64,000 nucleotides of DNA from Chromobacterium violaceum ATCC 12472 (GTDB lineage: Bacteria > Pseudomonadota > Gammaproteobacteria > Burkholderiales > Chromobacteriaceae). The stretch lies in contig NC_005085.1 in assembly GCF_000007705.1 (NCBI RefSeq), forward strand, positions 3,543,752 through 3,607,751, written 5' to 3'. The notes beneath the pieces were generated by a model. It was given only the letters and a program-made list of their open reading frames with translations. It searched no databases and was not told the DNA's origin. A program made the translations under genes and the position numbers. Positions 1 through 64,000 of the stretch are shown piece by piece (within the stretch, counting starts at the first letter, position 1; every line of letters starts with the position of its first letter).

Positions 1-884
1 GCGCTCCTGGCGTTGCGGTCTGCCCTGGCGTCGCCGAACTCCAGCGCGATCACCGCGCCATTGCAGACGTAGAAATTGATGTAGCCGGCGGCCATCTCAT
101 CATCCTCGTACTCGGGCCGGACGCGGTCCGGCCCCGGAATCGCCACCACCTCCAGCTTGCGTCCGCGCGCATCGCGCGCTTGCCGCAGCATGGCCAGGTG
201 ACGACGGGTCACCTGGTAGTCATAGGACGCCGGGTCGGTCTCCAGGCCGGCCACCACCACGCCGGGCCGGGCGAAGCGCGCGTAGAAATCAGTATGGCCG
301 TCGGTGATGTCGCGCCCGGCCACGCCCGGCAGCCAGATCACCTTCTCCACGCCCAGCACACGGCGCAGCTCGCCCTCGCATTGCGCCTTGCTCCAGCCGG
401 GATTGCGGTTGGCGTTGAGCACGCAGCTTTCCGTGATGATGGCCGTGCCTTCGCCGTCCACCTCGATGCCTCCGCCCTCCAGCACCAATCCGGACCGCAA
501 CGGAAGCGCGCCCGCGCGCCCGGCGACGAAGCCGGCCACCCTGGCGTCGCGTCCGTGCGCCTGCTTGCCGCCCCAGCCGTTGAAATTGAAATCGACCGCG
601 GCCATCCCGCCCGCGCCGGTTTTGACGAACACCGGCCCGCTGTCGCGTATCCACAAGTCGTCCAGCGGCTGCGCCACCAGCTCCACGCCTGAACCGCACA
701 GCCTGCCCGCCAAATCCAGCTCGTTCTCGCGCGCCAGCATGCGCACCGGCTCGAAAGCCGCGATCGCCGACGCCACTCGCGCCAGATCCCGACGCACCTC
801 CGGCAACAGGCGCGCGCCCCACACCGACAGGCTGGGGCCGAAGGCCATCCAGGTTGCCGCATGCGGCGCGCCTTCATCAGGCAT
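1..884 (-). CDS. Agmatine deiminase / PAD-family protein, 3' end outside window
   Basis: The frame is open from position 884 to the window edge (about 294 residues). It belongs to the agmatine deiminase (Porphyromonas-type peptidyl-arginine deiminase) family, which hydrolyses a guanidino group to a ureido group and ammonia. Family landmarks appear in order: HAATWMAF near the N-terminus, DDLWIRDSGPVF, FNGWGGK, LEGGGIEVDGEGT, DGHTDFYARF and YINFYVCNGAVI. The catalytic cysteine, which lies near the C-terminus in this family, would be beyond base 1 and cannot be checked. The ATG at 882-884 has no good ribosome-binding site. A far better one (GGGAGA) precedes an ATG at 990-992, but a TGA at 975-977 interrupts that longer frame (see next entry). 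The gene may therefore be broken, or translated from an internal start without its export signal. Family is well supported; functionality is uncertain. Confidence 0.8.
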   Translation of the reverse strand, partial: MPDEGAPHAATWMAFGPSLSVWGARLLPEVRRDLARVASAIAAFEPVRMLARENELDLAGRLCGSGVELVAQPLDDLWIRDSGPVFVKTGAGGMAAVDFNFNGWGGKQAHGRDARVAGFVAGRAGALPLRSGLVLEGGGIEVDGEGTAIITESCVLNANRNPGWSKAQCEGELRRVLGVEKVIWLPGVAGRDITDGHTDFYARFARPGVVVAGLETDPASYDYQVTRRHLAMLRQARDARGRKLEVVAIPGPDRVRPEYEDDEMAAGYINFYVCNGAVIALEFGDARADRNARS

Positions 885-992
885 GATGCGCCCGTCCGCG
901 GCCGCCAGCGCGCCGCCTGCCTGCGTCTTGCCGGCCAGCCATCCCCCCGCCGCCAGCAGGCTTCCGCCCAGAAATCATCGTCTGCTCACCAT
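885..992 (-). pseudogene. Tat signal peptide leader with in-frame TGA
   Basis: In the same frame as the deiminase, the sequence from the ATG at 990-992 reads M-V-S-R-R-stop-F-L-G-G-S-L-L-A-A-G-G-W-L-A. This is a near-ideal twin-arginine signal (S-R-R-x-F-L, then a hydrophobic stretch) in which the x position is TGA (975-977). A GGGAGA ribosome-binding site lies 5 bases upstream. One C-to-T change of CGA (Arg) would give this stop. I infer a recent nonsense mutation, a sequencing error, or, less likely, readthrough. The signal implies that the intact protein was exported folded to the periplasm. Confidence 0.6.
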
Positions 993-1233
993 CGTTGTCT
1001 CCCTGACTGAATCCATGGGCAGGATTGTGCAAGCAGATCTTCATTTGAAAAATTGATTAATTTTCCGCAAACCAATCAAGTTACATCATATATCGATATG
1101 AAATTTTTCCTAACTGGTCTTTTAATGCACCAGTAAAAATACTAATGGCATGGAAATGCGATCGGCACTAACCCTATAACGGTATGACTGCTAGCCAAAC
1201 GCCCGGATTCCAAGCCCCACGGACCTGTCAACC
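993..1233. promoter_or_regulatory. AT-rich divergent promoter region
   Basis: This intergenic stretch separates the minus-strand deiminase from the plus-strand histidine kinase and is much richer in A and T than its surroundings. It holds the palindrome ATATCGATAT (1090-1099) and an inverted repeat, ACTGGT (1113-1118) with ACCAGT (1129-1134). TATAAC at 1175-1180 could be a -10 box for the kinase, but no good -35 is seen at the right distance. No gene is evident. Confidence 0.4.
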
Positions 1234-2688
1234 ATGCTCAACTGCGCCAGCGAAAACAGGACGCCCCTCTCGGGCTCGCTCCCTCTGCCCGGCATCCGGG
1301 AAAGCGATGTCTGCTTCGAGCTGCTGATCCAGTTTGTGGAAGACCACGCGATCATCCTGCTGGATCCGGACGGGCTGATCCGAAGCTGGAACGCCGGCGC
1401 GGAGCGCATCCACGGCCACACCGTTCCGCAGGCGCTGGGCCGCCATTTCAGCTGCTTGCTGCCGCCCGCGGACGACGCCTACCTGCAGGCGATGCGCGAG
1501 CTGTCGCAGGCAGCTCAGGACGGCCGCTACGCCGGCGAGCGCTGGCACGTCCGCAACGACGGCAGCCGCTTTCTCGCCGACATTCTGCTGGTCCCGCTGC
1601 GGGACGCGGGCGGCGAGCTGCGCGGCTACGCCAAGATCACCCGCGACCTCAGCCATCGCAAACAGCTGGAGAATCGCTTCTGCCAGGTGGTCCAGGAATC
1701 GCCGAACGCGATGATCATGATCAACGGCGCGGGCTCCATCATCCTGTCCAACCGCCTGGCCGAAGCGATGTTCGGCTATCCCGGCGACGAACTGCTGGGC
1801 ATGAGCATCGAAAAACTGATGCCAGAGCGCTTCCGCGGCCGCCACGGCCACCTGCGCCAGGGTTTCCTGCGCCAGCCCGAAGCCCGGCCCATGGGGGTGG
1901 GCCGCGACCTGTACGGCCTGCGCAAGGACGGTTGCGAATTCCCGATCGAAATCGGCCTCAACCCCATCGAAACCGAGGCCGGTCCGATGGTGCTGGCCGG
2001 CATCGTCGACATCACCGCCCGCAAGCAGACGCAACGCCAGCTGGAAACCGCTCTGCAAGAGAAAACCACGCTGCTGAACGAGGTCCACCACCGGGTCAAA
2101 AACAATCTGCAGGTGATCATCAGCCTGCTGAACATGCAGACCCAGTACGTGCGCGAGGAAAGCACCCGCGGCGTGCTGCAGGACAGCCAGGCGCGAGTGC
2201 GCTCGATGGCGCTGATACACCAGCTGCTGTACGAGCGCCACGATTTTTCCAAGGTGGACCTGGGCGAATACCTGCAGCGCTTCAACCACTTGCTGCTGAG
2301 CAGCTACGGCCAGCTGGCCAGCGGCCTGAAAGTGGAGCTGGACGCGCCGGCGGGGCTGGTCTGCATCGAACTGCAGCGGGCGACGCCCTGCGGCCTGCTG
2401 ATCAACGAGCTGCTGACCAACGCGATCAAACACGCCTATCCGGATGGGCAGGGCACCATCTGGATGCGGCTGGCCCGCCAGGACGAACGGCGGGCGCTGC
2501 TGGTCGTGGCCGACCACGGCGTGGGACTGCCCGGCGCCGCCCCCGCCTCCCGGCCCAACTCGCTGGGCCTGCAGCTGGTGCCCATGCTGGCCGAACAGAT
2601 GGGCGCCCGCCTGAACACGCTGGACAACCGGCCCGGCGTGCGCGTGGAGGTCAGCTTTCCGGTATTCGGCGCGGGAGAAGGCCAGTGA
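1234..2688 (+). CDS. PAS-PAS sensor histidine kinase (HisKA_2/HWE-like)
   Basis: This 484-residue protein has no membrane segment and so is probably a cytoplasmic sensor. Two PAS domains are visible (about residues 27-145 and 150-265; the first has LDPDGLIRSWNAGAERIHG, the second NRLAEAMFGY). A HisKA_2-type dimerisation domain follows with EVHHRVKNNLQVI; the histidine pair is H285/H286. The ATPase domain has an N-box (NELLTNAIKHA) and a G-box (DHGVGLPG). Kinases of this class commonly pair with single-domain or output-fused response regulators. Its stop overlaps the GTG start of the next gene, so kinase and regulator are translationally coupled and almost certainly partners. The ligand is unknown. 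Confidence 0.88.
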   Translation: MLNCASENRTPLSGSLPLPGIRESDVCFELLIQFVEDHAIILLDPDGLIRSWNAGAERIHGHTVPQALGRHFSCLLPPADDAYLQAMRELSQAAQDGRYAGERWHVRNDGSRFLADILLVPLRDAGGELRGYAKITRDLSHRKQLENRFCQVVQESPNAMIMINGAGSIILSNRLAEAMFGYPGDELLGMSIEKLMPERFRGRHGHLRQGFLRQPEARPMGVGRDLYGLRKDGCEFPIEIGLNPIETEAGPMVLAGIVDITARKQTQRQLETALQEKTTLLNEVHHRVKNNLQVIISLLNMQTQYVREESTRGVLQDSQARVRSMALIHQLLYERHDFSKVDLGEYLQRFNHLLLSSYGQLASGLKVELDAPAGLVCIELQRATPCGLLINELLTNAIKHAYPDGQGTIWMRLARQDERRALLVVADHGVGLPGAAPASRPNSLGLQLVPMLAEQMGARLNTLDNRPGVRVEVSFPVFGAGEGQ

Positions 2689-5162
2689 AGAACGTGCGCA
2701 TACTGATCGTCGAGGATGAGCGCATCATCGCCATGGACTTGCAGCTGCAGCTGCAGGCGCTCGGCTACCAGATATGCGGCGTGGTGGCCGACGGCCGCCT
2801 GGCCGTGGAGCGGGCGGAAAAGGAGCAACCCGACCTGGTGCTGATGGACATCCACCTCGAGGGAGAACTGGACGGCGTGAACGCCGCCTGCGAAATCTAC
2901 CGCCGCCACAAAATACCCATCGTCTTTCTCAGCGCCTACGCCGAAAACGCGACGCTGCAGCGCGCCGAAAGCGCGATGCCCTACGGCTACCTGGTCAAGC
3001 CGGTGTCCCCGCGCGAGCTGCACGCCACGCTGCAGATGGCCATGGTGCGCTTCGGCATCCAGCGCCGGGCCGACGAACAGCTGGGCAGGATGGGCAAGGC
3101 GATGCAGGCCGCCGAACTGGATGTCTGGGAATGGCGGGTGGAAACCGACCAGATGCAGATGTTCAGCCTCACCGGCAGCGAACCGCTGGCTTCGGGACTG
3201 GCCGGCAACGAATCGATCCGGCACTTCATCGAGCAAGTGGACGCCCGAGACGCCGCCGCGGTAAGCGACGCGATATCCCTTGCGCGGGACCATGGCCAGG
3301 CGCTGGACATCCAGTTCCGCGCCCGCACGGGGGCCGAGCAGGACGAACGCTGGCTGCGCGCGCGCGCGCGATGCTTCGACGATGGCGAGCCCGGCAGACG
3401 CATCGTCGGCGTGCTGCAGGACATCACCGGGCAGCGCCGGACCGAGGAACGGCTGCGCCAGGCCGCCACGGTGTTCGACTCCACCGCCGAAGGCATCGCG
3501 ATCCTGGATGCGCGCCGCAAGGTGGTGTCGGTCAATCCGGCCTTCACCCAGCAAACCGGCTACAGCCCCGAGGAGGCGATGGCCTGGCCTGACATCGACC
3601 CGCTGTACCAAACGCCGAACAACTTCATCCAGCCCAGTTCGCCGGCCTCTCCCGAAGAGCGCAAGCTGTGGCAGGGCAACGTCAACTACCTGCACAAGAA
3701 CGGCAAGGTTCTCAATATCTGGGAGAGCATCAGCATCGTGCCCGGCCCCGACGGCGGCGTCGCCAACTACGTGCTGGTGTTCTCCGACATCAGTTCGGTG
3801 CTGGCCGCTCAGGAACAGCTGGATTACCTGGCCAAGCATGATCCGCTGACCAATCTGTGCAACCGCCGCATGCTGCAGGACAGGATGGAATACGAACTGG
3901 CCCAGGCGATGCGCCGCCAGAAGATGATGGCGGTGCTGCTGATAGACCTCGACCACTTCAAGACCATCAACGACTCGCTCGGCCACGGCCACGGCGACCA
4001 GTTGCTGGCCACCATCGCCACCCGCCTGCAGGGCAGCGTGCGCGCCAGCGACACCGTGGCGCGGCTAGGCGGCGACGAATTCTGCATCGTGCTGGGGGAT
4101 ATCGAATCGCCGGGAGACGTGGATCTGATGGGGCAGAAACTGCTGCAGCGCCTGGCCGAGCCGGTCCGCCTGGAGCAGATGGTGTGCTACGTGACCGGCA
4201 GCATAGGCATCTCGATGGCGCCGACCGACGGCATGGGCGTGGACGAGCTGCTGCGCAACGCAGACCAGGCGATGTACGGCGCCAAGCACGCCGGCCGCAA
4301 CCGCTACTGCTTCTTCGCGCCGGCGATGCAAAAGGCCGCGGAAGTCAGGCTGCAGATATCCAGCGGCCTGCACCTGGCGCTGGAGCAGGGACAGTTCCGG
4401 CTGGAGTTCCAGCCCATCGTCGATCTCTCCTGCGGCAGGATACGCAAGGCGGAAGCGCTGTTGCGCTGGCACCATCCGCAGCACGGCGTCATCAACCCGG
4501 CGGTGTTCATCCCGATCGCCGAGGAGTGCGGCCTGATCGCCAAGATCTGCGAGTGGGTGTACGACCAGGCGCTGGACTTCATCCGCGCGTGGCGCGACAT
4601 GCTGCGCGACGATCTGCGCATCGCGATCAACGTGTCGGCCCTGCACTTCCGCGATCTGCGCAACCCAGTCCGCTGGCTGGACAAGCTGACCCGGGCCGGC
4701 GTGCCCGGCGAGGCGCTGATGCTGGAAATCACCGAGTCCCTGCTCCTGGATGCCGACCACAAGGTACAGGAGGCGCTGGACCTGTATCGGGCGGCCGGCA
4801 TCCAGATCGCGCTCGACGATTTCGGCACCGGCTACTCCGCGCTGTCCTACCTGAAACGCTACCGCCTGGACTACCTGAAAATAGACCAGGCCTTCGTCGG
4901 CCAGATCGCCGAAGAACCGCGCGACCACGCGCTGTGCGAGGCCATCGTGGTCATGGCCCACAAGCTGGGCCTGAATGTCATCGCGGAAGGCGTGGAAACC
5001 CCGGCCCAGGCGGCCATCCTGCAGGCCTGCCGCTGCGAGCACGCGCAGGGTTTCCTGTATTCCCGCCCCCTGCCGGCCGAGCGCTTCGTCGAGCTGCTGC
5101 GGAGCCACGGCGGCAGCCTGCCCGGAGACTTCCCGCCGCAAACGCACAGAGAGCCGGCTTGA
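2685..5162 (+). CDS. Response regulator with REC, PAS, GGDEF and EAL domains
   Basis: This 825-residue cyclic-di-GMP regulator starts at GTG 2685, chosen for its ribosome-binding site (GGGAGAAGG) and because the REC domain begins at once (ILIVEDE). The REC domain (1-120) has phospho-acceptor D55 and K105. One or two PAS segments follow (about 130-370; the second contains NPAFTQQTGYSPEEA). The GGDEF domain keeps GGDEF (462-466) and an RxxD inhibitory site (RASD) just before it. The EAL domain keeps EALLRW (590 onward), DDFGTGYSAL, LKIDQAF and AEGVET. Both synthase and phosphodiesterase signatures are therefore intact, so the net activity cannot be predicted. It overlaps the preceding kinase gene by 4 bases. 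Confidence 0.9.
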   Translation: MKNVRILIVEDERIIAMDLQLQLQALGYQICGVVADGRLAVERAEKEQPDLVLMDIHLEGELDGVNAACEIYRRHKIPIVFLSAYAENATLQRAESAMPYGYLVKPVSPRELHATLQMAMVRFGIQRRADEQLGRMGKAMQAAELDVWEWRVETDQMQMFSLTGSEPLASGLAGNESIRHFIEQVDARDAAAVSDAISLARDHGQALDIQFRARTGAEQDERWLRARARCFDDGEPGRRIVGVLQDITGQRRTEERLRQAATVFDSTAEGIAILDARRKVVSVNPAFTQQTGYSPEEAMAWPDIDPLYQTPNNFIQPSSPASPEERKLWQGNVNYLHKNGKVLNIWESISIVPGPDGGVANYVLVFSDISSVLAAQEQLDYLAKHDPLTNLCNRRMLQDRMEYELAQAMRRQKMMAVLLIDLDHFKTINDSLGHGHGDQLLATIATRLQGSVRASDTVARLGGDEFCIVLGDIESPGDVDLMGQKLLQRLAEPVRLEQMVCYVTGSIGISMAPTDGMGVDELLRNADQAMYGAKHAGRNRYCFFAPAMQKAAEVRLQISSGLHLALEQGQFRLEFQPIVDLSCGRIRKAEALLRWHHPQHGVINPAVFIPIAEECGLIAKICEWVYDQALDFIRAWRDMLRDDLRIAINVSALHFRDLRNPVRWLDKLTRAGVPGEALMLEITESLLLDADHKVQEALDLYRAAGIQIALDDFGTGYSALSYLKRYRLDYLKIDQAFVGQIAEEPRDHALCEAIVVMAHKLGLNVIAEGVETPAQAAILQACRCEHAQGFLYSRPLPAERFVELLRSHGGSLPGDFPPQTHREPA

Positions 5163-5217
5163 CCGTCCGGCTCCGCCGGGCGAGGATGGGGACAGATTAC
5201 GCCCGACAAGGCCAGAC

Positions 5218-5721
5218 ATGCTGGACATCCGCCCCGCCTCCCTCGAAGACCTGGACGGCGTCGCCGCGCTGCTGCAGGCCAACGCGCCGTCCAGCGGCGG
5301 CTCGCTGACCGGTGAATTTCCAGCCGCCAAGGTCGCCGCGATGCTGCGCTCGGACTTGCCGGAGGTCGCAGCCCTGCGCGATGGCCGCATCGTCGGCGTC
5401 CTGTTCGCCTCGTCCACGACCCAACCCTCTCCGCCTCCGCCAGTGGCGGCCATGCTGCGCGCCTGGCCCGGCGAACCCGACGCCTATGTCTATGGCCCGG
5501 TCTGCGTGGCGGAATCCGAACGCGGCCAAGGCCTGCCGGCCCGGCTCTACGCCGCGCAGCGATCCCTTCTGCCCGGCAGGGAAGCCATCCTGTTCATCCG
5601 TCGCGACAACGCCGCCTCGCTGCGCGCGCACCTGCGGCTGGGCCTGCGCGAGGTGGCCGGATTCACGCTGGCGGGGGCGGCATACGCGGTGCTGAGCGGC
5701 ACAGATCATTCAAAAAGTTAA
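5218..5721 (+). CDS. GNAT-family N-acetyltransferase
   Basis: This is a 167-residue protein beginning MLDIRPASLEDLDGVAALL, a typical GNAT N-terminus. The acetyl-CoA binding region is visible as VCVAESERGQGLPARLYAAQ (GxGxxxxL-like), followed by LFIRRDNAASLRAHLRLGLREV, the usual C-terminal helix and strand. The acceptor substrate cannot be inferred. It lies 55 bases downstream of the diguanylate cyclase/phosphodiesterase gene on the same strand, with only a weak ribosome-binding site, and may be cotranscribed with it. Confidence 0.82.
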   Translation: MLDIRPASLEDLDGVAALLQANAPSSGGSLTGEFPAAKVAAMLRSDLPEVAALRDGRIVGVLFASSTTQPSPPPPVAAMLRAWPGEPDAYVYGPVCVAESERGQGLPARLYAAQRSLLPGREAILFIRRDNAASLRAHLRLGLREVAGFTLAGAAYAVLSGTDHSKS

Positions 5722-5877
5722 ATATCCGCATTAGCACTTAAGTATTCGTCACGAGGCGCATGGCCGCGCTTGGCGGCTATACCTGCAAGGCGGCAAGCCG
5801 CCGCGAAGGCGGATCTGCGCCCCAGCCTTATATCTGCCCGTCCTGCGGCAAGCGGCGCCAAACCAGGAGCAGCCGAA

Positions 5878-6768
5878 ATGCCTACCCTCCGCATGCGCAA
5901 GAACGTATCCACGCTGGATGCCGGCGACCAGACGCTGCTGTGGTACGCCCGCGCCGTGCACGACATGCAGCAGCGCCCGTCCAGCGACGCCACCAGCTGG
6001 CAATACCAGGCGGCGGTGCACGGCACGCGGCAGAATCCGGCCGCCTTCACGCCGGACCAGCGCCAGGCCTGGGCGCAATGCCAGCACGCCACCTGGTTTT
6101 TCCTGCCCTGGCACCGCGCCTACCTGGGCATATTCGAAGACATCGTCGCGAATACCGTGGCCAGGTTGGGCGGCCCACAGGACTGGGCACTGCCATACTG
6201 GAACTACAGCGACCCCGGCGCCCGCGCGCTTCCTTCCGCCTTCGCCGCCAAACAGTTCGCCGGCCTGCCCGGCCAGAACCCCCTGCTGGTGGAGCGCGAT
6301 CAGGGCAACGACGGCAAGCCCTTTCTGGACAACAAGGCGGTCAACCTGAACTGTCTGAAACGCAAGGGTTTCGCCGGGCATTTGGCGCCGGGCGGAGACT
6401 CGGGCTTCGGCGGACCGATGCGCGGACCCAACCACATGGGAGACAGCGACCAGGGGCAACTGGAAATGGTGCCCCACGACATGATACACAGCGACATCGG
6501 CGGGCTGATGGGCGACCCGGACACCGCTGCGCTCGACCCCATCTTCTGGCTGCATCACGCCAACATCGACCGGCTCTGGGAGATATGGCGCAAGATGGGC
6601 AACGCCAACCCCTCCGATCCAAAATGGCTGAACGCCACCCGTTTCTTCTTCCACGACGCCGCGGGCAAGGCGGTTTCTTTCGCGCCCCAGGACGTGTTGG
6701 ATACCGCCAACGGCCCTTGGCACTACCAGTACGACAATCTCGCCAATCCGCTGGGCAACGTCCACTAG
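5878..6768 (+). CDS. Tyrosinase family copper protein
   Basis: This 296-residue type-3 dicopper protein would hydroxylate monophenols and/or oxidise o-diphenols to quinones. Copper A ligands are visible as H48 (AAVHG), H70 (CQHATWFF) and H79 (PWHRAYL). Copper B ligands are in VPHDMIHSDIGG and FWLHHANIDRLW. C68 sits two residues before H70, the same CxH spacing as the Cys-His thioether of Neurospora tyrosinase. There is no signal peptide. The start ATG at 5878 follows AGGAG; upstream is a GGCGGC-AA-GCCGCC hairpin. The gene heads a three-gene operon whose second product resembles the C-terminal domain of plant polyphenol oxidases. A role in melanin formation or modification of a phenolic product is inference. 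Confidence 0.9.
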   Translation: MPTLRMRKNVSTLDAGDQTLLWYARAVHDMQQRPSSDATSWQYQAAVHGTRQNPAAFTPDQRQAWAQCQHATWFFLPWHRAYLGIFEDIVANTVARLGGPQDWALPYWNYSDPGARALPSAFAAKQFAGLPGQNPLLVERDQGNDGKPFLDNKAVNLNCLKRKGFAGHLAPGGDSGFGGPMRGPNHMGDSDQGQLEMVPHDMIHSDIGGLMGDPDTAALDPIFWLHHANIDRLWEIWRKMGNANPSDPKWLNATRFFFHDAAGKAVSFAPQDVLDTANGPWHYQYDNLANPLGNVH

Positions 6769-6799
6769 CCGCGCCCGGCCATCACGGGAGGACCCACTC

Positions 6800-7276
6800 A
6801 TGTCAACGGAACACCCTAGCGAGATGGTGGCCGCCACGCAGGAATCATTCCCGCTGGCATCCCGGGGCGTCACGGTCAGCCTGCCCGTAGCGGCGCCCAC
6901 CGGCCCGGCGCTGAAAGCCCAGGCCGGCGGCAAACCTCGCCAAGCCTATCTCCGGGTCGAACGGATCACCGGGAAAGGCATGCCGCCGGGCTACGAGATC
7001 TATCTGCATCCGCCGGGCGAAAACCAGCCCAGCCGCCGGGAAGAGCTGTGCGCCGGCGTGCTGCCGCTGTTCGGCTTGGACAAGGCGTCCCGGCAAGGCG
7101 CTGGGCATGCGGGCACCGGCCTGCATTACGTGTTCGACGTCACCGAGCTGATGGAAAGGCTGGAACGGGAACCCGGCTGGGATCCCCAGGACCTGCGCGT
7201 CACCTTCGTGCCCAGACGGCAGCCCAGGCAAGATGCCGAAGTCCGGGTGGGACGGGTCAGCCTGTATTACGCATAG
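6800..7276 (+). CDS. Stand-alone PPO1_KFDV-like (tyrosinase C-terminal) domain protein
   Basis: This 158-residue protein lies 31 bases after the tyrosinase. Its order of features (GYEIYLHPPGE, then CAGVLPLFGLD, then GLHYVFDVTELMERL, then DLRVTFVPRR, ending in VRVGRVSLYY) resembles the C-terminal PPO1_KFDV domain of plant polyphenol oxidases. In those fused enzymes this domain covers the active site. Here it would be a separate polypeptide acting in trans as a lid, chaperone or copper-delivery partner. No copper-binding cysteine or histidine cluster is evident. The family link is from motif order only and is moderate; the partnership with the tyrosinase is supported by gene context. Confidence 0.6.
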   Translation: MSTEHPSEMVAATQESFPLASRGVTVSLPVAAPTGPALKAQAGGKPRQAYLRVERITGKGMPPGYEIYLHPPGENQPSRREELCAGVLPLFGLDKASRQGAGHAGTGLHYVFDVTELMERLEREPGWDPQDLRVTFVPRRQPRQDAEVRVGRVSLYYA

Positions 7277-7291
7277 CCGCGGATCGAGACG

Positions 7292-8056
7292 ATGCGCCCG
7301 CCATCCATCCGCGGCTCCCGCCTCGCCGCGGCGCGAGCATGGCCGGCCGTTCTGGAACAAGCGTCGGGCTGGCTGCGGCGGCACCCCGAGTGGTGGATGC
7401 TGTCGCTGTGCGCCGCGGCATGGCTGTGGCTGCAGTTGAAGCCGGACGGCGCCGGACTCGCCTCCGTCTGCCGCGCGGCCTCCGGCAGGCCGGAACGGAT
7501 CGCGGTCGCCGCGCCGGACGGCGGCCTGCCGCTGATGACGGCGGCGATGATGCTGCCGCTGGCGGCGGGCTCCTCCCGGTACGCGGCCTTCCGCAGCCTG
7601 TGGCGTCGCCGGCATCGGGCGATCGCCGTCTTCCTGTGCGGCTATCTTGCCGTCTGGCTGGCCGCGGGCTGGCTGCTGGATGAGATGGCCGCGCCATGGC
7701 TTGCCGCCATCAACGACAAGCCGCTGGCCCTCGCCGGCATCGCGCTGGCCGCGGCCGCCTGGCAGCTCTGCCCGGCCAAGGCCGCCGCGCTGGCGGCCTG
7801 CCACCAGGGCCATTCGCTGGCGCCTTCAGGCTGGCCGGCCGACCGGGACTGCCTGCTGTATGGCTTTCGAAACGGCGCGGCCTGCGTCCGCAGCTGCTGG
7901 CTGCTGATGCTGCTGCCCGTCGCCGGCGGCCACGATCTGGCGATGATGCTGGCAGCCACTGCGCTGGCCGCAGCGGAGCGCTATCTCCGGCCCGCGGCCG
8001 GCCTCTCGGCGGCCGCGCTGCTCGGCCTGGCGCTGTGGCGCGCGCTGGCCTCTTAG
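7292..8056 (+). CDS. DUF2182-like integral membrane protein
   Basis: This 254-residue protein lies 15 bases after the KFDV-like gene. It has several hydrophobic segments (for example WWMLSLCAAAWLWLQL, MTAAMMLPLAAG, FLCGYLAVWLAAGWLL, LLMLLPVAGGHDLAMMLA). The motifs MTAAMMLP, FLCGYLAVW and NGAACVRSCWLLMLL, with a C-terminal ERYLRPA-like stretch, resemble the DUF2182 family (predicted metal-binding membrane proteins). These often accompany copper or other metalloprotein genes. A role in copper supply to the tyrosinase is inferred from the operon only. The gene ends convergently with the next minus-strand gene. Confidence 0.72.
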   Translation: MRPPSIRGSRLAAARAWPAVLEQASGWLRRHPEWWMLSLCAAAWLWLQLKPDGAGLASVCRAASGRPERIAVAAPDGGLPLMTAAMMLPLAAGSSRYAAFRSLWRRRHRAIAVFLCGYLAVWLAAGWLLDEMAAPWLAAINDKPLALAGIALAAAAWQLCPAKAAALAACHQGHSLAPSGWPADRDCLLYGFRNGAACVRSCWLLMLLPVAGGHDLAMMLAATALAAAERYLRPAAGLSAAALLGLALWRALAS

Positions 8057-8119
8057 CGCTTGTTTACGCTCTTTTTGCGAGCTGCAGGCCCGCTGACTGG
8101 ACGGCGCTTTCAGACCGTC

Positions 8120-9604
8120 TCAGCCGTCCTCGCCGTAAAAGCTGTCCAGCGAGCACATTCCCAGCGTTTCCTGCCCGCGGTAAAAATCCGCGACCTGATC
8201 CATCGCGCGGCGCTCCAACTCCATCATGTAGGCCAGGCTGCCCAGCGCGCGCCGCTGCGCGCTCGCGCCCAGCAGCGAAATCTCGCGGAAGAACAACTGC
8301 GGCAACGCCGCGCATCCGCCCTCCTGGCAGCCTTCGTCCCGGGGCGGAGAAGGCCGATAGACCGCGCGTTCCTCCGCCGCGCCATCCTGGCCCATATCCT
8401 CCAGTCCCTTCATGCCCAGTCCGCACTCGAAGGCCATCAGCGCGGCCAGATAGCCGATGGGATCATGCCGACCCAGCACGGTAAAGGCGTCGACATAGGC
8501 CTGGAACAACGGCAGCGGCAGCGCCTGGTCCAGCCAGGCCGACGGCACGCCCAGCGCTTCGCACACCGATCTCCCATACACCTCGCGCGCCAGCTCGTCC
8601 TGGAAATAACGATGGACATGCTGCTTCAAGGGCAGCCTCATCCTGCGGGTCATCAGGGGCGCGATGATCTCGGCGAAACGCCGGGAGACGTGGTACTGCT
8701 CGATGAACAAGCCCTGAACCAGCGCGCCGGCCTCCGCGCCGCCAGCCTGCGCCAGCTTGGAGAAGCGGTCTTCTCCCAGGGCCTCGAGACCGGATGCCAG
8801 GCATTGCCGCGCCCGGCGCATGAAATTGACGCCGCTGTCCGCCGCCGTCGGCGACGTCCAGCCCGGCAAACGCCGCCGCGCCGCCAAGCGCGGCGCCTGC
8901 AGCACCAGATCCACCAGGCACAACAGATACGACTCCTCCTGCACCGGGCAATAAAAACCCAGCACGTCCGGCCGCGCCACCCGGCCCGGTCCGCGCTCGC
9001 GGTCGACGCACCCGGACGCCTCGATGAAGCCCGTCAACACTCTCCGCCACAACGGAATCAGTTGCGGCAGATTGTCTTCCAGGTACAGTTTTTGCAGGTA
9101 GAACGTCTGCAGCGCGAAATTGTCGCTCCACTCCGGCGAAGCGACATCCTCGAGGAGAAACGCGCCTGGCGCGGGAGGCGGCTCGTCTAGCAGATGCAGC
9201 ATCACCCGCGCGATGGGAATGTGCAGCCCGCCGCCCTCCCGGGAGCCCGCCAGCAGACGCTCGACGCAGCGGCGGATCAGCGATTCCTGCTCCAGGCGGC
9301 GCATTTCCAGCACGGAGCGGCCTGGAGGCGCGTCCCTGATCAGCGACAGCGCATCCAGTTGCCGCGCCAGCGACAGCTGCCAGGGCTGGGCCGAACCGGA
9401 ATGGATGTCGAACCAGATTTCCGCGCCCGGGTTGGCCATCGCCAACACGCTGTCCAGCACCCGCCCTCCCTCGATTCCCGTGAAAGCGAGCTTGTATTCG
9501 TTGGCTTCGGCGGCCAGCACCACGGTCTGTCCATCATCGTCCAGCCTGGCGCTGAACGGCACCAACTGCGGCGCGTGGTATTGATTGATGCGTCTGACTT
9601 CCAT
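8120..9604 (-). CDS. Putative haem-oxygenase-fold diiron (HDO/TenA-like) protein
   Basis: This is a 494-residue cytosolic protein with a strong AGGAGG ribosome-binding site. I do not recognise a characterised homologue. The C-terminal half has helical motifs typical of TenA-like or haem-oxygenase-like diiron proteins: GLFIEQYHVSRRFAEIIAP, HVHRYFQDELAREVYGRSVC, LAALMAFECGLGMK and a final MELERRAMDQVADFY. These supply Glu and His residues spaced as possible metal ligands. The N-terminal 70 residues (VVLAAEANEYKLAFTG, then GGRVLDSVLAMA) weakly recall the peptide-recognition domains of RiPP pathways. It is transcribed divergently from the ferritin-like/LodA-like cluster across a 470-base promoter region. 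Function is unknown; an oxidative tailoring role is inference. Confidence 0.5.
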   Translation of the reverse strand: MEVRRINQYHAPQLVPFSARLDDDGQTVVLAAEANEYKLAFTGIEGGRVLDSVLAMANPGAEIWFDIHSGSAQPWQLSLARQLDALSLIRDAPPGRSVLEMRRLEQESLIRRCVERLLAGSREGGGLHIPIARVMLHLLDEPPPAPGAFLLEDVASPEWSDNFALQTFYLQKLYLEDNLPQLIPLWRRVLTGFIEASGCVDRERGPGRVARPDVLGFYCPVQEESYLLCLVDLVLQAPRLAARRRLPGWTSPTAADSGVNFMRRARQCLASGLEALGEDRFSKLAQAGGAEAGALVQGLFIEQYHVSRRFAEIIAPLMTRRMRLPLKQHVHRYFQDELAREVYGRSVCEALGVPSAWLDQALPLPLFQAYVDAFTVLGRHDPIGYLAALMAFECGLGMKGLEDMGQDGAAEERAVYRPSPPRDEGCQEGGCAALPQLFFREISLLGASAQRRALGSLAYMMELERRAMDQVADFYRGQETLGMCSLDSFYGEDG

Positions 9605-9888
9605 TTCGGCCTCCTGCCGCGGCTGGCGCGGGCGCGAACTTCCTGCGCGGAATCTCCGGGAGCGGCCCGCTCCGGCTCGGCCCGAAACGCCTGGGCCGCG
9701 GACTGGCGATCCGATCCTGGCGAACCCGCGGGCCGATAAGGCGGACTTTCATCTTATGCCGGAATCGTCCTGACCCGGCATGTTTGGAACTGACATAAAT
9801 ACCTGTTTTTGATCATTTTTTCAGAACAAGAAAACTTGCGCCGATGATGGCCGCCGGGCCGCGGAAACCGCTCCAGCCCGCGCCACGC

Positions 9889-9916
9889 TTGACATGGCTC
9901 CGCCCCCGGCTATAAC
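9889..9916 (+). promoter_or_regulatory. Sigma-70 promoter of the LodA-type cluster
   Basis: A perfect -35 hexamer TTGACA (9889-9894) is separated by 16 bases from TATAAC (9911-9916), one mismatch from the -10 consensus. Transcription would begin near 9923. It faces the four-gene cluster starting at 10075. Confidence 0.7.
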
Positions 9917-9934
9917 CAGCACATGTCGGATATT

Positions 9935-9951
9935 CCATACTGCAAGTATGG
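9935..9951. promoter_or_regulatory. Palindromic operator candidate CCATACT-GCA-AGTATGG
   Basis: Two perfect 7-base arms with a 3-base centre lie about 12 to 28 bases downstream of the predicted transcription start, a classic position for a repressor to block elongation or promoter clearance. The binding protein is unknown; no dedicated regulator gene lies in the cluster. Confidence 0.5.
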
Positions 9952-10074
9952 TTAAGCAATTCTACTTACCTGACATGATCCGCCGCCACAGGCGGACGAC
10001 AATATCGCGGTATCGGGTCGGCAGCACGCCAGGCAACACGCAGTCATCCTGACCATGTCTTGGAGAGCCAAACC

Positions 10075-10920
10075 ATGAACCTGAGCCAATTCCAACGCGC
10101 TTCGGCCCCGCTATCGCAAAGCCTTGACCATCTCGGCCCGCTGGCCGAGCTCTCCGGCCACTGGACCGGCCACGGCTACAATATGATCGCCGTGCCCGAC
10201 CATCAGAACGGGCAGATCTTCCGCCTGATCGTCAACGCCACCACCGAGACCATAGACTTCAACCCGATAGGCGGCCCGGTGCCCAACCGCGGCTCCAAGC
10301 AGAACGACATCTTTCTCTACGGCCTCACCTACCTGCAGCAGGTCAGCGACGCCGCCACCGGCGAAGGCATACACATCGAGCCCGGCATCTGGCTGAACGT
10401 GCCGGCCACCGCCGCGCCGCAGGACCCGCCCACCATCGTGCGCCAGGCCACCATCCCGCACGGCGACTCGCTGCTGGCCCAGGGTCAGGCGTCCGCCGAG
10501 GCGCGCGCGCCCAATATCGCGCCGGTCAGCACCATGCCCACCCGGGTCGACGGCAAACCGTTGCCCCTTGGTTATACCGATCCCTATCTGAACGGCAAGT
10601 TCCCGCCCGGATTCGACATGCAGAATCCCAACCAGGCCCTGGTGGACGTGCTGAAATATCAGCAACAGCAGCTGGAGCTCAAGGTGGTGAGCACCACCAA
10701 TCTGCCGGTCAGCACCCAGGATTCCGGCGGCATCGCCAACATCCCCTTCATCGTCCAGAACGCGGACGCCACCGAAATGAACGCCATCTTCTGGATCGAG
10801 ACGCTGCAGCGTCCGGACGGCAGCCAGTTCCTGCAGCTGCAATACACCCAGACCGTGCTGCTGGTGTTCGACGAAATCATCTGGCCGCACGTGTCGGTGG
10901 CCACGCTGATCAAGCGCTGA
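10075..10920 (+). CDS. Nitrobindin/THAP4-like beta-barrel (putative haem-binding) protein
   Basis: This 281-residue soluble protein is the first gene of the cluster. ATG 10075 is preferred over the upstream TTG because GGAGA precedes it. The start GPLAELSGHWTGHGYN resembles the opening of nitrobindin/THAP4-type lipocalin-like barrels (L-x-G-x-W-x-G-x-G), which bind ferric haem. The rest is rich in beta strands: FRLIVNATTETIDFN, LQLQYTQTVLLVF. No signal peptide is seen. The gene is followed after 43 bases by a ferritin-like gene and then the quinoprotein oxidase. A role in holding haem, or in protecting against peroxide formed by the oxidase, is inference; the fold call is moderate. Confidence 0.6.
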   Translation: MNLSQFQRASAPLSQSLDHLGPLAELSGHWTGHGYNMIAVPDHQNGQIFRLIVNATTETIDFNPIGGPVPNRGSKQNDIFLYGLTYLQQVSDAATGEGIHIEPGIWLNVPATAAPQDPPTIVRQATIPHGDSLLAQGQASAEARAPNIAPVSTMPTRVDGKPLPLGYTDPYLNGKFPPGFDMQNPNQALVDVLKYQQQQLELKVVSTTNLPVSTQDSGGIANIPFIVQNADATEMNAIFWIETLQRPDGSQFLQLQYTQTVLLVFDEIIWPHVSVATLIKR

Positions 10921-10963
10921 GCGCGCCTCGCCGTCTGCCTACCCGACGATACGCGGAGGAAAC

Positions 10964-12226
10964 ATGAGCATCGACTCGAGCAAACCCTTCGGCATGCTGT
11001 TCGACCGCATCTACGGCCAGCGCGCCGCCGAAGACCTGGCGGATGCCCGCAAGCCGCTGCAGGACGCGGCCCAGCTGGCCATCCAGGTGGAGATGACCAC
11101 CATCCCGCCCTATCTGACCGCGCTGTATTCGATCAGCGACCCCAACTGCGAGGCCTACCAGTTGCTGCGCAGCGTGATGATGGAAGAGATGTTCCACATC
11201 AACCAGGCCGCCAATCTGCTGGTGGCCATCGGCGGCCGGCCCCGGCTGACCGGCAGCGCCGCGCCGGTCTATCCCTGTTACCTGCCCCACGCCAACACCA
11301 GCACCACGCCCTTCATCGGCCTGTGCCGGGCGTCGGTGGAAGTGTTCAACGACACCTTCACCGCGATCGAGACTCCGGCGCCGCCGCACGCGCCGCCGCG
11401 CGGCGACAACTACAGCTACATCGCGCAGCTGTACGACGCGCTGCTGGACGGCCTGGCGGCCTACCCGGACCAGGCGGCGCTGTTCCAGCCGAACCCCGAC
11501 GCCTGTCAGCGGCTGGACATCTACCTGGGCAAATTCGGCGGCAAGCCGGTGCGGGTCACCGACCTGGCCAGCGCCCGGCTGGGCGTCCAGCAGATCGTGC
11601 AGCAGGGCGAAGGCAGCGTGCCGGAGTCGCAGTCGATGATTCCGATCGAGCCGTGGGCCACCTACAACACCTACGGCGAGCGGACCGACGGCACCTACGG
11701 CCCCATCATCGGCTCGCCGTACGAGATGTCGCACTTCAAGAAATTCCGCACCGTGTCGCTGGACAAGGCGGCCTTCCCGCCCACCTACCCCATCGTGTCC
11801 AACCCCAAGCGCAGCGATTTCACCAATCCGCTGGCCATCCAGCTGGCCGAGCTGTTCGATATCGCCTACAGCCTGATGCTGGACTCGATGGAGCGCAGCT
11901 TCGTCGCCGGCCAGGCCAGAGACAGCTTCTTCACCCAGGGCCTGCCGCTGATGCACCAGGCGCTGCCCAACCTGGCCCGCAAACTGATGCAGACGCCGCT
12001 GCACAAGGACACCAACGGCGACGTCGGCCCCAACGGCGCGCCCACCTACCTGTACCAGCCCGGCAGCAGGCTGGCCGATCTGGCAGCGCGGCTGCCCGCC
12101 GCCGTCCAGGTGGCCAGGCAGCAGATAGACGACCCGGCGGAACGCGGCGAGATGGTGGACGCGCTGGAGAGCGTGCGCGACAACGTCGGCCGCCTGGCGG
12201 CCGCCCATCAGACCGCACAAGCATGA
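10964..12226 (+). CDS. VioB-type ferritin-like protein (iminophenyl-pyruvate dimer synthase-like)
   Basis: This 420-residue protein resembles the ferritin-like part of VioB (family PF12902). Two helical iron-ligand motifs are visible: AIQVEMTTIPPYLTALYSI near residues 38-56 and RSVMMEEMFHINQAANLL near residues 70-90. The E...EExxH pattern matches LRKAVDLELSVMLQYLYAAY and LEIAHEEMIHYLVVNNLLMA in the VioB encoded at 18210-21206. It lacks the roughly 600-residue N-terminal part of VioB. VioB couples two imine forms of indole-3-pyruvate, so this protein may couple or oxidise an imine made by the next gene's oxidase. It is cotranscribed with, and 13 bases from, the LodA-like gene. Confidence 0.75.
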   Translation: MSIDSSKPFGMLFDRIYGQRAAEDLADARKPLQDAAQLAIQVEMTTIPPYLTALYSISDPNCEAYQLLRSVMMEEMFHINQAANLLVAIGGRPRLTGSAAPVYPCYLPHANTSTTPFIGLCRASVEVFNDTFTAIETPAPPHAPPRGDNYSYIAQLYDALLDGLAAYPDQAALFQPNPDACQRLDIYLGKFGGKPVRVTDLASARLGVQQIVQQGEGSVPESQSMIPIEPWATYNTYGERTDGTYGPIIGSPYEMSHFKKFRTVSLDKAAFPPTYPIVSNPKRSDFTNPLAIQLAELFDIAYSLMLDSMERSFVAGQARDSFFTQGLPLMHQALPNLARKLMQTPLHKDTNGDVGPNGAPTYLYQPGSRLADLAARLPAAVQVARQQIDDPAERGEMVDALESVRDNVGRLAAAHQTAQA

Positions 12227-12239
12227 ATCGGGAGCCATC

Positions 12240-14060
12240 ATGATCGAATACCGGATCTACCCCGCCATCGGCATCGCCCGCGTCGGCAACGCGCCGGAGA
12301 AGTTCTACATCGAGCCGGACCGCTACTGCGGCCTGCCCATCATGCCGGACGGCAAACCGTTCACCCAGCAGGACTTCCGCGACGCCGAAGGCCGGCTGTG
12401 CCGGCAAGCCGCGCGCTTCAAGGTGTACAAGGTGGAAAACGGCGTCAGCGAGGAGGTGACGCTGAACACCGACGGCGTCCACGCGATACGCTGGACCGCG
12501 CACCTGGCCAACAAGAAGCCCAGCTGGTACACCTTCGTGCCGGCAGAGGGAGAAGGCGGCTACGCGCCCAACCACCCGCTGCGCAATCCGCAGGCCGAGG
12601 ATCGCCACGCGCTGCTGATCGACGCCGGGCCGCGCCAGATATCCGGCCGCAGCCAGCAGGGACAGCAGTTCAGCCGCGGCACCGTGCCGCCGGGCTACGA
12701 GGGCGCCCACTTCCCGCCCAGTCCGCTCTATCCGATGAACGACTCCATCGACACCCTGGGCGAGCTGCGCACCGACCAGGACGGCCGGCTGCTGGTGCTG
12801 GGGGGCTACGGCATATCCGGCTCCGCCGATCCGGACGCGACCATCACCGACTACGCCAACAACGACGGCTGGTGGGACGACACCTCCGACGGACCGGTCA
12901 GCGCGGTGATCGAGTTCTCCGACGGCAGCCGGATCGAGGCGCTGCCGGCCCACGTGCTGGTGGCGCCGCCCAAGTACGCGCCGGAAGTGCCCAACCTGAT
13001 CACCCTGTACGACACCATCTTCGACGCGCTGGTGCGCAGCGGCCACTACCCGGCCATTTACGAAAACGGCTTCTGGAAGTCCGGCAAGGATGGTTTCCAG
13101 CCCAATTTCCACACCGAAATCCGCCCGCTGCTGGAGCGCGCGACCTATATGCCCTGGGTGGCCGCCATCCCCCCCAAGCCGCACCACTTCGACTTCGGCA
13201 AGCTGGGCGCCACCGGGCCCGACGGTCTGGGCGCGCCGGAGCTCCAGGGCTTCCGCCAGTACATCCTGGATTTCATCCGCCCGCCCTACCAGGAGAACGA
13301 CATCCTCACCGCCAGCGGCGCGACGATGATGCCGTACCTGGCCGGCGACAATTGCCTGGTGCTCAGCACCGCCACCAGCAAGTACATGCGCCTCACCGAC
13401 ACCCAGTACTTCATGCTGCAGCAGTGGGTGGCCGGCTGCTTCGTCAACCGGCCGGAGGACGGCGACGCGGCCGAGAACCTGACCCGGGCGGCGCTGGACA
13501 ACTGCGTCGGCGGACCGTTCTCGCCCGGCATCGAGATGACCTGGATCTCGCGCAATCCGGCCATCTACGGCCAGCCCTTCCGCATCCGCAACCACTTCGT
13601 GCCCGAAGGCCCGCTGAGCCTGGATTTCGATCTGAAGCGCGGCATGGAGCCCGGCGACGTCACCCGCTACATGGCCATCCCCTGGCAAGCCGACTTCAAC
13701 GAGTGCTCGTCGCAGCCGCTGGACGGCAGGCGGCTATGGTGGTGGCCGGCGCAACGGCCGGAATTCGTCTACCTGGAGCCGCAACCGCAGCCGCGGACGC
13801 TGGCGGCCTCGCCCCCGCCGCCGCCCGACCAGGAAACCGGCAAGCAGGTGCCGTGGCTGGGCACCGACTACGACCAGTTGGCCGGCGACTTCATCCAGTT
13901 CGCCGACGACATCGACATGGTCAAGTACTGGGCCGGCCTGGGTTTCGTGATGGAAAAGCAGGTGGAGGGCGAACGCCGCTTCGTCGAGGTGGCGCGCGAA
14001 CTGCCCCGGCCCTTCGATCCCGCCCATCCGCCGCGGCCGGAACCGCGCAATGAGCGTTAG
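12240..14060 (+). CDS. LodA/GoxA-like cysteine tryptophylquinone amino-acid oxidase
   Basis: This 606-residue protein resembles the LodA family of quinoprotein oxidases, which oxidise amino acids (lysine epsilon-amine, glycine) and release peroxide. Visible family blocks are IYPAIGIARVGNAPEKFYIEP at the N-terminus, DDGPVSA-like strands, LQQWVAGCF, ALDNCVGGPFSPGIEMTW, IPWQADFNECS and WWWPAQRPEF. C422 (in LDNCVGG) and W482 (in PWQADF) are the candidate pair for the cross-linked cofactor. Their 60-residue spacing is close to that recalled for GoxA and LodA. The protein has no signal peptide. It overlaps by 11 bases the flavoprotein gene that follows, the partner usually needed for cofactor formation. 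Substrate is unknown. Confidence 0.82.
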   Translation: MIEYRIYPAIGIARVGNAPEKFYIEPDRYCGLPIMPDGKPFTQQDFRDAEGRLCRQAARFKVYKVENGVSEEVTLNTDGVHAIRWTAHLANKKPSWYTFVPAEGEGGYAPNHPLRNPQAEDRHALLIDAGPRQISGRSQQGQQFSRGTVPPGYEGAHFPPSPLYPMNDSIDTLGELRTDQDGRLLVLGGYGISGSADPDATITDYANNDGWWDDTSDGPVSAVIEFSDGSRIEALPAHVLVAPPKYAPEVPNLITLYDTIFDALVRSGHYPAIYENGFWKSGKDGFQPNFHTEIRPLLERATYMPWVAAIPPKPHHFDFGKLGATGPDGLGAPELQGFRQYILDFIRPPYQENDILTASGATMMPYLAGDNCLVLSTATSKYMRLTDTQYFMLQQWVAGCFVNRPEDGDAAENLTRAALDNCVGGPFSPGIEMTWISRNPAIYGQPFRIRNHFVPEGPLSLDFDLKRGMEPGDVTRYMAIPWQADFNECSSQPLDGRRLWWWPAQRPEFVYLEPQPQPRTLAASPPPPPDQETGKQVPWLGTDYDQLAGDFIQFADDIDMVKYWAGLGFVMEKQVEGERRFVEVARELPRPFDPAHPPRPEPRNER

Positions 14061-15147
14061 CCGCTACCCGGTGGCGATAGCCGGCGCCGGCCCGGCCGGC
14101 AGCGCCCTCGCGCTGGCGCTGCAGGCGCAGGGCGTGGAGGCGCTGCTGCTGGACCGCCCGCTGGCCCAGCCTTTCCGCATCGGCGAATCGGCGACGCCGG
14201 ATGTCGCCGGCCTGCTCGAGCGCCTGGGCGCCGGCCATGCGCTGGACGGCCAGCCGGGCTACCACGGCAACCTCTCGCTGTGGGGGAGCGAGTCGCCGCG
14301 GCTGGACCACTTCCTGTACCGCGGCCGCGGCCACGGCTGGCATCTGGATCGCGCCGGCTTCGACCATGCGTTGCGGCAGGAGGCGATGGCGCGCGGCGTG
14401 GCCGTGTTGGGCGAATCCGGCGTCGATGCCATCGCGCCGGCCGCTGGCGGCTGGCGGCTGCGAGTGCGCGGCCTCGGCGAAGTGGAGGCGCGGGTGGTGG
14501 TGGATGCCGGCGGCAGGCGCTCGCCGCTGGCCGCCAGGCTGGGCATTTCCCGATGCAGGCTGGACCGGCTGCAGGCGCTGGCGTGCCGCGTCGACGGCCC
14601 CGGACAACTGAGCGGCTACTCGCTGGTGGAGTCCGCGCCCTACGGCTGGTGGTATGCCGCGGCGCTGCCGGACGGCCGCGCGCTGGCCACGCTGATGACG
14701 GACCAGGACCTGGCCCGGGAACTGGGGCTGGAACATCCCGCCAATTTCCTGGCTGCCTGGCGCGCCACCCGGCTGCTGTCGGAGAGGCTGCCGCCGCCGC
14801 AGCGGATCGACGCCGCGCACGCCTTCGCCGCGCACAGCGGCTGCGTCGCCCGCGCCGCCGGCCCCGGCTGGATCTGCGTCGGCGACGCGCTGATGGGCCT
14901 GGACCCGCTGACCTCGTCCGGCATCGCCTGCGCGCTCGGCGACGCGCTGGCCGCCGCGCCGGCCATCGTCGCGATGCTGGACGGCGAGCTGGCGCCGGCT
15001 CGCGCCTACGCCAAGCGCGCCGACGACTGCTTCCGCCGCTATCTGGCGGAGCGGCGGCGGCATTACCGGCAGGAAAACCGCTGGCCGGAGCAGCCGTTCT
15101 GGCAGCGCCGCGCCTTCTCGCCCGCGGCGCTGGCCGTTCCCGCCTGA
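14050..15147 (+). CDS. LodB-like FAD-dependent cofactor-maturation protein
   Basis: This 365-residue flavoprotein of the tryptophan-halogenase/geranylgeranyl-reductase type has an N-terminal dinucleotide motif (VAIAGAGPAGSALALALQA), a DAGGRRSPLAARLG block and the second FAD motif ICVGDALMGLDPLTSSGIA. LodB and GoxB proteins of this kind are required to build the tryptophylquinone of their partner oxidases, probably by hydroxylating the tryptophan. The 11-base overlap with the oxidase gene implies coupled translation. It is the last gene of the cluster and is followed by a terminator 22 bases later, facing vioE. Confidence 0.8.
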   Translation: MSVSRYPVAIAGAGPAGSALALALQAQGVEALLLDRPLAQPFRIGESATPDVAGLLERLGAGHALDGQPGYHGNLSLWGSESPRLDHFLYRGRGHGWHLDRAGFDHALRQEAMARGVAVLGESGVDAIAPAAGGWRLRVRGLGEVEARVVVDAGGRRSPLAARLGISRCRLDRLQALACRVDGPGQLSGYSLVESAPYGWWYAAALPDGRALATLMTDQDLARELGLEHPANFLAAWRATRLLSERLPPPQRIDAAHAFAAHSGCVARAAGPGWICVGDALMGLDPLTSSGIACALGDALAAAPAIVAMLDGELAPARAYAKRADDCFRRYLAERRRHYRQENRWPEQPFWQRRAFSPAALAVPA

Positions 15148-15168
15148 TCCTCGTCCGGCGACGACAAT

Positions 15169-15196
15169 GGGGCTGCCCGAAAGCAGCCCCGTTTTT
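15169..15196 (+). terminator. Rho-independent terminator after the LodB-like gene
   Basis: GGGGCTGC pairs with GCAGCCCC around a CCGAAA loop and is followed by GTTTTT. It ends the plus-strand cluster. The same stem may slow minus-strand transcripts leaving vioE, though the T-run on that strand is poor. Confidence 0.8.
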
Positions 15197-15212
15197 CTGC
15201 CCGATCCAGGCC

Positions 15213-15788
15213 CTAGCGCTTGGCGGCGAAGACGGCGTCGGGAATCTCGGCCTCGCTGACGTTGGGGAAATCGCGCAGCGACGCGCGCGACGCCTCGTCC
15301 CCGGTCACCATCCTCAGCGGCGTACCGCTGGCGGCGTCCAGGTACAACGTGGACGGCCCCTTGCCCGGACGCTGGTAGCGCCAGCCGTCGGCTTCCCTGC
15401 CCAGCACCACGCGGCGGCCGATATGGCGGGCGCCCAGCCGGCGCAGCACGTCGCGCGGCAGGAACAGCTCGGCGAACGGGCCGGTCTCGTCGTCCAGCGG
15501 CCGCTCGCACAGCTGCTCGCCCAGGGCGGTCCGCTCGCGGCCATAGGCCACCTTCTGCTTCCAGGTGCGGCCGCTGGCGGCGTTGCCGACCTCGGACATC
15601 CACAGCCGGTAGCCGGTGTCGCGCTCCGACCAGGGATTGAACAGGCCGTCTATCCGACAGATGTCGCGCTCGTAGTCGAACCAGCAGTAGCCGGACGTCA
15701 GCTGGTCATCCGGCAGCATCGGACTCCAGTACGACACATAGGCGCTGCTCCAGCGCGCCGGCAGCAGCGGCGGTTCCCGGTTTTCCAT
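15213..15788 (-). CDS. vioE: Violacein biosynthesis protein VioE
   Basis: This is the 191-residue VioE, start MENREPPLLPARWSSAYVS. VioE has no cofactor and channels the unstable product of VioA/VioB into protodeoxyviolaceinic acid through an intramolecular 1,2-indole shift; without it chromopyrrolic acid forms spontaneously. Length and start match the known protein, and it is the last gene of the operon, 9 bases after vioD. It ends 17 bases from the convergent terminator of the LodA-type cluster. Confidence 0.96.
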   Translation of the reverse strand: MENREPPLLPARWSSAYVSYWSPMLPDDQLTSGYCWFDYERDICRIDGLFNPWSERDTGYRLWMSEVGNAASGRTWKQKVAYGRERTALGEQLCERPLDDETGPFAELFLPRDVLRRLGARHIGRRVVLGREADGWRYQRPGKGPSTLYLDAASGTPLRMVTGDEASRASLRDFPNVSEAEIPDAVFAAKR

Positions 15789-15797
15789 GCGGCCTCC

Positions 15798-16919
15798 TCA
15801 GCGTTGCAGCGCGTAGCGCAGGTTCTGCGCCAGCGCTTCCGGCATCGGCGGCAGCGACTTGCGGCGCGCGTCGAAGCTCTGCACGAACTCGGCGCTGGAC
15901 AGGTGCATGCGCTCCTCCACCGTCTCGAACCAGACCCGGCTGTTGTCGGCATGGCCGCGGAACAGCTGGACCAGCGGCAGCGCGCGCTCCTCGAAGCGCT
16001 TCAGCGCGGCCGGCACGCCGTCCTCGGTGCACAGCGCCTTCACCAGCAGCTGCGCCACCACCACCGCCATCGTGGTGCCGTGGCCGATGGAGAAGTGGCC
16101 GGACTGCAGCGCGTCGCCCAGCAGCACCAGCTTGCCGTCGTGGCAGCGGTCGTGGCTCAGGGTCATGAAGTTGCGCCAGCCGAGGCCGGGCTGGCTCACC
16201 AGGCCGTGGCCGCCCAGCTCGGCCTGGAACACCTTGGCGACGTATTCGGCCGACGCCTCTTCCGACATCTCGCCCAGGCGGGCGCGGGCATAGGTCTCCT
16301 CGCTGCACTCGACGATGAAGGTGCTCATCGTGTCCGAGTACTTGTAGGCGTGGGCGATGAAAATGTCCTTGCCGTGGGTGCGGAACACCAGGTTCATCTG
16401 GTCGAACAGCTGGCTGGTGCCGTACCAGATGTACTTGTTGCGGCCGTAGTCCACCTGCGGCACCAGCGCCTCGGTGAAGTGGGCGGTCTTGTGATTGACG
16501 CCGTTGGCCAGCACCACCAGGTCGTAGTCGGCCAGCGGCAGCTCGCCATGCTCCAGCAGCGGCGATTCGAAGCGGATGGCGATGCCCTGCGAGCGGCACT
16601 TGTCGCGCAAGGCGTGCACCAGGCCGCGGCGCTCCACGCCGCACAGCAGCACGCCGGTGCTCATCAGGCTGGGCTCGTTGTGGTGGACCAGCTTGAAGTC
16701 TTCCAGGAACTGCGGATTCAGCCTCTCCGGCGCGTCCAGGTAGGACAGCGGATTGGCCGGATGCTGGCCGGGCCGGCCGGGCAGCACCACGCCCCAGCCC
16801 AGCACTTCCTGCTCGTCGTTCTTTTCGACGATGTCTATCGCCCACAGCGGACGCGCCTGTTTCAGTTGGCTGGCGAACACCAGGCCGGCCGGCCCCGCGC
16901 CGATGACCAGAATCTTCAT
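15798..16919 (-). CDS. vioD: FAD-dependent tryptophan-hydroxylating oxygenase VioD
   Basis: VioD (373 residues) is a flavin monooxygenase that hydroxylates C5 of one indole of protodeoxyviolaceinic acid to give protoviolaceinic acid. The FAD motif MKILVIGAGPAGLVFASQL begins at once, and LVLLGDALQSGHFSIGHG is the second flavin motif. The true start is MKILV at 16919 rather than the longer frame. Its ATG overlaps the TGA of vioC (TGATG), so translation is coupled. Confidence 0.96.
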   Translation of the reverse strand: MKILVIGAGPAGLVFASQLKQARPLWAIDIVEKNDEQEVLGWGVVLPGRPGQHPANPLSYLDAPERLNPQFLEDFKLVHHNEPSLMSTGVLLCGVERRGLVHALRDKCRSQGIAIRFESPLLEHGELPLADYDLVVLANGVNHKTAHFTEALVPQVDYGRNKYIWYGTSQLFDQMNLVFRTHGKDIFIAHAYKYSDTMSTFIVECSEETYARARLGEMSEEASAEYVAKVFQAELGGHGLVSQPGLGWRNFMTLSHDRCHDGKLVLLGDALQSGHFSIGHGTTMAVVVAQLLVKALCTEDGVPAALKRFEERALPLVQLFRGHADNSRVWFETVEERMHLSSAEFVQSFDARRKSLPPMPEALAQNLRYALQR

Positions 16920-18208
16920 CAGTTGACCCTCCCTATCTTGTACCAAACGTTCTGTTTTCTCTGGATCTGCTGCAGTCTGTCGTACGGCTCGGACGTGAAG
17001 TACAGCTTCTCCGCCATGTCCGGCGGGTAAAGGCCGGGAAACTTGCTATGCATGTAGCGGGTGTAGCGGGCCCGCATGAAGAAGATGGGATTGGAGCAGC
17101 TGAGCACGTCGTAGTTGGCGCGCGCCATGTCCTGCATCGCGTCGGCCTGCACCTTGCGCAGCTCGGTGAACTCGGGAAAGGCCTTGTCCTGGTCGCCCTG
17201 GTGGCGGTCCAGCAGCTCGACGAAGGTGCGCGCGTCCTCCAGCGCCATGTTCATGCCCTGGCCGAGGAAAGGCGCGGTGGCGTGGGCGGCGTCGCCCAGC
17301 AGCAGCACATTGCCCTTGTAGTGGAAGGTGCTGGAACGGACGTTGATCAGGTCGTTGCTGGGCTTGGCCAGGAACTGGCGCAGCATCTCGTCGCGCGCGT
17401 CCCGCGGCAGGCCGCCGAAGTAACGGTCGAAAAAGGCGCGCATCGTCGGCTCGTCGGTGGTGGTCAGGCTGGGGCTGCCGCTGTACGGCAGGCAGACCGC
17501 GATGCTGACGCTGCCGTCCGGGATGGTGGCGGCGCGGCCGGCGAACAGGCCGCCGGAGTCCATGCCGAAGAAATACAGCGTGTCCTTGCGGTAGCCCAGC
17601 GCCTGCGCGTCCGGCAGCACCAGCGTCTTGTAGCCGTGGCGGAAGAAAGTCTGCTGGAATTCGAAGCGGCGCAACCCGCTCTGCATCGCCTGCCGCACCG
17701 CCGAGTGCGCGCCGTCGGCGCCGATGATCATATCGCCCTGCAAGCGCTGCGGCTGGCCGTCCTTGCCCTGGATCAGCACCGACTTGCCGTCCAGATCCAC
17801 GTCCAGGCACTTGTGCTCGAAGTAGTAGCGGACGCCGGCCAGGTTGGCGTACTTGTTCAGCAGCTTCTGAAACGCCGCGCGGTTCAGCGACAGCGGGCGG
17901 AAATCCTCCAGCGGCTTGAGCTCCCGCATCCGGTACTGGCCGCCGACGGAAAACGCCATCGCCACGATGGGTTCGCCGCAGGCGTCCAGCTCCGCGCGCG
18001 GAATGCCGGCCGCCAGCACCGACTTGATGCCGCGCACGGTCATGCTGACGCCTATCGCCCGCGAGCTGACCACATCCACGTAGGAAGACAGGTCCCGCAG
18101 CGGGTCGCCGCGCTTTTCCACCACGTGGACCTCGTAGCCGCGCTTCGCCAGGTAGATGGCGGTCAGCCCGCCGGCGAGCCCGCCTCCGACTATGATTGCT
18201 CTTTTCAT
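16919..18208 (-). CDS. vioC: FAD-dependent monooxygenase VioC (violacein synthase)
   Basis: VioC (429 residues) hydroxylates the second indole at C2 to build the oxindole of violacein, or of deoxyviolacein if VioD is bypassed. The N-terminal motif MKRAIIVGGGLAGGLTAIYL and the C-terminal VLLLGDAAHATAPFLGQGMN are typical of kynurenine-3-monooxygenase-like flavin enzymes. The start at 18208 is one base after the vioB stop. The sequence appears the same as the C. violaceum type-strain protein as I remember it. Confidence 0.96.
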   Translation of the reverse strand: MKRAIIVGGGLAGGLTAIYLAKRGYEVHVVEKRGDPLRDLSSYVDVVSSRAIGVSMTVRGIKSVLAAGIPRAELDACGEPIVAMAFSVGGQYRMRELKPLEDFRPLSLNRAAFQKLLNKYANLAGVRYYFEHKCLDVDLDGKSVLIQGKDGQPQRLQGDMIIGADGAHSAVRQAMQSGLRRFEFQQTFFRHGYKTLVLPDAQALGYRKDTLYFFGMDSGGLFAGRAATIPDGSVSIAVCLPYSGSPSLTTTDEPTMRAFFDRYFGGLPRDARDEMLRQFLAKPSNDLINVRSSTFHYKGNVLLLGDAAHATAPFLGQGMNMALEDARTFVELLDRHQGDQDKAFPEFTELRKVQADAMQDMARANYDVLSCSNPIFFMRARYTRYMHSKFPGLYPPDMAEKLYFTSEPYDRLQQIQRKQNVWYKIGRVN

Positions 18209-18209
18209 T

Positions 18210-21206
18210 TCAGGCCTCTCTAGAAAGCTTTCCACAAGCCAAATCCAGCATCTGCCGGCGGTAGAAATCCAGCAGTTCCATTTGCGCGTCGGGCAGCCAG
18301 CCCGGCTCCAGCATCGACGCCTGCTCCAGCAGGCGCTCGCAGCGCCGCGCCAGCATCCGGCAGCCCAGCGCGTAGTCGTCGTAGCTGCGGGTATCCACCG
18401 GCCCCGGCAGCGGCGGCCCGGCGGTGCGTCCGGCGATGCCCGACGGCAGGTTCATCAGCGCGCAGGACAGCGGCCTGAGCAGGCCGGTCATCAGGTCGAT
18501 CGCCGCGTTCATCAGCCGCGAGCGCCTGAGGCTGCCCAGCGGCTTGACCGCGAAGTGCTGCGCCATCATCGCGAACATCAGCTCGTACACGCCCTGGTAC
18601 AGCGCCATCAGCGCGCGCGCCCGTCCGTCCGCCACGCGCTGGCAGCCCGGCGACTCGTCCAGCACCGGGTTGCGCAGCGCCGGCAACGCCGGCTCGAACG
18701 GCGCGGACTGCGCCATGATCCTGGCCGACATCTCCCGCAGCCGCTGGAAATGCGAATGCTCGTAATGCGGCGAGTCCAGCGCCCCGCCCTCGCCCTGGTC
18801 GGTGACGAAGGCGATGCCGAACAGCGCGCTGTCGCGATCGAACACCTCCAGCTGGTAGCCGGGATGGGCGCGGTTGGTCAGCTCGTTGAGGAACAAGTGG
18901 TGCTCGCCGCCGCGCTTGCCGGCCTCGCCGCCGAACAGGTCGGGCAGATCGAGAAAGGCCTGGCGGATGGCGGCGTAGCAGTCGGCGATGGATTTGCCCG
19001 GCGCAGGGATGAAGTGCGGCCATTCCAGCCGGACGAAGCGCGCCAGCGTCGACTCGGAGAACGGCTCCAGCGCGAATTCGGTGTCCAGGCCGAACGCCTG
19101 CCGCGCCGCCTCGCCCATCAGCGGCACGCCGGCGTAGAACGGCTCGCCCAGCGCCATCAGCAGGTTGTTGACCACCAGGTAATGGATCATCTCCTCGTGG
19201 GCGATCTCCAGCAGCGCGGCGCGGATGCCGCCGTCGCGGCGCCGGTCGCCGCTGCCGCAGGCCAGCTGCAGCTGCTCCGCCGTCCACGCGCCGTCGCGCA
19301 CCCGCTGCTGGCCCTGGGCGTAATTGGGAATGGAATAGGCGGCGTACAGGTACTGCAGCATCACCGACAACTCCAGATCCACCGCCTTGCGCAGCTCGGC
19401 CGCCAGCTGGGCCTTGCTCTCGATGCGCGCCGGCCCGGCCGGCGGCGGCGCCTGCAGCCTGGCCTGGCCCTCGACATGGGCCAGGTATTTGAGGAACAGC
19501 CTGGCCTTGGGCGCCGACAGCTCGCGGGTGCTGGGCATGTAGTAGCTCTTGTTCCGGTTCTGCGGATCGCACATCTGCCACATCAGCCTGGCGTAGGTCT
19601 CGCACTTGCAGCGGTCGGCCAGGCTGAACACCTTGTCGGACATGAACGGGTAGACCAGCTCGTAATAGGCCATCACGTGCCGGTACAGGAAGGCGTAATC
19701 GACCTCCTCCACCGTCGCGTCGTCCAACGCCCAGTCGTCCGGCAGCACCCGCAGCGGGATCGCCTCCGCGCCGTCGTCGAGCACGATGCGCGCCGGGCCG
19801 GGCCGCAGGCCGGTCAGCCGCCATTCGGCGGCATCGCCGTCCTGGCGCGACTCCACGCCGACCAGACCCATCCCCTCGATCCGGTGGGGAATGTCCGGGC
19901 GCGCGCGGGCCTCGCCGCGGAAATAGCTGCGCAGCGCGATGCTTTCCGGAAAGAAACGGCCGTGGCGGCGGTCCGGCGCTTCCAAATAAAGATTGGAGGC
20001 GTCGGACTGCGTGACCCAGTCCTGCTCGCGCCATTCGGCCAGCTCGCTGGACAGCGTCAGCGAGCCCCTGGGCTCGCGCAGCAGCGGCAGGTCGACGATG
20101 CCGTGGTTCGTCCAGTAATCCTGGTAAAGCGCCTGCGGCACCCGCGCCAGCAACGCGCCGTCCTCGTCGCGCAGCAGCAGGTCGCCCAACGGCAGCTTGG
20201 CCCCGAGATCGGGCGTCAGCCTGTCCGGCGCGGACGGCTGCGCCGCCCGGGTGGAGAACGGAATGGCGCAGGCCAGATTCAGCGCCACGCGGCCGCCGCT
20301 TACGCGCAGCGTCAGATCGCCCAGCCCGGGCTGGCGCGGACGCAGCAGCCGGCCGGCCGGGTAGCTGGCCAGTTCGCCGCGCCGCCACAGGCCGACCACG
20401 CCGACCATGTCGTGGAACACCGGCGAGTTGGGTTGCGGCGGCGTCGACATATTGAACAGCGCGTACTGCACCGTCAGGCCGAGCACGTCGTCGTCCTCCA
20501 GCGCCAGCTGCAGCCTGCGCCAGGCTTCGGAATCGAATGGCCCCGGGTGGAACAGGAAGTGCGGATGGTCTTTGGGCACCGAGAACTGGAACAGCCGCGC
20601 CAGGCCGAACTCCTCGTCCAGGAAATGGCCGCCGCGCTCGGCGATGTGGCCGCCGCGCGTCCAGCGCGCGCCGTGGCTGTCGTCGATGTCGGCGGTGAAC
20701 AGCCAGGGCGTGCCCGGTCCGGCGCCGGCCGGGCTGATCGTGAACTGCCCGGCGTAGATCTGCGCCGCGTCGCGGCGGGTGGGGTCGCTGTCCACCCAGC
20801 GCGCGCGGTTGAAGGTGGTGCGCAGGTAATCGTTGTAATGCCCCCACAGCGCCAGCCTGGCGCCGACCAGGCCGTCGCCGCGGTCCGCTTCGCCGCCATC
20901 CCACTGCACGTGGCTGACGGTGGCGCTCTCCCAGGAGAAATGGTTGTTGCCGGCCGCGTTGTAGCCCTCGGCCAGGCTGAACGGCCCTTCCGGGTCAGCC
21001 CGGCCGTCCAGGCCGAAACGCGGCCCCAGCGACCGCAGGTGGCGGTGGAACTCGGTCGGATGGCGCGCGAGGTCGAACGGTTCGCCTGCCATGGCCACCG
21101 TATTGCTGGCCATGTCGATGTGGCCGTGCGGATCGCGGTTGGCGGTGGGCGCGTTGACCCGCGCCCAGCCGCGGAAATGGATGCGTGGAAAATCCAGAAT
21201 GCTCAT
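18210..21206 (-). CDS. vioB: Iminophenyl-pyruvate dimer synthase VioB
   Basis: VioB (998 residues, start MSILDFPRIHFRGWARVN) couples two molecules of indole-3-pyruvate imine made by VioA into the imine dimer that VioE rearranges. The C-terminal third contains a ferritin-like fold: LRKAVDLELSVMLQYLYAAY followed by LLEIAHEEMIHYLVVNNLL (about residue 670), which supplies the E...ExxH metal ligands. The N-terminal 600 residues have no motif I can name. A shorter relative of the ferritin-like part is encoded at 10964-12226. The gene starts 74 bases after vioA and is followed by vioC after one base. Confidence 0.97.
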   Translation of the reverse strand: MSILDFPRIHFRGWARVNAPTANRDPHGHIDMASNTVAMAGEPFDLARHPTEFHRHLRSLGPRFGLDGRADPEGPFSLAEGYNAAGNNHFSWESATVSHVQWDGGEADRGDGLVGARLALWGHYNDYLRTTFNRARWVDSDPTRRDAAQIYAGQFTISPAGAGPGTPWLFTADIDDSHGARWTRGGHIAERGGHFLDEEFGLARLFQFSVPKDHPHFLFHPGPFDSEAWRRLQLALEDDDVLGLTVQYALFNMSTPPQPNSPVFHDMVGVVGLWRRGELASYPAGRLLRPRQPGLGDLTLRVSGGRVALNLACAIPFSTRAAQPSAPDRLTPDLGAKLPLGDLLLRDEDGALLARVPQALYQDYWTNHGIVDLPLLREPRGSLTLSSELAEWREQDWVTQSDASNLYLEAPDRRHGRFFPESIALRSYFRGEARARPDIPHRIEGMGLVGVESRQDGDAAEWRLTGLRPGPARIVLDDGAEAIPLRVLPDDWALDDATVEEVDYAFLYRHVMAYYELVYPFMSDKVFSLADRCKCETYARLMWQMCDPQNRNKSYYMPSTRELSAPKARLFLKYLAHVEGQARLQAPPPAGPARIESKAQLAAELRKAVDLELSVMLQYLYAAYSIPNYAQGQQRVRDGAWTAEQLQLACGSGDRRRDGGIRAALLEIAHEEMIHYLVVNNLLMALGEPFYAGVPLMGEAARQAFGLDTEFALEPFSESTLARFVRLEWPHFIPAPGKSIADCYAAIRQAFLDLPDLFGGEAGKRGGEHHLFLNELTNRAHPGYQLEVFDRDSALFGIAFVTDQGEGGALDSPHYEHSHFQRLREMSARIMAQSAPFEPALPALRNPVLDESPGCQRVADGRARALMALYQGVYELMFAMMAQHFAVKPLGSLRRSRLMNAAIDLMTGLLRPLSCALMNLPSGIAGRTAGPPLPGPVDTRSYDDYALGCRMLARRCERLLEQASMLEPGWLPDAQMELLDFYRRQMLDLACGKLSREA

Positions 21207-21280
21207 GTGTTTCCCGAACGGTCATGGCTGACAAGCGCCGCCCGGAACCGGGCGGCGACGCGATGCGGCGGCCGGACCGT

Positions 21281-22537
21281 TCACGCGGCGATGCGCTGCA
21301 GCAGCAGACGGCTGGCTTCGCGGGCGCTGAGCAGGCCGCCCTCCATCCAGCCGCAGTGCTCGGTGTAGGCGTCCGAACAGGCGATGATGCCGCTGTCGCG
21401 GTGGCTGAGCGCGGACGGATGGTCGATATCGCTGTCGCGGCAGAACTCCACGCCATGCGCCCAATACTTGTGCACATGGGCGAGGGGCTGGGGAATGCGC
21501 TCGCGAACGATGCCCAGCGCGCTGGCCAGATGGGTGCGGATCTGCTCCAGGTAGCCGTCCTCTCCTTCGGCCACGCAGCCGCGCCAGTAATTGGCCATCT
21601 CGCTGTCGGTGTAGAAGAACAGGTACTTGTCGCCCTTGAAGTAGATCTTGCGCAGCGGGTTGTCGACGATCAGCACCTGGTCGTCCAGCTTGTAGTCCAG
21701 CCACCATGGCTCGCCGTAGGTGAGGAAACCCTTGAACAGCGGCAGCGAGCCGTAGCGCGCGCCGCTCCACGCCTCGGGGAAGTCGACATTGAGCCCGGCC
21801 ATCGCCGACGGAGGAATGGCCAGGATCAGATGGCGGGTCCGGTGTTCCAGCTTCCAGCCGTCGTCGCCGGCCAGTTGCAGCAGGTAGCCGTCGCCGTCCG
21901 TCCTCACCGACAGCAGCCGGTAACCCAGGCTGAAGCGCGCGCCGGCAGCCTTGACCTTGGCCTTGATGCCCTGGATCAGGCCCGCAAAGCCCGTTTCCGC
22001 CGCGAACCACTGGTTGGCGTCGTTATCGGTCACGCTCTGGATTTCCGGGTGCTTGCCGACGATGTCGTAGGCCATCTCGGCCGAGATGTCGGGCAGGAAC
22101 AGCGCGTCGTAGCCCATGGAGCGGATCATGCCCACCGCGCTGTCATGGCCCTGGTAGCGGCTGACGAACTGGAGAAAGGATTCCTTGCCATGCTCTTTCA
22201 GCCTGGGCGACAACTCGTTCATCGCCCGCTTCAGCTTCTGCTGGACATGGCTCTTGAATTTCAGCTGGGTGAACGGATACACCTCGCTCTTCTGGCTGTA
22301 ATGCTGCATCGCGCTCTGGAAATGCGGGTGCAGCTGCGGGGAGTATCGCCCCGCGCCCAGCTCTATCGACGCCTTGCCATCCAGCATCTTCGAGCGGATG
22401 CGGCCGCCCGCCTCCTGCTGCATGTCGAAGATGCGCAGCGACAGGCCGCGGCAAGCGGGCGAGTCGAGCAGATGGCTGGCGCAGGTCAGGCCGCTGATGC
22501 CGGCGCCGACAATGCAGATATCGGAAGAATGCTTCAT
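21281..22537 (-). CDS. vioA: L-tryptophan oxidase VioA
   Basis: VioA (418 residues) is a flavin amine oxidase that converts L-tryptophan to indole-3-pyruvate imine and peroxide, the first violacein step. The FAD motif [17 protein letters not shown] and [22 protein letters not shown] are typical of the amine-oxidase family; the C-terminus has [10 protein letters not shown] and [16 protein letters not shown]. It is the first gene of the operon, with a 5' region of about 250 bases between the CviR box and the ATG. The ribosome-binding site AAGGA (9 bases upstream) directly abuts a 12-base palindrome. Confidence 0.97.
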
Positions 22538-22550
22538 CGCGAATGTCCTT

Positions 22551-22562
22551 TTGACTAGTCAA
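22551..22562. promoter_or_regulatory. Perfect palindrome TTGACTAGTCAA at the vioA ribosome-binding site
   Basis: A 12-base perfect palindrome lies immediately upstream of the vioA ribosome-binding site (AAGGA, reading the minus strand). It could be an operator or a small RNA hairpin that modulates translation. No protein is known to me to bind it. Confidence 0.45.
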
Positions 22563-22661
22563 CTCACGCCCGCCGCGCGGCAACGGCGGACGGGCATGGG
22601 CGGCGAAAACCTACGGCACTCGCGCCTTGGAATCGGGATGCTGCCTTTCGTTTCCTCGTCA

Positions 22662-22680
22662 TGCCCGGTCAATCCGGGCA
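22662..22680. promoter_or_regulatory. Hairpin TGCCCGG-TCAAT-CCGGGCA in the vioA leader
   Basis: Perfect 7-base arms with a 5-base loop lie about 125 bases upstream of the vioA start. On the minus strand the run of T residues precedes rather than follows the stem, so it is not a standard terminator of vio transcription. It may structure the 5' leader or mark the end of an upstream transcript. Confidence 0.4.
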
Positions 22681-22695
22681 CAAAAAATCGTTTGA

Positions 22696-22718
22696 CATTT
22701 TATTTTAACAATAAAATG
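22696..22718. promoter_or_regulatory. AT-rich inverted repeat CATTTTATT-TTAAC-AATAAAATG
   Basis: Perfect 9-base arms with a 5-base centre lie between the CviR box and the vioA leader, where the core promoter is expected. The base composition contrasts strongly with the GC-rich surroundings. It is a candidate binding site for a repressor or for nucleoid proteins. Confidence 0.45.
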
Positions 22719-22769
22719 CTTTTGTAATTTCAAGCCACATTAGTTCAACCGGACTCATTCATCAACCAT

Positions 22770-22782
22770 ATTGTCTGACAAT
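22770..22782. promoter_or_regulatory. Palindrome ATTGTC-T-GACAAT next to the CviR box
   Basis: A perfect 13-base palindrome sits 10 bases on the vioA side of the CviR box. Its position suggests a second regulator competing or cooperating with CviR, but it may also overlap the promoter -35. The factor is unknown. Confidence 0.45.
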
Positions 22783-22792
22783 GTGGCTAATA

Positions 22793-22808
22793 CTGTTCCA
22801 AGGGTCAG
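22793..22808 (-). promoter_or_regulatory. CviR quorum-sensing box upstream of vioA
   Basis: On the minus strand the sequence is CTGACCCTTGGAACAG, which fits the LuxR/CviR pattern CTG-N10-CAG and matches the vioA CviR site as I recall it from C. violaceum. CviR bound to acyl-homoserine lactone activates the violacein operon from here. The box ends about 255 bases from the vioA ATG. Confidence 0.85.
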
Positions 22809-22849
22809 GGCATGACGTGGAGAATTGGATACAAAAGCCAAGCAATCCC

Positions 22850-24382
22850 TCAACGGCGTTTGGCGAAACGCAATAGTCCGCGCCAGTCCAGATACTGCGG
22901 CGATGCGCCCATCCGCAGCCGGAATCGTTCCCCATCCCCAGACGCCGGCTGCCACAGATACAGCTGGTCGGCATGGCTGCCGCCAACCCAGGCGGTCAGG
23001 TAGTAGTCGGCCGCGCGCGCCCAATCCTTGAACGACACCACGTCGCCGTCCTGCAGGCAGCCGTCCGGCCGGCTGTGATTGATCAGGCGCAGCTCGGCGG
23101 AACGATTGAGCGGCCCCTGGGCGGTGTAGTACGCGTACTGGTTGCCCCCCACGCCGCCCCACCAGGCCCAGAACCAGCCGGGACGGTCGGCGCGCTCCAG
23201 CCTCACGTATTCGCCGGAGCGGATGCAGCCGTTGTCGCGCATGGAAAAGTTGTTGGACAGATTGAAGCGCGCCCGCGCGCCCGCCGCCGCCGCGTCGGTC
23301 TTCAGCCAGCCGTCATTGGCGTCGCCGGCCTGGACATAACGGCCGCTGGCCAGGTTCTGCAGGCTGATCTGGCGGTAAGCGCCCGGCTGCGCGCTCAGCG
23401 AGCGCGTCGGCGTCGCGGCATCGGCCCAGGCGAAGGCCTGCACCGGGTAGTGGTCGCTGAAATCGGCGTAGGCGTAGGTCTGCTTCGCCACCGCCGACTG
23501 CGCCGTCCACTGCGGCGACGGCGCGTCCAGCGCCTGGTTGTGCCAAGCCGCGGGCTGGCGGTGGCCTTTCAGCGTCAGGATGTAGTCCAGGTACTCGGGC
23601 GCGTCGCCGCCGCGCGCGCCGTAGCGCTCCAGCGCGATGCCGTTGCCGGCGGTGTCGAAGCTGTGCGGCATGCCGGCGTAACGCGGCTCGCCGGCCTGCA
23701 GGATGTCCAGCATCGCCCGGTATTCGGCGCTCTTGTAGCGGTCGATGTTCATGTCGCCGGCGACGATCACCGTCTCCTCTACCGGCAGATGGCGCGACTG
23801 CACCCAGGCGGCGATCTCGCGCAGCTGCGCCTGGCGCACGCCGATGTCGGCGTGATTGGCGCAGCCGCTGTCTTCCGACTGCAGATGGGTGCCGATCACA
23901 TGATAAAACTGGCCGTTCACGGCTATCCTGGCGTAGGCGAAGCCCTTCAGCGCCTGCCCGTCCCAGCTGCAGCCGGGCGTCTGGAACAGGTACTGCCGCT
24001 TCTCGACGATGGGCCAGCGGCTGGCGATGGCGACGCCGCCGTCCTCGGGCTTCATGCCATTCCACCCTTCGGTGCCGTCCCAGCCCTGTTGCGCGCGGCC
24101 TATCACCGGCGTCTGGTAGGGAAAGCGCGGCTTCAGCAGCGCCAGCAGCTTGTCCGACGCGGCGTTGTCCTGCAGTTCCTGGAACACCAGCACGTCCTGG
24201 GCTTGCAGAATCGGCGCGGCGGCCATCAGCTCGACGCGCCGCATCTGGCCGTAATTGGGATACAGCGCCTGCGGCAGCAGCATCGCGTTCCAGGTGGCCA
24301 GCTTCAGGTCTTCGGGATCGGCGGCATGAGAGGCGGCGGGCAGCGACAGCGCCGCGCACAGCAGAAAACGCCAGGCTTTCAT
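22850..24382 (-). CDS. Secreted sphingomyelinase-type endonuclease/exonuclease/phosphatase protein
   Basis: This 510-residue exported protein has start MKAWRFLLCAALSLPAASHA, a signal peptide, chosen because AAAGGA precedes it. The catalytic domain (about 20-310) has the metal-dependent phosphodiesterase motifs LATWNAMLLPQ, FQELQD, GTHLQSED, VAGDMNIDRY and YADFSDHYPV. The spacing and the region GTEGWNGMKPEDGGVAIAS resemble bacterial neutral sphingomyelinases. The C-terminal 170 residues (repeated GRYVQAGDANDGWLKTD-like and EYVRLERADRPGWFWAWW segments) look like a beta-trefoil or membrane/ligand-binding domain. It lies upstream of vioA on the same strand but with its own 5' region. It could be a haemolysin-like virulence factor or a nuclease. 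Confidence 0.78.
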   Translation of the reverse strand: MKAWRFLLCAALSLPAASHAADPEDLKLATWNAMLLPQALYPNYGQMRRVELMAAAPILQAQDVLVFQELQDNAASDKLLALLKPRFPYQTPVIGRAQQGWDGTEGWNGMKPEDGGVAIASRWPIVEKRQYLFQTPGCSWDGQALKGFAYARIAVNGQFYHVIGTHLQSEDSGCANHADIGVRQAQLREIAAWVQSRHLPVEETVIVAGDMNIDRYKSAEYRAMLDILQAGEPRYAGMPHSFDTAGNGIALERYGARGGDAPEYLDYILTLKGHRQPAAWHNQALDAPSPQWTAQSAVAKQTYAYADFSDHYPVQAFAWADAATPTRSLSAQPGAYRQISLQNLASGRYVQAGDANDGWLKTDAAAAGARARFNLSNNFSMRDNGCIRSGEYVRLERADRPGWFWAWWGGVGGNQYAYYTAQGPLNRSAELRLINHSRPDGCLQDGDVVSFKDWARAADYYLTAWVGGSHADQLYLWQPASGDGERFRLRMGASPQYLDWRGLLRFAKRR

Positions 24383-24549
24383 CGGACATCCTTTGGTGGG
24401 TGGAGGAAGCGGCAAAGGCTGGAGCAGTTTTCTTTCAATATGGTTAATTATCAGAAAATTAATATGTCATTTACATTTTCAATACATTAACCCCAGCCCG
24501 ATCCGCGCGCCAGGAGGACGGCCGCCTCGCGCACCGCCCGACGCGCATG
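24383..24549. promoter_or_regulatory. AT-rich promoter region of the phosphodiesterase gene
   Basis: This short intergenic stretch is rich in A and T around 24425-24490 and lies upstream of the secreted phosphodiesterase. A confident -10/-35 pair was not identified. No gene is seen. Confidence 0.4.
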
Positions 24550-24579
24550 AAAAAAGCCGCCGTCCCAGCGGACGGCGGC
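24550..24579 (-). terminator. Rho-independent terminator of the yceI operon
   Basis: GCCGCCGTCC pairs with GGACGGCGGC around a 4-base loop; on the minus strand it is followed by TTTTTT. It lies 25 bases after the stop of the last yceI gene. Confidence 0.85.
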
Positions 24580-24604
24580 TTGCGCGCGGAAAACCCGGCG
24601 CGGC

Positions 24605-25183
24605 TTATTCGTGGATCGCTTCCACCGCGATGTCGATGGTGACCTCGTCGCCGACATACGGCGCGTACTTGCCGGCGTTGAATTCGGTGCGCTTGACCTT
24701 GACGCTGGCGTTGGCGCCGATGGCGTCCTTCTTCAGCATCGGGTGCTCTTTGTTGGTGAAGCTGGACAGCGTCAGCGTCACCGGCTTGGTCACGCCCTTG
24801 ATGGTCAGGTTGCCTTCCACCGCGGTCGGCTTGTCGCCGTCGAACAGCACCTTGGTGGACTTGAAGGTGGCGGTCGGAAACTTGGCGGTGTCGAAGAAAT
24901 CCGCGCCCTGGATGTGGCCGTTGAACACCGGGTAGCCGGTGTCGACCGACTTCATGTCGATGGTGACGTCGACGGAGCCGGTCTTGGCTTCCTTGTCCAG
25001 CACGATCTTGCCGCTGGTCTTGTCGAAGCGGCTCAGCTGGGTGGAGAAGCCCAGGTGGCTGTACGAAAAGCGCGGGAAGGTGTGGGTGCCGTCGATCACG
25101 TAGGTCTCCGGCTTGGCGAACGCGGCGCTGCTGAAGCCGGCGACGGCCACGGCGGCCAAGGTCAGGCGGGTCAGTTTGTTCAT
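24605..25183 (-). CDS. YceI family periplasmic protein
   Basis: A 192-residue YceI-like protein with signal peptide MNKLTRLTLAAVAVAGFSSAAFA; this start is chosen over a longer frame because AAGGAAG precedes it and the signal begins here. Family motifs are YVIDGTHTFPRFSYSHLGFS, GSVDVTIDMKSVDTG, FDTAKFPTATFKST and LTIKGVTKPVTL. YceI proteins are lipocalin-like barrels that bind polyisoprenoid lipids such as ubiquinone-8. It follows a second yceI and a cytochrome b561, pointing to a periplasmic quinone or redox function. Confidence 0.9.
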   Translation of the reverse strand: MNKLTRLTLAAVAVAGFSSAAFAKPETYVIDGTHTFPRFSYSHLGFSTQLSRFDKTSGKIVLDKEAKTGSVDVTIDMKSVDTGYPVFNGHIQGADFFDTAKFPTATFKSTKVLFDGDKPTAVEGNLTIKGVTKPVTLTLSSFTNKEHPMLKKDAIGANASVKVKRTEFNAGKYAPYVGDEVTIDIAVEAIHE

Positions 25184-25214
25184 GGCTTCTTCCTTGGTTT
25201 GGTTTCGGCGGCGC

Positions 25215-25784
25215 TTACTTTGCGCGCGCCAGCAGATGGAACTTGATCTGGATTTCATTGGCCACGGTGCCGAAATCCTTCCAGTCGCCCTCGCCGATCG
25301 CGAAATCGGCGCGCTTGATGGTGAACACGCCGTCGAAGGCCGCGGCGTTGCCCTGCGGCGTCATCGTGGCCACGGTGCTGACCGGCTGGGTGCGGCCCTT
25401 GATGGTCAGCTTGCCGTCCACCTGGAAGCGGTTGCCGCCCAGGGGTTTGATCGCGCTGGAAACGAAGCGCGCGTTCGGATATTGCTTGGTGTTGAACCAG
25501 TCCTTGTCCGCCACCTGCTCGTTGGCTTCGGCGGAACCGGTGTCGATGCTGGCCAGGCTGACGTCCAACTGCGCCTTGGCGGCTGCCGGCTTGGCCGGGT
25601 CGAAATTCAGCTGGGCGGAAAACTTCTTGAAGTGGCCCTGCATGCCCACGCCCATCTGCTTGTAGCCGAAGGCGATATTGCTCTTGTCCTGCTGGATAGC
25701 AGTGTATTCGACGGCTTGCGCGGCCAGCGGCGCGGCCAGCAGGCCGCCCAGCAACAGCGGCATGGCGATGCGTTTGATATCCAT
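25215..25784 (-). CDS. YceI family periplasmic protein (second copy)
   Basis: This 189-residue paralogue has signal peptide MDIKRIAMPLLLGGLLAAPLAAQA. Motifs include QQDKSNIAFGYKQMGVGMQG, LDVSLASIDTGSAEANEQV, FNTKQYPNARFVSS, LTIKGRTQPV and GEGDWKDFGTVANEIQIKFHL, all typical of YceI. It sits between cytochrome b561 (19 bases upstream) and the other yceI (31 bases downstream). The two copies differ enough to suggest distinct ligands rather than a recent duplication. Confidence 0.9.
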   Translation of the reverse strand: MDIKRIAMPLLLGGLLAAPLAAQAVEYTAIQQDKSNIAFGYKQMGVGMQGHFKKFSAQLNFDPAKPAAAKAQLDVSLASIDTGSAEANEQVADKDWFNTKQYPNARFVSSAIKPLGGNRFQVDGKLTIKGRTQPVSTVATMTPQGNAAAFDGVFTIKRADFAIGEGDWKDFGTVANEIQIKFHLLARAK

Positions 25785-25803
25785 GGTGGGTTCTCCGGAT
25801 GGG

Positions 25804-26346
25804 TCAGGATTTGATGCGCCAGGGCAGCATGCGCGTCAGCACATCGTCCCTATCGATCAGATGATGTTTGAGCGCGGCGCCGATATGGCCCACGACCACG
25901 ATGGCCAGCAGGTAATTGAGCAAGCCGTGCAGGCGCTGCAGGCTCTCTCCCAGTTCGCGGTCCGGCGCGATCAGGTCGGGCAGCGGCAGCACGCCGAAAT
26001 AGACGGTCTGGATACCCTTGGCCGAACTCATCAGCCAGCCGGACAGCGGAATGGCGATCATCAGCAGATACAGCGCCAAGTGGCCGGCATGGGCCATCGC
26101 CCGCATCGCCGCGCCCATGGCGGACGGCAGCGCCGGCGGTCGGTGGCCGAAACGCCAGGCCAGCCGCAGCCACACCAGCAGGAACACGGTGACGCCGGCC
26201 CACTTGTGCCAGGAATAGATTTTCAGCTTGAACGGCGACAGCGGCAGGCCATGCATGTAGAAGCCGACGCCGAACAGACAGACAAGCATCACCGCCATCA
26301 GCCAGTGCAGCAGAATGGCGGTAGAGGTGTAACGCGTTTGCGACAT
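25804..26346 (-). CDS. Cytochrome b561
   Basis: This 180-residue protein has four membrane helices and conserved histidines in ILLHWLMAVMLVCLFG, YSWHKWAGVTVFLLVW, MAHAGHLALYLLMIAIPLSG and LHGLLNYLLAIVVVGHIGAALKHHL, as in the bacterial b561 (CybB) family, which oxidises ubiquinol with two b haems. It is the first gene of the cybB-yceI-yceI operon, an arrangement found in several proteobacteria and in E. coli as yceJ-yceI. An electron-transfer partnership with the YceI proteins is inferred. Confidence 0.88.
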   Translation of the reverse strand: MSQTRYTSTAILLHWLMAVMLVCLFGVGFYMHGLPLSPFKLKIYSWHKWAGVTVFLLVWLRLAWRFGHRPPALPSAMGAAMRAMAHAGHLALYLLMIAIPLSGWLMSSAKGIQTVYFGVLPLPDLIAPDRELGESLQRLHGLLNYLLAIVVVGHIGAALKHHLIDRDDVLTRMLPWRIKS

Positions 26347-26681
26347 GGGCAGCCTCTTGGTGAACTCAACGAAAAAGCCGGCCTCCCCCGTCGCGCGCGG
26401 CGCTGCCGATGCCGAGGAGGGATGCCGCCTGCTTAAAACTGTAAGCGCTTTTCATTTCGCGAAATAGACGGCGAAGGCAAATTCATCATTTCCCATCAGG
26501 AAACAATCTGCCGGAACTATTTTCTTCCCATCCGCTCCGCGGTCTTCACCCCGCGCCGAAGATACCAATAGCATCTCAGATCATGCCCCATGACTGCAAA
26601 CGCCCCGAAAGACTGCGCGACCTCTACCGCATCTTCCTTGCCGCTGCTAAGCTGGCCTGCATCCTCATTTTGCCCGACGCC
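26347..26681. promoter_or_regulatory. Upstream region of the b561-yceI operon
   Basis: It contains the perfect 12-base palindrome ATTTCGCGAAAT (26454-26465), about 110 bases upstream of the cytochrome b561 start. This is a reasonable operator candidate. Beyond that no gene is supported until the small cysteine protein. Confidence 0.4.
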
Positions 26682-26873
26682 ATGCTTGCCGATGCCGCCA
26701 CGCGGCGCCGCGTCCCGCTTTGCCGGAACTGCCGCCATCACTACATCACCCACGACCCGCGCTTCCCCTACGGCTGCCGGTCGATGGGCTTTTCCAGCAA
26801 GCGCCCGCCCTGCCAGGACGTGCAGGCAGCCTCCGGCCGGCCTTGCCTGCGCTTTCACCCCAAGGCGGACTGA
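26682..26873 (+). CDS. Small conserved cysteine-rich protein
   Basis: This protein of about 63 residues contains CRNCRHHYITHDPRFPYGC, then a GFSSKR segment, SGRPC and LRFHPK. The pattern CxxCxHxYxTxDPxFPYGCxxxGFxSK recalls a small widespread bacterial family, sometimes misannotated as uracil-DNA glycosylase. The three cysteines plus the downstream SGxPC suggest zinc or iron-sulfur binding. The start is uncertain: the frame is open to an ATG at 26583, and neither ATG has a good ribosome-binding site. Confidence 0.5.
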   Translation: MLADAATRRRVPLCRNCRHHYITHDPRFPYGCRSMGFSSKRPPCQDVQAASGRPCLRFHPKAD

Positions 26874-27255
26874 TCGCCGGCCCTAGCCGGCATGGCGCTC
26901 CAGCCCCCCTCTTCCCCGGCTTCCGCTCCAGATCGCCCATTGAACCGGCCATATGGCTGTTCCGACAGCGCTTGCTCAGGCAGCGCTTCGCGCGTCGCCG
27001 TCCTGTGCATCGCCATCATGCCGCGGCCATGCCGTTTTGTCAGGCTCGAACGTCGCACCAGAGGACAAGCGCATGGAAGACAGGAAATTTCGAGCAAACA
27101 TTCCACCGCAAACCATTGTTTTTTGTACTGTTTACCAAACAACCATCGGTCTGACTAATTCACAGCATCAGAAAATACGATTAGCGTCCCTCCGGCTTCC
27201 TCTTTTATTTTTTCAGCAGCGCCAAACGAGCGCAGCACCCCCAAAGGAGGATGTC
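26874..27255. promoter_or_regulatory. Intergenic region upstream of the acetate operon
   Basis: About 380 bases with no convincing gene; it should hold the promoter of the DUF485-actP-acs operon. A palindrome TGTTT-ACC-AAACA lies near 27128-27140, in an AT-richer section. No clear -10/-35 pair was assigned. A strong ribosome-binding site (AAAGGAGG) ends the region. Confidence 0.4.
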
Positions 27256-27564
27256 ATGAATGAGGAGACTCTGAAGAAGATCCAGTCCAATCCGAAGTAT
27301 CTGGAACTGGTCCACAAGAAAACCAGCCTCGGCTGGACGCTGGCCATCGTGATGTTGGTCATTTACTACGGCTACATCCTGGTGCTGGCCTTCGCCCCGT
27401 CTCTGCTGGGCAAGCCGCTGTACCAGGGCGCGACCATGACCGTGGGCATCCCGGTCGGCGTGTGCATCATCCTGTCGGCCTTCGTGCTGACCGGCATCTA
27501 CGTGCGCCGCGCCAACCAGGAATTCGACCCATTGACCCAGCAGATCGTCGAGGAGGCCAAGTGA
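27256..27564 (+). CDS. DUF485 (YjcH-like) membrane protein
   Basis: This 102-residue protein has two membrane helices ([20 protein letters not shown] and [20 protein letters not shown]) and the DUF485 tail [19 protein letters not shown]. Such proteins are almost always encoded just before the acetate permease ActP (yjcH-actP in E. coli) and probably assist it. ATG 27256 follows AAAGGAGG. Its stop overlaps the actP start (TGATG). Confidence 0.92.
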
Positions 27565-29243
27565 TGCAGCAAATCCGACTCAAACTCGCCGCCTGCTCGG
27601 CGGCGCTGCTGCCCGCGCTCGCCTGCGCGGCCGGCGCGATAGAAGGCGACGTCAAGCAGCAAGCCACCAACTGGCACGCCATCATCATGTTCTTCCTGTT
27701 CGTCGCCTTCACGCTGGGCATCACCTACTGGGCGGCGCGCCGCACCAAGTCGGCCAGCGACTTCTACGCCGCGGGCGGCGGCATCACCGGCTTCCAGAAC
27801 GGCCTGGCGATCGCCGGTGACTATATGTCCGCCGCGTCCTTCCTGGGGATTTCCGCGCTGGTGTTCGAAAAGGGCTACGACGGCCTGATCTACTCGATGG
27901 GCTTCCTGGTCGGCTGGCCCATCATCCTGTTCCTGGTGGCCGAACGGCTGCGCAACCTGGGCAAGTACACCTTCGCAGACGTCGCCTCCTACCGGCTCGG
28001 ACAGACGCCGGTGCGCAGCTTCGCCGCGCTGTCCACGCTGGTGGTGGTGGCGATCTACCTGATCGCCCAGATGGTCGGCGCGGGCAAGCTGATCCAGCTC
28101 TTGTTCGGCATGAGCTACAGCTCCGCCGTGCTGATGGTCGGCGTGCTGATGGTGTGCTACGTGCTGTTCGGCGGCATGCTGGCCACCACCTGGGTGCAAA
28201 TCATCAAGGCGGTGCTGCTGCTGTCCGGCGCCACCTTCATGGCCATCATGGTGCTGTCCACCGTCGGTTTCAGCCCGGAAATGATGTTCGAGAAAGCCGT
28301 GGCCGCGCACAGCAAGGGCGCCGCCATCATGGCGCCGGGCAAGGCGGACCCGATCGACTCCATCTCGCTGGGCCTGGCGCTGATGTTCGGCACCGCCGGC
28401 CTGCCGCACATCCTGATGCGCTTCTTCACTGTCGCCGACGCCAAGGAAGCCCGCAAATCGGTGTTCTTCGCCACCGGTTTCATCGGCTACTTCTACATCC
28501 TGACCTTCATCATCGGCTTCGGCGCCATCATGCTGGTGCTGAACCAGCCGGGCATGATGGAAACCGTGGTCAAGAACGGCAAGTCGGTCACCCAGCTGAT
28601 CGGCGGCAACAATATGGCCGCCATCCACCTGGCCGACGCCGTCGGCGGCGACATCTTCCTCGGCTTCATCTCCGCGGTGGCCTTCGCCACCATCCTGGCG
28701 GTGGTGGCGGGCCTGGCGCTGTCCGGCGCGTCCGCGGTGTCGCACGATCTGTACGCCAGCGTGATCAAGCACGGCAAGGCCAACGAGGCCGACGAGATCC
28801 GCGTGTCCAAGATCACCACCGTGGTGCTGGGCGTGGTGGCCATCGTGCTGGGCCTGGTGTTCGAGAAGCAGAACATCGCCTTCATGGTCGGCCTCGCCTT
28901 CTCCATCGCCGCCTCCGCCAACTTCCCGGTGCTGTTCCTGTCCATGTTTTGGAAGGGCCTGACCACGCGCGGCGCGGTGGTGGGCGGCCTGGTCGGCCTG
29001 CTGACCGCGGTGGTGCTGATCGTGCTGGGACCGACGGTGTGGGTGGAAGTGATGAAGCACGAGCACGCCATCTTCCCGTACAAGAACCCGGCCATCTTCT
29101 CGATGACCCTGGCCTTCGTCGTCACCTGGCTGGTTTCGGTGCTGGACACCTCCAAGCAGGCCGCAGACGAGAAGGCCAAGTTCGAGGCCCAGTACGTGCG
29201 GGCGATGACCGGCATCGGCGCCAGTGGCGCCAGCAAGCACTAA
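27564..29243 (+). CDS. actP: Cation/acetate symporter ActP
   Basis: This 559-residue sodium:solute symporter of the acetate permease group has a signal-like N-terminus ([20 protein letters not shown]) and about 13 membrane helices. Typical blocks are [52 protein letters not shown] and [14 protein letters not shown]. It imports acetate and other short carboxylates. Coupled to the upstream DUF485 gene and followed 75 bases later by acs, it forms an acetate scavenging operon. Confidence 0.94.
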
Positions 29244-29318
29244 ATGTCATCATCATTGACATGCCGCGCGCCGGATGACGCGCGGCGATAACACCGAAAA
29301 GACTCTGGAGAAACACGT

Positions 29319-31283
<1,965 letters not shown>

Positions 31284-31304
31284 TACGCTGAGGAGCGCAT
31301 TGAC

Positions 31305-31331
31305 GGCCGTCGCCTGGCGACGGCCTTTTTT
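31305..31331 (+). terminator. Rho-independent terminator after acs
   Basis: GGCCGTCG pairs with CGACGGCC around CCTGG and is followed by six T residues, 22 bases after the acs stop. Confidence 0.9.
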
Positions 31332-31431
31332 CATTCCCCGCCTCGGCCTGGCACTACTCCGCGCCGCAGGAGTATGCGAAACTGGCGCCATGAATGCCAA
31401 TGGCGTTGCGCCGCATGCCGGATAAGCCCCG

Positions 31432-32391
31432 ATGAAGAAAAGCCTCCCCGTCCGTTTGCCTGGCGCCGCCCTGCTGGCCGCCGCCCTGCTCGCCGCCAGC
31501 CATGCCCGCGCCGACGAAGGCGGCGTCGGCTTCTGGCTGCCGGGCCAGATGGGCACCTTCGCCGCAGTGCGGAACGACCCCGGCTGGTCGTGGACCTTCA
31601 GCGGCTATCATGCCTACGCCAATTCGGAAACCCGCAAGCAGAACAAGAACGGCCGGGTGCGCGACAGCGCGCTGAGCACGCCCAGCGACACGCTGTTCAT
31701 CGCGCCCGCCTACACCTTCGCCACGCCGGTGGCCGGCGCGCAGGCGGCGGTGTCGCTGACCGGGCTGTACGGGCGCACCGATGTCTACGACAACGAATCC
31801 GTCACCTCCGCCCGCGGCCGGACCCGTTCGGCCAGCAGCGATGACAACCGCAGCGGCGTCGGCGACCTGTACCCGATGGCGACGCTGAAATGGCAGCGGG
31901 GTAGCCACCACTACCTGGCTTATGCGACGCTGGGCATGCCGACGGGCGACTACGACGTCAATCGCGCCGCCAACCTCGGCCTCAACCACTGGTCGTACGA
32001 TGCCGGCGGCGGCTACACCTATCTCAACGAAGCCAGCGGCACCGAGTTCTCGGCCGTGCTGGGCATGACGATCAACCAGAAAAACCCGGACACCGAATAC
32101 CGCAACGGCAACGACGCCCATCTGGACGTGTCGCTGTCGCAGTTCCTGAACGAGAATGTCCACATCGGCCTGGTCGGCTACGCCTACCACCAGCTCGCCA
32201 ACGACTCCGCGCCCGGCATCGGCAGGAAGGATCTGAAATCGCGGGTCGCCGGCCTGGGACCGCAGCTCGGTTATTTCTTCAAGGTGGGCAAGAACCAGTG
32301 GTACGCCAACCTGAAGGCCTACGACGAATTCGACGCCAGGAACCGCACCGCCGGCTGGAACGCCTGGCTGTCGCTGTTCGCGCCGATCTAG
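31432..32391 (+). CDS. SphA-family / MetA-pathway phenol degradation outer-membrane protein
   Basis: This 319-residue protein has a signal peptide (MKKSLPVRLPGAALLAAALL to SHARA) and alternating beta-strand patterns ending in the aromatic-rich strand NAWLSLFAPI, as in outer-membrane barrels. The motifs WLPGQMGTFAAV, PMATLKWQRGSHHYLAYATLGMP and GLNHWSYDAGGGYTYL match the transporter/SphA group (MetA-pathway phenol degradation proteins). It probably forms a channel for hydrophobic or aromatic compounds. It is a single gene; the substrate is not predictable. Confidence 0.75.
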   Translation: MKKSLPVRLPGAALLAAALLAASHARADEGGVGFWLPGQMGTFAAVRNDPGWSWTFSGYHAYANSETRKQNKNGRVRDSALSTPSDTLFIAPAYTFATPVAGAQAAVSLTGLYGRTDVYDNESVTSARGRTRSASSDDNRSGVGDLYPMATLKWQRGSHHYLAYATLGMPTGDYDVNRAANLGLNHWSYDAGGGYTYLNEASGTEFSAVLGMTINQKNPDTEYRNGNDAHLDVSLSQFLNENVHIGLVGYAYHQLANDSAPGIGRKDLKSRVAGLGPQLGYFFKVGKNQWYANLKAYDEFDARNRTAGWNAWLSLFAPI

Positions 32392-32431
32392 CGCGCCATC
32401 CGACGCATGCCGCGATGAAAGCCCGCAACCC

Positions 32432-33142
32432 ATGACGCTCCTGCCGCCAGACTTCGCCAACCTGCATGAGACAGAACTGGCTCGCCTTGACGCCCTCCTC
32501 GCCGGTTCTCATGAAAAATGGCCGTCGTTCTACGCGAACCGGCAACGTCCCTGCCCTTTCTTCGTCGACGCGCCGGACGAAAACCTCGCGGCCTGGCTGG
32601 ACGCCGGCCGCATTGCGCCTGGCCTGGCCATAGACCTGGGCTGCGGCCACGGCCGCAACGCCTTGCACCTGGCCGGCAAGGGATTTCGCGTTCGGGCCGT
32701 GGACTTCTCCGAATCCGCCATCGCCTGGGCCCGCGAGCGCGTCGCCGCCAGCGGACGGCCCGTCGAAGTCATCCAGGCCTCGGTGTTCGAATTTCCATTC
32801 GAGGAAGGCGCGGCCGACCTGGTCTACGACGGCGGCTGCTTTCATCACCTCGCCCCGCATCGACGCCATCAATACATGGCGCGCGTCGCCAGCATGCTGA
32901 GGCCGGGCGGCTGTTTCGGCCTGGTGTGCTTCTCGCCGTCAGGCGGCGGCGGGTTCAGCGACGCCGAGGTATACGAGAAAAACAGCCTGGGCGGCGGACT
33001 GGGGTACGACGAACGGCGCTTGCGCGAGCTGTGGTCGCCATGGCTGGAGATAGAAGCCATCGCGCCGATGCGGGAGATGCCCGCATCCGGCCCGCTGTTC
33101 GGCAGGGATTTCCTGATGACGATGCTGGCGCGCAAAAAATAG
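32432..33142 (+). CDS. Class I SAM-dependent methyltransferase
   Basis: This 236-residue methyltransferase carries motif I in AIDLGCGHGRNALHLAGKGF, motif II in VRAVDFSESAIAWARER and a post-motif region ADLVYDGGCFHHLAPHRRHQYM. The order matches small-molecule methyltransferases of the Methyltransf_25/11 type. The acceptor is unknown. It lies 40 bases downstream of the SphA-like gene, and the two may form one transcript. Confidence 0.85.
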   Translation: MTLLPPDFANLHETELARLDALLAGSHEKWPSFYANRQRPCPFFVDAPDENLAAWLDAGRIAPGLAIDLGCGHGRNALHLAGKGFRVRAVDFSESAIAWARERVAASGRPVEVIQASVFEFPFEEGAADLVYDGGCFHHLAPHRRHQYMARVASMLRPGGCFGLVCFSPSGGGGFSDAEVYEKNSLGGGLGYDERRLRELWSPWLEIEAIAPMREMPASGPLFGRDFLMTMLARKK

Positions 33143-33174
33143 GGCGGAAGCCCGGCGGCGCCGGGCGTTCCGCC
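33143..33174. repeat. REP-like hairpin GGCGGAA...TTCCGCC
   Basis: The outer arms GGCGGAA and TTCCGCC enclose an inner CCCGG/CCGGG stem between two convergent genes. The same outer arms preceded by TAGG recur at 50159-50190, suggesting a dispersed intergenic palindrome family. It may act as a bidirectional terminator, although a T-run is lacking. Confidence 0.5.
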
Positions 33175-33197
33175 GCGACATCCCGCTAGCTTGCGGC

Positions 33198-35087
33198 TCA
33201 CTCCAGCCGGAAGCGCGCGATCATCTTGTCCTGCTCCGCCACGTCGGAGACGGTGTCGTTGCAATGCCGCAGCTGCACCTGGGCCGCGTCGCTGACCCGC
33301 TGGCCGATATGCTGGATGTTGCCGGCGCTGTCGTTGATCTCCTGCGTCATCTGGCTTTGGCGGCCCACCGCGCCGGCGATTTCGCTGTTCCTGGCATTGA
33401 TGTCGGAAATCACGTCCTGGATGCGCAGCAGCATCTCGCTGATCTGCTCGGCGTCCTTCACCGTGCTGCTGGCGCACTCGCGGCTTTCGTCCATTTTTTC
33501 CCTCGCCTCGCCGACGCCGCGCTGCAGCTGCTCGATCATGCTGCGGATTTCCTGCGTCGCCTGCTGGGTCTGCGACGCCAGCTTGCGGACCTCGTCGGCC
33601 ACCACCGCGAAGCCGCGCCCCATTTCCCCGGCGCGCGCCGCTTCGATGGCGGCGTTCAGCGCCAGCAGATTGGTCTGCTCCGCCACGCCGGTGATCACCC
33701 TGACGATGGATTCGATGTTCTTGCTGAATTCGGCCAGTTCATTCATCGAGTTCGAGGTCTGGTCCAAAGTGTCGGCCAAGCGCCGGATCGCCTGGCTGGA
33801 CTGGGTCACCAGCGACATCCTGCTGCCGGTCTCCTCGTGCGCCAGCCGCGCGGCTTCCGCCACCGCGCCGGCATTGGACGTCATCTCGCCGGACGCCTCC
33901 GCCACCTGGCCGATGGCAGCCACCAATTGCTCCAGCTCCTGCCGCAGCCGGCTGGCCTCGCCGCTGCTCTGCTGAGCCTCTTCCGCGCTCTGTTCGGCGC
34001 CGTGATGGACGCGGGTGGAAATCTGCCGGATGTCGCCGATCAGCCGCTGCAGGTAGGCGATGAAACGGTTCAATTCGCGCGCCACTTCGCCAAACTCGTC
34101 CTTGGACGATTCGTCCACCCGCCGCGTCAGGTCGCCGTTGCCGCTGTTGAGTTCGGCCAGCGACAGCTTGAGCTGCTGCAGCGGCCGGCGCAGGATCTGC
34201 TGCATCAGCGTGCTGAGGATCACCATGCTCAGCACCACGCCGATCACCGCGCCCCAGAAGCCGCGCCAGCCTATCTGTCTGGCTTCGGCCATCACCTTGT
34301 CCTCATCCAGCACCACGCCCACCAGCCACTTGGCCGGCTGCAGGCGGTCCAGCGGATGGAAGGCCACCATCAGCTTCCGGCCGCCGGCCTCGATCTCCTG
34401 CACCTTGTCGCCCAGCGCGGGCGCGGCGCCGCCGAACAGCTCGGCGACGCTCTTGCCGTTCAGCTTGGCGTCCGGATGGCTGATGATCTTGCCGTCGGCG
34501 GACAGCAGGAAGGCATAGCCGGCGCCGTTGAAGGTGGCGGTATTCAGCGCCTCGGACACCGATTTCAGGCTGAGGTCGCCGCCGAACGCGCCCTTGAACG
34601 CGCCCTTGTCGGTCAGCTTGGCCACCACCGAGATCAGGATCTCGCCGGACGCGGCATCCGGGTAGGGATCGGTCAATCCCACGCCGGCCGCGGCCTTGGC
34701 CACCGGATACCACGGCCGCTTGCGGGCATCCCAGTCGGGCGGCGGATTCCATGAAGAATCGTTGGAGATCTTCTTGCCGTCGGTATCCAGGCCGCCGAAC
34801 ACCAGCTTGAATTCCTTCTTCAGCATCGGCCGCTGAAACACCTCGACGATGCGCTCGCCGCTGAAATTGGCGTCTATGGTTTCCGACATCAGCTGGATCT
34901 GCGCCAGCTTGCCGTTCAGCCAGTTGGCGATCTGCTCGGCCAGCACCTGGCTGGTCTGGACCACCTCCTGCTCCTTGCCGCTGCGTATGCTGTCGGCGAC
35001 GCTCAGGTATTGCAGCCAGGACAGGGTCGACAAGGTCACAGCCAGCACCAGAGCGGAAATCAGGCCGGCTTTGTGCGCGATCTTCAT
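33198..35087 (-). CDS. Methyl-accepting chemotaxis protein with Cache sensor
   Basis: This 629-residue chemoreceptor has a first membrane helix at about 9-30, then a periplasmic double-Cache-like domain (about 35-275) with [16 protein letters not shown] and [19 protein letters not shown], a motif common in dCache receptors for small organic ligands. A second helix ([19 protein letters not shown]), a HAMP domain and the signalling domain follow. The hairpin tip motif [19 protein letters not shown] is intact. The C-terminus ends in RFRLE without a CheR-binding pentapeptide. It is a lone gene on the minus strand. Confidence 0.92.
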
Positions 35088-35199
35088 GACAGGGGGTCCA
35101 AGGTCGAGTGAGTATTTTCACCATAGCGCACCTGTGCACACCGCCAAGCCGGCCTGTTCATTTATTTACAAAAACCGCCAAGTTTCGACATCCCGCGTC

Positions 35200-35766
35200 T
35201 CAAGCCGGCGCGCCGAAAGACACCCGCCCGACCCGGTAACACTCGCAGACTCCGCCATCGCTCGGCTCCAGCGGCCTGCGCGACAGACTCAGGCGAACCA
35301 TGGTCCAGCTCGCGGGATCGAAAGCCGCCGCCAGGGCCAGCGCATCGCCCGCCGCCGTGCGAGCGTCACGCCAATCCTGCTGCGCCTGCCGCGCGGCCTC
35401 CATGCCCATGCCCTCCGGCAGCGGCAATCTCTCCACCATCGCATAGCGGGCCTCGGCCACATCGTCCGTCCACTCGCCGAACCAGGCGGCGGCGCTTTCC
35501 ACCGCCGGCCGGCCGAATGAGGCGCACAGCGCGGCGAAGCCGGGGCCGGACAGGAAGTCGCGCATGCCTTCCGCGCGCCGCCACAGGTAGAACGGCGCGT
35601 AGGCGTTCGCCTGGGCACCGGCCTCCCCTGCGCGGCTGTAGAGATAGGCCTTGAGGCCCAAGCCCGGCATGCCGTCGGTCAGATGGCCGCGCTCGGCGAT
35701 GCGTTTTTCGATGATCTCCATCGGGTAATCGGCCGGCAGCGCGATCCGGTAGCGCATCGCCATCAT
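35200..35766 (-). CDS. DUF4865 family protein
   Basis: This 188-residue protein beginning MMAMRYRIALPADYPMEIIEKRIAERGHLTD resembles DUF4865, a family of monooxygenase-like or dabb-type small proteins usually encoded with tautomerases. Further motifs are GLGLKAYLYSRAG, YAPFYLWRRAEGMRDFLSG and a C-terminal CYRVGRVSFG. It overlaps the tautomerase gene by 4 bases and is the last gene of a three-gene operon. Function is unknown. Confidence 0.78.
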   Translation of the reverse strand: MMAMRYRIALPADYPMEIIEKRIAERGHLTDGMPGLGLKAYLYSRAGEAGAQANAYAPFYLWRRAEGMRDFLSGPGFAALCASFGRPAVESAAAWFGEWTDDVAEARYAMVERLPLPEGMGMEAARQAQQDWRDARTAAGDALALAAAFDPASWTMVRLSLSRRPLEPSDGGVCECYRVGRVSFGAPA

Positions 35767-36167
35767 GATTTCAGCGCCTCCGCGGGCAATTGAGACGCCT
35801 GGCGGCCATGGCTGAACGACCAGTTGTCCATCTCGCCGTCGCTGACCACCACCATCAGGTCGGCCGGCGCGAGGCCGGGGGACGCCGCCAGCAATGCGGC
35901 CATCCGGGCGTACAACGCCGCCTTGGCCTGCGCGCTGCGCGGCCGGCCGGTCTGGATGGCCACCAGCGTGAAATCGCCGGAACGCGGACCGCCGGCGTAA
36001 TCGCGGTCGAAGATCATCTCGCCCGGCTCATGCTGGTGGATCAGCTGGAAACGGTCGGCCGGCGGCACGGCGAAGCATTCCGTCATCGCCTGGTGGATGC
36101 TGTCGGCCAAGGCGCGCAGGTATTGCGGCGGCTTGCCCTTGTGCAGGGAAATGCGAACGTAAGGCAT
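35763..36167 (-). CDS. Tautomerase family protein
   Basis: This 134-residue protein has MPYVRISLHKGKPPQYLRAL: the proline after Met would be the catalytic base of the tautomerase (4-oxalocrotonate tautomerase/MIF) superfamily. Other features, RFQLIHQHEPGEMIFDRDY and NWSFSHGRQASQ, match the larger two-motif subgroup often paired with carboxymuconolactone decarboxylase-like and DUF4865 genes. A role in aromatic or keto-acid turnover is inferred. Confidence 0.85.
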   Translation of the reverse strand: MPYVRISLHKGKPPQYLRALADSIHQAMTECFAVPPADRFQLIHQHEPGEMIFDRDYAGGPRSGDFTLVAIQTGRPRSAQAKAALYARMAALLAASPGLAPADLMVVVSDGEMDNWSFSHGRQASQLPAEALKS

Positions 36168-36178
36168 GGTGCGCTCCT

Positions 36179-36493
36179 TTATAAAGTTGGATCGGCCAGA
36201 ACGGCATCCAGCTGCTCCAGCGCGGCGGTGGCCGACGGCCAGCCGACGTAGAAAGCCAGGTGGGTCACAACCTCGGCCAGCTCATCGGCGGCGAGGCCGT
36301 TGTCCCGCCCGCGCCTCAGGTGGAAGGCCAATGCATGGGGGCGGGATTGCCCCAGCAGCGCGGCGATGGTGATCAGGCTGCGCTCGCGCGGCGACAGCGC
36401 GGCGCGCTGCCAGACGTCGCCGAACAGCGCCTCCCGGGTCAGTTGATCCAGTTTGGGCGCCAGGCGCGGCAAAGCTTCGGATGGGGAAAACAT
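36179..36493 (-). CDS. Carboxymuconolactone decarboxylase family protein
   Basis: A 104-residue CMD-fold protein. The start MFSPSEALPRL is chosen because AAAGGAG lies just upstream. Motifs LSPRERSLITIAALLGQSRP, LAFHLRRGRDNGLAADELAE and THLAFYVGWPSATAALEQL match the family. It lacks the CxxC/CxxxH motif of AhpD-type peroxidases, so it is more likely a decarboxylase-like or lactonase-like member. It is the first gene of an operon divergent from a LysR gene. Confidence 0.85.
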   Translation of the reverse strand: MFSPSEALPRLAPKLDQLTREALFGDVWQRAALSPRERSLITIAALLGQSRPHALAFHLRRGRDNGLAADELAEVVTHLAFYVGWPSATAALEQLDAVLADPTL

Positions 36494-36603
36494 GGAGCGG
36501 CTCCTTTGTGGCGTTGAAGGCATGCGCTCACTGTAAACCCAGGCAATAATTCATAAAATCGAATATATTTTCACAAATCATCCTAAAATTCAGGACTATT
36601 AAG

Positions 36604-37527
36604 ATGCGCAAAACCCTGCTCGACCTGGACGCGCTGCAAAGCTTCGTCCGCGGCGTGGAGCTGGGCAGCTTTGCCCGCGCGGCCGAAGGCCTGCACCGGT
36701 CGACCTCCGCCATCAGCGCCCAATTGAAAAAGCTGGAGGAACAGGCGGGCATACCCATTCTGCAGAAGAACGGCCGCGGCCTGGAGCCGACGCCGGCCGG
36801 CGAAGCGCTGTTGTCCTACGCCCGCAGGCTGCTGGAGCTGAACGACGAGGCGGTGCAGGCGCTGAAGGGCGCGGCGCTGGCCGGCAGCGTGCGGCTGGGC
36901 CTGGCCGAGGACTTCGGCGAAGGCCTGCTGCCCGACGCGCTTGGACGTTTCGCCCGCGCCTGCCCGGACGTATGCGTGGAAGTGAAGGTAGGCCGCAGCC
37001 AGGGATTGCAGCAGGCGCTGAGGAACGGCCAGCTCGACCTCGCCTTGCTGTGGAGCGACGGCTCGCACTGGCCGCATCAGGACCAGCTGGGGCAGATTCC
37101 CTTGCACTGGATCGCCAGCTCCGCGACGGTTGCCCGCGCGCCCGGCCAGCCGGTGTCGCTGGCGCTTTTCGATCCGCCCTGCCTGGCGCGTCGCCAGGCT
37201 TGCGACGCGCTGGACCAGGCAGGACTGGCGTGGCGGGTGGCCGTAAACGGCAGCAGCCTGGCCAGCCTGTGGTCCGCCGTGCGCGCCGGCCTGGGCGTCA
37301 CCGCCCGCGCGGCCTTGTGCCTGCCGCCGGACCTGAAACCGCTCGACGCCACCGCAGCCGGCCTGCCGCCCCTGCAGAAGCTGGAACTGGCGCTATGGCG
37401 GGCGCAGACGCCCTTGCCCGTCGCGGCGGAACAGCTGCGCCTCATCCTGCGGGACGGCGCGGCCGCTCAGATCGCGGCCGGCGAGCGCGCCGCGCCGAAG
37501 CCGCGGGTACCCGAGGCGGCCGCGTAA
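36604..37527 (+). CDS. LysR-family regulator, divergent to the CMD/tautomerase operon
   Basis: A 307-residue LysR-type regulator. The N-terminal winged helix reads LQSFVRGVELGSFARAAEGL, then HRSTSAISAQLKKLEEQAGI; the effector domain follows. Divergent orientation across 110 bases makes it the likely regulator of the 36493-35200 operon. The 3' end overlaps the 3' end of the opposing PanB-like gene by 61 bases, which is unusual. Confidence 0.9.
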   Translation: MRKTLLDLDALQSFVRGVELGSFARAAEGLHRSTSAISAQLKKLEEQAGIPILQKNGRGLEPTPAGEALLSYARRLLELNDEAVQALKGAALAGSVRLGLAEDFGEGLLPDALGRFARACPDVCVEVKVGRSQGLQQALRNGQLDLALLWSDGSHWPHQDQLGQIPLHWIASSATVARAPGQPVSLALFDPPCLARRQACDALDQAGLAWRVAVNGSSLASLWSAVRAGLGVTARAALCLPPDLKPLDATAAGLPPLQKLELALWRAQTPLPVAAEQLRLILRDGAAAQIAAGERAAPKPRVPEAAA

Positions 37528-38249
37528 GCTTGCGCGCCGGCATGGTCGCGCGCCACCTGTTCCGCCACCGCTCTCACATCGGCATACTGCTCGGCGTAAC
37601 GCTGGACGAAATCCCCGCCCAGGCCAAGGATGTCTTCGGTCTCCAGCATCTGGCCATCGCAGGCCGGGCCGGATATCACCGGAATCGAGACCTCGTCGGC
37701 GATCCTCCGCGCGGCCGGCTCGTCCACCCCGTCCAGCAACAGGCCGAAGGCCCCGGCCCGCTCCATCTCCCGCGCCGCCGCCTCGTGCGGCGCCATGCCG
37801 GCGCGCGCCGATTCCCTTCTGATGTGCCCCATCACCGGCACGCCGCAGGAGACCAGAAACGCCATCGTGTCCGCCGTCTCCGGGCCGCCCGCCAGCCTGA
37901 CCGCCGCGGCGCCGGCCTCCAGCAGCCGGGCTGCGCTGCGCAGCGCCTGCTCCGAAGACGCCCCGCAGCAGGGCATGGGCAGGTCCGCCACCACGCAGGC
38001 GCGCTCGGTCGCCCGCGCTACTGCGCCCGTGTGACGGACCATGCGCTCCAGCGCGAACGATTGCGCGCCAGGCTGGGCATCCCCCTCCATCGGGACAGCG
38101 TCGTCTATCAGCACGATGTCCACCCATTCGTCGACGGCCTCCGCGATGGCGCCGCTGTAGGCGGTCAGGGCCATCAGCTTGCGCCGCCCCTTGCTGTTCC
38201 GGATGGCCGGCACGGTCACGCGCCGGCTAACGCTTGCCTTGCTGCTCAT
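37467..38249 (-). CDS. PanB-like ketopantoate hydroxymethyltransferase paralogue with altered active site
   Basis: This 260-residue protein (start MSSKASVSRR, after AGGAGC) has the order of motifs of 3-methyl-2-oxobutanoate hydroxymethyltransferase: RRKLMALTAYSGAIAEAVDE, VVADLPMPCCGAS, GAAAVRLAGG, GVPVMGHIRRES, ISGPACDGQMLETEDILGL. Several residues usually catalytic in PanB differ. The usual VGDS-type metal/substrate motif is IDDA, the KxEGG motif is RLAGG (Lys to Arg, Glu to Ala), and the later glutamate is Asp (LLLDGV). It is therefore unlikely to be the housekeeping PanB; a different phosphoenolpyruvate/pyruvate-superfamily activity is possible. It is flanked by two LysR genes. Confidence 0.72.
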   Translation of the reverse strand: MSSKASVSRRVTVPAIRNSKGRRKLMALTAYSGAIAEAVDEWVDIVLIDDAVPMEGDAQPGAQSFALERMVRHTGAVARATERACVVADLPMPCCGASSEQALRSAARLLEAGAAAVRLAGGPETADTMAFLVSCGVPVMGHIRRESARAGMAPHEAAAREMERAGAFGLLLDGVDEPAARRIADEVSIPVISGPACDGQMLETEDILGLGGDFVQRYAEQYADVRAVAEQVARDHAGAQAYAAASGTRGFGAARSPAAI

Positions 38250-38371
38250 GATGCATGCTCCTAGGATGACCGGCGCGCTCGCCGGGGATGAAGCGGGCAT
38301 GCTATTAGAGTATCCTGCCGATAGGTTAATGAGAATTTGTCATATCCTGTCCATCCAAACGTTATACAGCC

Positions 38372-39304
38372 ATGAATCTGCGCAATCTACGCTATTTCGT
38401 CGCCGTGGCCCGCCACGGCAGCTTCCAGAAGGCCGCGCCACGCATCCACCTGACGCAGCCGGCGTTGAGCAAGGCGATCCAGCAGCTGGAAGAGGAGCTG
38501 GACGCGACCCTGCTGGTGCGCAGCCGCCCTGGCAATCCGGCCAGCCTGACGCCGGCCGGGGAACTGGTGCTGCGCCGCGCGGAAAGGCTGCTGAGCGAAA
38601 ACGCCGCCATGCTGGACGATCTGGCCCGCCTGAAACGCCAGCCGCAGGGCGAACTGCGCCTGGGCCTGCCGCCGCTGGCCGGCATTCCCCAGGTCGCGCG
38701 CTTGCTGCAGACTTTCCGCGCCCGCTATCCGCTGGTTCAGTTGCGCCTGTTCGAGCGCGGCGGCTGCGAGCAGGAGGAGGCGGTGCTGCGCGGCGACATC
38801 GAAGTGGCGATCTGCCTGCAGCCGCAGCGGCCGGAACTGGACAGCCTGCTGATCTGCGAGCATCCGCTGCGCTTCGCGCTGCCGCTCTCCCATCCGCTGG
38901 CCGGCCGGGCCAGCCTGAAGCCGGCCGAAGTGGCGGACCTGCCCTGGATACGGCTGGAAGGCGCCTCGCAGGTGAACCGCATGGCCGCCGACGCCTGGCA
39001 GCAGGCCGGGCTGGTGCCGGAAACCTATGCCGACAGCGGCCACCTGGGGCTATGCCTGTCGCTGGTGGCCGCCGGCTGCGGCCTACTGATCCTGCCGGAA
39101 CCCTGGCTGCCGCCCCATTCGGCCGACATCGCGCTGGTGCCGTGCGACGATCCGGCGCTGAGCTGGAGGCTATCGCTGATCTGGCGGCGCGGCGCGGCCT
39201 TGTCCGAACCGGCCGAACGATGGCGCCAGCTGCTGGTCGATGAAAACGCGGCGCGGGACGGCGCGGCGGGTGTTGAAGAGGATAGCGCTAACGAAGATAA
39301 TTAA
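38372..39304 (+). CDS. LysR-family regulator, divergent to the PanB-like gene
   Basis: A 310-residue LysR-type regulator: [20 protein letters not shown], then [19 protein letters not shown], is a standard DNA-binding domain, with an effector domain from about residue 90. It starts 122 bases from, and divergent to, the PanB-like gene and may control it. It ends 26 bases before rsxB but is unlikely to be functionally linked to it. Confidence 0.9.
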
Positions 39305-39330
39305 CGGTTTTTGAAGCGGAATCCGACAGC

Positions 39331-40104
39331 ATGGCCGTCATCACTCTCGTCGACCGGATCGACGCCCTCCTGCCCCAGACCCAGTGCGGACAGTGCAGCC
39401 ACGCCGGCTGCCGCCCGTACGCCGAGGCGCTGGCGCAAGGCCGCGACCCGATCAACCGCTGCCCGCCGGGCGGCGAGGACGGCATCCGGGCGCTGGCGGA
39501 GCTGCTGGGCCAGCCGGCCATCCCCTTCGACCCCGCCGGCCCGCAGCCCAAGCCGCGCGCGCTGGCCGTGATCCGCGAAGACAGCTGCATAGGCTGTACG
39601 CTGTGCATCCAGGCCTGTCCGGTGGACGCCATCGTCGGCGCGGCCAAGCAGATGCACACGGTGATCGCCGACGAATGCACCGGCTGCGAGCTGTGCCTGG
39701 CGCCCTGTCCTGTCGACTGCATCGACCTCGTCCCAGTGGCCGATCCGGACGACGGCAAGCGCGAGCGGGTGATGGCCCGCGCGGCGCAGGCGCGCAAGCG
39801 CTTCGACGCCCGCCAGGCGCGCAAGGACCGCGACGCCGCGGACAAGGCGAGACGCCTGGCCGAGCGCGCCGCGGTGGCGGCGCCCGCTCCCGCGGCGAGC
39901 CCCGTCGCCGGGGTCGCCCCCTCCGCCACGGCGCTCGCCGCCGACAAGAACGAGTTGATCCGCAAGGCGATGGAGCGCGCCAAGCAACAGGCGCCGGTAG
40001 CCGCCACCGCGTCCGCCGACAAGATGGCGGTGATACGCGCCGCGATGGAGCGCGCCGCCGCGATGAAGGCCGCCCAGCAGGAAGCAGACAAGGATAAAGA
40101 GTGA
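39331..40104 (+). CDS. rsxB: RsxB/RnfB-type electron transport ferredoxin
   Basis: This 257-residue iron-sulfur protein has the N-terminal cluster motif [15 protein letters not shown] and C further on (PINRCPPGG). Two bacterial-type 4Fe-4S motifs follow, [12 protein letters not shown] and [12 protein letters not shown]. The C-terminal 100 residues are Ala/Lys/Arg rich and low complexity (repeats of [11 protein letters not shown] and [12 protein letters not shown]). The usual N-terminal membrane helix is absent or very short. No other rnf gene is nearby; the isolated rsxB-nth pair (4-base overlap) is common in betaproteobacteria. Confidence 0.88.
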
Positions 40105-40733
40105 ACGCCGCCAAACGCCAAGAAATCTTCCGCCGCCTGCGCGACGACAATCCGCATCCGACCACCGAGCTGGAATACAACACGCCGTTCGAGCTGCTGA
40201 TCTCGGTGCTGCTGTCGGCCCAGGCCACCGACGTCGGCGTCAACAAGGCCACCCGCCGCCTGTACCCGGTGGCCAACACGCCGGCCGCGATGCTGGCGCT
40301 GGGCGAGGAAGGCCTGGCCGAATACATCAAGACCATAGGCCTGTACAAGACCAAGGCCAGGAACGTGATCGCCACCTGCAGGCTGCTGCTGGAAAAACAC
40401 GGCGGCGAGGTGCCGCAGACGCGCGAGGCGCTGGAGGCGCTGCCCGGCGTCGGCCGCAAGACCGCCAACGTGGTGCTCAACACCGCCTTCGGCCAGCCCA
40501 CCATCGCGGTGGACACCCACATCTTCCGCGTGTCCAACCGCACCCGCATCGCGCCGGGCAAGGATGTGCGCGAGGTGGAGGACAAGCTGGAGCGTTTCGT
40601 GCCCGCCGAATTCAAGCTGGACGCGCATCACTGGCTGATCCTGCTGGGGCGCTACGTATGCAAGGCCAGGAAGCCGGAATGCCACCGCTGCGCGATCGCG
40701 GACCTCTGCGAATACCCGGCAAAACCGTTATGA
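40101..40733 (+). CDS. nth: Endonuclease III
   Basis: This 210-residue DNA glycosylase/AP lyase removes oxidised pyrimidines. The helix-hairpin-helix [12 protein letters not shown] contains the catalytic lysine, [11 protein letters not shown] contains the catalytic aspartate, and the C-terminus has the 4Fe-4S motif C-x6-C-x2-C-x5-C ([17 protein letters not shown]). Length is normal. It overlaps rsxB by 4 bases. Confidence 0.96.
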
Positions 40734-40840
40734 TGGAAATAGAGTCGAAATTCGATATCGATGACAGAAAACGGCTTGTATATTCCACTATTCGCCCCAA
40801 TATGCCTTTTCGAATCAGCCAGCTACCAAGAGGATTGCCT

Positions 40841-42328
40841 GTGACAACGAGTCTTCGCATCATGGCCGGCGCCCTGCTCGCGGCGTCGTTACTGTCCGGC
40901 TGCGACAGGATCGAGCAGTTTGTCAAAGGCAGCAACCAGCCAGCCCCCGTCGCCATTCCTGCCCAGCAGGACGGCCGCGTAGCCATGCTGCTGCCCGACT
41001 TCACTCAGCTGGTCAGCCGGGACGGCCCGGCCGTGGTCAATATCCAGGCCACCCGCGAAGGCGGCGGAGCCGCGCCGCAGCAAAGCGGCAACATGCCCTT
41101 CCCGGTGCCGGAAGACGACCCGCTGTACGACTTCTTCCGCCGCTTCATGCCCAACCAGCCGCCGCAACAGGAGCAGGGCCCGGAGGAAAGCGTGTCCTAC
41201 GGTTCCGGCTTCATCATCAGCAGCGACGGCTTCATCCTGACCAACGCCCACGTGGTGGCCGACGGCGGCCAGATCCGCGTCACGCTGACCGACAAGCGCG
41301 AACTGCGCGCCAAGCTGGTGGGCCTGGACAAGCGCAGCGACGTGGCCTTGCTCAAGGTGGCCGCGGCCGACCTGCCGGTGGCCAAGATCGGCAATCCGGC
41401 CGACCTGAAGGTCGGCGAATGGGTGGCCGCCATCGGCGCGCCGTTCGGCTTCGACAACACCGTCACCGCCGGCATCGTATCGGCCAAGGGCCGCAGCCTG
41501 CCCGACGAGACCCTGGTGCCCTTCATCCAGACCGACGTGGCGATCAACCCAGGCAACTCCGGCGGCCCGCTGTTCAACCTGCGCGGCGAGGTGGTCGGCA
41601 TCAACTCGCAGATCTACAGCCGTTCAGGCGGCTTCATGGGCATCTCCTTCGCCATCCCGATCGACCTGGCGATGCAAGTGGCCGACCAGCTGAAGACCAA
41701 GGGCAAGGTCAGCCGCGGCCAGCTGGGCGTCAACATCCAGGAAGTGACCCAGGAGCTGGCGCAATCGTTCGGCCTGCAGCGGCCCTCCGGCGCGCTGGTG
41801 GTGCGCGTCGACCCCAAGGGCCCCGCCGCCAGGGCGGGCCTGCAGGCTGGCGACATCATCCTGAAGCTCAACAACCAGTCCATCGACAGCTCCAAGGATC
41901 TGCCGATGCTGGTGGGCTCGCTGGGCCCCGGCACCAAGATCAAGCTGGTGGTGTGGCGCAAGGGTTTCGAGAAGACGATGGAAGCCACACTGGTGGAACA
42001 GGCACAGGAACCCGGCAGCAACACGAAACCGGCCAGCGACAACTCGCCGCAAGGCTACCAGTTCGGCAAGCTGGGCCTGACGCTGTCCGAGCTGACGGCG
42101 GAGCAGCGCGGCGACCTCGGCATCCGCGGCGGCCTGCTGATCCAGAAGTCGCAAGGCCCGGCCGCGCGCTCCGGCCTGATGCCGGGCGACATCATCCTGG
42201 GACTGAACCAGAACGACATCACCAGCATCAGCGCCTTCGAGAAAGCGCTGGCCAGCGCCGGCGGCCACGCCGCGCTGCTGGTGCGCCGCGGCGAGGCGGT
42301 GCTCTACATCGCGCTGCGCACCGACTGA
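40841..42328 (+). CDS. DegP/DegQ-type serine protease, predicted lipoprotein
   Basis: A 495-residue Do-family periplasmic protease. GTG 40841 is chosen because AGAGGA precedes it and the lipoprotein signal begins there, ending in LLSGC. The protein is thus probably anchored to a membrane, unlike E. coli DegP. The catalytic triad is visible: H in NAHVVADG, D in KRSDVALLKV and S in NPGNSGGPLFN. Two PDZ domains follow (about 270-360 and 390-490). A polar stretch follows the lipid site. It is followed by a terminator. Confidence 0.92.
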   Translation: MTTSLRIMAGALLAASLLSGCDRIEQFVKGSNQPAPVAIPAQQDGRVAMLLPDFTQLVSRDGPAVVNIQATREGGGAAPQQSGNMPFPVPEDDPLYDFFRRFMPNQPPQQEQGPEESVSYGSGFIISSDGFILTNAHVVADGGQIRVTLTDKRELRAKLVGLDKRSDVALLKVAAADLPVAKIGNPADLKVGEWVAAIGAPFGFDNTVTAGIVSAKGRSLPDETLVPFIQTDVAINPGNSGGPLFNLRGEVVGINSQIYSRSGGFMGISFAIPIDLAMQVADQLKTKGKVSRGQLGVNIQEVTQELAQSFGLQRPSGALVVRVDPKGPAARAGLQAGDIILKLNNQSIDSSKDLPMLVGSLGPGTKIKLVVWRKGFEKTMEATLVEQAQEPGSNTKPASDNSPQGYQFGKLGLTLSELTAEQRGDLGIRGGLLIQKSQGPAARSGLMPGDIILGLNQNDITSISAFEKALASAGGHAALLVRRGEAVLYIALRTD

Positions 42329-42347
42329 GCCTTGCCCCGCTCCGACG

Positions 42348-42378
42348 AAAAACGCCGCCTTCCGGGCGGCGTTTTTTT
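42348..42378. terminator. Bidirectional terminator after the Do-type protease
   Basis: AACGCCGCC pairs with GGGCGGCGTT around a short loop, flanked by a run of A before and seven T after, so it can act on both strands. Confidence 0.88.
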
Positions 42379-42446
42379 GTCCATCGCAAACCGTCTATAA
42401 ATCCTGCATGACAAACGCTTTCCGCCGAGCGCGGAGGGAGGATGCG

Positions 42447-43106
42447 ATGGGCAAGCTGCGCGTAGCCTGTTTCGCGCTGTCGGCAGACGGTTTCGGCGCC
42501 GGACCGGAACAGAGCCTGGACCACCCGCTGGGCATCGGCGGCATGGCGCTGCATCAATGGGCGTTCGCCACCGCCGCCTTCCAGCGCCTGCACGGCGGCG
42601 GCAGCGGCGGCGAGACCGGAGTGGACAACGACTTCATCGAGCGCGGCTTCGACAATGTCGGCGCCTGGATACTGGGACGCAATATGTTCGGCCCGGTGCG
42701 CGGCCCATGGCCGGATCGGGAATGGAAGGGGTGGTGGGGCGAGGAGCCGCCCTACCGCGTCCCGGTGTTCGTGCTGACCCATCACGCCCGTCCCGCGCTC
42801 GCGATGCAGGGCGGCACCGTGTTCCATTTCGTCACCGACGGCATCCAGGCCGCGCTGCAACGGGCCCGGCAAGCGGCCGGCGGCCGGGACGTGCGGCTGG
42901 GCGGCGGCGTCGACACGGTGCGGCAATACCTGCGCGCCGGCCTGGTCGACGAATTGCACCTGGCCATCGCGCCCGTGCTGCTCGGCGCCGGCGAAGCGCT
43001 GTTCGCCGGGCTGGACCTGCCGGCGCTCGGCTACCAATGCGCGGAACGGGTCCCGGGCGAAAGAGCCTGCCATCTGCTGCTGCGCCGGCTCGACCGGCCG
43101 GCCTGA
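42447..43106 (+). CDS. RibD C-terminal / dihydrofolate reductase-like protein
   Basis: A 219-residue protein of the RibD_C reductase fold (NADPH-dependent). Typical features: VACFALSADGF at the start, DFIERGFDNVGAWILGRNMF, PVFVLTHHARPA, FHFVTDGIQAALQRARQAAG, RDVRLGGGVDTVRQYLRAGLVDELHLAIAPVLLGAGEALF. The start ATG 42447 follows GGAGGGAGG. These stand-alone members (DHFR family in annotation) reduce unknown substrates. It is a single gene between two terminators. Confidence 0.88.
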   Translation: MGKLRVACFALSADGFGAGPEQSLDHPLGIGGMALHQWAFATAAFQRLHGGGSGGETGVDNDFIERGFDNVGAWILGRNMFGPVRGPWPDREWKGWWGEEPPYRVPVFVLTHHARPALAMQGGTVFHFVTDGIQAALQRARQAAGGRDVRLGGGVDTVRQYLRAGLVDELHLAIAPVLLGAGEALFAGLDLPALGYQCAERVPGERACHLLLRRLDRPA

Positions 43107-43115
43107 GGCGGAAAC

Positions 43116-43142
43116 AAAAAAAGCGGAGCCCATGGGCTCCGC
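43116..43142 (-). terminator. Terminator of the APC permease gene
   Basis: GCGGAGCC pairs with GGCTCCGC; on the minus strand the stem is followed by seven T residues, 21 bases after the permease stop. It also lies just after the convergent reductase-like gene. Confidence 0.88.
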
Positions 43143-43162
43143 CATTTCAAACACAGCCTGAA

Positions 43163-44560
43163 TCAGGCCGGATTGTGCAGCAGCGAATTGCGCCGCGAGT
43201 AGCCGAAGTACACCACCAGGCCGATCAACAGCCAGGCGGCGAAGCAGGTCCAGGTCAGCAGCGACAGCTGGGTCATCAGGAAACCGCAGCACAGGATGGC
43301 CAGCGCCGGAATGGTGGGCACCGCCGGGCAGACGAACTTGCGCGGCAGGTCCGGCTCGCGCTTGCGCAGCACGATCACCGACAGCGCGATCAGCGTGAAC
43401 GCGGCCAGGGTGCCGATGTTCACCAGCTCGGCCAGCGTGTGCAGCGGCACGAAGCCGGCCAGCAGCGCGATGATGGTGCCGATCAGCCAGGTGGCCTTGT
43501 ACGGGGTGCCGTACTTGGGGTTCACCTCGGAAAAGATCTTGGGCAGCAGGCCGTCGCGGCTCATCGCGAACAGGATGCGGGTCTGGCCGTAGGTCATCAC
43601 CAGGATCACGGTCATCATGCCCAGGATGGCGCCCAGGTCGACGAAGCCGGCGAACCAGTCCAGCTTGGCCACCTGCAGCGCCAGCGACACCGGGTGGTCG
43701 ACGCCGGCGAAGTTCATGTAGGGCACGATGCCGGTCATGATGGCTGCCACCACCACGTACAGGATGGAGCACACCACCAGCGACCAGATCACGCCGCGCG
43801 GGATGTCCTTGGCCGGGTTCTTCACCTCTTCCGCCGCGCAGGTGACGGCGTCGAAGCCGATGAAGCTGAAGAACACGATGGCGGCGCCGTGGAACACGCC
43901 GGAGAAGCCGAACGGCAGCGCCGGCTGCCAGTTGGCCGGCTTGACGTGCCACACGCCGATGGCGATGAACAGCACCACCACCGCCACCTTGATCAGCACC
44001 ACGATGTTGTTGACGCGCTTCGATTCCTTGATGCCGAAGGCCAGCAGCGCGGTGATGATCATCGCGATGCAGAAGGCCGGCAGGTTGAACAAGGTTTCCT
44101 TGCCCGGCACCGAGCCGGCGGCGGCGGTCAGCGCCTGCGGCAGCGTGACGCCGAAGCCGGACAGCAGGCTCTGGAAGTAGCCGGACCAGCCGACCGACAC
44201 CGCGGACGAGGCCAGCAGGTATTCCAGCAGCAGGTCCCAGCCGATGATCCAGGCGATCAGCTCGCCCAGCGTGGCGTAGGCGTAGGTGTAAGTGGAGCCG
44301 GAAATCGGCAGCATGGAAGCGAATTCGGCATAGCACATCGCTGCGAAGCCGCAGGCGAAGGCGCTGATGACGAAGGAAAGCACCAGGCCGGGGCCGGCGA
44401 TGGTGGCGCCGGTGCCGGTGAGCACGAAAATGCCGGTGCCGATGATGGCGCCGATGCCCAGCATGGTAAGGTCGAACGCGGAGAGCTCTTTTCGCAGCCC
44501 GCGCGAAGTCTGAGCGGCGGCCAACATGCCTTGCACGCTCTTCTTGCGCATCAAACTCAT
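43163..44560 (-). CDS. APC-family amino acid permease (cationic amino acid transporter-like)
   Basis: A 465-residue inner-membrane transporter with about 12-14 helices. The N-terminus LSAFDLTMLGIGAIIGTGIF is the family signature (unwound GIGAIIGTG helix). VFFSFIGFDAVTCAAEEVKNPAKDIPRGV is the intracellular loop characteristic of the CAT/YhdG subgroup, which moves arginine, lysine or branched amino acids by exchange or proton symport. Substrate cannot be fixed from sequence. Single gene with its own terminator. Confidence 0.9.
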   Translation of the reverse strand: MSLMRKKSVQGMLAAAQTSRGLRKELSAFDLTMLGIGAIIGTGIFVLTGTGATIAGPGLVLSFVISAFACGFAAMCYAEFASMLPISGSTYTYAYATLGELIAWIIGWDLLLEYLLASSAVSVGWSGYFQSLLSGFGVTLPQALTAAAGSVPGKETLFNLPAFCIAMIITALLAFGIKESKRVNNIVVLIKVAVVVLFIAIGVWHVKPANWQPALPFGFSGVFHGAAIVFFSFIGFDAVTCAAEEVKNPAKDIPRGVIWSLVVCSILYVVVAAIMTGIVPYMNFAGVDHPVSLALQVAKLDWFAGFVDLGAILGMMTVILVMTYGQTRILFAMSRDGLLPKIFSEVNPKYGTPYKATWLIGTIIALLAGFVPLHTLAELVNIGTLAAFTLIALSVIVLRKREPDLPRKFVCPAVPTIPALAILCCGFLMTQLSLLTWTCFAAWLLIGLVVYFGYSRRNSLLHNPA

Positions 44561-44835
44561 TGTCTACTATCCCGTATTTACCCCGAAACCGGCCCGCGCC
44601 GCCGTACGTCGCGGCGGCGCTGAAACGACAAGACGCCCGCTGTCCAGGCGGGCGCCTCATACTCGGATTCGGCTGTTGTGATCTGATTTGTCCCTCTGCG
44701 GCTGTCCTGTCTTGTCTGCCATGTGCAGGCCATGCTCGCGGAGGCCATCGATACTACCGTAGGAAGCAACGGTCACAATACGGGAAAACACCAATAGCTT
44801 ACAAGCAAATAATCAACAGTCATAACAAGGAGCAA
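44561..44835. promoter_or_regulatory. Intergenic region upstream of the APC permease
   Basis: About 275 bases between two minus-strand genes; the last 70 bases (44770-44835) are AT-rich. It should contain the permease promoter, but no clear hexamer pair or strong terminator was identified. Confidence 0.3.
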
Positions 44836-45282
44836 TTACGGCAGCGGCATCCTGTCCACCAGCCTGCGCGCCGCCCGCTCCAACCTGGCGCGCCGGTTGT
44901 CGCCGTCGCCCAGCCGCTCGCGGCCGCTCCACAATACGGTTCCGTCTTCGCCCTTCACCGTCAGGCTCAACTCGATCCACTGCTCAAGCCGGTACGGCGG
45001 CTGACGCCAGTAACCGTCATAGCGCCAATCCACAGGCTGGTCCACCCACTGCTGACGCTGCTCCTCGGCGAAACACAGGCGCCAGCCCGGCGGCGGCCCC
45101 TCTTCCAGGCCGCGCAGCGCCAGCCGGGCGGAAAGCCAGCCATGCCAGTCGGCGCCGTCGCCGTCGGGCAGGCACTCCAGCCGGACGCGGGGCGCCGATG
45201 CCGCGGAATCGCCGATGTCCGCCCAGGCCAGGCCGGAAACCAGCAGCAGCGCGGCCAGGCCGCCCGTCAGCAAACCGCTCAT
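44836..45282 (-). CDS. Hypothetical exported protein
   Basis: A 148-residue protein with signal peptide MSGLLTGGLAALLLVSGLAWA; the start follows AAGGAG. The mature part contains CLPDGDGADWHGWLSARLAL, VDWRYDGYWRQPPYRLEQWI and LSLTVKGEDGTVLWSGRERL, giving two cysteines and many tryptophans. I do not recognise the family; the final strand-helix pattern faintly recalls DUF4136-type periplasmic proteins. It is separated from the upstream maltoporin gene by that gene's terminator and from the permease by 275 bases. Confidence 0.7.
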   Translation of the reverse strand: MSGLLTGGLAALLLVSGLAWADIGDSAASAPRVRLECLPDGDGADWHGWLSARLALRGLEEGPPPGWRLCFAEEQRQQWVDQPVDWRYDGYWRQPPYRLEQWIELSLTVKGEDGTVLWSGRERLGDGDNRRARLERAARRLVDRMPLP

Positions 45283-45332
45283 CGCCCTCTCCTTTTCTAT
45301 CCGATACCCGAACAGACTGCCTCCAAACGACA

Positions 45333-45360
45333 AAGTGCCGCGATGGCGGTCGCGGCACTT
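45333..45360 (-). terminator. Terminator after the maltoporin-like gene
   Basis: AAGTGCCGCGA pairs with TCGCGGCACTT around a 6-base loop, 26 bases beyond the stop of the maltoporin-like gene, with short T runs on both strands. Confidence 0.75.
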
Positions 45361-45386
45361 TTAAAAAGACGGAAGCAGGAAGATTC

Positions 45387-46655
45387 CTACCACCACGCCT
45401 CTATTTGCACGCCGAAGGTGTTGGCGTGGGTGCGGCCGCCGGCGGCGAAAGTGCTCAGGTTGGCCTGGGCCGCCGCGTTGTTCCAGTTATAGTGGCTGGC
45501 GTACACCCGCAGCTCGGGCCGGGTCCAGAAATCGGTATTGGGCGCGAACGCCACCGCCAGCGTCGCCTTGTTCAGCTGCTGCGCCGGCTGATCGTCGGCA
45601 TTGCGCCGGGTCAGGCCGATCTCGGTCAGCAGCTTGACGTTGGCCGCCACGCCGTAGGACAGCCTGCCGCCCAGGGTGGCATCGCGGTATTTGCCGGCGT
45701 TGTCCGGCGCCACGCTCTGCCAGCCCAGCACCGCCTGGCCGCCGAAGCGCCCGCGCTGCCAGTCCAGCACGTCGGCGACGCGGCTCTGCCGCGCGCCGGC
45801 CTGCGCCGTGCCCTTGCTGTCCAGGTTGTAGAACTGGCCGGACAGCGACGCGTGGCCGGTGGAAGTCTGCAGGAACAGCGAGTTGTTGACGCCCTGGGCC
45901 AGGAAGTCCTTCTGATTGTGCAACAGGCCCAGCGCCGCGCCGGGCTTGCCGATGGCGAAGTCGCCGCCTATCGCCGCGCCGGTCAGCGTCAGCTTGCCGC
46001 CGGGATTGGTCTCTATGCCGGTCAGCTGGAAGTTGGCGCGGCGCGCGTTGTTGGGCGTGGCGTTGTCGTTGGCGTAGCTGCCGGACGAGGAGACGGACAG
46101 GTTCAGCCTGGCCTGGCCGACGGAGATGCCGTCCACGCCGGCGCCGTAGTTGTCGCCGTCCTGCATCAGCCAGTTGTCCAGGATGTGGATGTCCTGGATG
46201 CGGTGGTAGCGCTGGCCGGCCCACAGCGTCAGGTTGGGCGCGAATTCCAGCCCGCTGATGTAGCCGTAGACCTGCGAGGCGCTGGTCTTGCCGTTGTAGA
46301 TGGTGGGCATCACGTAAGCGCCCCAGCTGACGCCGTTGCCCAGCGTCCATTTCTTGCCGACGCCGAACTCGATATAGGTGTCGCCCTCGTTGCCCAGGCG
46401 GAAGTGCTGCAGATCGCCACCCAGCTGGTACTGGCCCTTGGGCAGATTGTCGCCGGCGCTGGCGTAGAAGCCGCTGCGCAGATAGCCGTCGAACTGGAAG
46501 CCCATCTCGTCCAGCGCCTTTTTCACCGCGCCGCTCAACTGCTCGGCGCTGAGCTGCGGCGCCGGCGCGGCGGCCGGCGTCTCATCGGCCCAGGCCGGCA
46601 GGCCGGCCCCCAGCGGCAGCAGCACGCACAGCCAGCTTATCGTCTTCGTCCTCAT
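45387..46655 (-). CDS. LamB-type carbohydrate porin (maltoporin-like)
   Basis: A 422-residue outer-membrane porin with signal peptide MRTKTISWLCVLLPLGAGLPAWA after AAGGAGA. Family motifs are FDGYLRSGFYASAGDN at the N-terminus, FAPNLTLWAGQRYHRIQDIHILDNWLMQ, GAGVDGISVGQARLN and the C-terminal strand NTFGVQIEAWW. A coiled segment, PAPQLSAEQLSGAVKKALDE, precedes the barrel. It lies 104 bases after treC in the same direction and probably carries trehalose or maltodextrins across the outer membrane for the treBC system. Confidence 0.9.
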   Translation of the reverse strand: MRTKTISWLCVLLPLGAGLPAWADETPAAAPAPQLSAEQLSGAVKKALDEMGFQFDGYLRSGFYASAGDNLPKGQYQLGGDLQHFRLGNEGDTYIEFGVGKKWTLGNGVSWGAYVMPTIYNGKTSASQVYGYISGLEFAPNLTLWAGQRYHRIQDIHILDNWLMQDGDNYGAGVDGISVGQARLNLSVSSSGSYANDNATPNNARRANFQLTGIETNPGGKLTLTGAAIGGDFAIGKPGAALGLLHNQKDFLAQGVNNSLFLQTSTGHASLSGQFYNLDSKGTAQAGARQSRVADVLDWQRGRFGGQAVLGWQSVAPDNAGKYRDATLGGRLSYGVAANVKLLTEIGLTRRNADDQPAQQLNKATLAVAFAPNTDFWTRPELRVYASHYNWNNAAAQANLSTFAAGGRTHANTFGVQIEAWW

Positions 46656-46759
46656 TCTTGTCTCCTTGTCCCAATGCATGTTCACGCCCGTCGCGCGGGC
46701 AAAGCTCCGCCCTGCCGGCCTGTCGGCCGGCATGAGGAGGTGTTCGGGTATAGGCGCGT

Positions 46760-48409
46760 TTAGGTCGCGGCCGGCGGCGTCGCCCGGTACAGCAGCGAAT
46801 GCCAGGGCCGCAATCGGCCAGGGGGCTGCGGCGGGTAGTTGGACAGCAGCAGTTCCATCGTCCAGCCCTCGGGCATCGCGCCGGCCGGCAGCGCGTAATG
46901 GCTGTCGTCGGCGCCGAAGTGGCTGATGGCCAGCAGCATTTCGTCGGCGCAGCGGCGGGTGTAAATCCACAGGCTGGGATGATCGGGCGTCAGGCAGCGG
47001 TAGTCGCCGTCGGCGAACACCCGGTATTGCTTGCGCAGCTGGATCAGCCGACGGTAGTGGTGTGCCGTGGAGTTGGGGTCGCCGATGGCCGTGGCGACAT
47101 TGACGCTGCCGGCGTCCGCCGCCACGCCTATCCAGGGCTCGGCGGCGCTGAAGCCGGCGTTCGGGCCGTCGTCCCACTGCATCGGCGTGCGGGCGTTGTC
47201 GCGCGAGCGCTGGCGGATCACCGCCATCGCGTCGGCAGCGGTGAAGCCCTCGGCCAGCAACTGGCGATAAGCGTTCAGGCTTTCCACGTCGCGCAGCTGG
47301 CCGATGTCGGCGAAACCGGGATTGGCCATGGCGATCTCCTCGCCCTGGTAGATATAAGGCGTGCCCTGCAGGCCGTGCAGCGCGGTGGCCAGCATCTTGG
47401 CGGATTCGGTCCGCCAGCGGCCGTCGTCGCCGAAGCGGGACAGCGCGCGCGGCTGGTCGTGGTTGCACCAGAACAGCGCGTTCCAGCCGCCGCCGGCGTG
47501 CATGCCGGTTTGCCAGTCGGACAGGATGCGCTTGAGCGCGATGAAGTCCACCGCGCCCGGCCGCCATTTCTCGCCATCCGGGTAATCCACCTTCAGGTGG
47601 TGGAAATTGAAGGTCATGCTCAGCTCGCGCCGGTCCGGCCGGCTGTAGGCGATGCAGTGCTCCAACGAGGTGGACGACATCTCGCCCACGGTCAGCAAGT
47701 CATGGCCGTCGAACACCTCGCGGTGCATCTCCTGCAGATGCTGGTGCACGCGCGGGCCGTCGGTGTAGAAGTGGCGGCCGTCGCTGTCGTCCTCGGAGAA
47801 GGCCGGGTCCTTGGAGATCAGGTTGATCACGTCCAGGCGGAAGCCGGCCACGCCCTTGTCGCGCCAGAAGCGCATCATCTTGTACACCTCGGCCCGCACC
47901 GCCGGATTCTCCCAGTTGAGGTCGGCCTGGGTCTTGTCGAACAGGTGCAGGTAGTACTGGCCGCTGGCCTCGTCCCACTCCCAGGCGCTGCCGCCGAACT
48001 TGGACTGCCAGTTGTTCGGCGCGTCGCGCCAGATGTAGAAGTCGCGGTAGGGATTGTCCCTGCCCTTGCGAGCCTCCTGGAACCAGGCGTGCTCGGTGGA
48101 GGTGTGGTTGACCACGATGTCCAGCATCACGCCGATGCCGCGCCGCTTGGCCTCGGCCAGCAGCAATTCGAAGTCTTCCATCTCGCCATAAGCCGGGTCG
48201 ATGCTGTAGTAGTCGCTGACGTCGTAGCCGTTGTCGCGCTGCGGCGAGCGGTAGAACGGCGTCAGCCACAGGTAGTCGACGCCCAGCCAGGCCAGGTAGT
48301 CCAGCCGGTCCACCACGCCCAGGAGATCCCCCGTCGCCTGATTGCGATGGCTGCTGAAGCTCTTGGGGTAGATCTGGTACACCACCGCCCGTTTCATGTC
48401 CTTAGACAT
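46760..48409 (-). CDS. treC: Alpha,alpha-phosphotrehalase
   Basis: A 549-residue GH13 enzyme that splits trehalose-6-phosphate into glucose and glucose-6-phosphate. Conserved blocks: VVYQIYPKSFSS, DNGYDVSDYYSIDPAYG, MLDIVVNHTSTEHAWF, GFRLDVINLISKDP (nucleophile Asp), LTVGEMSST (acid Glu) and FWCNHDQPR. Its start overlaps the treB stop by 8 bases, so the two are translationally coupled. Confidence 0.95.
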   Translation of the reverse strand: MSKDMKRAVVYQIYPKSFSSHRNQATGDLLGVVDRLDYLAWLGVDYLWLTPFYRSPQRDNGYDVSDYYSIDPAYGEMEDFELLLAEAKRRGIGVMLDIVVNHTSTEHAWFQEARKGRDNPYRDFYIWRDAPNNWQSKFGGSAWEWDEASGQYYLHLFDKTQADLNWENPAVRAEVYKMMRFWRDKGVAGFRLDVINLISKDPAFSEDDSDGRHFYTDGPRVHQHLQEMHREVFDGHDLLTVGEMSSTSLEHCIAYSRPDRRELSMTFNFHHLKVDYPDGEKWRPGAVDFIALKRILSDWQTGMHAGGGWNALFWCNHDQPRALSRFGDDGRWRTESAKMLATALHGLQGTPYIYQGEEIAMANPGFADIGQLRDVESLNAYRQLLAEGFTAADAMAVIRQRSRDNARTPMQWDDGPNAGFSAAEPWIGVAADAGSVNVATAIGDPNSTAHHYRRLIQLRKQYRVFADGDYRCLTPDHPSLWIYTRRCADEMLLAISHFGADDSHYALPAGAMPEGWTMELLLSNYPPQPPGRLRPWHSLLYRATPPAAT

Positions 48410-49859
48410 TTTGCGCGGCCTCCTCTTGAGCGGCAGCGGCCAGCTGGCGGCGCGCCAGCAGCCAGGTCAGGCCGAAGGGCAGGGCCAAGGCCACCAGGGT
48501 GCCCGCCAGGAACAGCGGGATGTGCTGCGGAATGATGGAGATAAAGGCCGGCAGGCCGCCGACGCCGATCGCCGACGCCTTGACGTGGCCCAGGCTGATC
48601 AACACCGCCGCGCAGGCGGAGCCGGCCAGCGCCGCGTAGAACGGCAGCTTGTAGCGCAGATTGACGCCGAACATCGCCGGCTCGGTGATGCCGAAGAAGG
48701 CCGACACCGCCGAGGTGGACGCCATGTTCTTGTCGTTGGCGTTCCTGGCCAGCCAGAACATCGCCAGCGCGGCGCTGCCCTGGGCGATATTGGACAGCGC
48801 GATCATCGGCCAGATGAAGGTGCCGCCCTGGCTGGAGATCAGCTGCAAGTCCACCGCGATGAACATATGGTGCATGCCGGTCAGCACCAGCGGCGCGTAC
48901 AGCGCGCCGAACAAGGCCGCGCCCAGCCACGGCGCCAGGTTGAACACGTAAACCAGCGCGTCGGTGACAGCAATGCCCAGGTGGCGGGCCAGCGGACCGA
49001 TCACCGCCAGCGCCAGGAAGCCGCTGACCGCGATGGTGACGATGGGCACCACCAAGAGCTGCACCGCGTTGGGCACCCTGGGCTTCAGCCACAGCTCAAC
49101 GCGGCACATCACCCAGGCCGCGGCCAGGATGGGCAGGATCTGGCCCTGATAGCCCACCTTCTCGATATGCAGGCCAAAGAGATCAAAGTAAGGCACCGAG
49201 GCGCCGTCCAGCCCGGCCGCCGCCTTGCCGTAGTTCCAGGCGTTGAGCAAGTCCGGATGCACCAGCAGCAGGCCCAGCACGATGCCGAGAATCTCGCTGC
49301 CGCCGAAGCGTTTGGCCGCCGACCAGCCCACCAGCGCCGGCAGGAACACGAAGGAGGTGTTGGCCATCATATTGATCAGGCCCCACAAGCCCGACAGGCC
49401 CGGATAGGCGTCCAGCAGGCTCTTGTCCGCGATGAACATGCCCTTGGCGCCCAAGAGATTGTTGGCGCCCATCAGCAGGCCGGCGATGACGATGGCCGGC
49501 AATATCGGCATGAACACGTCGGAGAACACCTTGACCAGCTGCTGCAAGCGGTTCTGCTTGGCGTCGCCGCTGGCCTTGACGTCGGCGATGGTGGCGCGCG
49601 CCACGCCGCCCTGCTTCACCATCTCGGCGTAGACGCGGTCCACATCGCCGGAGCCGATGACGATCTGAAATACCCCGGCATTGATGAAGTGGCCCTTCAC
49701 CAGCGCCACCTGGCGCAGCGCGTCCCCATTCACCTTGGATTCGTCGTTCAAAGAGATGCGCAGCCGGGTGAGGCAGTGCGCAGCTTGGCGGATATTGCCA
49801 GCGCCGCCGATATTTTCCAGTATCCGCGCGGCGATCGCCTGATAGTCGTGACTCATCAT
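48402..49859 (-). CDS. treB: PTS trehalose-specific IIBC component
   Basis: A 485-residue PTS permease. The IIB domain has the phosphorylated cysteine C29 (AAHCLTRLRISL) and the IIC domain has about ten membrane helices with GVFQIVIGSGDVDRVYAEM between and TEPAMFGVNLRYKLPF near the active loop. No IIA domain is attached, so a separate glucose-type IIA must donate phosphate. It imports trehalose as trehalose-6-phosphate for TreC. Two palindromic operators lie 100-140 bases upstream. Confidence 0.94.
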   Translation of the reverse strand: MMSHDYQAIAARILENIGGAGNIRQAAHCLTRLRISLNDESKVNGDALRQVALVKGHFINAGVFQIVIGSGDVDRVYAEMVKQGGVARATIADVKASGDAKQNRLQQLVKVFSDVFMPILPAIVIAGLLMGANNLLGAKGMFIADKSLLDAYPGLSGLWGLINMMANTSFVFLPALVGWSAAKRFGGSEILGIVLGLLLVHPDLLNAWNYGKAAAGLDGASVPYFDLFGLHIEKVGYQGQILPILAAAWVMCRVELWLKPRVPNAVQLLVVPIVTIAVSGFLALAVIGPLARHLGIAVTDALVYVFNLAPWLGAALFGALYAPLVLTGMHHMFIAVDLQLISSQGGTFIWPMIALSNIAQGSAALAMFWLARNANDKNMASTSAVSAFFGITEPAMFGVNLRYKLPFYAALAGSACAAVLISLGHVKASAIGVGGLPAFISIIPQHIPLFLAGTLVALALPFGLTWLLARRQLAAAAQEEAAQNV

Positions 49860-49960
49860 CCCTCCCTGTCCCTTGTTGCGGCGGCGGGTCAGCGTCTATT
49901 CACGATGCCCGAAATCCGCCTGTTTGTGGTGATTGTCTGCATGGCAACCGAGGGCAAGTT

Positions 49961-50001
49961 AACTTGTACATACAAGTTGGTCAACACTCGTCTGTACGAG
50001 T
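49961..50001. promoter_or_regulatory. Two TreR-type operators upstream of treB
   Basis: AACTTGTA-CA-TACAAGTT (49961-49978) and ACTCGT-CTGT-ACGAGT (49986-50001) are similar palindromes with centres 24 bases apart. Their form (TTGTAxxTACAA-like) suits GntR/HutC regulators of the TreR type. TreR is encoded at 52460-53164. Confidence 0.7.
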
Positions 50002-50052
50002 TTGCGGAAAGTCAAACTGACTGCCGCCATTTCGCAACAGCGGCAAAAAGAA

Positions 50053-50081
50053 GGCCCGGGCGGATGACTCCGCGCCGGGCC
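50053..50081 (-). terminator. Orphan minus-strand terminator upstream of treB
   Basis: GGCCCGG and CCGGGCC arms with inner CGGA/TCCG form a strong stem; on the minus strand it is followed by TTCTTTTT. No minus-strand gene ends just upstream of it. It may be the old terminator of treR, separated from it by the AIPR insertion. Confidence 0.6.
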
Positions 50082-50109
50082 GGTCTCATTCATCTGTTCT
50101 GCAATCAAC

Positions 50110-50190
50110 GGTGGATCGCCCCTGCGGGGCATCCACCCTACAAAACCGCCTGCCGTAGGGCGGAATCTCGACAAGGCCGGGGGTTCCGCC
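50110..50190. repeat. REP-like double palindrome
   Basis: GGTGGATCGCCCC-TGC-GGGGCATCCACC (50110-50137) is followed by GGCGGAA (50159-50165) and TTCCGCC (50184-50190). Such GC-rich palindromes joined by CCCTAC/GTAGGG are typical intergenic REP/BIME elements; the second half matches the element at 33143-33174. Confidence 0.6.
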
Positions 50191-50550
50191 GGGGCGCAGC
50201 CATCATGGGGATATGCGGGATACGTGGCGGCAGACGGATCTTTCTCGCCAGAGCATCCGACAAATACACAGCTCTCCTCCAGAAAGTGGCGTGTTTCGTC
50301 GAATTTTAGCCCCCAAATAAGCAAAAAAATTCATTATCATCATGATTCCAATATGAAAATATTGACGGCATAATTTTTCCACACCAAAATGCAGGCTTTA
50401 ATACGACATTTTTGGTGGTGCTCAATTTCGCATCCTCTGGTCGCAGGGACGCGCCGACGGCTATCCCCTAGCTCCACGTTAGGCCACGCAAAAAAGGTCG
50501 CACAGTCGGTACGCACATAAATTTCACCACTTCACTCCGGACGGATCTCT
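50191..50550. other. AT-richer flank of the AIPR gene
   Basis: No gene is supported here. Base composition falls well below that of the rest of the window. The left inverted repeat (50407-50420) lies inside. The AIPR promoter should be in the last 150 bases, but no clear hexamers were assigned and no good ribosome-binding site precedes the ATG at 50551. Confidence 0.4.
50407..50420 (+). repeat. Left inverted repeat flanking the AIPR gene
   Basis: CATTTTTGGTGGTG here is matched in inverted orientation by CACCACCAAAAAATG at 52345-52359, one T/A longer. Together they bracket a 1.95-kb segment that carries only the AIPR gene. Confidence 0.55.
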
Positions 50551-52269
50551 ATGCATCGAATCATTCAGTCCCACTTAGCAAGTTTTGTCACTAGCTTTGG
50601 ACTTGAAGCTGACGATGAGGCAACTCAGTTCGAGAAATTTTCTTCTCATTGCATTCTCTCCAGTTTCTACGCTGGAGAATTCGATCTAGATGACGTGGTG
50701 ACGTCTACGGGAGACGACGGCATTGACGCCGTTGCTGTTGTGATCGACGAAATGGTTACCACTTCCGCAGAGGACGCGGCAGCACCATTCCAAACTGCCC
50801 GCCGGAATCACGATGTCGACTTCGTATTCATTCAGGCCAAGCGAAGCGAGGGTTTCGATCTCGGTGAGTTTCTGAAGTTTAAAGAGGGCATCCTCCGCTT
50901 TGTAAATCAAACCCCTTACGCAGCGACAGATGAAGTTCTTGTCGAAGCTCGCGCCACTTTCGAACTCGTAGTGCGAGAAGTCCCAAAACTAAGAAACGGA
51001 CGTCCGACACTGACTGCGAGGTTCGTTACTACGGGACAGTACCAAAAACCAGATGCGCTAGAAACTGCGCTCCGCGACTTCGTCGGACAACTGACCGAAC
51101 TAGGACTGTTTCACAGTATCGATGTAAAGTTCGTAGATCGCGACGAACTCACTAAGTTGTGGGTTGGAACATATTCTGGTGTCGAAGCGAGCTTGCCACT
51201 GTTTAGCCAAGCCGCACTGCCGAATATCCGCGGGATCGACGAGGCATACCTAGCAGTGGTCAAAGCGAGCGACTTTGTCGACAATCTTCTCGTTACCTCT
51301 GAAGGGGGCCTTCGTACTCATGTTTTCGAGGAGAACGTTCGGTCGTTCCTTGGTGAAGACAACACAGTGAACGCATCGATTGCAGCGACACTAGCTTCTG
51401 ACAGTTCGTCGCGCTTCCCGGTGCTAAACAACGGGATCACAATCGTTTGCCCTGACATCAAGCTCCAAGGCACAACCCTTCATCTATTCAATTATCAGAT
51501 TGTTAATGGCTGCCAAACGTCAAACGTACTCTTTCGCCATCGCGAGGCACTTGGCGACGTAATGGTCAATATCAAAGTGGTAAAGACACAGCACGAGGAC
51601 GTGTTCGCCGAACTTGTCCGAGCGACCAATAGCCAATCAAAGGTGGAGGACGCGCAGTTCCTCTCACTTAAGCCAATTGTCAGAAACGTCGAACACTACT
51701 TCAACTCGTACGATGGAGCAGAGAGCCGCCTGTACCTTGAGCGACGCGACAGACAGTTCGTTGGAATGGAAGTGCCGGCCATTCGCATCTTCACTTTGAA
51801 CAACGCATCAAGGTGCGTCGCAGCAATGTGGCTGAACCGACCAGAACTCGCAAGTCGCTATACAAAGCAGATGTATAACGAATTGAAAGACCAAATGTTT
51901 GCTGACACAGTCAAGGAATCGGTCTACTACGCTTCCTGCTTGACTATGTATCGCTTCAACCTACTAGTGTCGAATAGTACGATACCGAAGAACATGAAGC
52001 GGTTCAAATGGCACATGCTCACCTTGGCTCGAGCCGCTATTTGCGGCGGCGGAGAGATAGTGCCCCTAAACTCTAGGCAAGCCGAGCGGTCAGCCCTGCG
52101 CGTCATAGAAGTCATGGGGCAACATGGAGCCGCAGCCACGGAAGTTTTTGCCCGTATCGTGGCAGTTTGCCAAGGCTTGGGGGACGTGACCGCTGACAGG
52201 CTAAAACGCCAAACCGTCCTACAAGAGTTGCTGGCGGGCCTTGGTAAACCAGCTGTCGATGCTAACTAG
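50551..52269 (+). CDS. AIPR-family (abortive infection phage resistance) protein
   Basis: A 572-residue protein with the AIPR (PF10592) core: FPVLNNGITIVCPDI, FNYQIVNGCQTSNVLF, ELVRATNSQSKVEDAQFLSL and RLYLERRDRQF. Family members were first found in abortive-infection phage resistance and often accompany restriction-modification or other defence genes; a nuclease role has been suggested. Here it is alone. Its codon use (many A/T-ending codons, such as AAC, GAA and ACA) and lower GC differ sharply from its neighbours, pointing to horizontal acquisition. It sits in the opposite orientation between treR and treB and is flanked by an inverted repeat. Confidence 0.85.
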   Translation: MHRIIQSHLASFVTSFGLEADDEATQFEKFSSHCILSSFYAGEFDLDDVVTSTGDDGIDAVAVVIDEMVTTSAEDAAAPFQTARRNHDVDFVFIQAKRSEGFDLGEFLKFKEGILRFVNQTPYAATDEVLVEARATFELVVREVPKLRNGRPTLTARFVTTGQYQKPDALETALRDFVGQLTELGLFHSIDVKFVDRDELTKLWVGTYSGVEASLPLFSQAALPNIRGIDEAYLAVVKASDFVDNLLVTSEGGLRTHVFEENVRSFLGEDNTVNASIAATLASDSSSRFPVLNNGITIVCPDIKLQGTTLHLFNYQIVNGCQTSNVLFRHREALGDVMVNIKVVKTQHEDVFAELVRATNSQSKVEDAQFLSLKPIVRNVEHYFNSYDGAESRLYLERRDRQFVGMEVPAIRIFTLNNASRCVAAMWLNRPELASRYTKQMYNELKDQMFADTVKESVYYASCLTMYRFNLLVSNSTIPKNMKRFKWHMLTLARAAICGGGEIVPLNSRQAERSALRVIEVMGQHGAAATEVFARIVAVCQGLGDVTADRLKRQTVLQELLAGLGKPAVDAN

Positions 52270-52344
52270 ATCTACCCTTCTGAGGGCTCGCCCCGGCAAG
52301 CCTGGTCGAGACTCTTATGCCCCATATTATGCATAAGACATATT

Positions 52345-52359
52345 CACCACCAAAAAATG
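52345..52359 (-). repeat. Right inverted repeat flanking the AIPR gene
   Basis: CACCACCAAAAAATG is the inverted partner of 50407-50420. A 10-base palindrome TTATGCATAA (52327-52336) lies just inside. No clear target duplication was found next to either repeat. Confidence 0.55.
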
Positions 52360-52373
52360 GGGACCGGAAAAAA

Positions 52374-52433
52374 GGGGGACAGACCACGATTTCCATCGTA
52401 TCAACCAGGTGGAATGAAGTGTGGCCTGTCTCC
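52374..52433. repeat. REP-type palindrome with GGGGACAGACCACG
   Basis: The left arm GGGGGACAGACCAC pairs imperfectly with the right arm GTGGCCTGTCTCC, with CGATTTCC/GGAATGAAGT between, giving a long imperfect hairpin. The GGGGACAGACCACG core is characteristic of REP sequences associated with REP-type tyrosine transposases (RAYTs). No transposase gene is in the window. Confidence 0.6.
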
Positions 52434-52459
52434 GCACACCCACACCCTGATGAAAAACG

Positions 52460-53164
52460 CTACCGCCTCGCAATATCCGTAAAATAGAACTTGTCCAATC
52501 GATGCCGCGACTCGGTGTATTCGAACAGCCTGCCGTCGTAGAGGTGGGTCAGGTTCTTGACCACGATCACGTGGTCCATGCCGTTCAGGTCCAGGTAGCG
52601 GCGGTCGTCGTCGTTGCAGGGCTGGGCTTCGATGATGCGCTGGGCGTAGCTGATGGTCAGCCCCAGATCCTGCTCGATGTAGCGGTAGATGGAGCCGGCG
52701 GCGATGTCCGCGTTCAGGCCCGGCACCAGGCCGGCGACGAAGTGGTTGATGTCCAGGATCACGTTCTCGCCGTCGATATTGCGCACCCGCTTGATCTTGA
52801 CCATGGCGGTGCCCTCGGCCAGGCCGGTGGCCTGGGCCAGCGCCGTGTCGGCCGGCAGCTGCGCCAGCTCCGCCACCCGCGACACCACCTTGCGCCCCAT
52901 GCGCTCGTTCATTTCCTGGAAGCTGACGATGCCGCTGAGCTGGAATTCGATATTGCCCGGCTTGAGCACGAACATGCCCTTGCCGTGGATTTTCTGCACG
53001 TAGCCCCGTTCCTGCAGCATGTCCACCGCCTTGCGCACGGTGCCGCGGCTGGCGTCGTAGTGGTGCATCAGCTCGGATTCTGACGGGATGCGCTCGCCCT
53101 GGGCGTAGCGCCGGTTGTCGATGTCGGCGACGATGTCGGAATAGATTTGATGGTATTTGTTCAC
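52460..53164 (-). CDS. treR: GntR/HutC-family trehalose operon regulator
   Basis: A 234-residue repressor with an N-terminal GntR winged helix (IPSESELMHHYDASRGTVRKA, then VDMLQERGYVQKIHGKGMFV) and a C-terminal UTRA ligand domain (from about residue 90). The match to TreR of the GntR type, which senses trehalose-6-phosphate, is supported by its position upstream of treB and by the two palindromic operators there. It is separated from treB by the AIPR insertion. Confidence 0.88.
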   Translation of the reverse strand: MNKYHQIYSDIVADIDNRRYAQGERIPSESELMHHYDASRGTVRKAVDMLQERGYVQKIHGKGMFVLKPGNIEFQLSGIVSFQEMNERMGRKVVSRVAELAQLPADTALAQATGLAEGTAMVKIKRVRNIDGENVILDINHFVAGLVPGLNADIAAGSIYRYIEQDLGLTISYAQRIIEAQPCNDDDRRYLDLNGMDHVIVVKNLTHLYDGRLFEYTESRHRLDKFYFTDIARR

Positions 53165-53251
53165 GTTGTTTGTCTTCTTGTGCTCGCGGCCCCTGCGCGG
53201 CGAGGCCCTACCTTAGCAAGCCGGGGCCGGCGCGGCAAACCGGCGCCGCGC

Positions 53252-54148
53252 TCAATCCCAATAGCCCGGCGCGGCGTAGGCGGCTTTCAGATGTTCGATG
53301 AAATGCCGCACCCTGGCCGGCAGCAGCTTGCGCTGCGGCACCACCGCGTACACCGGGTAGTCCGGCGACGAGAAATCGTCGAGCACCGTCGCCAGCCGGC
53401 CTTCGGACAGATCGTCCTTGACCTCCCACAGCGAGCGCCAGGCCAGGCCCAGGCCTTGCAGCGCCCAATCGTGCAGCACCGCGCCGTCGTTGCACTCCAG
53501 CGCGCCCGACACCTTCAGGTTCACCGGCTTGCCGTCGACCGCAAAGCTCCAGCCGCGGCTCTGGCTCTCGCCCAGCGACAGGCACTGATGGCGCTGCAGA
53601 TCCTCCAGCGCGCGCGGCGCGCCGTGGGCGGCCAGATAGGCCGGGGACGCCACCACCACGCGATGGTTTTCCGCCAGCCGGATCGCCACCAGGCCGGAGT
53701 CGGACAGATCGGAGATGCGGATCGCGCAGTCGATGCGGTCGCGCTGCAGGTCCACCAGCCGGTCTGACAGGTCCAGGGTCACCTTGACCTCGGGATGCAG
53801 GCGCTGAAAGGCGGCGACGTGCGGCGCCACATGGCGGCGGCCGAAGCCGGCCGGCGCCGACAGGCGCAGATGGCCGCGCGCCCTGCCGCTGCCGGACGCC
53901 ACCGCCGCCTCCGCCTCAGTCAGATCGGCCAGTATCCGCTGGCAATCTTCATAAAAAGCCTCACCTTCCTGGGTCGGCGCCACGCTGCGGGTGGTGCGCA
54001 CCAACAGGCGCACCCCCAGCCGCTCCTCCAGCGCGTCCAGGCGCCGCCCCACCATGGCCGGCACCACGCCCAGCTGCCGCGCCGCGGCCGACAAGCTGCC
54101 CAGCCCCACCACGGCGACGAAGGTCTCCAGCTGCTTCAGCTCGCTCAT
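53252..54148 (-). CDS. LysR-family regulator near malate synthase
   Basis: A 298-residue LysR-type regulator of the CrgA-like group: LETFVAVVGLGSLSAAARQLG, then VVPAMVGRRLDALEERLGVRL, followed by an effector domain with LRLSAPAGFGRRHVAPHVAAF. It is divergent from malate synthase (125 bases between starts). Control of aceB is possible but unproven. Confidence 0.9.
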   Translation of the reverse strand: MSELKQLETFVAVVGLGSLSAAARQLGVVPAMVGRRLDALEERLGVRLLVRTTRSVAPTQEGEAFYEDCQRILADLTEAEAAVASGSGRARGHLRLSAPAGFGRRHVAPHVAAFQRLHPEVKVTLDLSDRLVDLQRDRIDCAIRISDLSDSGLVAIRLAENHRVVVASPAYLAAHGAPRALEDLQRHQCLSLGESQSRGWSFAVDGKPVNLKVSGALECNDGAVLHDWALQGLGLAWRSLWEVKDDLSEGRLATVLDDFSSPDYPVYAVVPQRKLLPARVRHFIEHLKAAYAAPGYWD

Positions 54149-54273
54149 TAGCTACCTAAAAGTAAAAGATGTTGTGCAATTCATGCCATTTCTTTTTACT
54201 CGCGCGGCGAATAGACTGTCAAACATTGCATTGCAGCATCATCATGTCATCTTCTCTACACAGGAGCGCGCGC

Positions 54274-55869
54274 ATGGCAGTCAATCTCCCGCAGGGCGTG
54301 GAAGTTCTCGCCGACATCACTCCGGCCTACGCCGAAATCCTCACCCCCGAGGCGCTGGCCTTCGTCGCCAAGCTGCACCGCCGCTTCGAGCCGACGCGGC
54401 GCGAGCGCATCGCCGCCCGCGCCGCGCGCCAGGCCGAGCTGGACGCCGGCAAGCTGCCGGACTTCCTGCCAGAAACCGCCGCCGTGCGCGCCGGCGACTG
54501 GAAGATCGCGCCGCTGCCGGCGGACTTGCTGGACCGCCGCGTCGAAATCACCGGCCCGGTGGAGCGCAAGATGATGATCAACGCGCTGAACTCCGGCGCC
54601 AAGAGCTTCATGGCCGACTTCGAGGACTCCAACTGCCCGAGCTGGGACAACCAGATCGCCGGCCAGATCAATGTCCGCGACGCCTACCGCAAGACCATTT
54701 CCTTCCAGAGCCCGGAAGGCAAGCAGTACCGGCTGAACGACACCGTCGCCACCCTGCTGCTGCGCCCGCGCGGCTGGCACCTGATGGAAAAGCACGTCAA
54801 GGTGGACGGCGAGATCGTGTCCGGCAGCCTGTTCGACTTCGGCCTGTCGTTCTTCCACAACATCCATTACCTGCGCGAGCGCGGCAGCGCCACCTATTAC
54901 TACCTGCCCAAGATGGAAAGCCATCTGGAAGCGCGGCTGTGGAATCAGGTGTTCGTGTTCGCCCAGGACGAGCTGAACATCCCGCAGGGCACGATCAAGG
55001 CCACGGTGCTGATCGAGACCATCCTCGCCGCCTTCGAGATGGACGAAATCCTCTACGAGCTGCGCGAGCATTCCGCCGGCCTCAACGCCGGCCGTTGGGA
55101 CTACATCTTCAGCTGCATCAAGAAGTTCAAGCAGAACCGCGACTTCTGCCTGGCCAACCGCGCGCTGATCACGATGACCGTGCCCTTCATGCGCGCCTAC
55201 GCGCTGCTGCTGCTGAAAACCTGCCACCACCGCGACGCGCCGGCCATCGGCGGCATGGCGGCGCTGATTCCGATCAAGAACGACGCCGCCGCCAATGAAA
55301 AGGCGCTGGCCGGCGTGAAGGCGGACAAGGAGCGCGACGCCACCGACGGCTACGACGGCGGCTGGGTGGCCCACCCAGGCCTGGTGCCGATCGCAAACGC
55401 CGCCTTCACCGCCGCGCTGGGCGACGCGCCCAACCAGATCGCCAAGCAGCGCCCGGATGTGCAGGTGAGCGCCGCCGACCTGCTGAACTTCCAGCCGGAA
55501 GCGCCGATCACCGAAGCGGGTCTCGCCATGAACATCAACGTCGGCATCCAGTACCTGGGCGCCTGGATTTCCGGCAACGGCTGCGTGCCCATCCACAACC
55601 TGATGGAAGACGCCGCCACCGCCGAGATCTCGCGCTCGCAGATCTGGCAGTGGATACGCTCGCCCAAGGGCGTGCTGGACGACGGCCGCAAGGTGACGGT
55701 GGAGCTGTTCCGCGAGCTGCAGGCCCGCGAAGTGGCCAAGCTGCAAGCCGAATACGGCGCGCGCTGGACCCGCCAATACGAGGACGCGGCCAGGATGTTC
55801 GACTTGCTCACCACCTCGGACGACTTCGTCGAGTTCCTGACGCTGCCGGGCTACGAATACATCGCCTGA
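54274..55869 (+). CDS. aceB: Malate synthase A
   Basis: A 531-residue enzyme that condenses glyoxylate with acetyl-CoA in the glyoxylate shunt. Start [20 protein letters not shown] at 54274 fits the family length (E. coli AceB 533). Motifs: [73 protein letters not shown] (catalytic region) and [10 protein letters not shown]. It complements the actP-acs operon in allowing growth on acetate. Isocitrate lyase is not in this window. Confidence 0.96.
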
Positions 55870-55888
55870 CCAGCCTTTCGGCCTTCCG

Positions 55889-55910
55889 AACGGCCCCTTC
55901 CGGGGCCGTT
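55889..55910 (+). terminator. Terminator after aceB
   Basis: AACGGCCCC pairs with GGGGCCGTT around TTCC; the following TGGCATTTTC is only moderately T-rich. It lies 19 bases after the stop. Confidence 0.7.
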
Positions 55911-56014
55911 TGGCATTTTCAGCCACGCCGCCGGCGCCGGACGGCATGGAACCGGCGCTTGCCAATCGGATCGAAGGGGAGTCTACTTCCCTCACATTCA
56001 GCCCAGGAGCCGAA

Positions 56015-56713
56015 ATGAGAAAAAACCGAATCAAGCCCATGCTGTTGTGTTGCATGCTGGCCGCCGCCGCGCCGCTGGCCTCCGCCGCCGACGGCATCCA
56101 GCTCAATCTGTCCGCCAATGCCCAGCGCGACGTGGCCAACGACCAGATCAGCGCCACCCTGTATGTGCAACAAAGCAACAACCAAGCAGCGGTGCTGGCC
56201 GATAGGCTGAACAAGGCCACCGCCAACGGCCTGGCCATCGGCCGCGGCTACAAGGACGTCCAGCTGTCCAGCGGCAGCTACAGCACCTGGCCCAGCTACG
56301 ACAAGAACGGCAAGATCACCGGCTGGCAAGGCCGTTCCGAAATCCAGCTGAAGAGCAAGGACTTCGCCCAGGCCGCCGAGCTGATCGGCAAGCTGCAACA
56401 GACCATGCTGCTGGAGGGCGTGCAGTTCGGCGTGTCCGACGAAGCCCGCCGCAAGGCCGAGCAGAGCATGATTCCCGAGGCCATCGCCAACCTGAAGGGC
56501 CAGGCCGAAGTGGCCGCGCGCGCGCTGGGCAAGAACGTGGTCAACATCCAGCAGCTGGACATCGGCCAGCAGAGCCACGGCTTCCGTCCGCCAGTGATGA
56601 TGATGAAGGCGTCGATGGCGGGCGCGGAGGCGGCCAACGTCAGCCAGCCCGACCTGCAGCCGGGCCAGACCCAGCTGCAACTGCAGGTCAGCGGCAAGGT
56701 GGAGCTCAAGTAA
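56015..56713 (+). CDS. SIMPL (DUF541) domain periplasmic protein
   Basis: A 232-residue exported protein: MRKNRIKPMLLCCMLAAAAP to ASA is a signal peptide, after AGGAG. SIMPL motifs are LNLSANAQRDVANDQISATL, TYxW-like QLSSGSYSTWPSYDKNGKIT, WQGRSEIQLKSKDF and VQFGVSDEARRKAEQSMIPEA. The family (BP26/OMP28, YggE) forms channel-like or ring-shaped oligomers and is linked to oxidative stress tolerance. Single gene. Confidence 0.88.
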   Translation: MRKNRIKPMLLCCMLAAAAPLASAADGIQLNLSANAQRDVANDQISATLYVQQSNNQAAVLADRLNKATANGLAIGRGYKDVQLSSGSYSTWPSYDKNGKITGWQGRSEIQLKSKDFAQAAELIGKLQQTMLLEGVQFGVSDEARRKAEQSMIPEAIANLKGQAEVAARALGKNVVNIQQLDIGQQSHGFRPPVMMMKASMAGAEAANVSQPDLQPGQTQLQLQVSGKVELK

Positions 56714-56758
56714 GGCTTTCAGCCCCAGCCCGCTTGCGCTAAAGTAAGCACTGCGCGC

Positions 56759-56782
56759 GCCGGCCCCACCTTCGGGGCCGGC
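56759..56782 (+). terminator. Possible terminator after the SIMPL gene
   Basis: GCCGGCCCC pairs with GGGGCCGGC around a 6-base loop; the tail TCCTCTTCCC is weak. It lies 45 bases after the stop. Confidence 0.5.
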
Positions 56783-56816
56783 GTCCTCTTCCCGACCTCT
56801 CGCCATCGCTCCGAAC

Positions 56817-57428
56817 ATGAAACTGATCGCCTCTTTGACCAGCCCATACGCCCGCAAGGTGCGCATCGTGCTGGCTGAAAAGAAAATCGACTGCCCGCTG
56901 GAGGAAGACGTGCCCTGGAACGCGGACACCCGCGTCGCCGAGTACAATCCGCTGGGCAAGGTGCCTGTGCTGGAGCTGGACGACGGCTCCACCCTCTACG
57001 ACTCCCGCGTGATCGTCGAATACCTGGAAAACAGCTCGCCGGTATCGCGGCTGCTGCCGCAGGACAATCGGCAGATCATCCTCACCCGCCGCTGGGAAGC
57101 GCTGGCAGACGGCATCATCGACGCGATGGTGGCCATCGTGCTGGAGCGCCGCCGCCCGCCGGAGAAGCAGATGGAGGAAGTGGTGGAGCGCCAGCGCGGC
57201 AAGATACTGCGCGGCCTGGCCACGCTGTCGGAAGACCTGGGCGAGAAGCAATGGTGCACCAGCCACGGCTACAGCCTGGCCGACATCGCCGTCGGCTGCT
57301 GCCTGGGCTACCTGGACTTTCGCGCGCCGGAAATCGACTGGCGCGCCGCCCATCCCAATCTGGACGCGTTGCTGCAGCGGCTGTACGCCCGGCCGTCCTT
57401 CCAGGATACCGAACCGCCCGCGGCCTGA
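56817..57428 (+). CDS. Glutathione S-transferase family protein
   Basis: A 203-residue GST. The thioredoxin-like N-domain shows MKLIASLTSPYARKVRIVLA (Ser/Tyr active-site area), YNPLGKVPVLELDDGSTLYD (cis-Pro) and DSRVIVEYLE (glutathione-binding Asp-Ser). The helical C-domain has SLADIAVGCCLGYLDFRAPE. It resembles the YfcF/YibF group. Substrate unknown; single gene between terminators. Confidence 0.93.
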   Translation: MKLIASLTSPYARKVRIVLAEKKIDCPLEEDVPWNADTRVAEYNPLGKVPVLELDDGSTLYDSRVIVEYLENSSPVSRLLPQDNRQIILTRRWEALADGIIDAMVAIVLERRRPPEKQMEEVVERQRGKILRGLATLSEDLGEKQWCTSHGYSLADIAVGCCLGYLDFRAPEIDWRAAHPNLDALLQRLYARPSFQDTEPPAA

Positions 57429-57446
57429 GCGCCCGCCGGACGCAAA

Positions 57447-57470
57447 AACGCCACCGCACGCGGTGGCGTT
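57447..57470. terminator. Bidirectional terminator between GST and DUF1345 genes
   Basis: AACGCCACCG pairs with CGGTGGCGTT around CACG, with a run of A before and T after, between two convergent genes. Confidence 0.85.
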
Positions 57471-57486
57471 TCGCATTGCAGGCGGA

Positions 57487-58167
57487 TCAGATCAGCCCGG
57501 CGGCGATGTTGATCATCAGCGCCAGCACGGTGGCGTTGAAGAAGAAGGCCAGCACGCAGTGCACGGTGCCGGTGCGGCGCTGGCTGCCGTCGGTGAAGCT
57601 GACGTCGGCGGTCTGGCCCGAGGTGCCGATGATGAAGGCGAAATACAGGAAGTCCTCGTAATCCGGCTGCCGGGTGCCCGGGAACTCCAGCCCGCCCGGC
57701 AGGCCGTGCGCTTCCCTCGCGTAGAAGCCGCGCGCGTAATGCAGCGCGAACATCACATGGGTGAACGCCCACGAGGACAGCAAGGTCAGCACCGCCAGCG
57801 CGATATGGGCGGCGCGCGGCCAGCCATGCATGTCTTTCACCACCGCCAGCTCCATCACGATGGCCGACAGGCTGGCCGCCGCCGCCACGCACACCAGCAG
57901 CAGCACCAGCCATTGCCCCTCGTCCTCCACCCGGGCCCAATGCCGTATCGGCTTGCGCCCCGCCCCGAACATCATCCAGCCGGCCAGCGCCAGATACAGC
58001 CAGGCGCCGGCGTTCCAGCCGACGATGTAGCGCGTGACATCGTGCATCGCCGCGACATGGGGCAAAACCGCGATCACCAATAGGCCGAACAGCGCCGACC
58101 ATGCCAGCCTGGGGCGGGCCAATATCATGCGTACCAGGATGAAACGGCGAATCATGCTCGTCATCAA
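57487..58167 (-). CDS. DUF1345 integral membrane protein
   Basis: A 226-residue protein with about five membrane segments (LAWSALFGLLVIAVLPHVAA, WNAGAWLYLALAGWMMF, WLVLLLVCVAAAASLSAIV, ALAVLTLLSSWAFTHVMFAL and the C-terminal FFFNATVLALMINIAAGLI). The signature FALHYARGFYAREAHGLPGG, then YEDFLYFAFIIGTSGQTADV, matches DUF1345, a family of unknown function. Confidence 0.88.
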   Translation of the reverse strand: MMTSMIRRFILVRMILARPRLAWSALFGLLVIAVLPHVAAMHDVTRYIVGWNAGAWLYLALAGWMMFGAGRKPIRHWARVEDEGQWLVLLLVCVAAAASLSAIVMELAVVKDMHGWPRAAHIALAVLTLLSSWAFTHVMFALHYARGFYAREAHGLPGGLEFPGTRQPDYEDFLYFAFIIGTSGQTADVSFTDGSQRRTGTVHCVLAFFFNATVLALMINIAAGLI

Positions 58168-58322
58168 TGGATATCCTCCAGTGTCGAATGCGCGCGACGC
58201 GCCGCGCCCGGACTATCGGGCGGGCATGGCCTCACGCTAAATTCAAATTGCATAAAATATTTCTCTTTTCAATTCAGTTACAGCAGAATTCAGATTACAA
58301 GCACAAGAACCATGGAGAGATC

Positions 58323-59090
58323 ATGACTTCGGCACTCGCCGCCCACCACCCGCAAGCCCCCTCCCATCCCGAACCGCAACTGGAGCCGATCTGCCGCCGC
58401 CTGGCGCTGCAGGACTTCTGCCTGCTGCCGGCGGAGCAAAGCCGTTCCCTGATGCAACGCTTCCCGGGCGCATTGGCTGACTGGACCGCCTTTCAGGACA
58501 GTTGGAACCATCTGCAGCAAGACAAGTTCATGGCGGACGGCGGCCGCTACCGCAAACGGCTGCACGCGACGCTCAGCGCCGAGCCATCCTCCCGCGTCGC
58601 GCGCGCCGAGCCCCACCGCCCACACTACCAGAGCAAGCTGTACAACCCGCTGAACGGCGGCGTGCCGCGCCATTTCGAGCCGATACGCAACGAAATCCTG
58701 CTCGGCCCCACCATGCAGGCGGCGCTGAGCCTGGGCTGCGCCATCTTCGGCCAGCTGTCGCCGTACACGCCGTGGCATATCGAAGCCCACCAGTTCCGCA
58801 TCGAGGCACGCAACCGCGAACCCGGCTGGCCCACGCCGGAAGGCGTGCACCGCGACGGCGTGCATTTCCTGATGATGATGCTGGTCAAGCGTCACAATCT
58901 GGTGAACGGCGCCACCGAGCTGTTCGACCTGGAAAAACAGCCGCTGGCCTCGTTCACGCTGACCGACCCGCTGGACATCGCGCTGGTCAACGACGAGCGC
59001 GTGCTGCACGGCGTCACCCCGGTCAGCCAGCTCGATCCCTCGCGCGACGGCCACCGCGACGTGCTGCTGATCAGCTTCCGCCGCCGCTGA
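58323..59090 (+). CDS. 2OG-Fe(II) dioxygenase family protein
   Basis: A 255-residue protein resembling the 2OG-Fe dioxygenase family PF10014, which includes isoleucine and other free amino-acid hydroxylases. Iron ligands are suggested by HRDGVHF (H and D) and the later H in ERVLHGVTPV; the arginine binding oxoglutarate would be in GHRDVLLISFRRR. WHIEAHQFRIEA precedes them. ATG 58323 follows GGAGAG. Substrate unknown; a free amino acid is plausible. Confidence 0.8.
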   Translation: MTSALAAHHPQAPSHPEPQLEPICRRLALQDFCLLPAEQSRSLMQRFPGALADWTAFQDSWNHLQQDKFMADGGRYRKRLHATLSAEPSSRVARAEPHRPHYQSKLYNPLNGGVPRHFEPIRNEILLGPTMQAALSLGCAIFGQLSPYTPWHIEAHQFRIEARNREPGWPTPEGVHRDGVHFLMMMLVKRHNLVNGATELFDLEKQPLASFTLTDPLDIALVNDERVLHGVTPVSQLDPSRDGHRDVLLISFRRR

Positions 59091-59233
59091 CCCTCTCCGG
59101 CCATCCAGTTCCCGCCGGAGGCCAGGCGCGCCGGCGCGGCATCGGGACATGCGCCGGCCACGCCAAATGGTAATCTTCTTGGCCTATGCTGATGTAAACA
59201 ATGGCGACGACAAGCCGGATGGAGTGGACCGTG

Positions 59234-59968
59234 ATGAGAAGCATGCTGGCGCTGATGGCGGCCTGCTGGTTCGGCTGCGCGCCGGCCGCGGAGCTCCATG
59301 CCTATACCGAAGACGTTCCGCCGCTGAACTATCTGGACAATGGCAACGTGAAGGGTTACTCCACCGAGGTTCTGCAGCTGGTGGCGCGCGAGGCGGGCTT
59401 CAACCTGACGGTGGAAGTGCTGCCCTGGCTGCGCGCTTACGCCAAGGCCAGGGACACGGCGGGCGGGCTGCTGTACACCGTGGTGCGCACGCCGGAGCGG
59501 GAAGCCCAGTTTCAGTGGGTGGGCCCCATCGGCTCCCGCCGCATCTACATGTACCGCCTGGGCCCGCGCGGCAACATCCGCGTCGACGCCGCCAGCGACC
59601 TCACCCGCTACCGCAACGGCGTGCTGACGGGATCGGCCACCGCCAGCCAGCTGCAGGCGCTGGGCCTGCAGAGCGGCCTCAACCTGGACCTGGGCCAGAG
59701 CGACGCCGTCAACCTGAAGAAGCTGCTGCTGAAACGGGTGGACCTGATAGCCATGCTGGACTGGGCGATGGCCTGGCAGCTGCGCCTGCAGCGCCTGCCA
59801 GAAAACACCGTCGCGCCCGCCTGGCTGCTGGACGGCAAGCTGCAATACTGGTTCGCCCTGAATCCGCACACGCCCCCGGAGCAGGTGGCCAAACTGCAGG
59901 CCGCGCTGGACCGGATACGCGCCGACGGGCGGCTGCAGGCCATACGCCGCCGTTACCGCGACGACTGA
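59234..59968 (+). CDS. Periplasmic amino-acid-type solute-binding protein
   Basis: A 244-residue exported protein (signal MRSMLALMAACWFGCAPAAEL; the last cysteine before the cleavage region is not in a clear lipobox). The SBP_bac_3 pattern is seen in LHAYTEDVPPLNYLDNGNVK, GYSTEVLQLVAREAGF, VEVLPWLRAYAKARDTAGGL and TGSATASQLQALGLQ. No ABC permease or ATPase gene is adjacent, so it may act as an orphan sensor-type or degenerate binding protein. Confidence 0.82.
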   Translation: MRSMLALMAACWFGCAPAAELHAYTEDVPPLNYLDNGNVKGYSTEVLQLVAREAGFNLTVEVLPWLRAYAKARDTAGGLLYTVVRTPEREAQFQWVGPIGSRRIYMYRLGPRGNIRVDAASDLTRYRNGVLTGSATASQLQALGLQSGLNLDLGQSDAVNLKKLLLKRVDLIAMLDWAMAWQLRLQRLPENTVAPAWLLDGKLQYWFALNPHTPPEQVAKLQAALDRIRADGRLQAIRRRYRDD

Positions 59969-59983
59969 GCGCGCAAACGAAAA

Positions 59984-60010
59984 CGCCCCGGCGGCCATCC
60001 GCTCGGGGCG
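59984..60010. terminator. Bidirectional terminator
   Basis: CGCCCCG-GCGG and CCGC-T-CGGGGCG form a long stem around CCAT, between convergent genes, with AAAA before; the T-run after it is weak. Confidence 0.65.
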
Positions 60011-60030
60011 TGGCGATCAGGCCTCGGGAC

Positions 60031-60312
60031 TCACTCGACGCCCAGCGCCTTCAGCAGCGCGTCCGGCGACTCGGCGCCGGCCATCGCCTCCCGCAGGCGG
60101 TTGAACGCCTCCGCGGCTTTGTCCGGATGCTTGGCGAACGGCACCAACCCGTCGTAGCTCCAGCCGGCGGCGGCCAGCGCCTGCTTGCGGAAATTCATGC
60201 CGTCGTTGCCGCCTCCTCCCATCGCGACCAGCGCCTGCTCGATCAGCGTATGCGGCAGCGGCGTGCGGCTGAGGGTGACGAAATGCTTGCTTTGGATCTC
60301 ATCGAAATGCAT
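60031..60312 (-). CDS. Small hypothetical protein
   Basis: A 93-residue soluble protein, start MHFDEIQSKHFVTLSRTPLP after GGAAGG. It contains the glycine run AMGGGGNDGMNFRKQALAAAG and helical C-terminal segments (PDKAAEAFNRLREAMAG). I recognise no family. It is a single gene with a good ribosome-binding site and codon usage like its neighbours, so it is likely real. Confidence 0.65.
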   Translation of the reverse strand: MHFDEIQSKHFVTLSRTPLPHTLIEQALVAMGGGGNDGMNFRKQALAAAGWSYDGLVPFAKHPDKAAEAFNRLREAMAGAESPDALLKALGVE

Positions 60313-60438
60313 GGAAACCTTCCCCGGGGCATAGAGTTGTTTTATTAGTATTAGTCTCAACTCGAGCGATTTGCAGGCCGGAAATCATAAAGCCGGCGCA
60401 AACGGCCGGCCTTGTCATCCGATCGGACCTGTCGCGAA

Positions 60439-60660
60439 TCAGGACGCGCAGGCCTTCAGCAACGCGTACAGCTCGTCCTTCAGCTTCAGCTTTTCCTTCT
60501 TCAGCGTTTCTATCTCTTCGTGGGTCGCGGATACGATGCGGTCTTCCATGTTCTTGATCTGCTGATCCAGCTGGTTATGCTTGTCAAACAGGCGGGCGAA
60601 ATGCGCATCCTCGGTTTTCAGACGGGTGATCCGTTCGCGGTATTCGGGAAACATCGGCAA
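60439..60660 (-). CDS. YdcH/DUF465 family protein
   Basis: A 73-residue coiled-coil protein: MPMFPEYRERITRLKTEDAH, FARLFDKHNQLDQQIKNMED and ETLKKEKLKLKDELYALL are the DUF465 (YdcH) pattern of two heptad-rich helices. Function is unknown. Confidence 0.88.
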   Translation of the reverse strand: MPMFPEYRERITRLKTEDAHFARLFDKHNQLDQQIKNMEDRIVSATHEEIETLKKEKLKLKDELYALLKACAS

Positions 60661-60845
60661 CCTCCTTCATGGCGGGTGAGGCCGGTCCGGCCGGCCATGA
60701 CTTCATGCTAGCGTCCGTCCGTCCGCCTCCGTTTGATCTGTCTCAGGCATTGCCGCATCCCTAAATACGCCGACGCTGTCATCCGTCCGGCATTTGCCGC
60801 GTTAAACCCGACAGCAAGCATGGTTAAAACCAGGACAAGCCCTTG

Positions 60846-61871
60846 ATGCCCGAAACCCGCCCCAACACACCGCCCCCCCCCTCCCCGTTCGCCGCGCTGC
60901 GGCTGCGGCTGGACTACACGCTGGAACTGCTGGGCATGCGCGGAAAAGGCCTGGCCTTGCTCGCCGGCATGATCGCCATCCTCTGGCTGGCCTCCGGCAT
61001 CTACCGCGTGGAGCCCGACGAGCAGGGCGTGGTGCAGCGCTTCGGCCGCTGGACCGACACCACCGCGGCCGGCCTGCACTACCACCTGCCCTGGCCGATG
61101 GAGACCATCCAGCTGCCCAAAGTTACCCAGATCAAGCAGCTGAAGCTGGCCAATCTGTATGAAAGCGGCCCGCCCGATGCCGCCGACCCGCGCGAAAAGC
61201 AGATGCTGACCGGCGACGAGAACATCATCGAGGCCGACTGCGCGGTGTTCTGGCGCATCAAGGACGCCGGCCGGTTCCTGTTCCGCGCCAACAAGCCGGA
61301 AGAAGCGCTGCGCATCACCGCCGAAGGCGCGCTGCGCGAGGTGATCTCCCGCACGCCCATCCAGGCGGCGATGTCCAACCGCCGCCAGCAGGTGGCCGAG
61401 GAGGCCCGCGAGCTGATCCAGCAGCGGCTGGACGCGCAGCAGGCCGGCATCCTGATCACCCAGGTGCAGCTGCAGCGGGTCGACCCGCCGGCGGCGGTGA
61501 TCGACGCCTTCAACGACGTGCAGCGCGCCCGCGCCGACCAGGAGCGCGCGCGCAACGAGGCCCAGGCCTACAGCAACGACATCCTGCCCAAGGCGCGCGG
61601 CGAGGCCGAGCGCATCCGCCAGGAGGCCGAAGCCTACCGCAGCCAGGTGGTCAACCTGGCCCAGGGCGAGGCCAGGCGCTTCGACTCGGTGTACCAGACC
61701 TATGCCCAGGCCAAGGACGTCACCGCGTGGCGGCTGTACCTGGAAAGCATGGACGACATGCTGAAGAAGGCCAGCAAGGTGGTGATAGACGGCAGCGGCA
61801 AGAGCGGCGCCGGCGTGTTGCCGCTGCTGCAGCTGCAGGACAAACCCAAGGCCGGCAAGGAGAACCGCTGA
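60846..61871 (+). CDS. hflK: HflK-like SPFH/band-7 membrane protein
   Basis: A 341-residue membrane-anchored SPFH protein. One helix (GLALLAGMIAILWLASGIY) is followed by RVEPDEQGVVQRFGRWTDTT and the band-7 domain, then a coiled coil (ARADQERARNEAQAYSNDIL, AEAYRSQVVNLAQGEARRF). HflK with HflC modulates the FtsH protease. The N-terminal tail is proline-rich and short, not the long glycine-rich tail of typical HflK. Its stop overlaps the hflC start, and the operon includes an NRAMP-type transporter, so this may be a specialised copy separate from the usual hflX-hflKC locus. Confidence 0.85.
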   Translation: MPETRPNTPPPPSPFAALRLRLDYTLELLGMRGKGLALLAGMIAILWLASGIYRVEPDEQGVVQRFGRWTDTTAAGLHYHLPWPMETIQLPKVTQIKQLKLANLYESGPPDAADPREKQMLTGDENIIEADCAVFWRIKDAGRFLFRANKPEEALRITAEGALREVISRTPIQAAMSNRRQQVAEEARELIQQRLDAQQAGILITQVQLQRVDPPAAVIDAFNDVQRARADQERARNEAQAYSNDILPKARGEAERIRQEAEAYRSQVVNLAQGEARRFDSVYQTYAQAKDVTAWRLYLESMDDMLKKASKVVIDGSGKSGAGVLPLLQLQDKPKAGKENR

Positions 61872-62749
61872 TGGATAAGCAGTGGCGCGGAATCGGCTGG
61901 GCGGCGGGCCTGGCGGTCGTATGGCTGGCGCTGTCGGCGCAATACACGCTGAACGAGGGGCAGAAGGCGCTGGTGGTGCGCCTGGGCGCGCCGGTCAACG
62001 TGGACGGCGAGCCGGGGCTGAAATTCAAGCTGCCGCTGGTGGACAGCGTGCAGTACTACGATACCCGGCTGCAGATGCTGGCCCCGCCGCCGGAGCAGGT
62101 GATCCTGGGCGACGAGAAGCGGCTGGAGGTGGAAACCTACACCCGCTACCGCATCGCCGACACGCTGCGCTTCTACCAGGCGCTGCGCACCGAGGAGCAG
62201 GCGCGCGCGCAGCTGGCGCAGTTGGTCAGCACCTCGCTGCGGCGCGAGCTGGGCAAGGCGCCGCTGACCGATCTGCTGTCGCCGCGCCGGCGCGCCATCG
62301 TCGCCCGCATCCAGCAGGAAGTGGCGGAACGCGGCCGGCCGCTGGGCCTGGAGGTGACCGAGGTGCAGCTGCACCGCGCCGACCTGCCGCTGGAAACCAG
62401 CCAGGCCATCTACGACCGGATGAAGTCGGCCCGCCAGCAGGAGGCCAAGGAATTGCGCGCCCAGGGCGCGGAATGGGCGCAACAGATCCAGGCCAAGGCC
62501 GAGCGCGACCGCACCGTGATCCTGTCCGAGGCGCAGCGGCAAAGCGCCATCATCCACGGCGAGGCCGACGCAGAGGCCGGCCGCACCCTGGCCCAGGCCT
62601 TCAGCAAGGATCCCAAGTTCTACAAGTTCTACCGCTCGCTGCAAACCTACCGCCAGTCGCTGGCCGACTCCGCGCCGACGCTGGTGCTGTCGCCCGACTC
62701 CGCGCTGCTGCATGACCTGAAAACCGGTCCGGCGGGCGGCAAGCCATGA
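61871..62749 (+). CDS. hflC: HflC-like SPFH/band-7 membrane protein
   Basis: A 292-residue partner of the HflK-like protein: one N-terminal helix (WAAGLAVVWLALSAQYTL), then NEGQKALVVRLGAPVNVDGE, LKFKLPLVDSVQYYDTRLQM, DEKRLEVETYTRYRIADTL and a coiled coil (RAQGAEWAQQIQAKAERDRT, VILSEAQRQSAIIHGEADAE). The C-terminal tail continues past the helix (YKFYRSLQTYRQSL) as in HflC. Coupled at both ends: TGATG with hflK and ATGA with the NRAMP-like gene. Confidence 0.88.
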   Translation: MDKQWRGIGWAAGLAVVWLALSAQYTLNEGQKALVVRLGAPVNVDGEPGLKFKLPLVDSVQYYDTRLQMLAPPPEQVILGDEKRLEVETYTRYRIADTLRFYQALRTEEQARAQLAQLVSTSLRRELGKAPLTDLLSPRRRAIVARIQQEVAERGRPLGLEVTEVQLHRADLPLETSQAIYDRMKSARQQEAKELRAQGAEWAQQIQAKAERDRTVILSEAQRQSAIIHGEADAEAGRTLAQAFSKDPKFYKFYRSLQTYRQSLADSAPTLVLSPDSALLHDLKTGPAGGKP

Positions 62750-63999
62750 GCGGGACCGACATGCCGCTGCAACCATCGGCGCTGCGCCGGCTGCGCCACC
62801 TGCTGGCCGCGCTCGGCCCCGGCCTGGTGGTGATGCTGGCCGACACCGAAACCGGCAGCGTGATCGCCGCCGCCCAGAGCGGCGCGCACTGGGGCTACCG
62901 CATGCTGCCGCTGCTGTTGGTGCTGATTCCGTTGCTGTACCTGGCGCAGGAGCTGACGATACGGCTGGCGCTGGGCACCGGGCTGAGCTACGGCGAGCTG
63001 GTGCGCCGCCGCTGGGGCCGCCGCGCCGAGCGGGCCTCGGCCGCCGTGCTGCTGCTGAGCTGCCTGGGCGCGCTGGCCACGCAGCTGGCAGGCCTGGCCG
63101 GCATCGGCCAGCTGTTCGGCATCCCCGCCTGGCAGACGATAACCCTGCTGTGCGCGCTGGTCCTGGCCATGGTGTGCACCGGCAGCTACCGCTCGGTGGA
63201 GCGCATCGTGCTCTGCCTGGGCGTGTTCGAGCTGGCTTTTCTGGCCGAAGCCTGGCTGGCCCGCCCCGACCCGGGCCAGATGGCGGCGCAGCTGTCCAGC
63301 CTGCCGCTGGGCAGCCACGACTTCCTGCTGCTGGCCGCCGCCAACATCGGCACCTGCGTGATGCCGTGGACGCTCTGCTACCAGCAATCGGCGCTGCTGG
63401 ACAAGGGGCTGACGCTGGACGACCTGAAGCCGGCGCGGCTGGACACGCTGCTGGGCGCCATCCTGTGCCAGATCATCACCGCCGGCATTTTGATCGCCGC
63501 CGCCGCGGCCTTCGGCGACGGCGCCGGCGGACAAAGCTTGGACACCATCCCCGAGATCGCCGGCGGCTTCACCCGCCTGCTCGGCCCCACCGGCGGCCGC
63601 CTGCTGTTCGCGCTGGCGCTGGGCGGCGGCGCGCTGGTCGCCGCCATCGTGGTCTGCCTGACCAGCGCCTGGACGCTGGGCGAACTGGCCGGACGGCGCG
63701 ACTCGCTGGAAAAGCATCCGCTGGACGCGCCCTGGTTCTACGGCGGCTTCGCCGCGATGCTGGCCGGCGCCGACGCGCTGGTGGCCTCGGGCGTCAACCT
63801 GGTCAAGCTGTCCATCGTCACCTCGGTCGCCAACGCGCTCTTGCTGCCCGTGATGCTCGCCGGGCTGTACTGGCTGGCCTGCCGCGAGCTGCCGGCGCCG
63901 CTGGCGCCGAGCCGCCGCTACCGGATGGCGCTGGCGCCGCTGTTGCTGCTGCTCGCCGGCTTCAGCCTCTACGCCGGCGTCGTCGGCAGCCTGGGCTGA
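62746..63999 (+). CDS. NRAMP-family divalent metal transporter
   Basis: A 417-residue membrane protein with about 11 helices. The first helix LAALGPGLVVMLADTETGSV has a DxxT/E-type motif in place of the usual D-P-G-N metal motif (here ADTETGS). The sixth-helix region reads ANIGTCVMPWTLCYQQSALL, where NRAMPs normally have MPHN. The typical metal-binding Asn and Met are thus partly changed, so the substrate may be a different cation, as in magnesium or aluminium-type NRAMP relatives. It overlaps hflC by 4 bases and is the last gene of the window. Confidence 0.8.
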   Translation: MSGTDMPLQPSALRRLRHLLAALGPGLVVMLADTETGSVIAAAQSGAHWGYRMLPLLLVLIPLLYLAQELTIRLALGTGLSYGELVRRRWGRRAERASAAVLLLSCLGALATQLAGLAGIGQLFGIPAWQTITLLCALVLAMVCTGSYRSVERIVLCLGVFELAFLAEAWLARPDPGQMAAQLSSLPLGSHDFLLLAAANIGTCVMPWTLCYQQSALLDKGLTLDDLKPARLDTLLGAILCQIITAGILIAAAAAFGDGAGGQSLDTIPEIAGGFTRLLGPTGGRLLFALALGGGALVAAIVVCLTSAWTLGELAGRRDSLEKHPLDAPWFYGGFAAMLAGADALVASGVNLVKLSIVTSVANALLLPVMLAGLYWLACRELPAPLAPSRRYRMALAPLLLLLAGFSLYAGVVGSLG

Positions 64000-64000
64000 C

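Follow-up and report, generated by a model that had tools for sequence, protein, structure and literature searches.

A ferritin-like protein inherited together with a LodA-family quinone oxidase and its flavoprotein in Chromobacterium violaceum

The gene cluster beside the violacein operon

Four neighbouring plus-strand open reading frames (table 1), separated by 43, 13 and -11 nt and encoding a heme-binding protein (HB), a ferritin-like protein (FER), a LodA-family oxidase and a LodB-like flavoprotein, converge on the minus-strand vioE gene (15213-15788; VioE match 4.5e-102) in the window, i.e. the whole 64,000-nucleotide stretch of C. violaceum ATCC 12472 DNA that was analysed; the cluster region presumably carries the locus tags CV_3265-CV_3269. 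This layout had been read correctly in the original prediction, and the single promoter proposed there is supported by a TTGAC[A/T]-N16-TATAAC block found by alignment in 8/8 Chromobacterium cluster sequences and absent from the genome G399 (L132). The automatic sigma-70 scan, which requires a T ending the second hexamer, lists no promoter upstream of HB. The conserved element past the -10 hexamer contains, in the window, a perfect palindrome (CCATACT-GCA-AGTATGG, 9935-9951) and is a candidate operator or leader element; it is the sole exact match in the C. violaceum genome, in which two more occur with 2 mismatches. At the other end of the cluster, a hairpin with its T run, unlisted by the automatic scan, resembles a terminator. 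A defence-system library gave zero matches to the HB, FER, LodA and LodB proteins, and those of the overlapping upstream open reading frames at 5760-9739 that were tried had no Pfam or NCBIfam match. In a figure legend of PMC3566124, CV3266-CV3269 appear as hypothetical proteins beside the vio operon.

Table 1. Features of the cluster and its immediate surroundings, in window positions.
Feature	Position	Strand	Basis
Promoter-like TTGACA-N16-TATAAC	9889..9916	+	conserved upstream of HB, alignment
ATTCCAT-N9-ATGG-N-TAAG element, directly past -10 (candidate operator or leader element)	9932..9956	+	conserved, alignment
HB, 281 aa, NCBIfam NF040572 heme_bind_FMP	10075..10920	+	304 bits, cut-off 150
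FER, PF12902 ferritin-like, 420 aa	10964..12226	+	Pfam, alignment with VioB, hhalign
FER signature Y-x2-YG-x-R-x-DG-x-YGPI-x-G-x-P	11663..11719	+	motif scan
LodA-family cysteine-tryptophylquinone (CTQ) oxidase, 606 aa	12240..14060	+	profile matches, alignment
Codons C489 (13704-13706) to W502 (13743-13745), predicted CTQ pair	13704..13745	+	alignment
LodB/GoxB/QhpG-type flavoprotein, 365 aa	14050..15147	+	200-208 bits
Perfect hairpin GGGGCTGC-CCGAAA-GCAGCCCC, then T run (terminator-like)	15169..15190	.	between lodB and vioE
vioE-D-C-B-A operon	15213..22537	-	neighbour, outside unit

The description of the first product as a beta-barrel was incomplete, HB being a member of NCBIfam heme_bind_FMP. 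It scores below the cut-off of the Pfam THAP4 heme-binding barrel (14.7 bits) and fails the FMP-type peroxidase model NF040571 (70.3 bits, cut-off 300); for the term 'FMP-type' no paper was found in the open-licence PubMed Central literature.

The oxidase, its flavoprotein and the ferritin-like protein

The LodA-like character of the third product is borne out by its LodA_N (3.5e-69, 233.5 bits, cut-off 26.3) and LodA_C (2.8e-40, 137.9 bits, cut-off 25) domains, both far above their cut-offs, and the protein lies below the equivalogs of lysine 6-oxidase (LodA, NF038172; 369.1 bits, cut-off 600) and glycine oxidase (GoxA, NF038173; 244.5 bits, cut-off 750). The cofactor residues of LodA, given as C516 and W581 in a passage of PMC4417212, align with C489 and W502, the latter corresponding to the Trp of the LodA WWP, and Cys and Trp occupy these columns in 35/35 covering rows of the 36-row LodA-family alignment, the 36th being a fragment of the disrupted gene L065 with a gap at the cofactor columns. 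C489 and W502 are predicted to form the CTQ cofactor. A Cys/Trp pair matching that of LodA thus exists, though other than the C422/W482 pair first named, which is ruled out, as the alignment points to C489/W502 and Cys is missing from the C422 column in 10/35 rows. The fourth product is indeed LodB-like; it remains under each of the LodB/GoxB/QhpG equivalog cut-offs (400, 400 and 240) and is the predicted CTQ maturase.

Since the C. violaceum genome has a single LodA match, the published group IC protein NP_902938 (PMC3948610) is very probably the product of this gene. Passages of PMC4417212 place the C. violaceum LodA protein in group IC and tie it to biofilm H2O2, and its H2O2 and biofilm role is also found in parts of PMC3948610 and PMC4699246, so that the peroxide production proposed for the cluster was right but already in print (PMC4417212, PMC3948610). 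Lysine and glycine oxidase activities were sought in C. violaceum and, in the relevant passages of PMC4417212 and PMC3948610, are stated not to have been found. The passages on NP_902938 in the group IC accounts make no mention of the adjoining ferritin-like gene. Among the closest known systems, LodA/LodB (the L-lysine epsilon-oxidase of Marinomonas mediterranea) and AlpP share with this cluster the LodA_N/LodA_C domains, the CTQ Cys/Trp residues, a lodB-like gene directly downstream and the H2O2 and biofilm role. The C. violaceum oxidase differs from LodA in reaching 369 of the 600 bits of its equivalog, in having Ser in place of LodA C448, in the presence of FER (and HB) upstream and in that lysine oxidase activity was not detected in C. 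violaceum cultures, as a passage of PMC4417212 states.

VioB is the established imine coupler acting after VioA. FER matches PF12902 at 3.1e-36 (125.7 bits, cut-off 22.3; profile positions 2-217 of 221) and carries an E43 ... E74-E75-M-F-H78 motif common to VioB; furthermore, its ligand-like residues E43, E75, H78, E136, Y157, E216 and H257, which are named from conservation rather than from a solved site, are identical letters in VioB. By hhalign, FER 29-352 falls on VioB 596-925 with a probability of 97.6-99.3%. As judged from these profile comparisons, FER is homologous to the C-terminal ferritin-like domain of VioB (approx. 330 residues), in keeping with the ferritin-like assignment, the VioB-type E...EExxH motif and the similarity to VioB that had been expected. 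The function of a VioB-like coupler does not follow: only the C-terminal part is shared, the N-terminal approx. 560 residues of VioB being without counterpart in FER; FER reaches 14 bits against the VioB equivalog TIGR04492 (cut-off 1250; 1922.5 for the true VioB of the window); and PF12902 is a wide family. Coupling by FER is therefore possible, but not shown. A split VioB, with HB as the N-terminal and FER as the C-terminal half, is unsupported, as HB aligns to VioB with an hhalign probability of 0.5%, a comparison of weak power that leaves room for a distant link (the VioB alignment consists of 4 close rows), and blastp gives no match between the two under E 0.9. AlphaFold models of FER were poor (mean pLDDT 49 and 55), and a PDB sequence search found no solved relative for VioB/RebD-type chemistry.

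An amino-acid oxidase and a protein with a ferritin-like domain occur together, as here, in VioA/VioB, RebO/RebD and StaO/StaD, in which the oxidase is a flavin rather than a quinone enzyme; VioB also has its extra N-terminal half and imine coupling, of which the model score of FER gives no expectation. A flavin oxidase adjoins the PF12902 gene in 4/11 non-LodA loci scanned, and in the other 7/11 no oxidase was seen among the neighbours scanned. VioB has been described, in a passage of PMC13274686, as a heme-iron protein with peroxidase activity.

Distribution and co-inheritance

The order FER-lodA-lodB, the conservation of which had been put forward as a check, was found at 13/13 places with a close relative of P0002 in five lineages, i.e. 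in 8 Chromobacterium genomes, Paraburkholderia bannensis, G399, G404 and two Azospirillum plasmids, counting one (L003) at which lodB extends into the contig end. FER, LodA and LodB are the only content common to all lineages. HB, present beyond Chromobacterium in G399, is absent from P. bannensis, G404 and the two Azospirillum plasmids and is therefore not essential. The across-lineage gene comparison revealed no shared tailoring enzymes in the unit, a point in favour of direct action of FER together with the oxidase. FER adjoins 3/27 sampled LodA genes (those of C. violaceum, G399 and G404), 24/27 being without it, and is therefore a trait of one LodA clade. Indeed, the FER-linked LodA clade is single (100/99) and is matched by a FER clade (99/98) with the same branching, and FER and LodA identities correlate with r=0.988, a value as high being reached in 0/2000 permutations, with host relatedness contributing too. 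Among the sequences compared, the FER signature, which spans residues 234-252, is restricted to LodA-adjacent FER proteins, and a FER search in further members of the class of G399 returned G399 alone. On this comparative evidence, FER-lodA-lodB is a self-contained unit inherited together, with HB as an accessory in Chromobacterium.

The vio operon looks like a neighbour by local accident of this lineage and not a part of the unit. The cluster occurs without vio in 2/8 of the Chromobacterium genomes holding it and apart from vio in a third; in the two species without vio it borders the gene that otherwise lies on the far side of vioA, the operon being missing between them (empty sites); and no vio genes lie beside it in Paraburkholderia, the Azospirillum plasmid or the other loci, within the stretches read. 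The empty sites and the genus survey lead us to reject a functional link with the violacein operon. Two genomes (G778 and G779) have VioB without FER.

Other LodA proteins also have redox partners. In the neighbouring LodA clade, a tyrosinase gene lies directly upstream of lodA in 5/10 upstream open reading frames scanned (from 10 of the 24 LodA genes without FER), all in one clade of 5, and passages of PMC4417212 describe 28 LodA fusion proteins, of which 21 have an N-terminal catalase-fold part and 5 an N-terminal pfam14518 iron-redox part. In these fusions and in the group ID tyrosinase loci a metal or heme redox partner is N-terminal or upstream, as here, but belongs to other families, whereas a separate PF12902 gene is found in C. 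violaceum. The FER-type (PF12902) pairing is reported in the same source for fungal (Agaricomycete) group V lodA loci, in which lodA-like, lodB-like and PF12902 genes occur together (Fig. 1C), with the differences that lodB has the opposite orientation and LodA belongs to another group. For bacteria, no report of the FER-lodA pairing was found in the open-licence PubMed Central literature.

Possible roles of the ferritin-like protein

That FER is the dedicated partner of a self-contained FER-oxidase-maturase unit and acts on the oxidase output (H2O2 or imine) is a reading to which we assign about an even chance. The flavoprotein would build the quinone cofactor on C489/W502, by analogy with LodA/LodB, and the oxidase would act on an amine or an amino acid, lysine and glycine excepted, to release an imine or carbonyl compound, ammonia and H2O2. 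FER, with a carboxylate/histidine iron-site pattern as in VioB, would be the dedicated partner of the oxidase, most likely spending its H2O2 in a peroxidase- or catalase-like manner, either to take the oxidized product one step further or to restrain peroxide, and HB may contribute heme-dependent peroxide chemistry or supply heme. The net output would be a controlled extracellular or biofilm source of H2O2, with or without an oxidized small molecule. The recurrence of iron or heme partners of LodA (catalase-fold and pfam14518 fusions, upstream tyrosinase) counts for FER as a redox partner; efficient peroxide removal by FER would lower H2O2 release below that reported for C. violaceum, which counts against it.

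A rather unlikely alternative is that the oxidase releases H2O2 for biofilm death, dispersal or competition and FER (with HB) only protects the producer, through breakdown or sequestration of peroxide and iron. The published H2O2 and biofilm role (passages of PMC4417212, PMC3948610 and PMC4699246), the catalase-fold fusions of other LodA proteins (described in PMC4417212) and the lack of tailoring genes in the unit agree with it, but 24/27 sampled LodA genes do without an adjoining FER, and the strict private motif of FER exceeds the needs of generic protection. It is quite unlikely that FER joins two oxidase-made imines into an amino-acid dimer, as VioB does after VioA: the hhalign alignment and the identical ligand-like residues favour such coupling, against which stand the missing N-terminal part of VioB, which HB does not supply, the failure of the VioB equivalog and the fact that VioE/C/D-like genes are not common across lineages. 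Thus, of the second oxidase-plus-coupler pair with a quinone cofactor originally envisaged, the LodA-type oxidase, the flavoprotein and the VioB-domain homologue stand, but not the coupler function.

FER might instead work before the oxidase, as an iron oxygenase that makes the true oxidase substrate from an amino acid or amine. The location of FER directly upstream of lodA in 13/13 places, the tyrosinase in the same place at 5 loci of another clade and the lysine and glycine oxidase activities not found in C. violaceum (passages of PMC3948610 and PMC4417212), as would fit a substrate produced within the pathway itself, are consistent with this order of events, which is nevertheless quite unlikely, no reductase or ferredoxin gene being shared with the unit across lineages. 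FER could equally precede the oxidase in a pathway, as the tyrosinase might, a point against its action after the oxidase. A role for FER as an additional maturation factor or chaperone serving the quinone cofactor in this LodA clade would suit the tight co-inheritance and co-divergence of the two proteins; it is hardly credible, however, with LodB present in 13/13 places and LodA and GoxA described, in passages of PMC4417212, with one flavoprotein maturation partner.

Beyond the preferred reading of FER as a partner acting on the oxidase output, a broader and doubtful proposal is that PF12902 proteins are a general oxidase-partner class and that FER and LodA form a self-feeding, peroxide-driven pair, in which the oxidase provides the reactive imine as well as the H2O2 and FER uses this H2O2 at its iron site for a new oxidation or coupling of the oxidase product. 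If so, VioA/VioB, the flavin-oxidase/PF12902 pairs and LodA/FER would follow a single design, with the position upstream of lodA serving as an exchangeable slot for ferritin-like, tyrosinase, catalase-fold and pfam14518 metal redox enzymes.

The oxidase and its H2O2 role were already known; it is the bacterial FER pairing that was not found reported in the open-licence literature. The LodA-like family is a reservoir of quinone enzymes, and in the literature cited here the activities characterized for it are those of lysine and glycine oxidases. With FER as the inherited partner and vio as incidental, experiments are directed to FER and the oxidase rather than to a tie with violacein and, if FER uses oxidase peroxide, this small single-domain protein (420 aa) would provide a model for VioB/RebD chemistry.

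The gene cluster and its conservation

In C. violaceum, the ferritin-like protein (FER), a LodA-family oxidase and a flavoprotein are encoded downstream of a heme-binding protein on the plus strand. The oxidase falls below the cut-offs of both the LodA (369.1 versus 600) and GoxA (244.5 versus 750) equivalog models and, therefore, neither activity can be assigned to it by name, any substrate class ascribed to it being presumptive.

Features of the cluster, its surroundings and related loci
Feature	Position	Strand	Match or observation
Window	3543752-3607751	forward	in single-contig genome, 4,751,080 bases
Upstream stretch (~4 kb)	5760-9739	both	long overlapping ORFs; no Pfam/NCBIfam match in ORFs tried
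Four-ORF cluster	10075-15147	+	intergenic gaps 43, 13, -11 nt
Heme-binding protein	10075-10920	+	NCBIfam heme_bind_FMP, 304 bits (cut-off 150)
FER	10964-12226	+	PF12902, 3.1e-36
LodA-family oxidase	12240-14060	+	LodA_N 3.5e-69, LodA_C 2.8e-40
Flavoprotein	14050-15147	+	LodB/GoxB/QhpG-like
Perfect hairpin with T run	15169-15190
vioE-D-C-B-A operon	15213-22537	-
Cluster remnant beside vioE, G766	L131:15540-15997		short pieces matching lodB, FER start, heme-binding gene end
Third strong heme_bind_FMP member, G495	L125:8757-9791		288.6 bits; no FER/LodA within 19 kb read
lodA gene, apparently broken	L065 (G219:C1:2335000-2351000)		two frames
PF12902-like, own genome outside window	L084:6788-9355
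PF12902-like, own genome outside window	L085:5990-7099
PF12902 protein	L083:4223-6935		adjoins FAD amine-oxidase-family protein; VioA/VioB-like pairing
PF12902 protein	L086:3871-7040		adjoins MbnB/TglH/ChrH-family RiPP enzyme

Close relatives of FER occur at five loci in genome contigs; in the phylum sample they are those of the own genome, G399 and G404 (47-100% identity), in the genus those of 8 of 19 Chromobacterium genomes (E <= 1e-60) and, among the plasmid matches listed (30 of 163), those of two Azospirillum records (57-58% identity; next plasmid row 30%). After merging repeats, 13 places remain, namely the eight Chromobacterium genomes, Paraburkholderia bannensis, G399, G404 and, among the plasmid matches listed, the two Azospirillum plasmids. 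The order FER-lodA-lodB, all on one strand, holds at every one of the 13 (in stretch L003 lodB reaches the contig end) and makes up three genes of the four-gene order that the original prediction proposed to look for elsewhere. The heme-binding gene lies upstream in all eight Chromobacterium loci and adjoins FER divergently in G399; P. bannensis (genome G781), G404 and the two Azospirillum plasmids have none. When ORFs of at least 120 aa were compared across seven stretches (the window, two from Chromobacterium, P. bannensis, G399, G404 and Azospirillum), between-lineage matches fell only on FER, LodA, LodB and, for G399, the heme-binding protein, overlapping frames of the same genes included.

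A LodA_N search of two overlapping genome sets, 399 from the order and 398 from the phylum, gave matches in 15 and 12 genomes, respectively, amounting to 27 different LodA genes. The DNA flanking each of these was read; FER adjoins three (own genome, G399, G404) and is not beside the other 24. In midpoint-rooted trees the 10 FER-adjacent rows among 34 LodA rows form one clade (100/99), as do the 10 LodA-adjacent rows among 26 FER-type rows (99/98), branching being identical in the two clades; FER pairing marks one LodA clade. Pairwise identities of FER and LodA at eight loci correlate with r=0.988 (0 of 2000 permutations as high), those of LodB and LodA with 0.957; host relatedness adds to the FER-LodA correlation, which, therefore, indicates joint inheritance and not contact. 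The FER motif Y-x2-YG-x-R-x-DG-x-YGPI-x-G-x-P is found, among 140 sequences, only at the 13 LodA-adjacent places (some represented more than once); a LodA motif tested alongside is not private, G214 matching it too.

All eight Chromobacterium cluster sequences carry TTGAC[A/T]-N16-TATAAC and then ATTCCA(T)...ATGG-N-TAAG; neither this promoter-like block nor the ATTCCA(T)...TAAG element is present in G399. The 25-base window element has its own site as single exact match in the genome, with two more at 2 mismatches. No promoter came out of an automatic scan, whose single terminator-like site is unrelated.

Cofactor residues of the oxidase

The cofactor residues of LodA are given as C516 and W581 in PMC4417212. 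In both a phmmer alignment to LodA chain 3weu and a MAFFT alignment of 36 LodA-family ORFs, the C516 column holds C489, and the Trp preceding Pro in LodA WWP is W502. Since Cys and Trp occupy these columns in all 35 rows covering them (the 36th, from a fragment of the broken lodA at L065, has a gap there), and the C422 column is without Cys in 10 of the 35, the pair C422/W482 put forward originally is not the cofactor, which the alignments place at C489/W502. LodA C448 is replaced by Ser in the C. violaceum oxidase and the other nine FER-adjacent rows, and LodA Y211 is retained, both being positions of importance in LodA.

Position relative to the violacein operon

VioA, VioB and VioE of the window each pass their own model. 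Among 19 Chromobacterium genomes, FER is found in 8 and VioB in 9 (both in 6, FER only in 2, VioB only in 3, neither in 8). The cluster adjoins the violacein (vio) operon in four of eight genomes (own, G780, G770, G771), the G772 sequence ends at a contig end, and in three the cluster does not adjoin vio: G765 and G773, with no VioB match, and G777, with VioB 1.7 Mb away. In G765 (C. alticapitis, L004) and G773 (C. sinusclupearum, L005), a match to window 10127-15112 is followed, after 111 and 48 bases, by matches from window 22875 and 22850, respectively, that is, at the Exo_endo_phos gene past vioA, the 7.7 kb holding the vio operon being absent from these empty sites. The order is the same in G777, with 1.76 kb in between. 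These genomes speak against a functional tie to violacein; vio may have been either gained or lost at such sites. In G766 (VioB 98% identical), where lodA and most remaining cluster sequence are gone, the pieces left beside vioE show that the cluster has decayed.

The ferritin-like protein and its proposed role

Profile comparison aligns FER 29-352 to VioB 596-925 (probability 97.6%, or 99.3% with extra PF12902 rows), and the two match in blastp with E 5.8e-7 (24% identity). E43, E75, H78, E136, Y157, E216 and H257 are kept in 24-26 of 26 aligned PF12902 proteins, with the same letters in VioB, and may be read as a carboxylate/histidine iron-site pattern, so that FER would hold iron. Because FER is without the N-terminal half of VioB, the heme-binding protein does not match that half (profile comparison probability 0.5%) and the VioB model scores 14 bits on FER against a cut-off of 1250, FER is a homologue of one VioB domain, and not a VioB; the 'VioB-like' partner originally envisaged survives to that extent. 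A PDB sequence search gave only chance-like matches and no relative for VioB, and one relative for FER, Caulobacter protein 3hl1 (1.2e-9). AlphaFold models of FER are poor; with VioB rows in the alignment, 3hl1 again ranks first in Foldseek (6.7e-6), which would lend the likeness weak backing.

Metal or heme partners recur on the same side of LodA: 21 catalase-fold and 5 pfam14518 domains are N-terminal in the 28 fusions listed in PMC4417212, and a tyrosinase lies directly upstream of lodA in 5 of 10 upstream ORFs scanned (from the 24 LodA genes without FER). These five loci (L060, L061, L064, L067, L074) form one clade and match the tyrosinase-bearing group ID of the same paper. The two longest N-terminal extensions scanned (L058, L070) hold no second Pfam family. 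PF12902 proteins, in turn, recur beside oxidases, in 4 of 11 non-LodA loci scanned (GMC oxidoreductases in three, an amine oxidase in one), with no oxidase neighbour among the ORFs scanned in the other seven; a GMC label is carried by 6 of the 30 plasmid matches listed (of 163), in H40, the one inspected, on an 80-residue piece only. Both recurrences suggest that FER is a redox partner of the oxidase. PMC13274686 describes VioB as containing heme iron and having peroxidase activity, its pathway benefiting from added catalase. On these grounds FER would spend the peroxide or imine released by the oxidase, a reading to which we give even chances, the direction of its step and the part of the heme-binding protein being presumed. 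One version, in which FER couples the oxidase product into dimers, as its homology to a VioB domain might suggest, is improbable, the N-terminal half of VioB having no counterpart.

As regards the two further PF12902-like genes of the own genome (L084, L085), one probably belongs to an ebo-type cluster, since a 3-dehydroquinate-synthase-like gene follows it, an arrangement shared with the eboE-bearing Mycetohabitans cluster (L091); the product of the other no longer has the EExxH motif.

PMC4417212 places the C. violaceum LodA-like protein in group IC, involved in biofilm H2O2 generation, reports no detectable lysine oxidase activity in C. violaceum cultures, and notes PF12902 genes adjoining lodA in fungi; PMC3948610 names NP_902938, preliminary studies having detected neither glycine nor lysine oxidase. 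No report of a bacterial FER-LodA pairing was found in the open-licence literature searched. Both the oxidase and the peroxide it makes have been described before, and the FER-bearing unit is a real and conserved variant, little noticed so far, of a known oxidase family.
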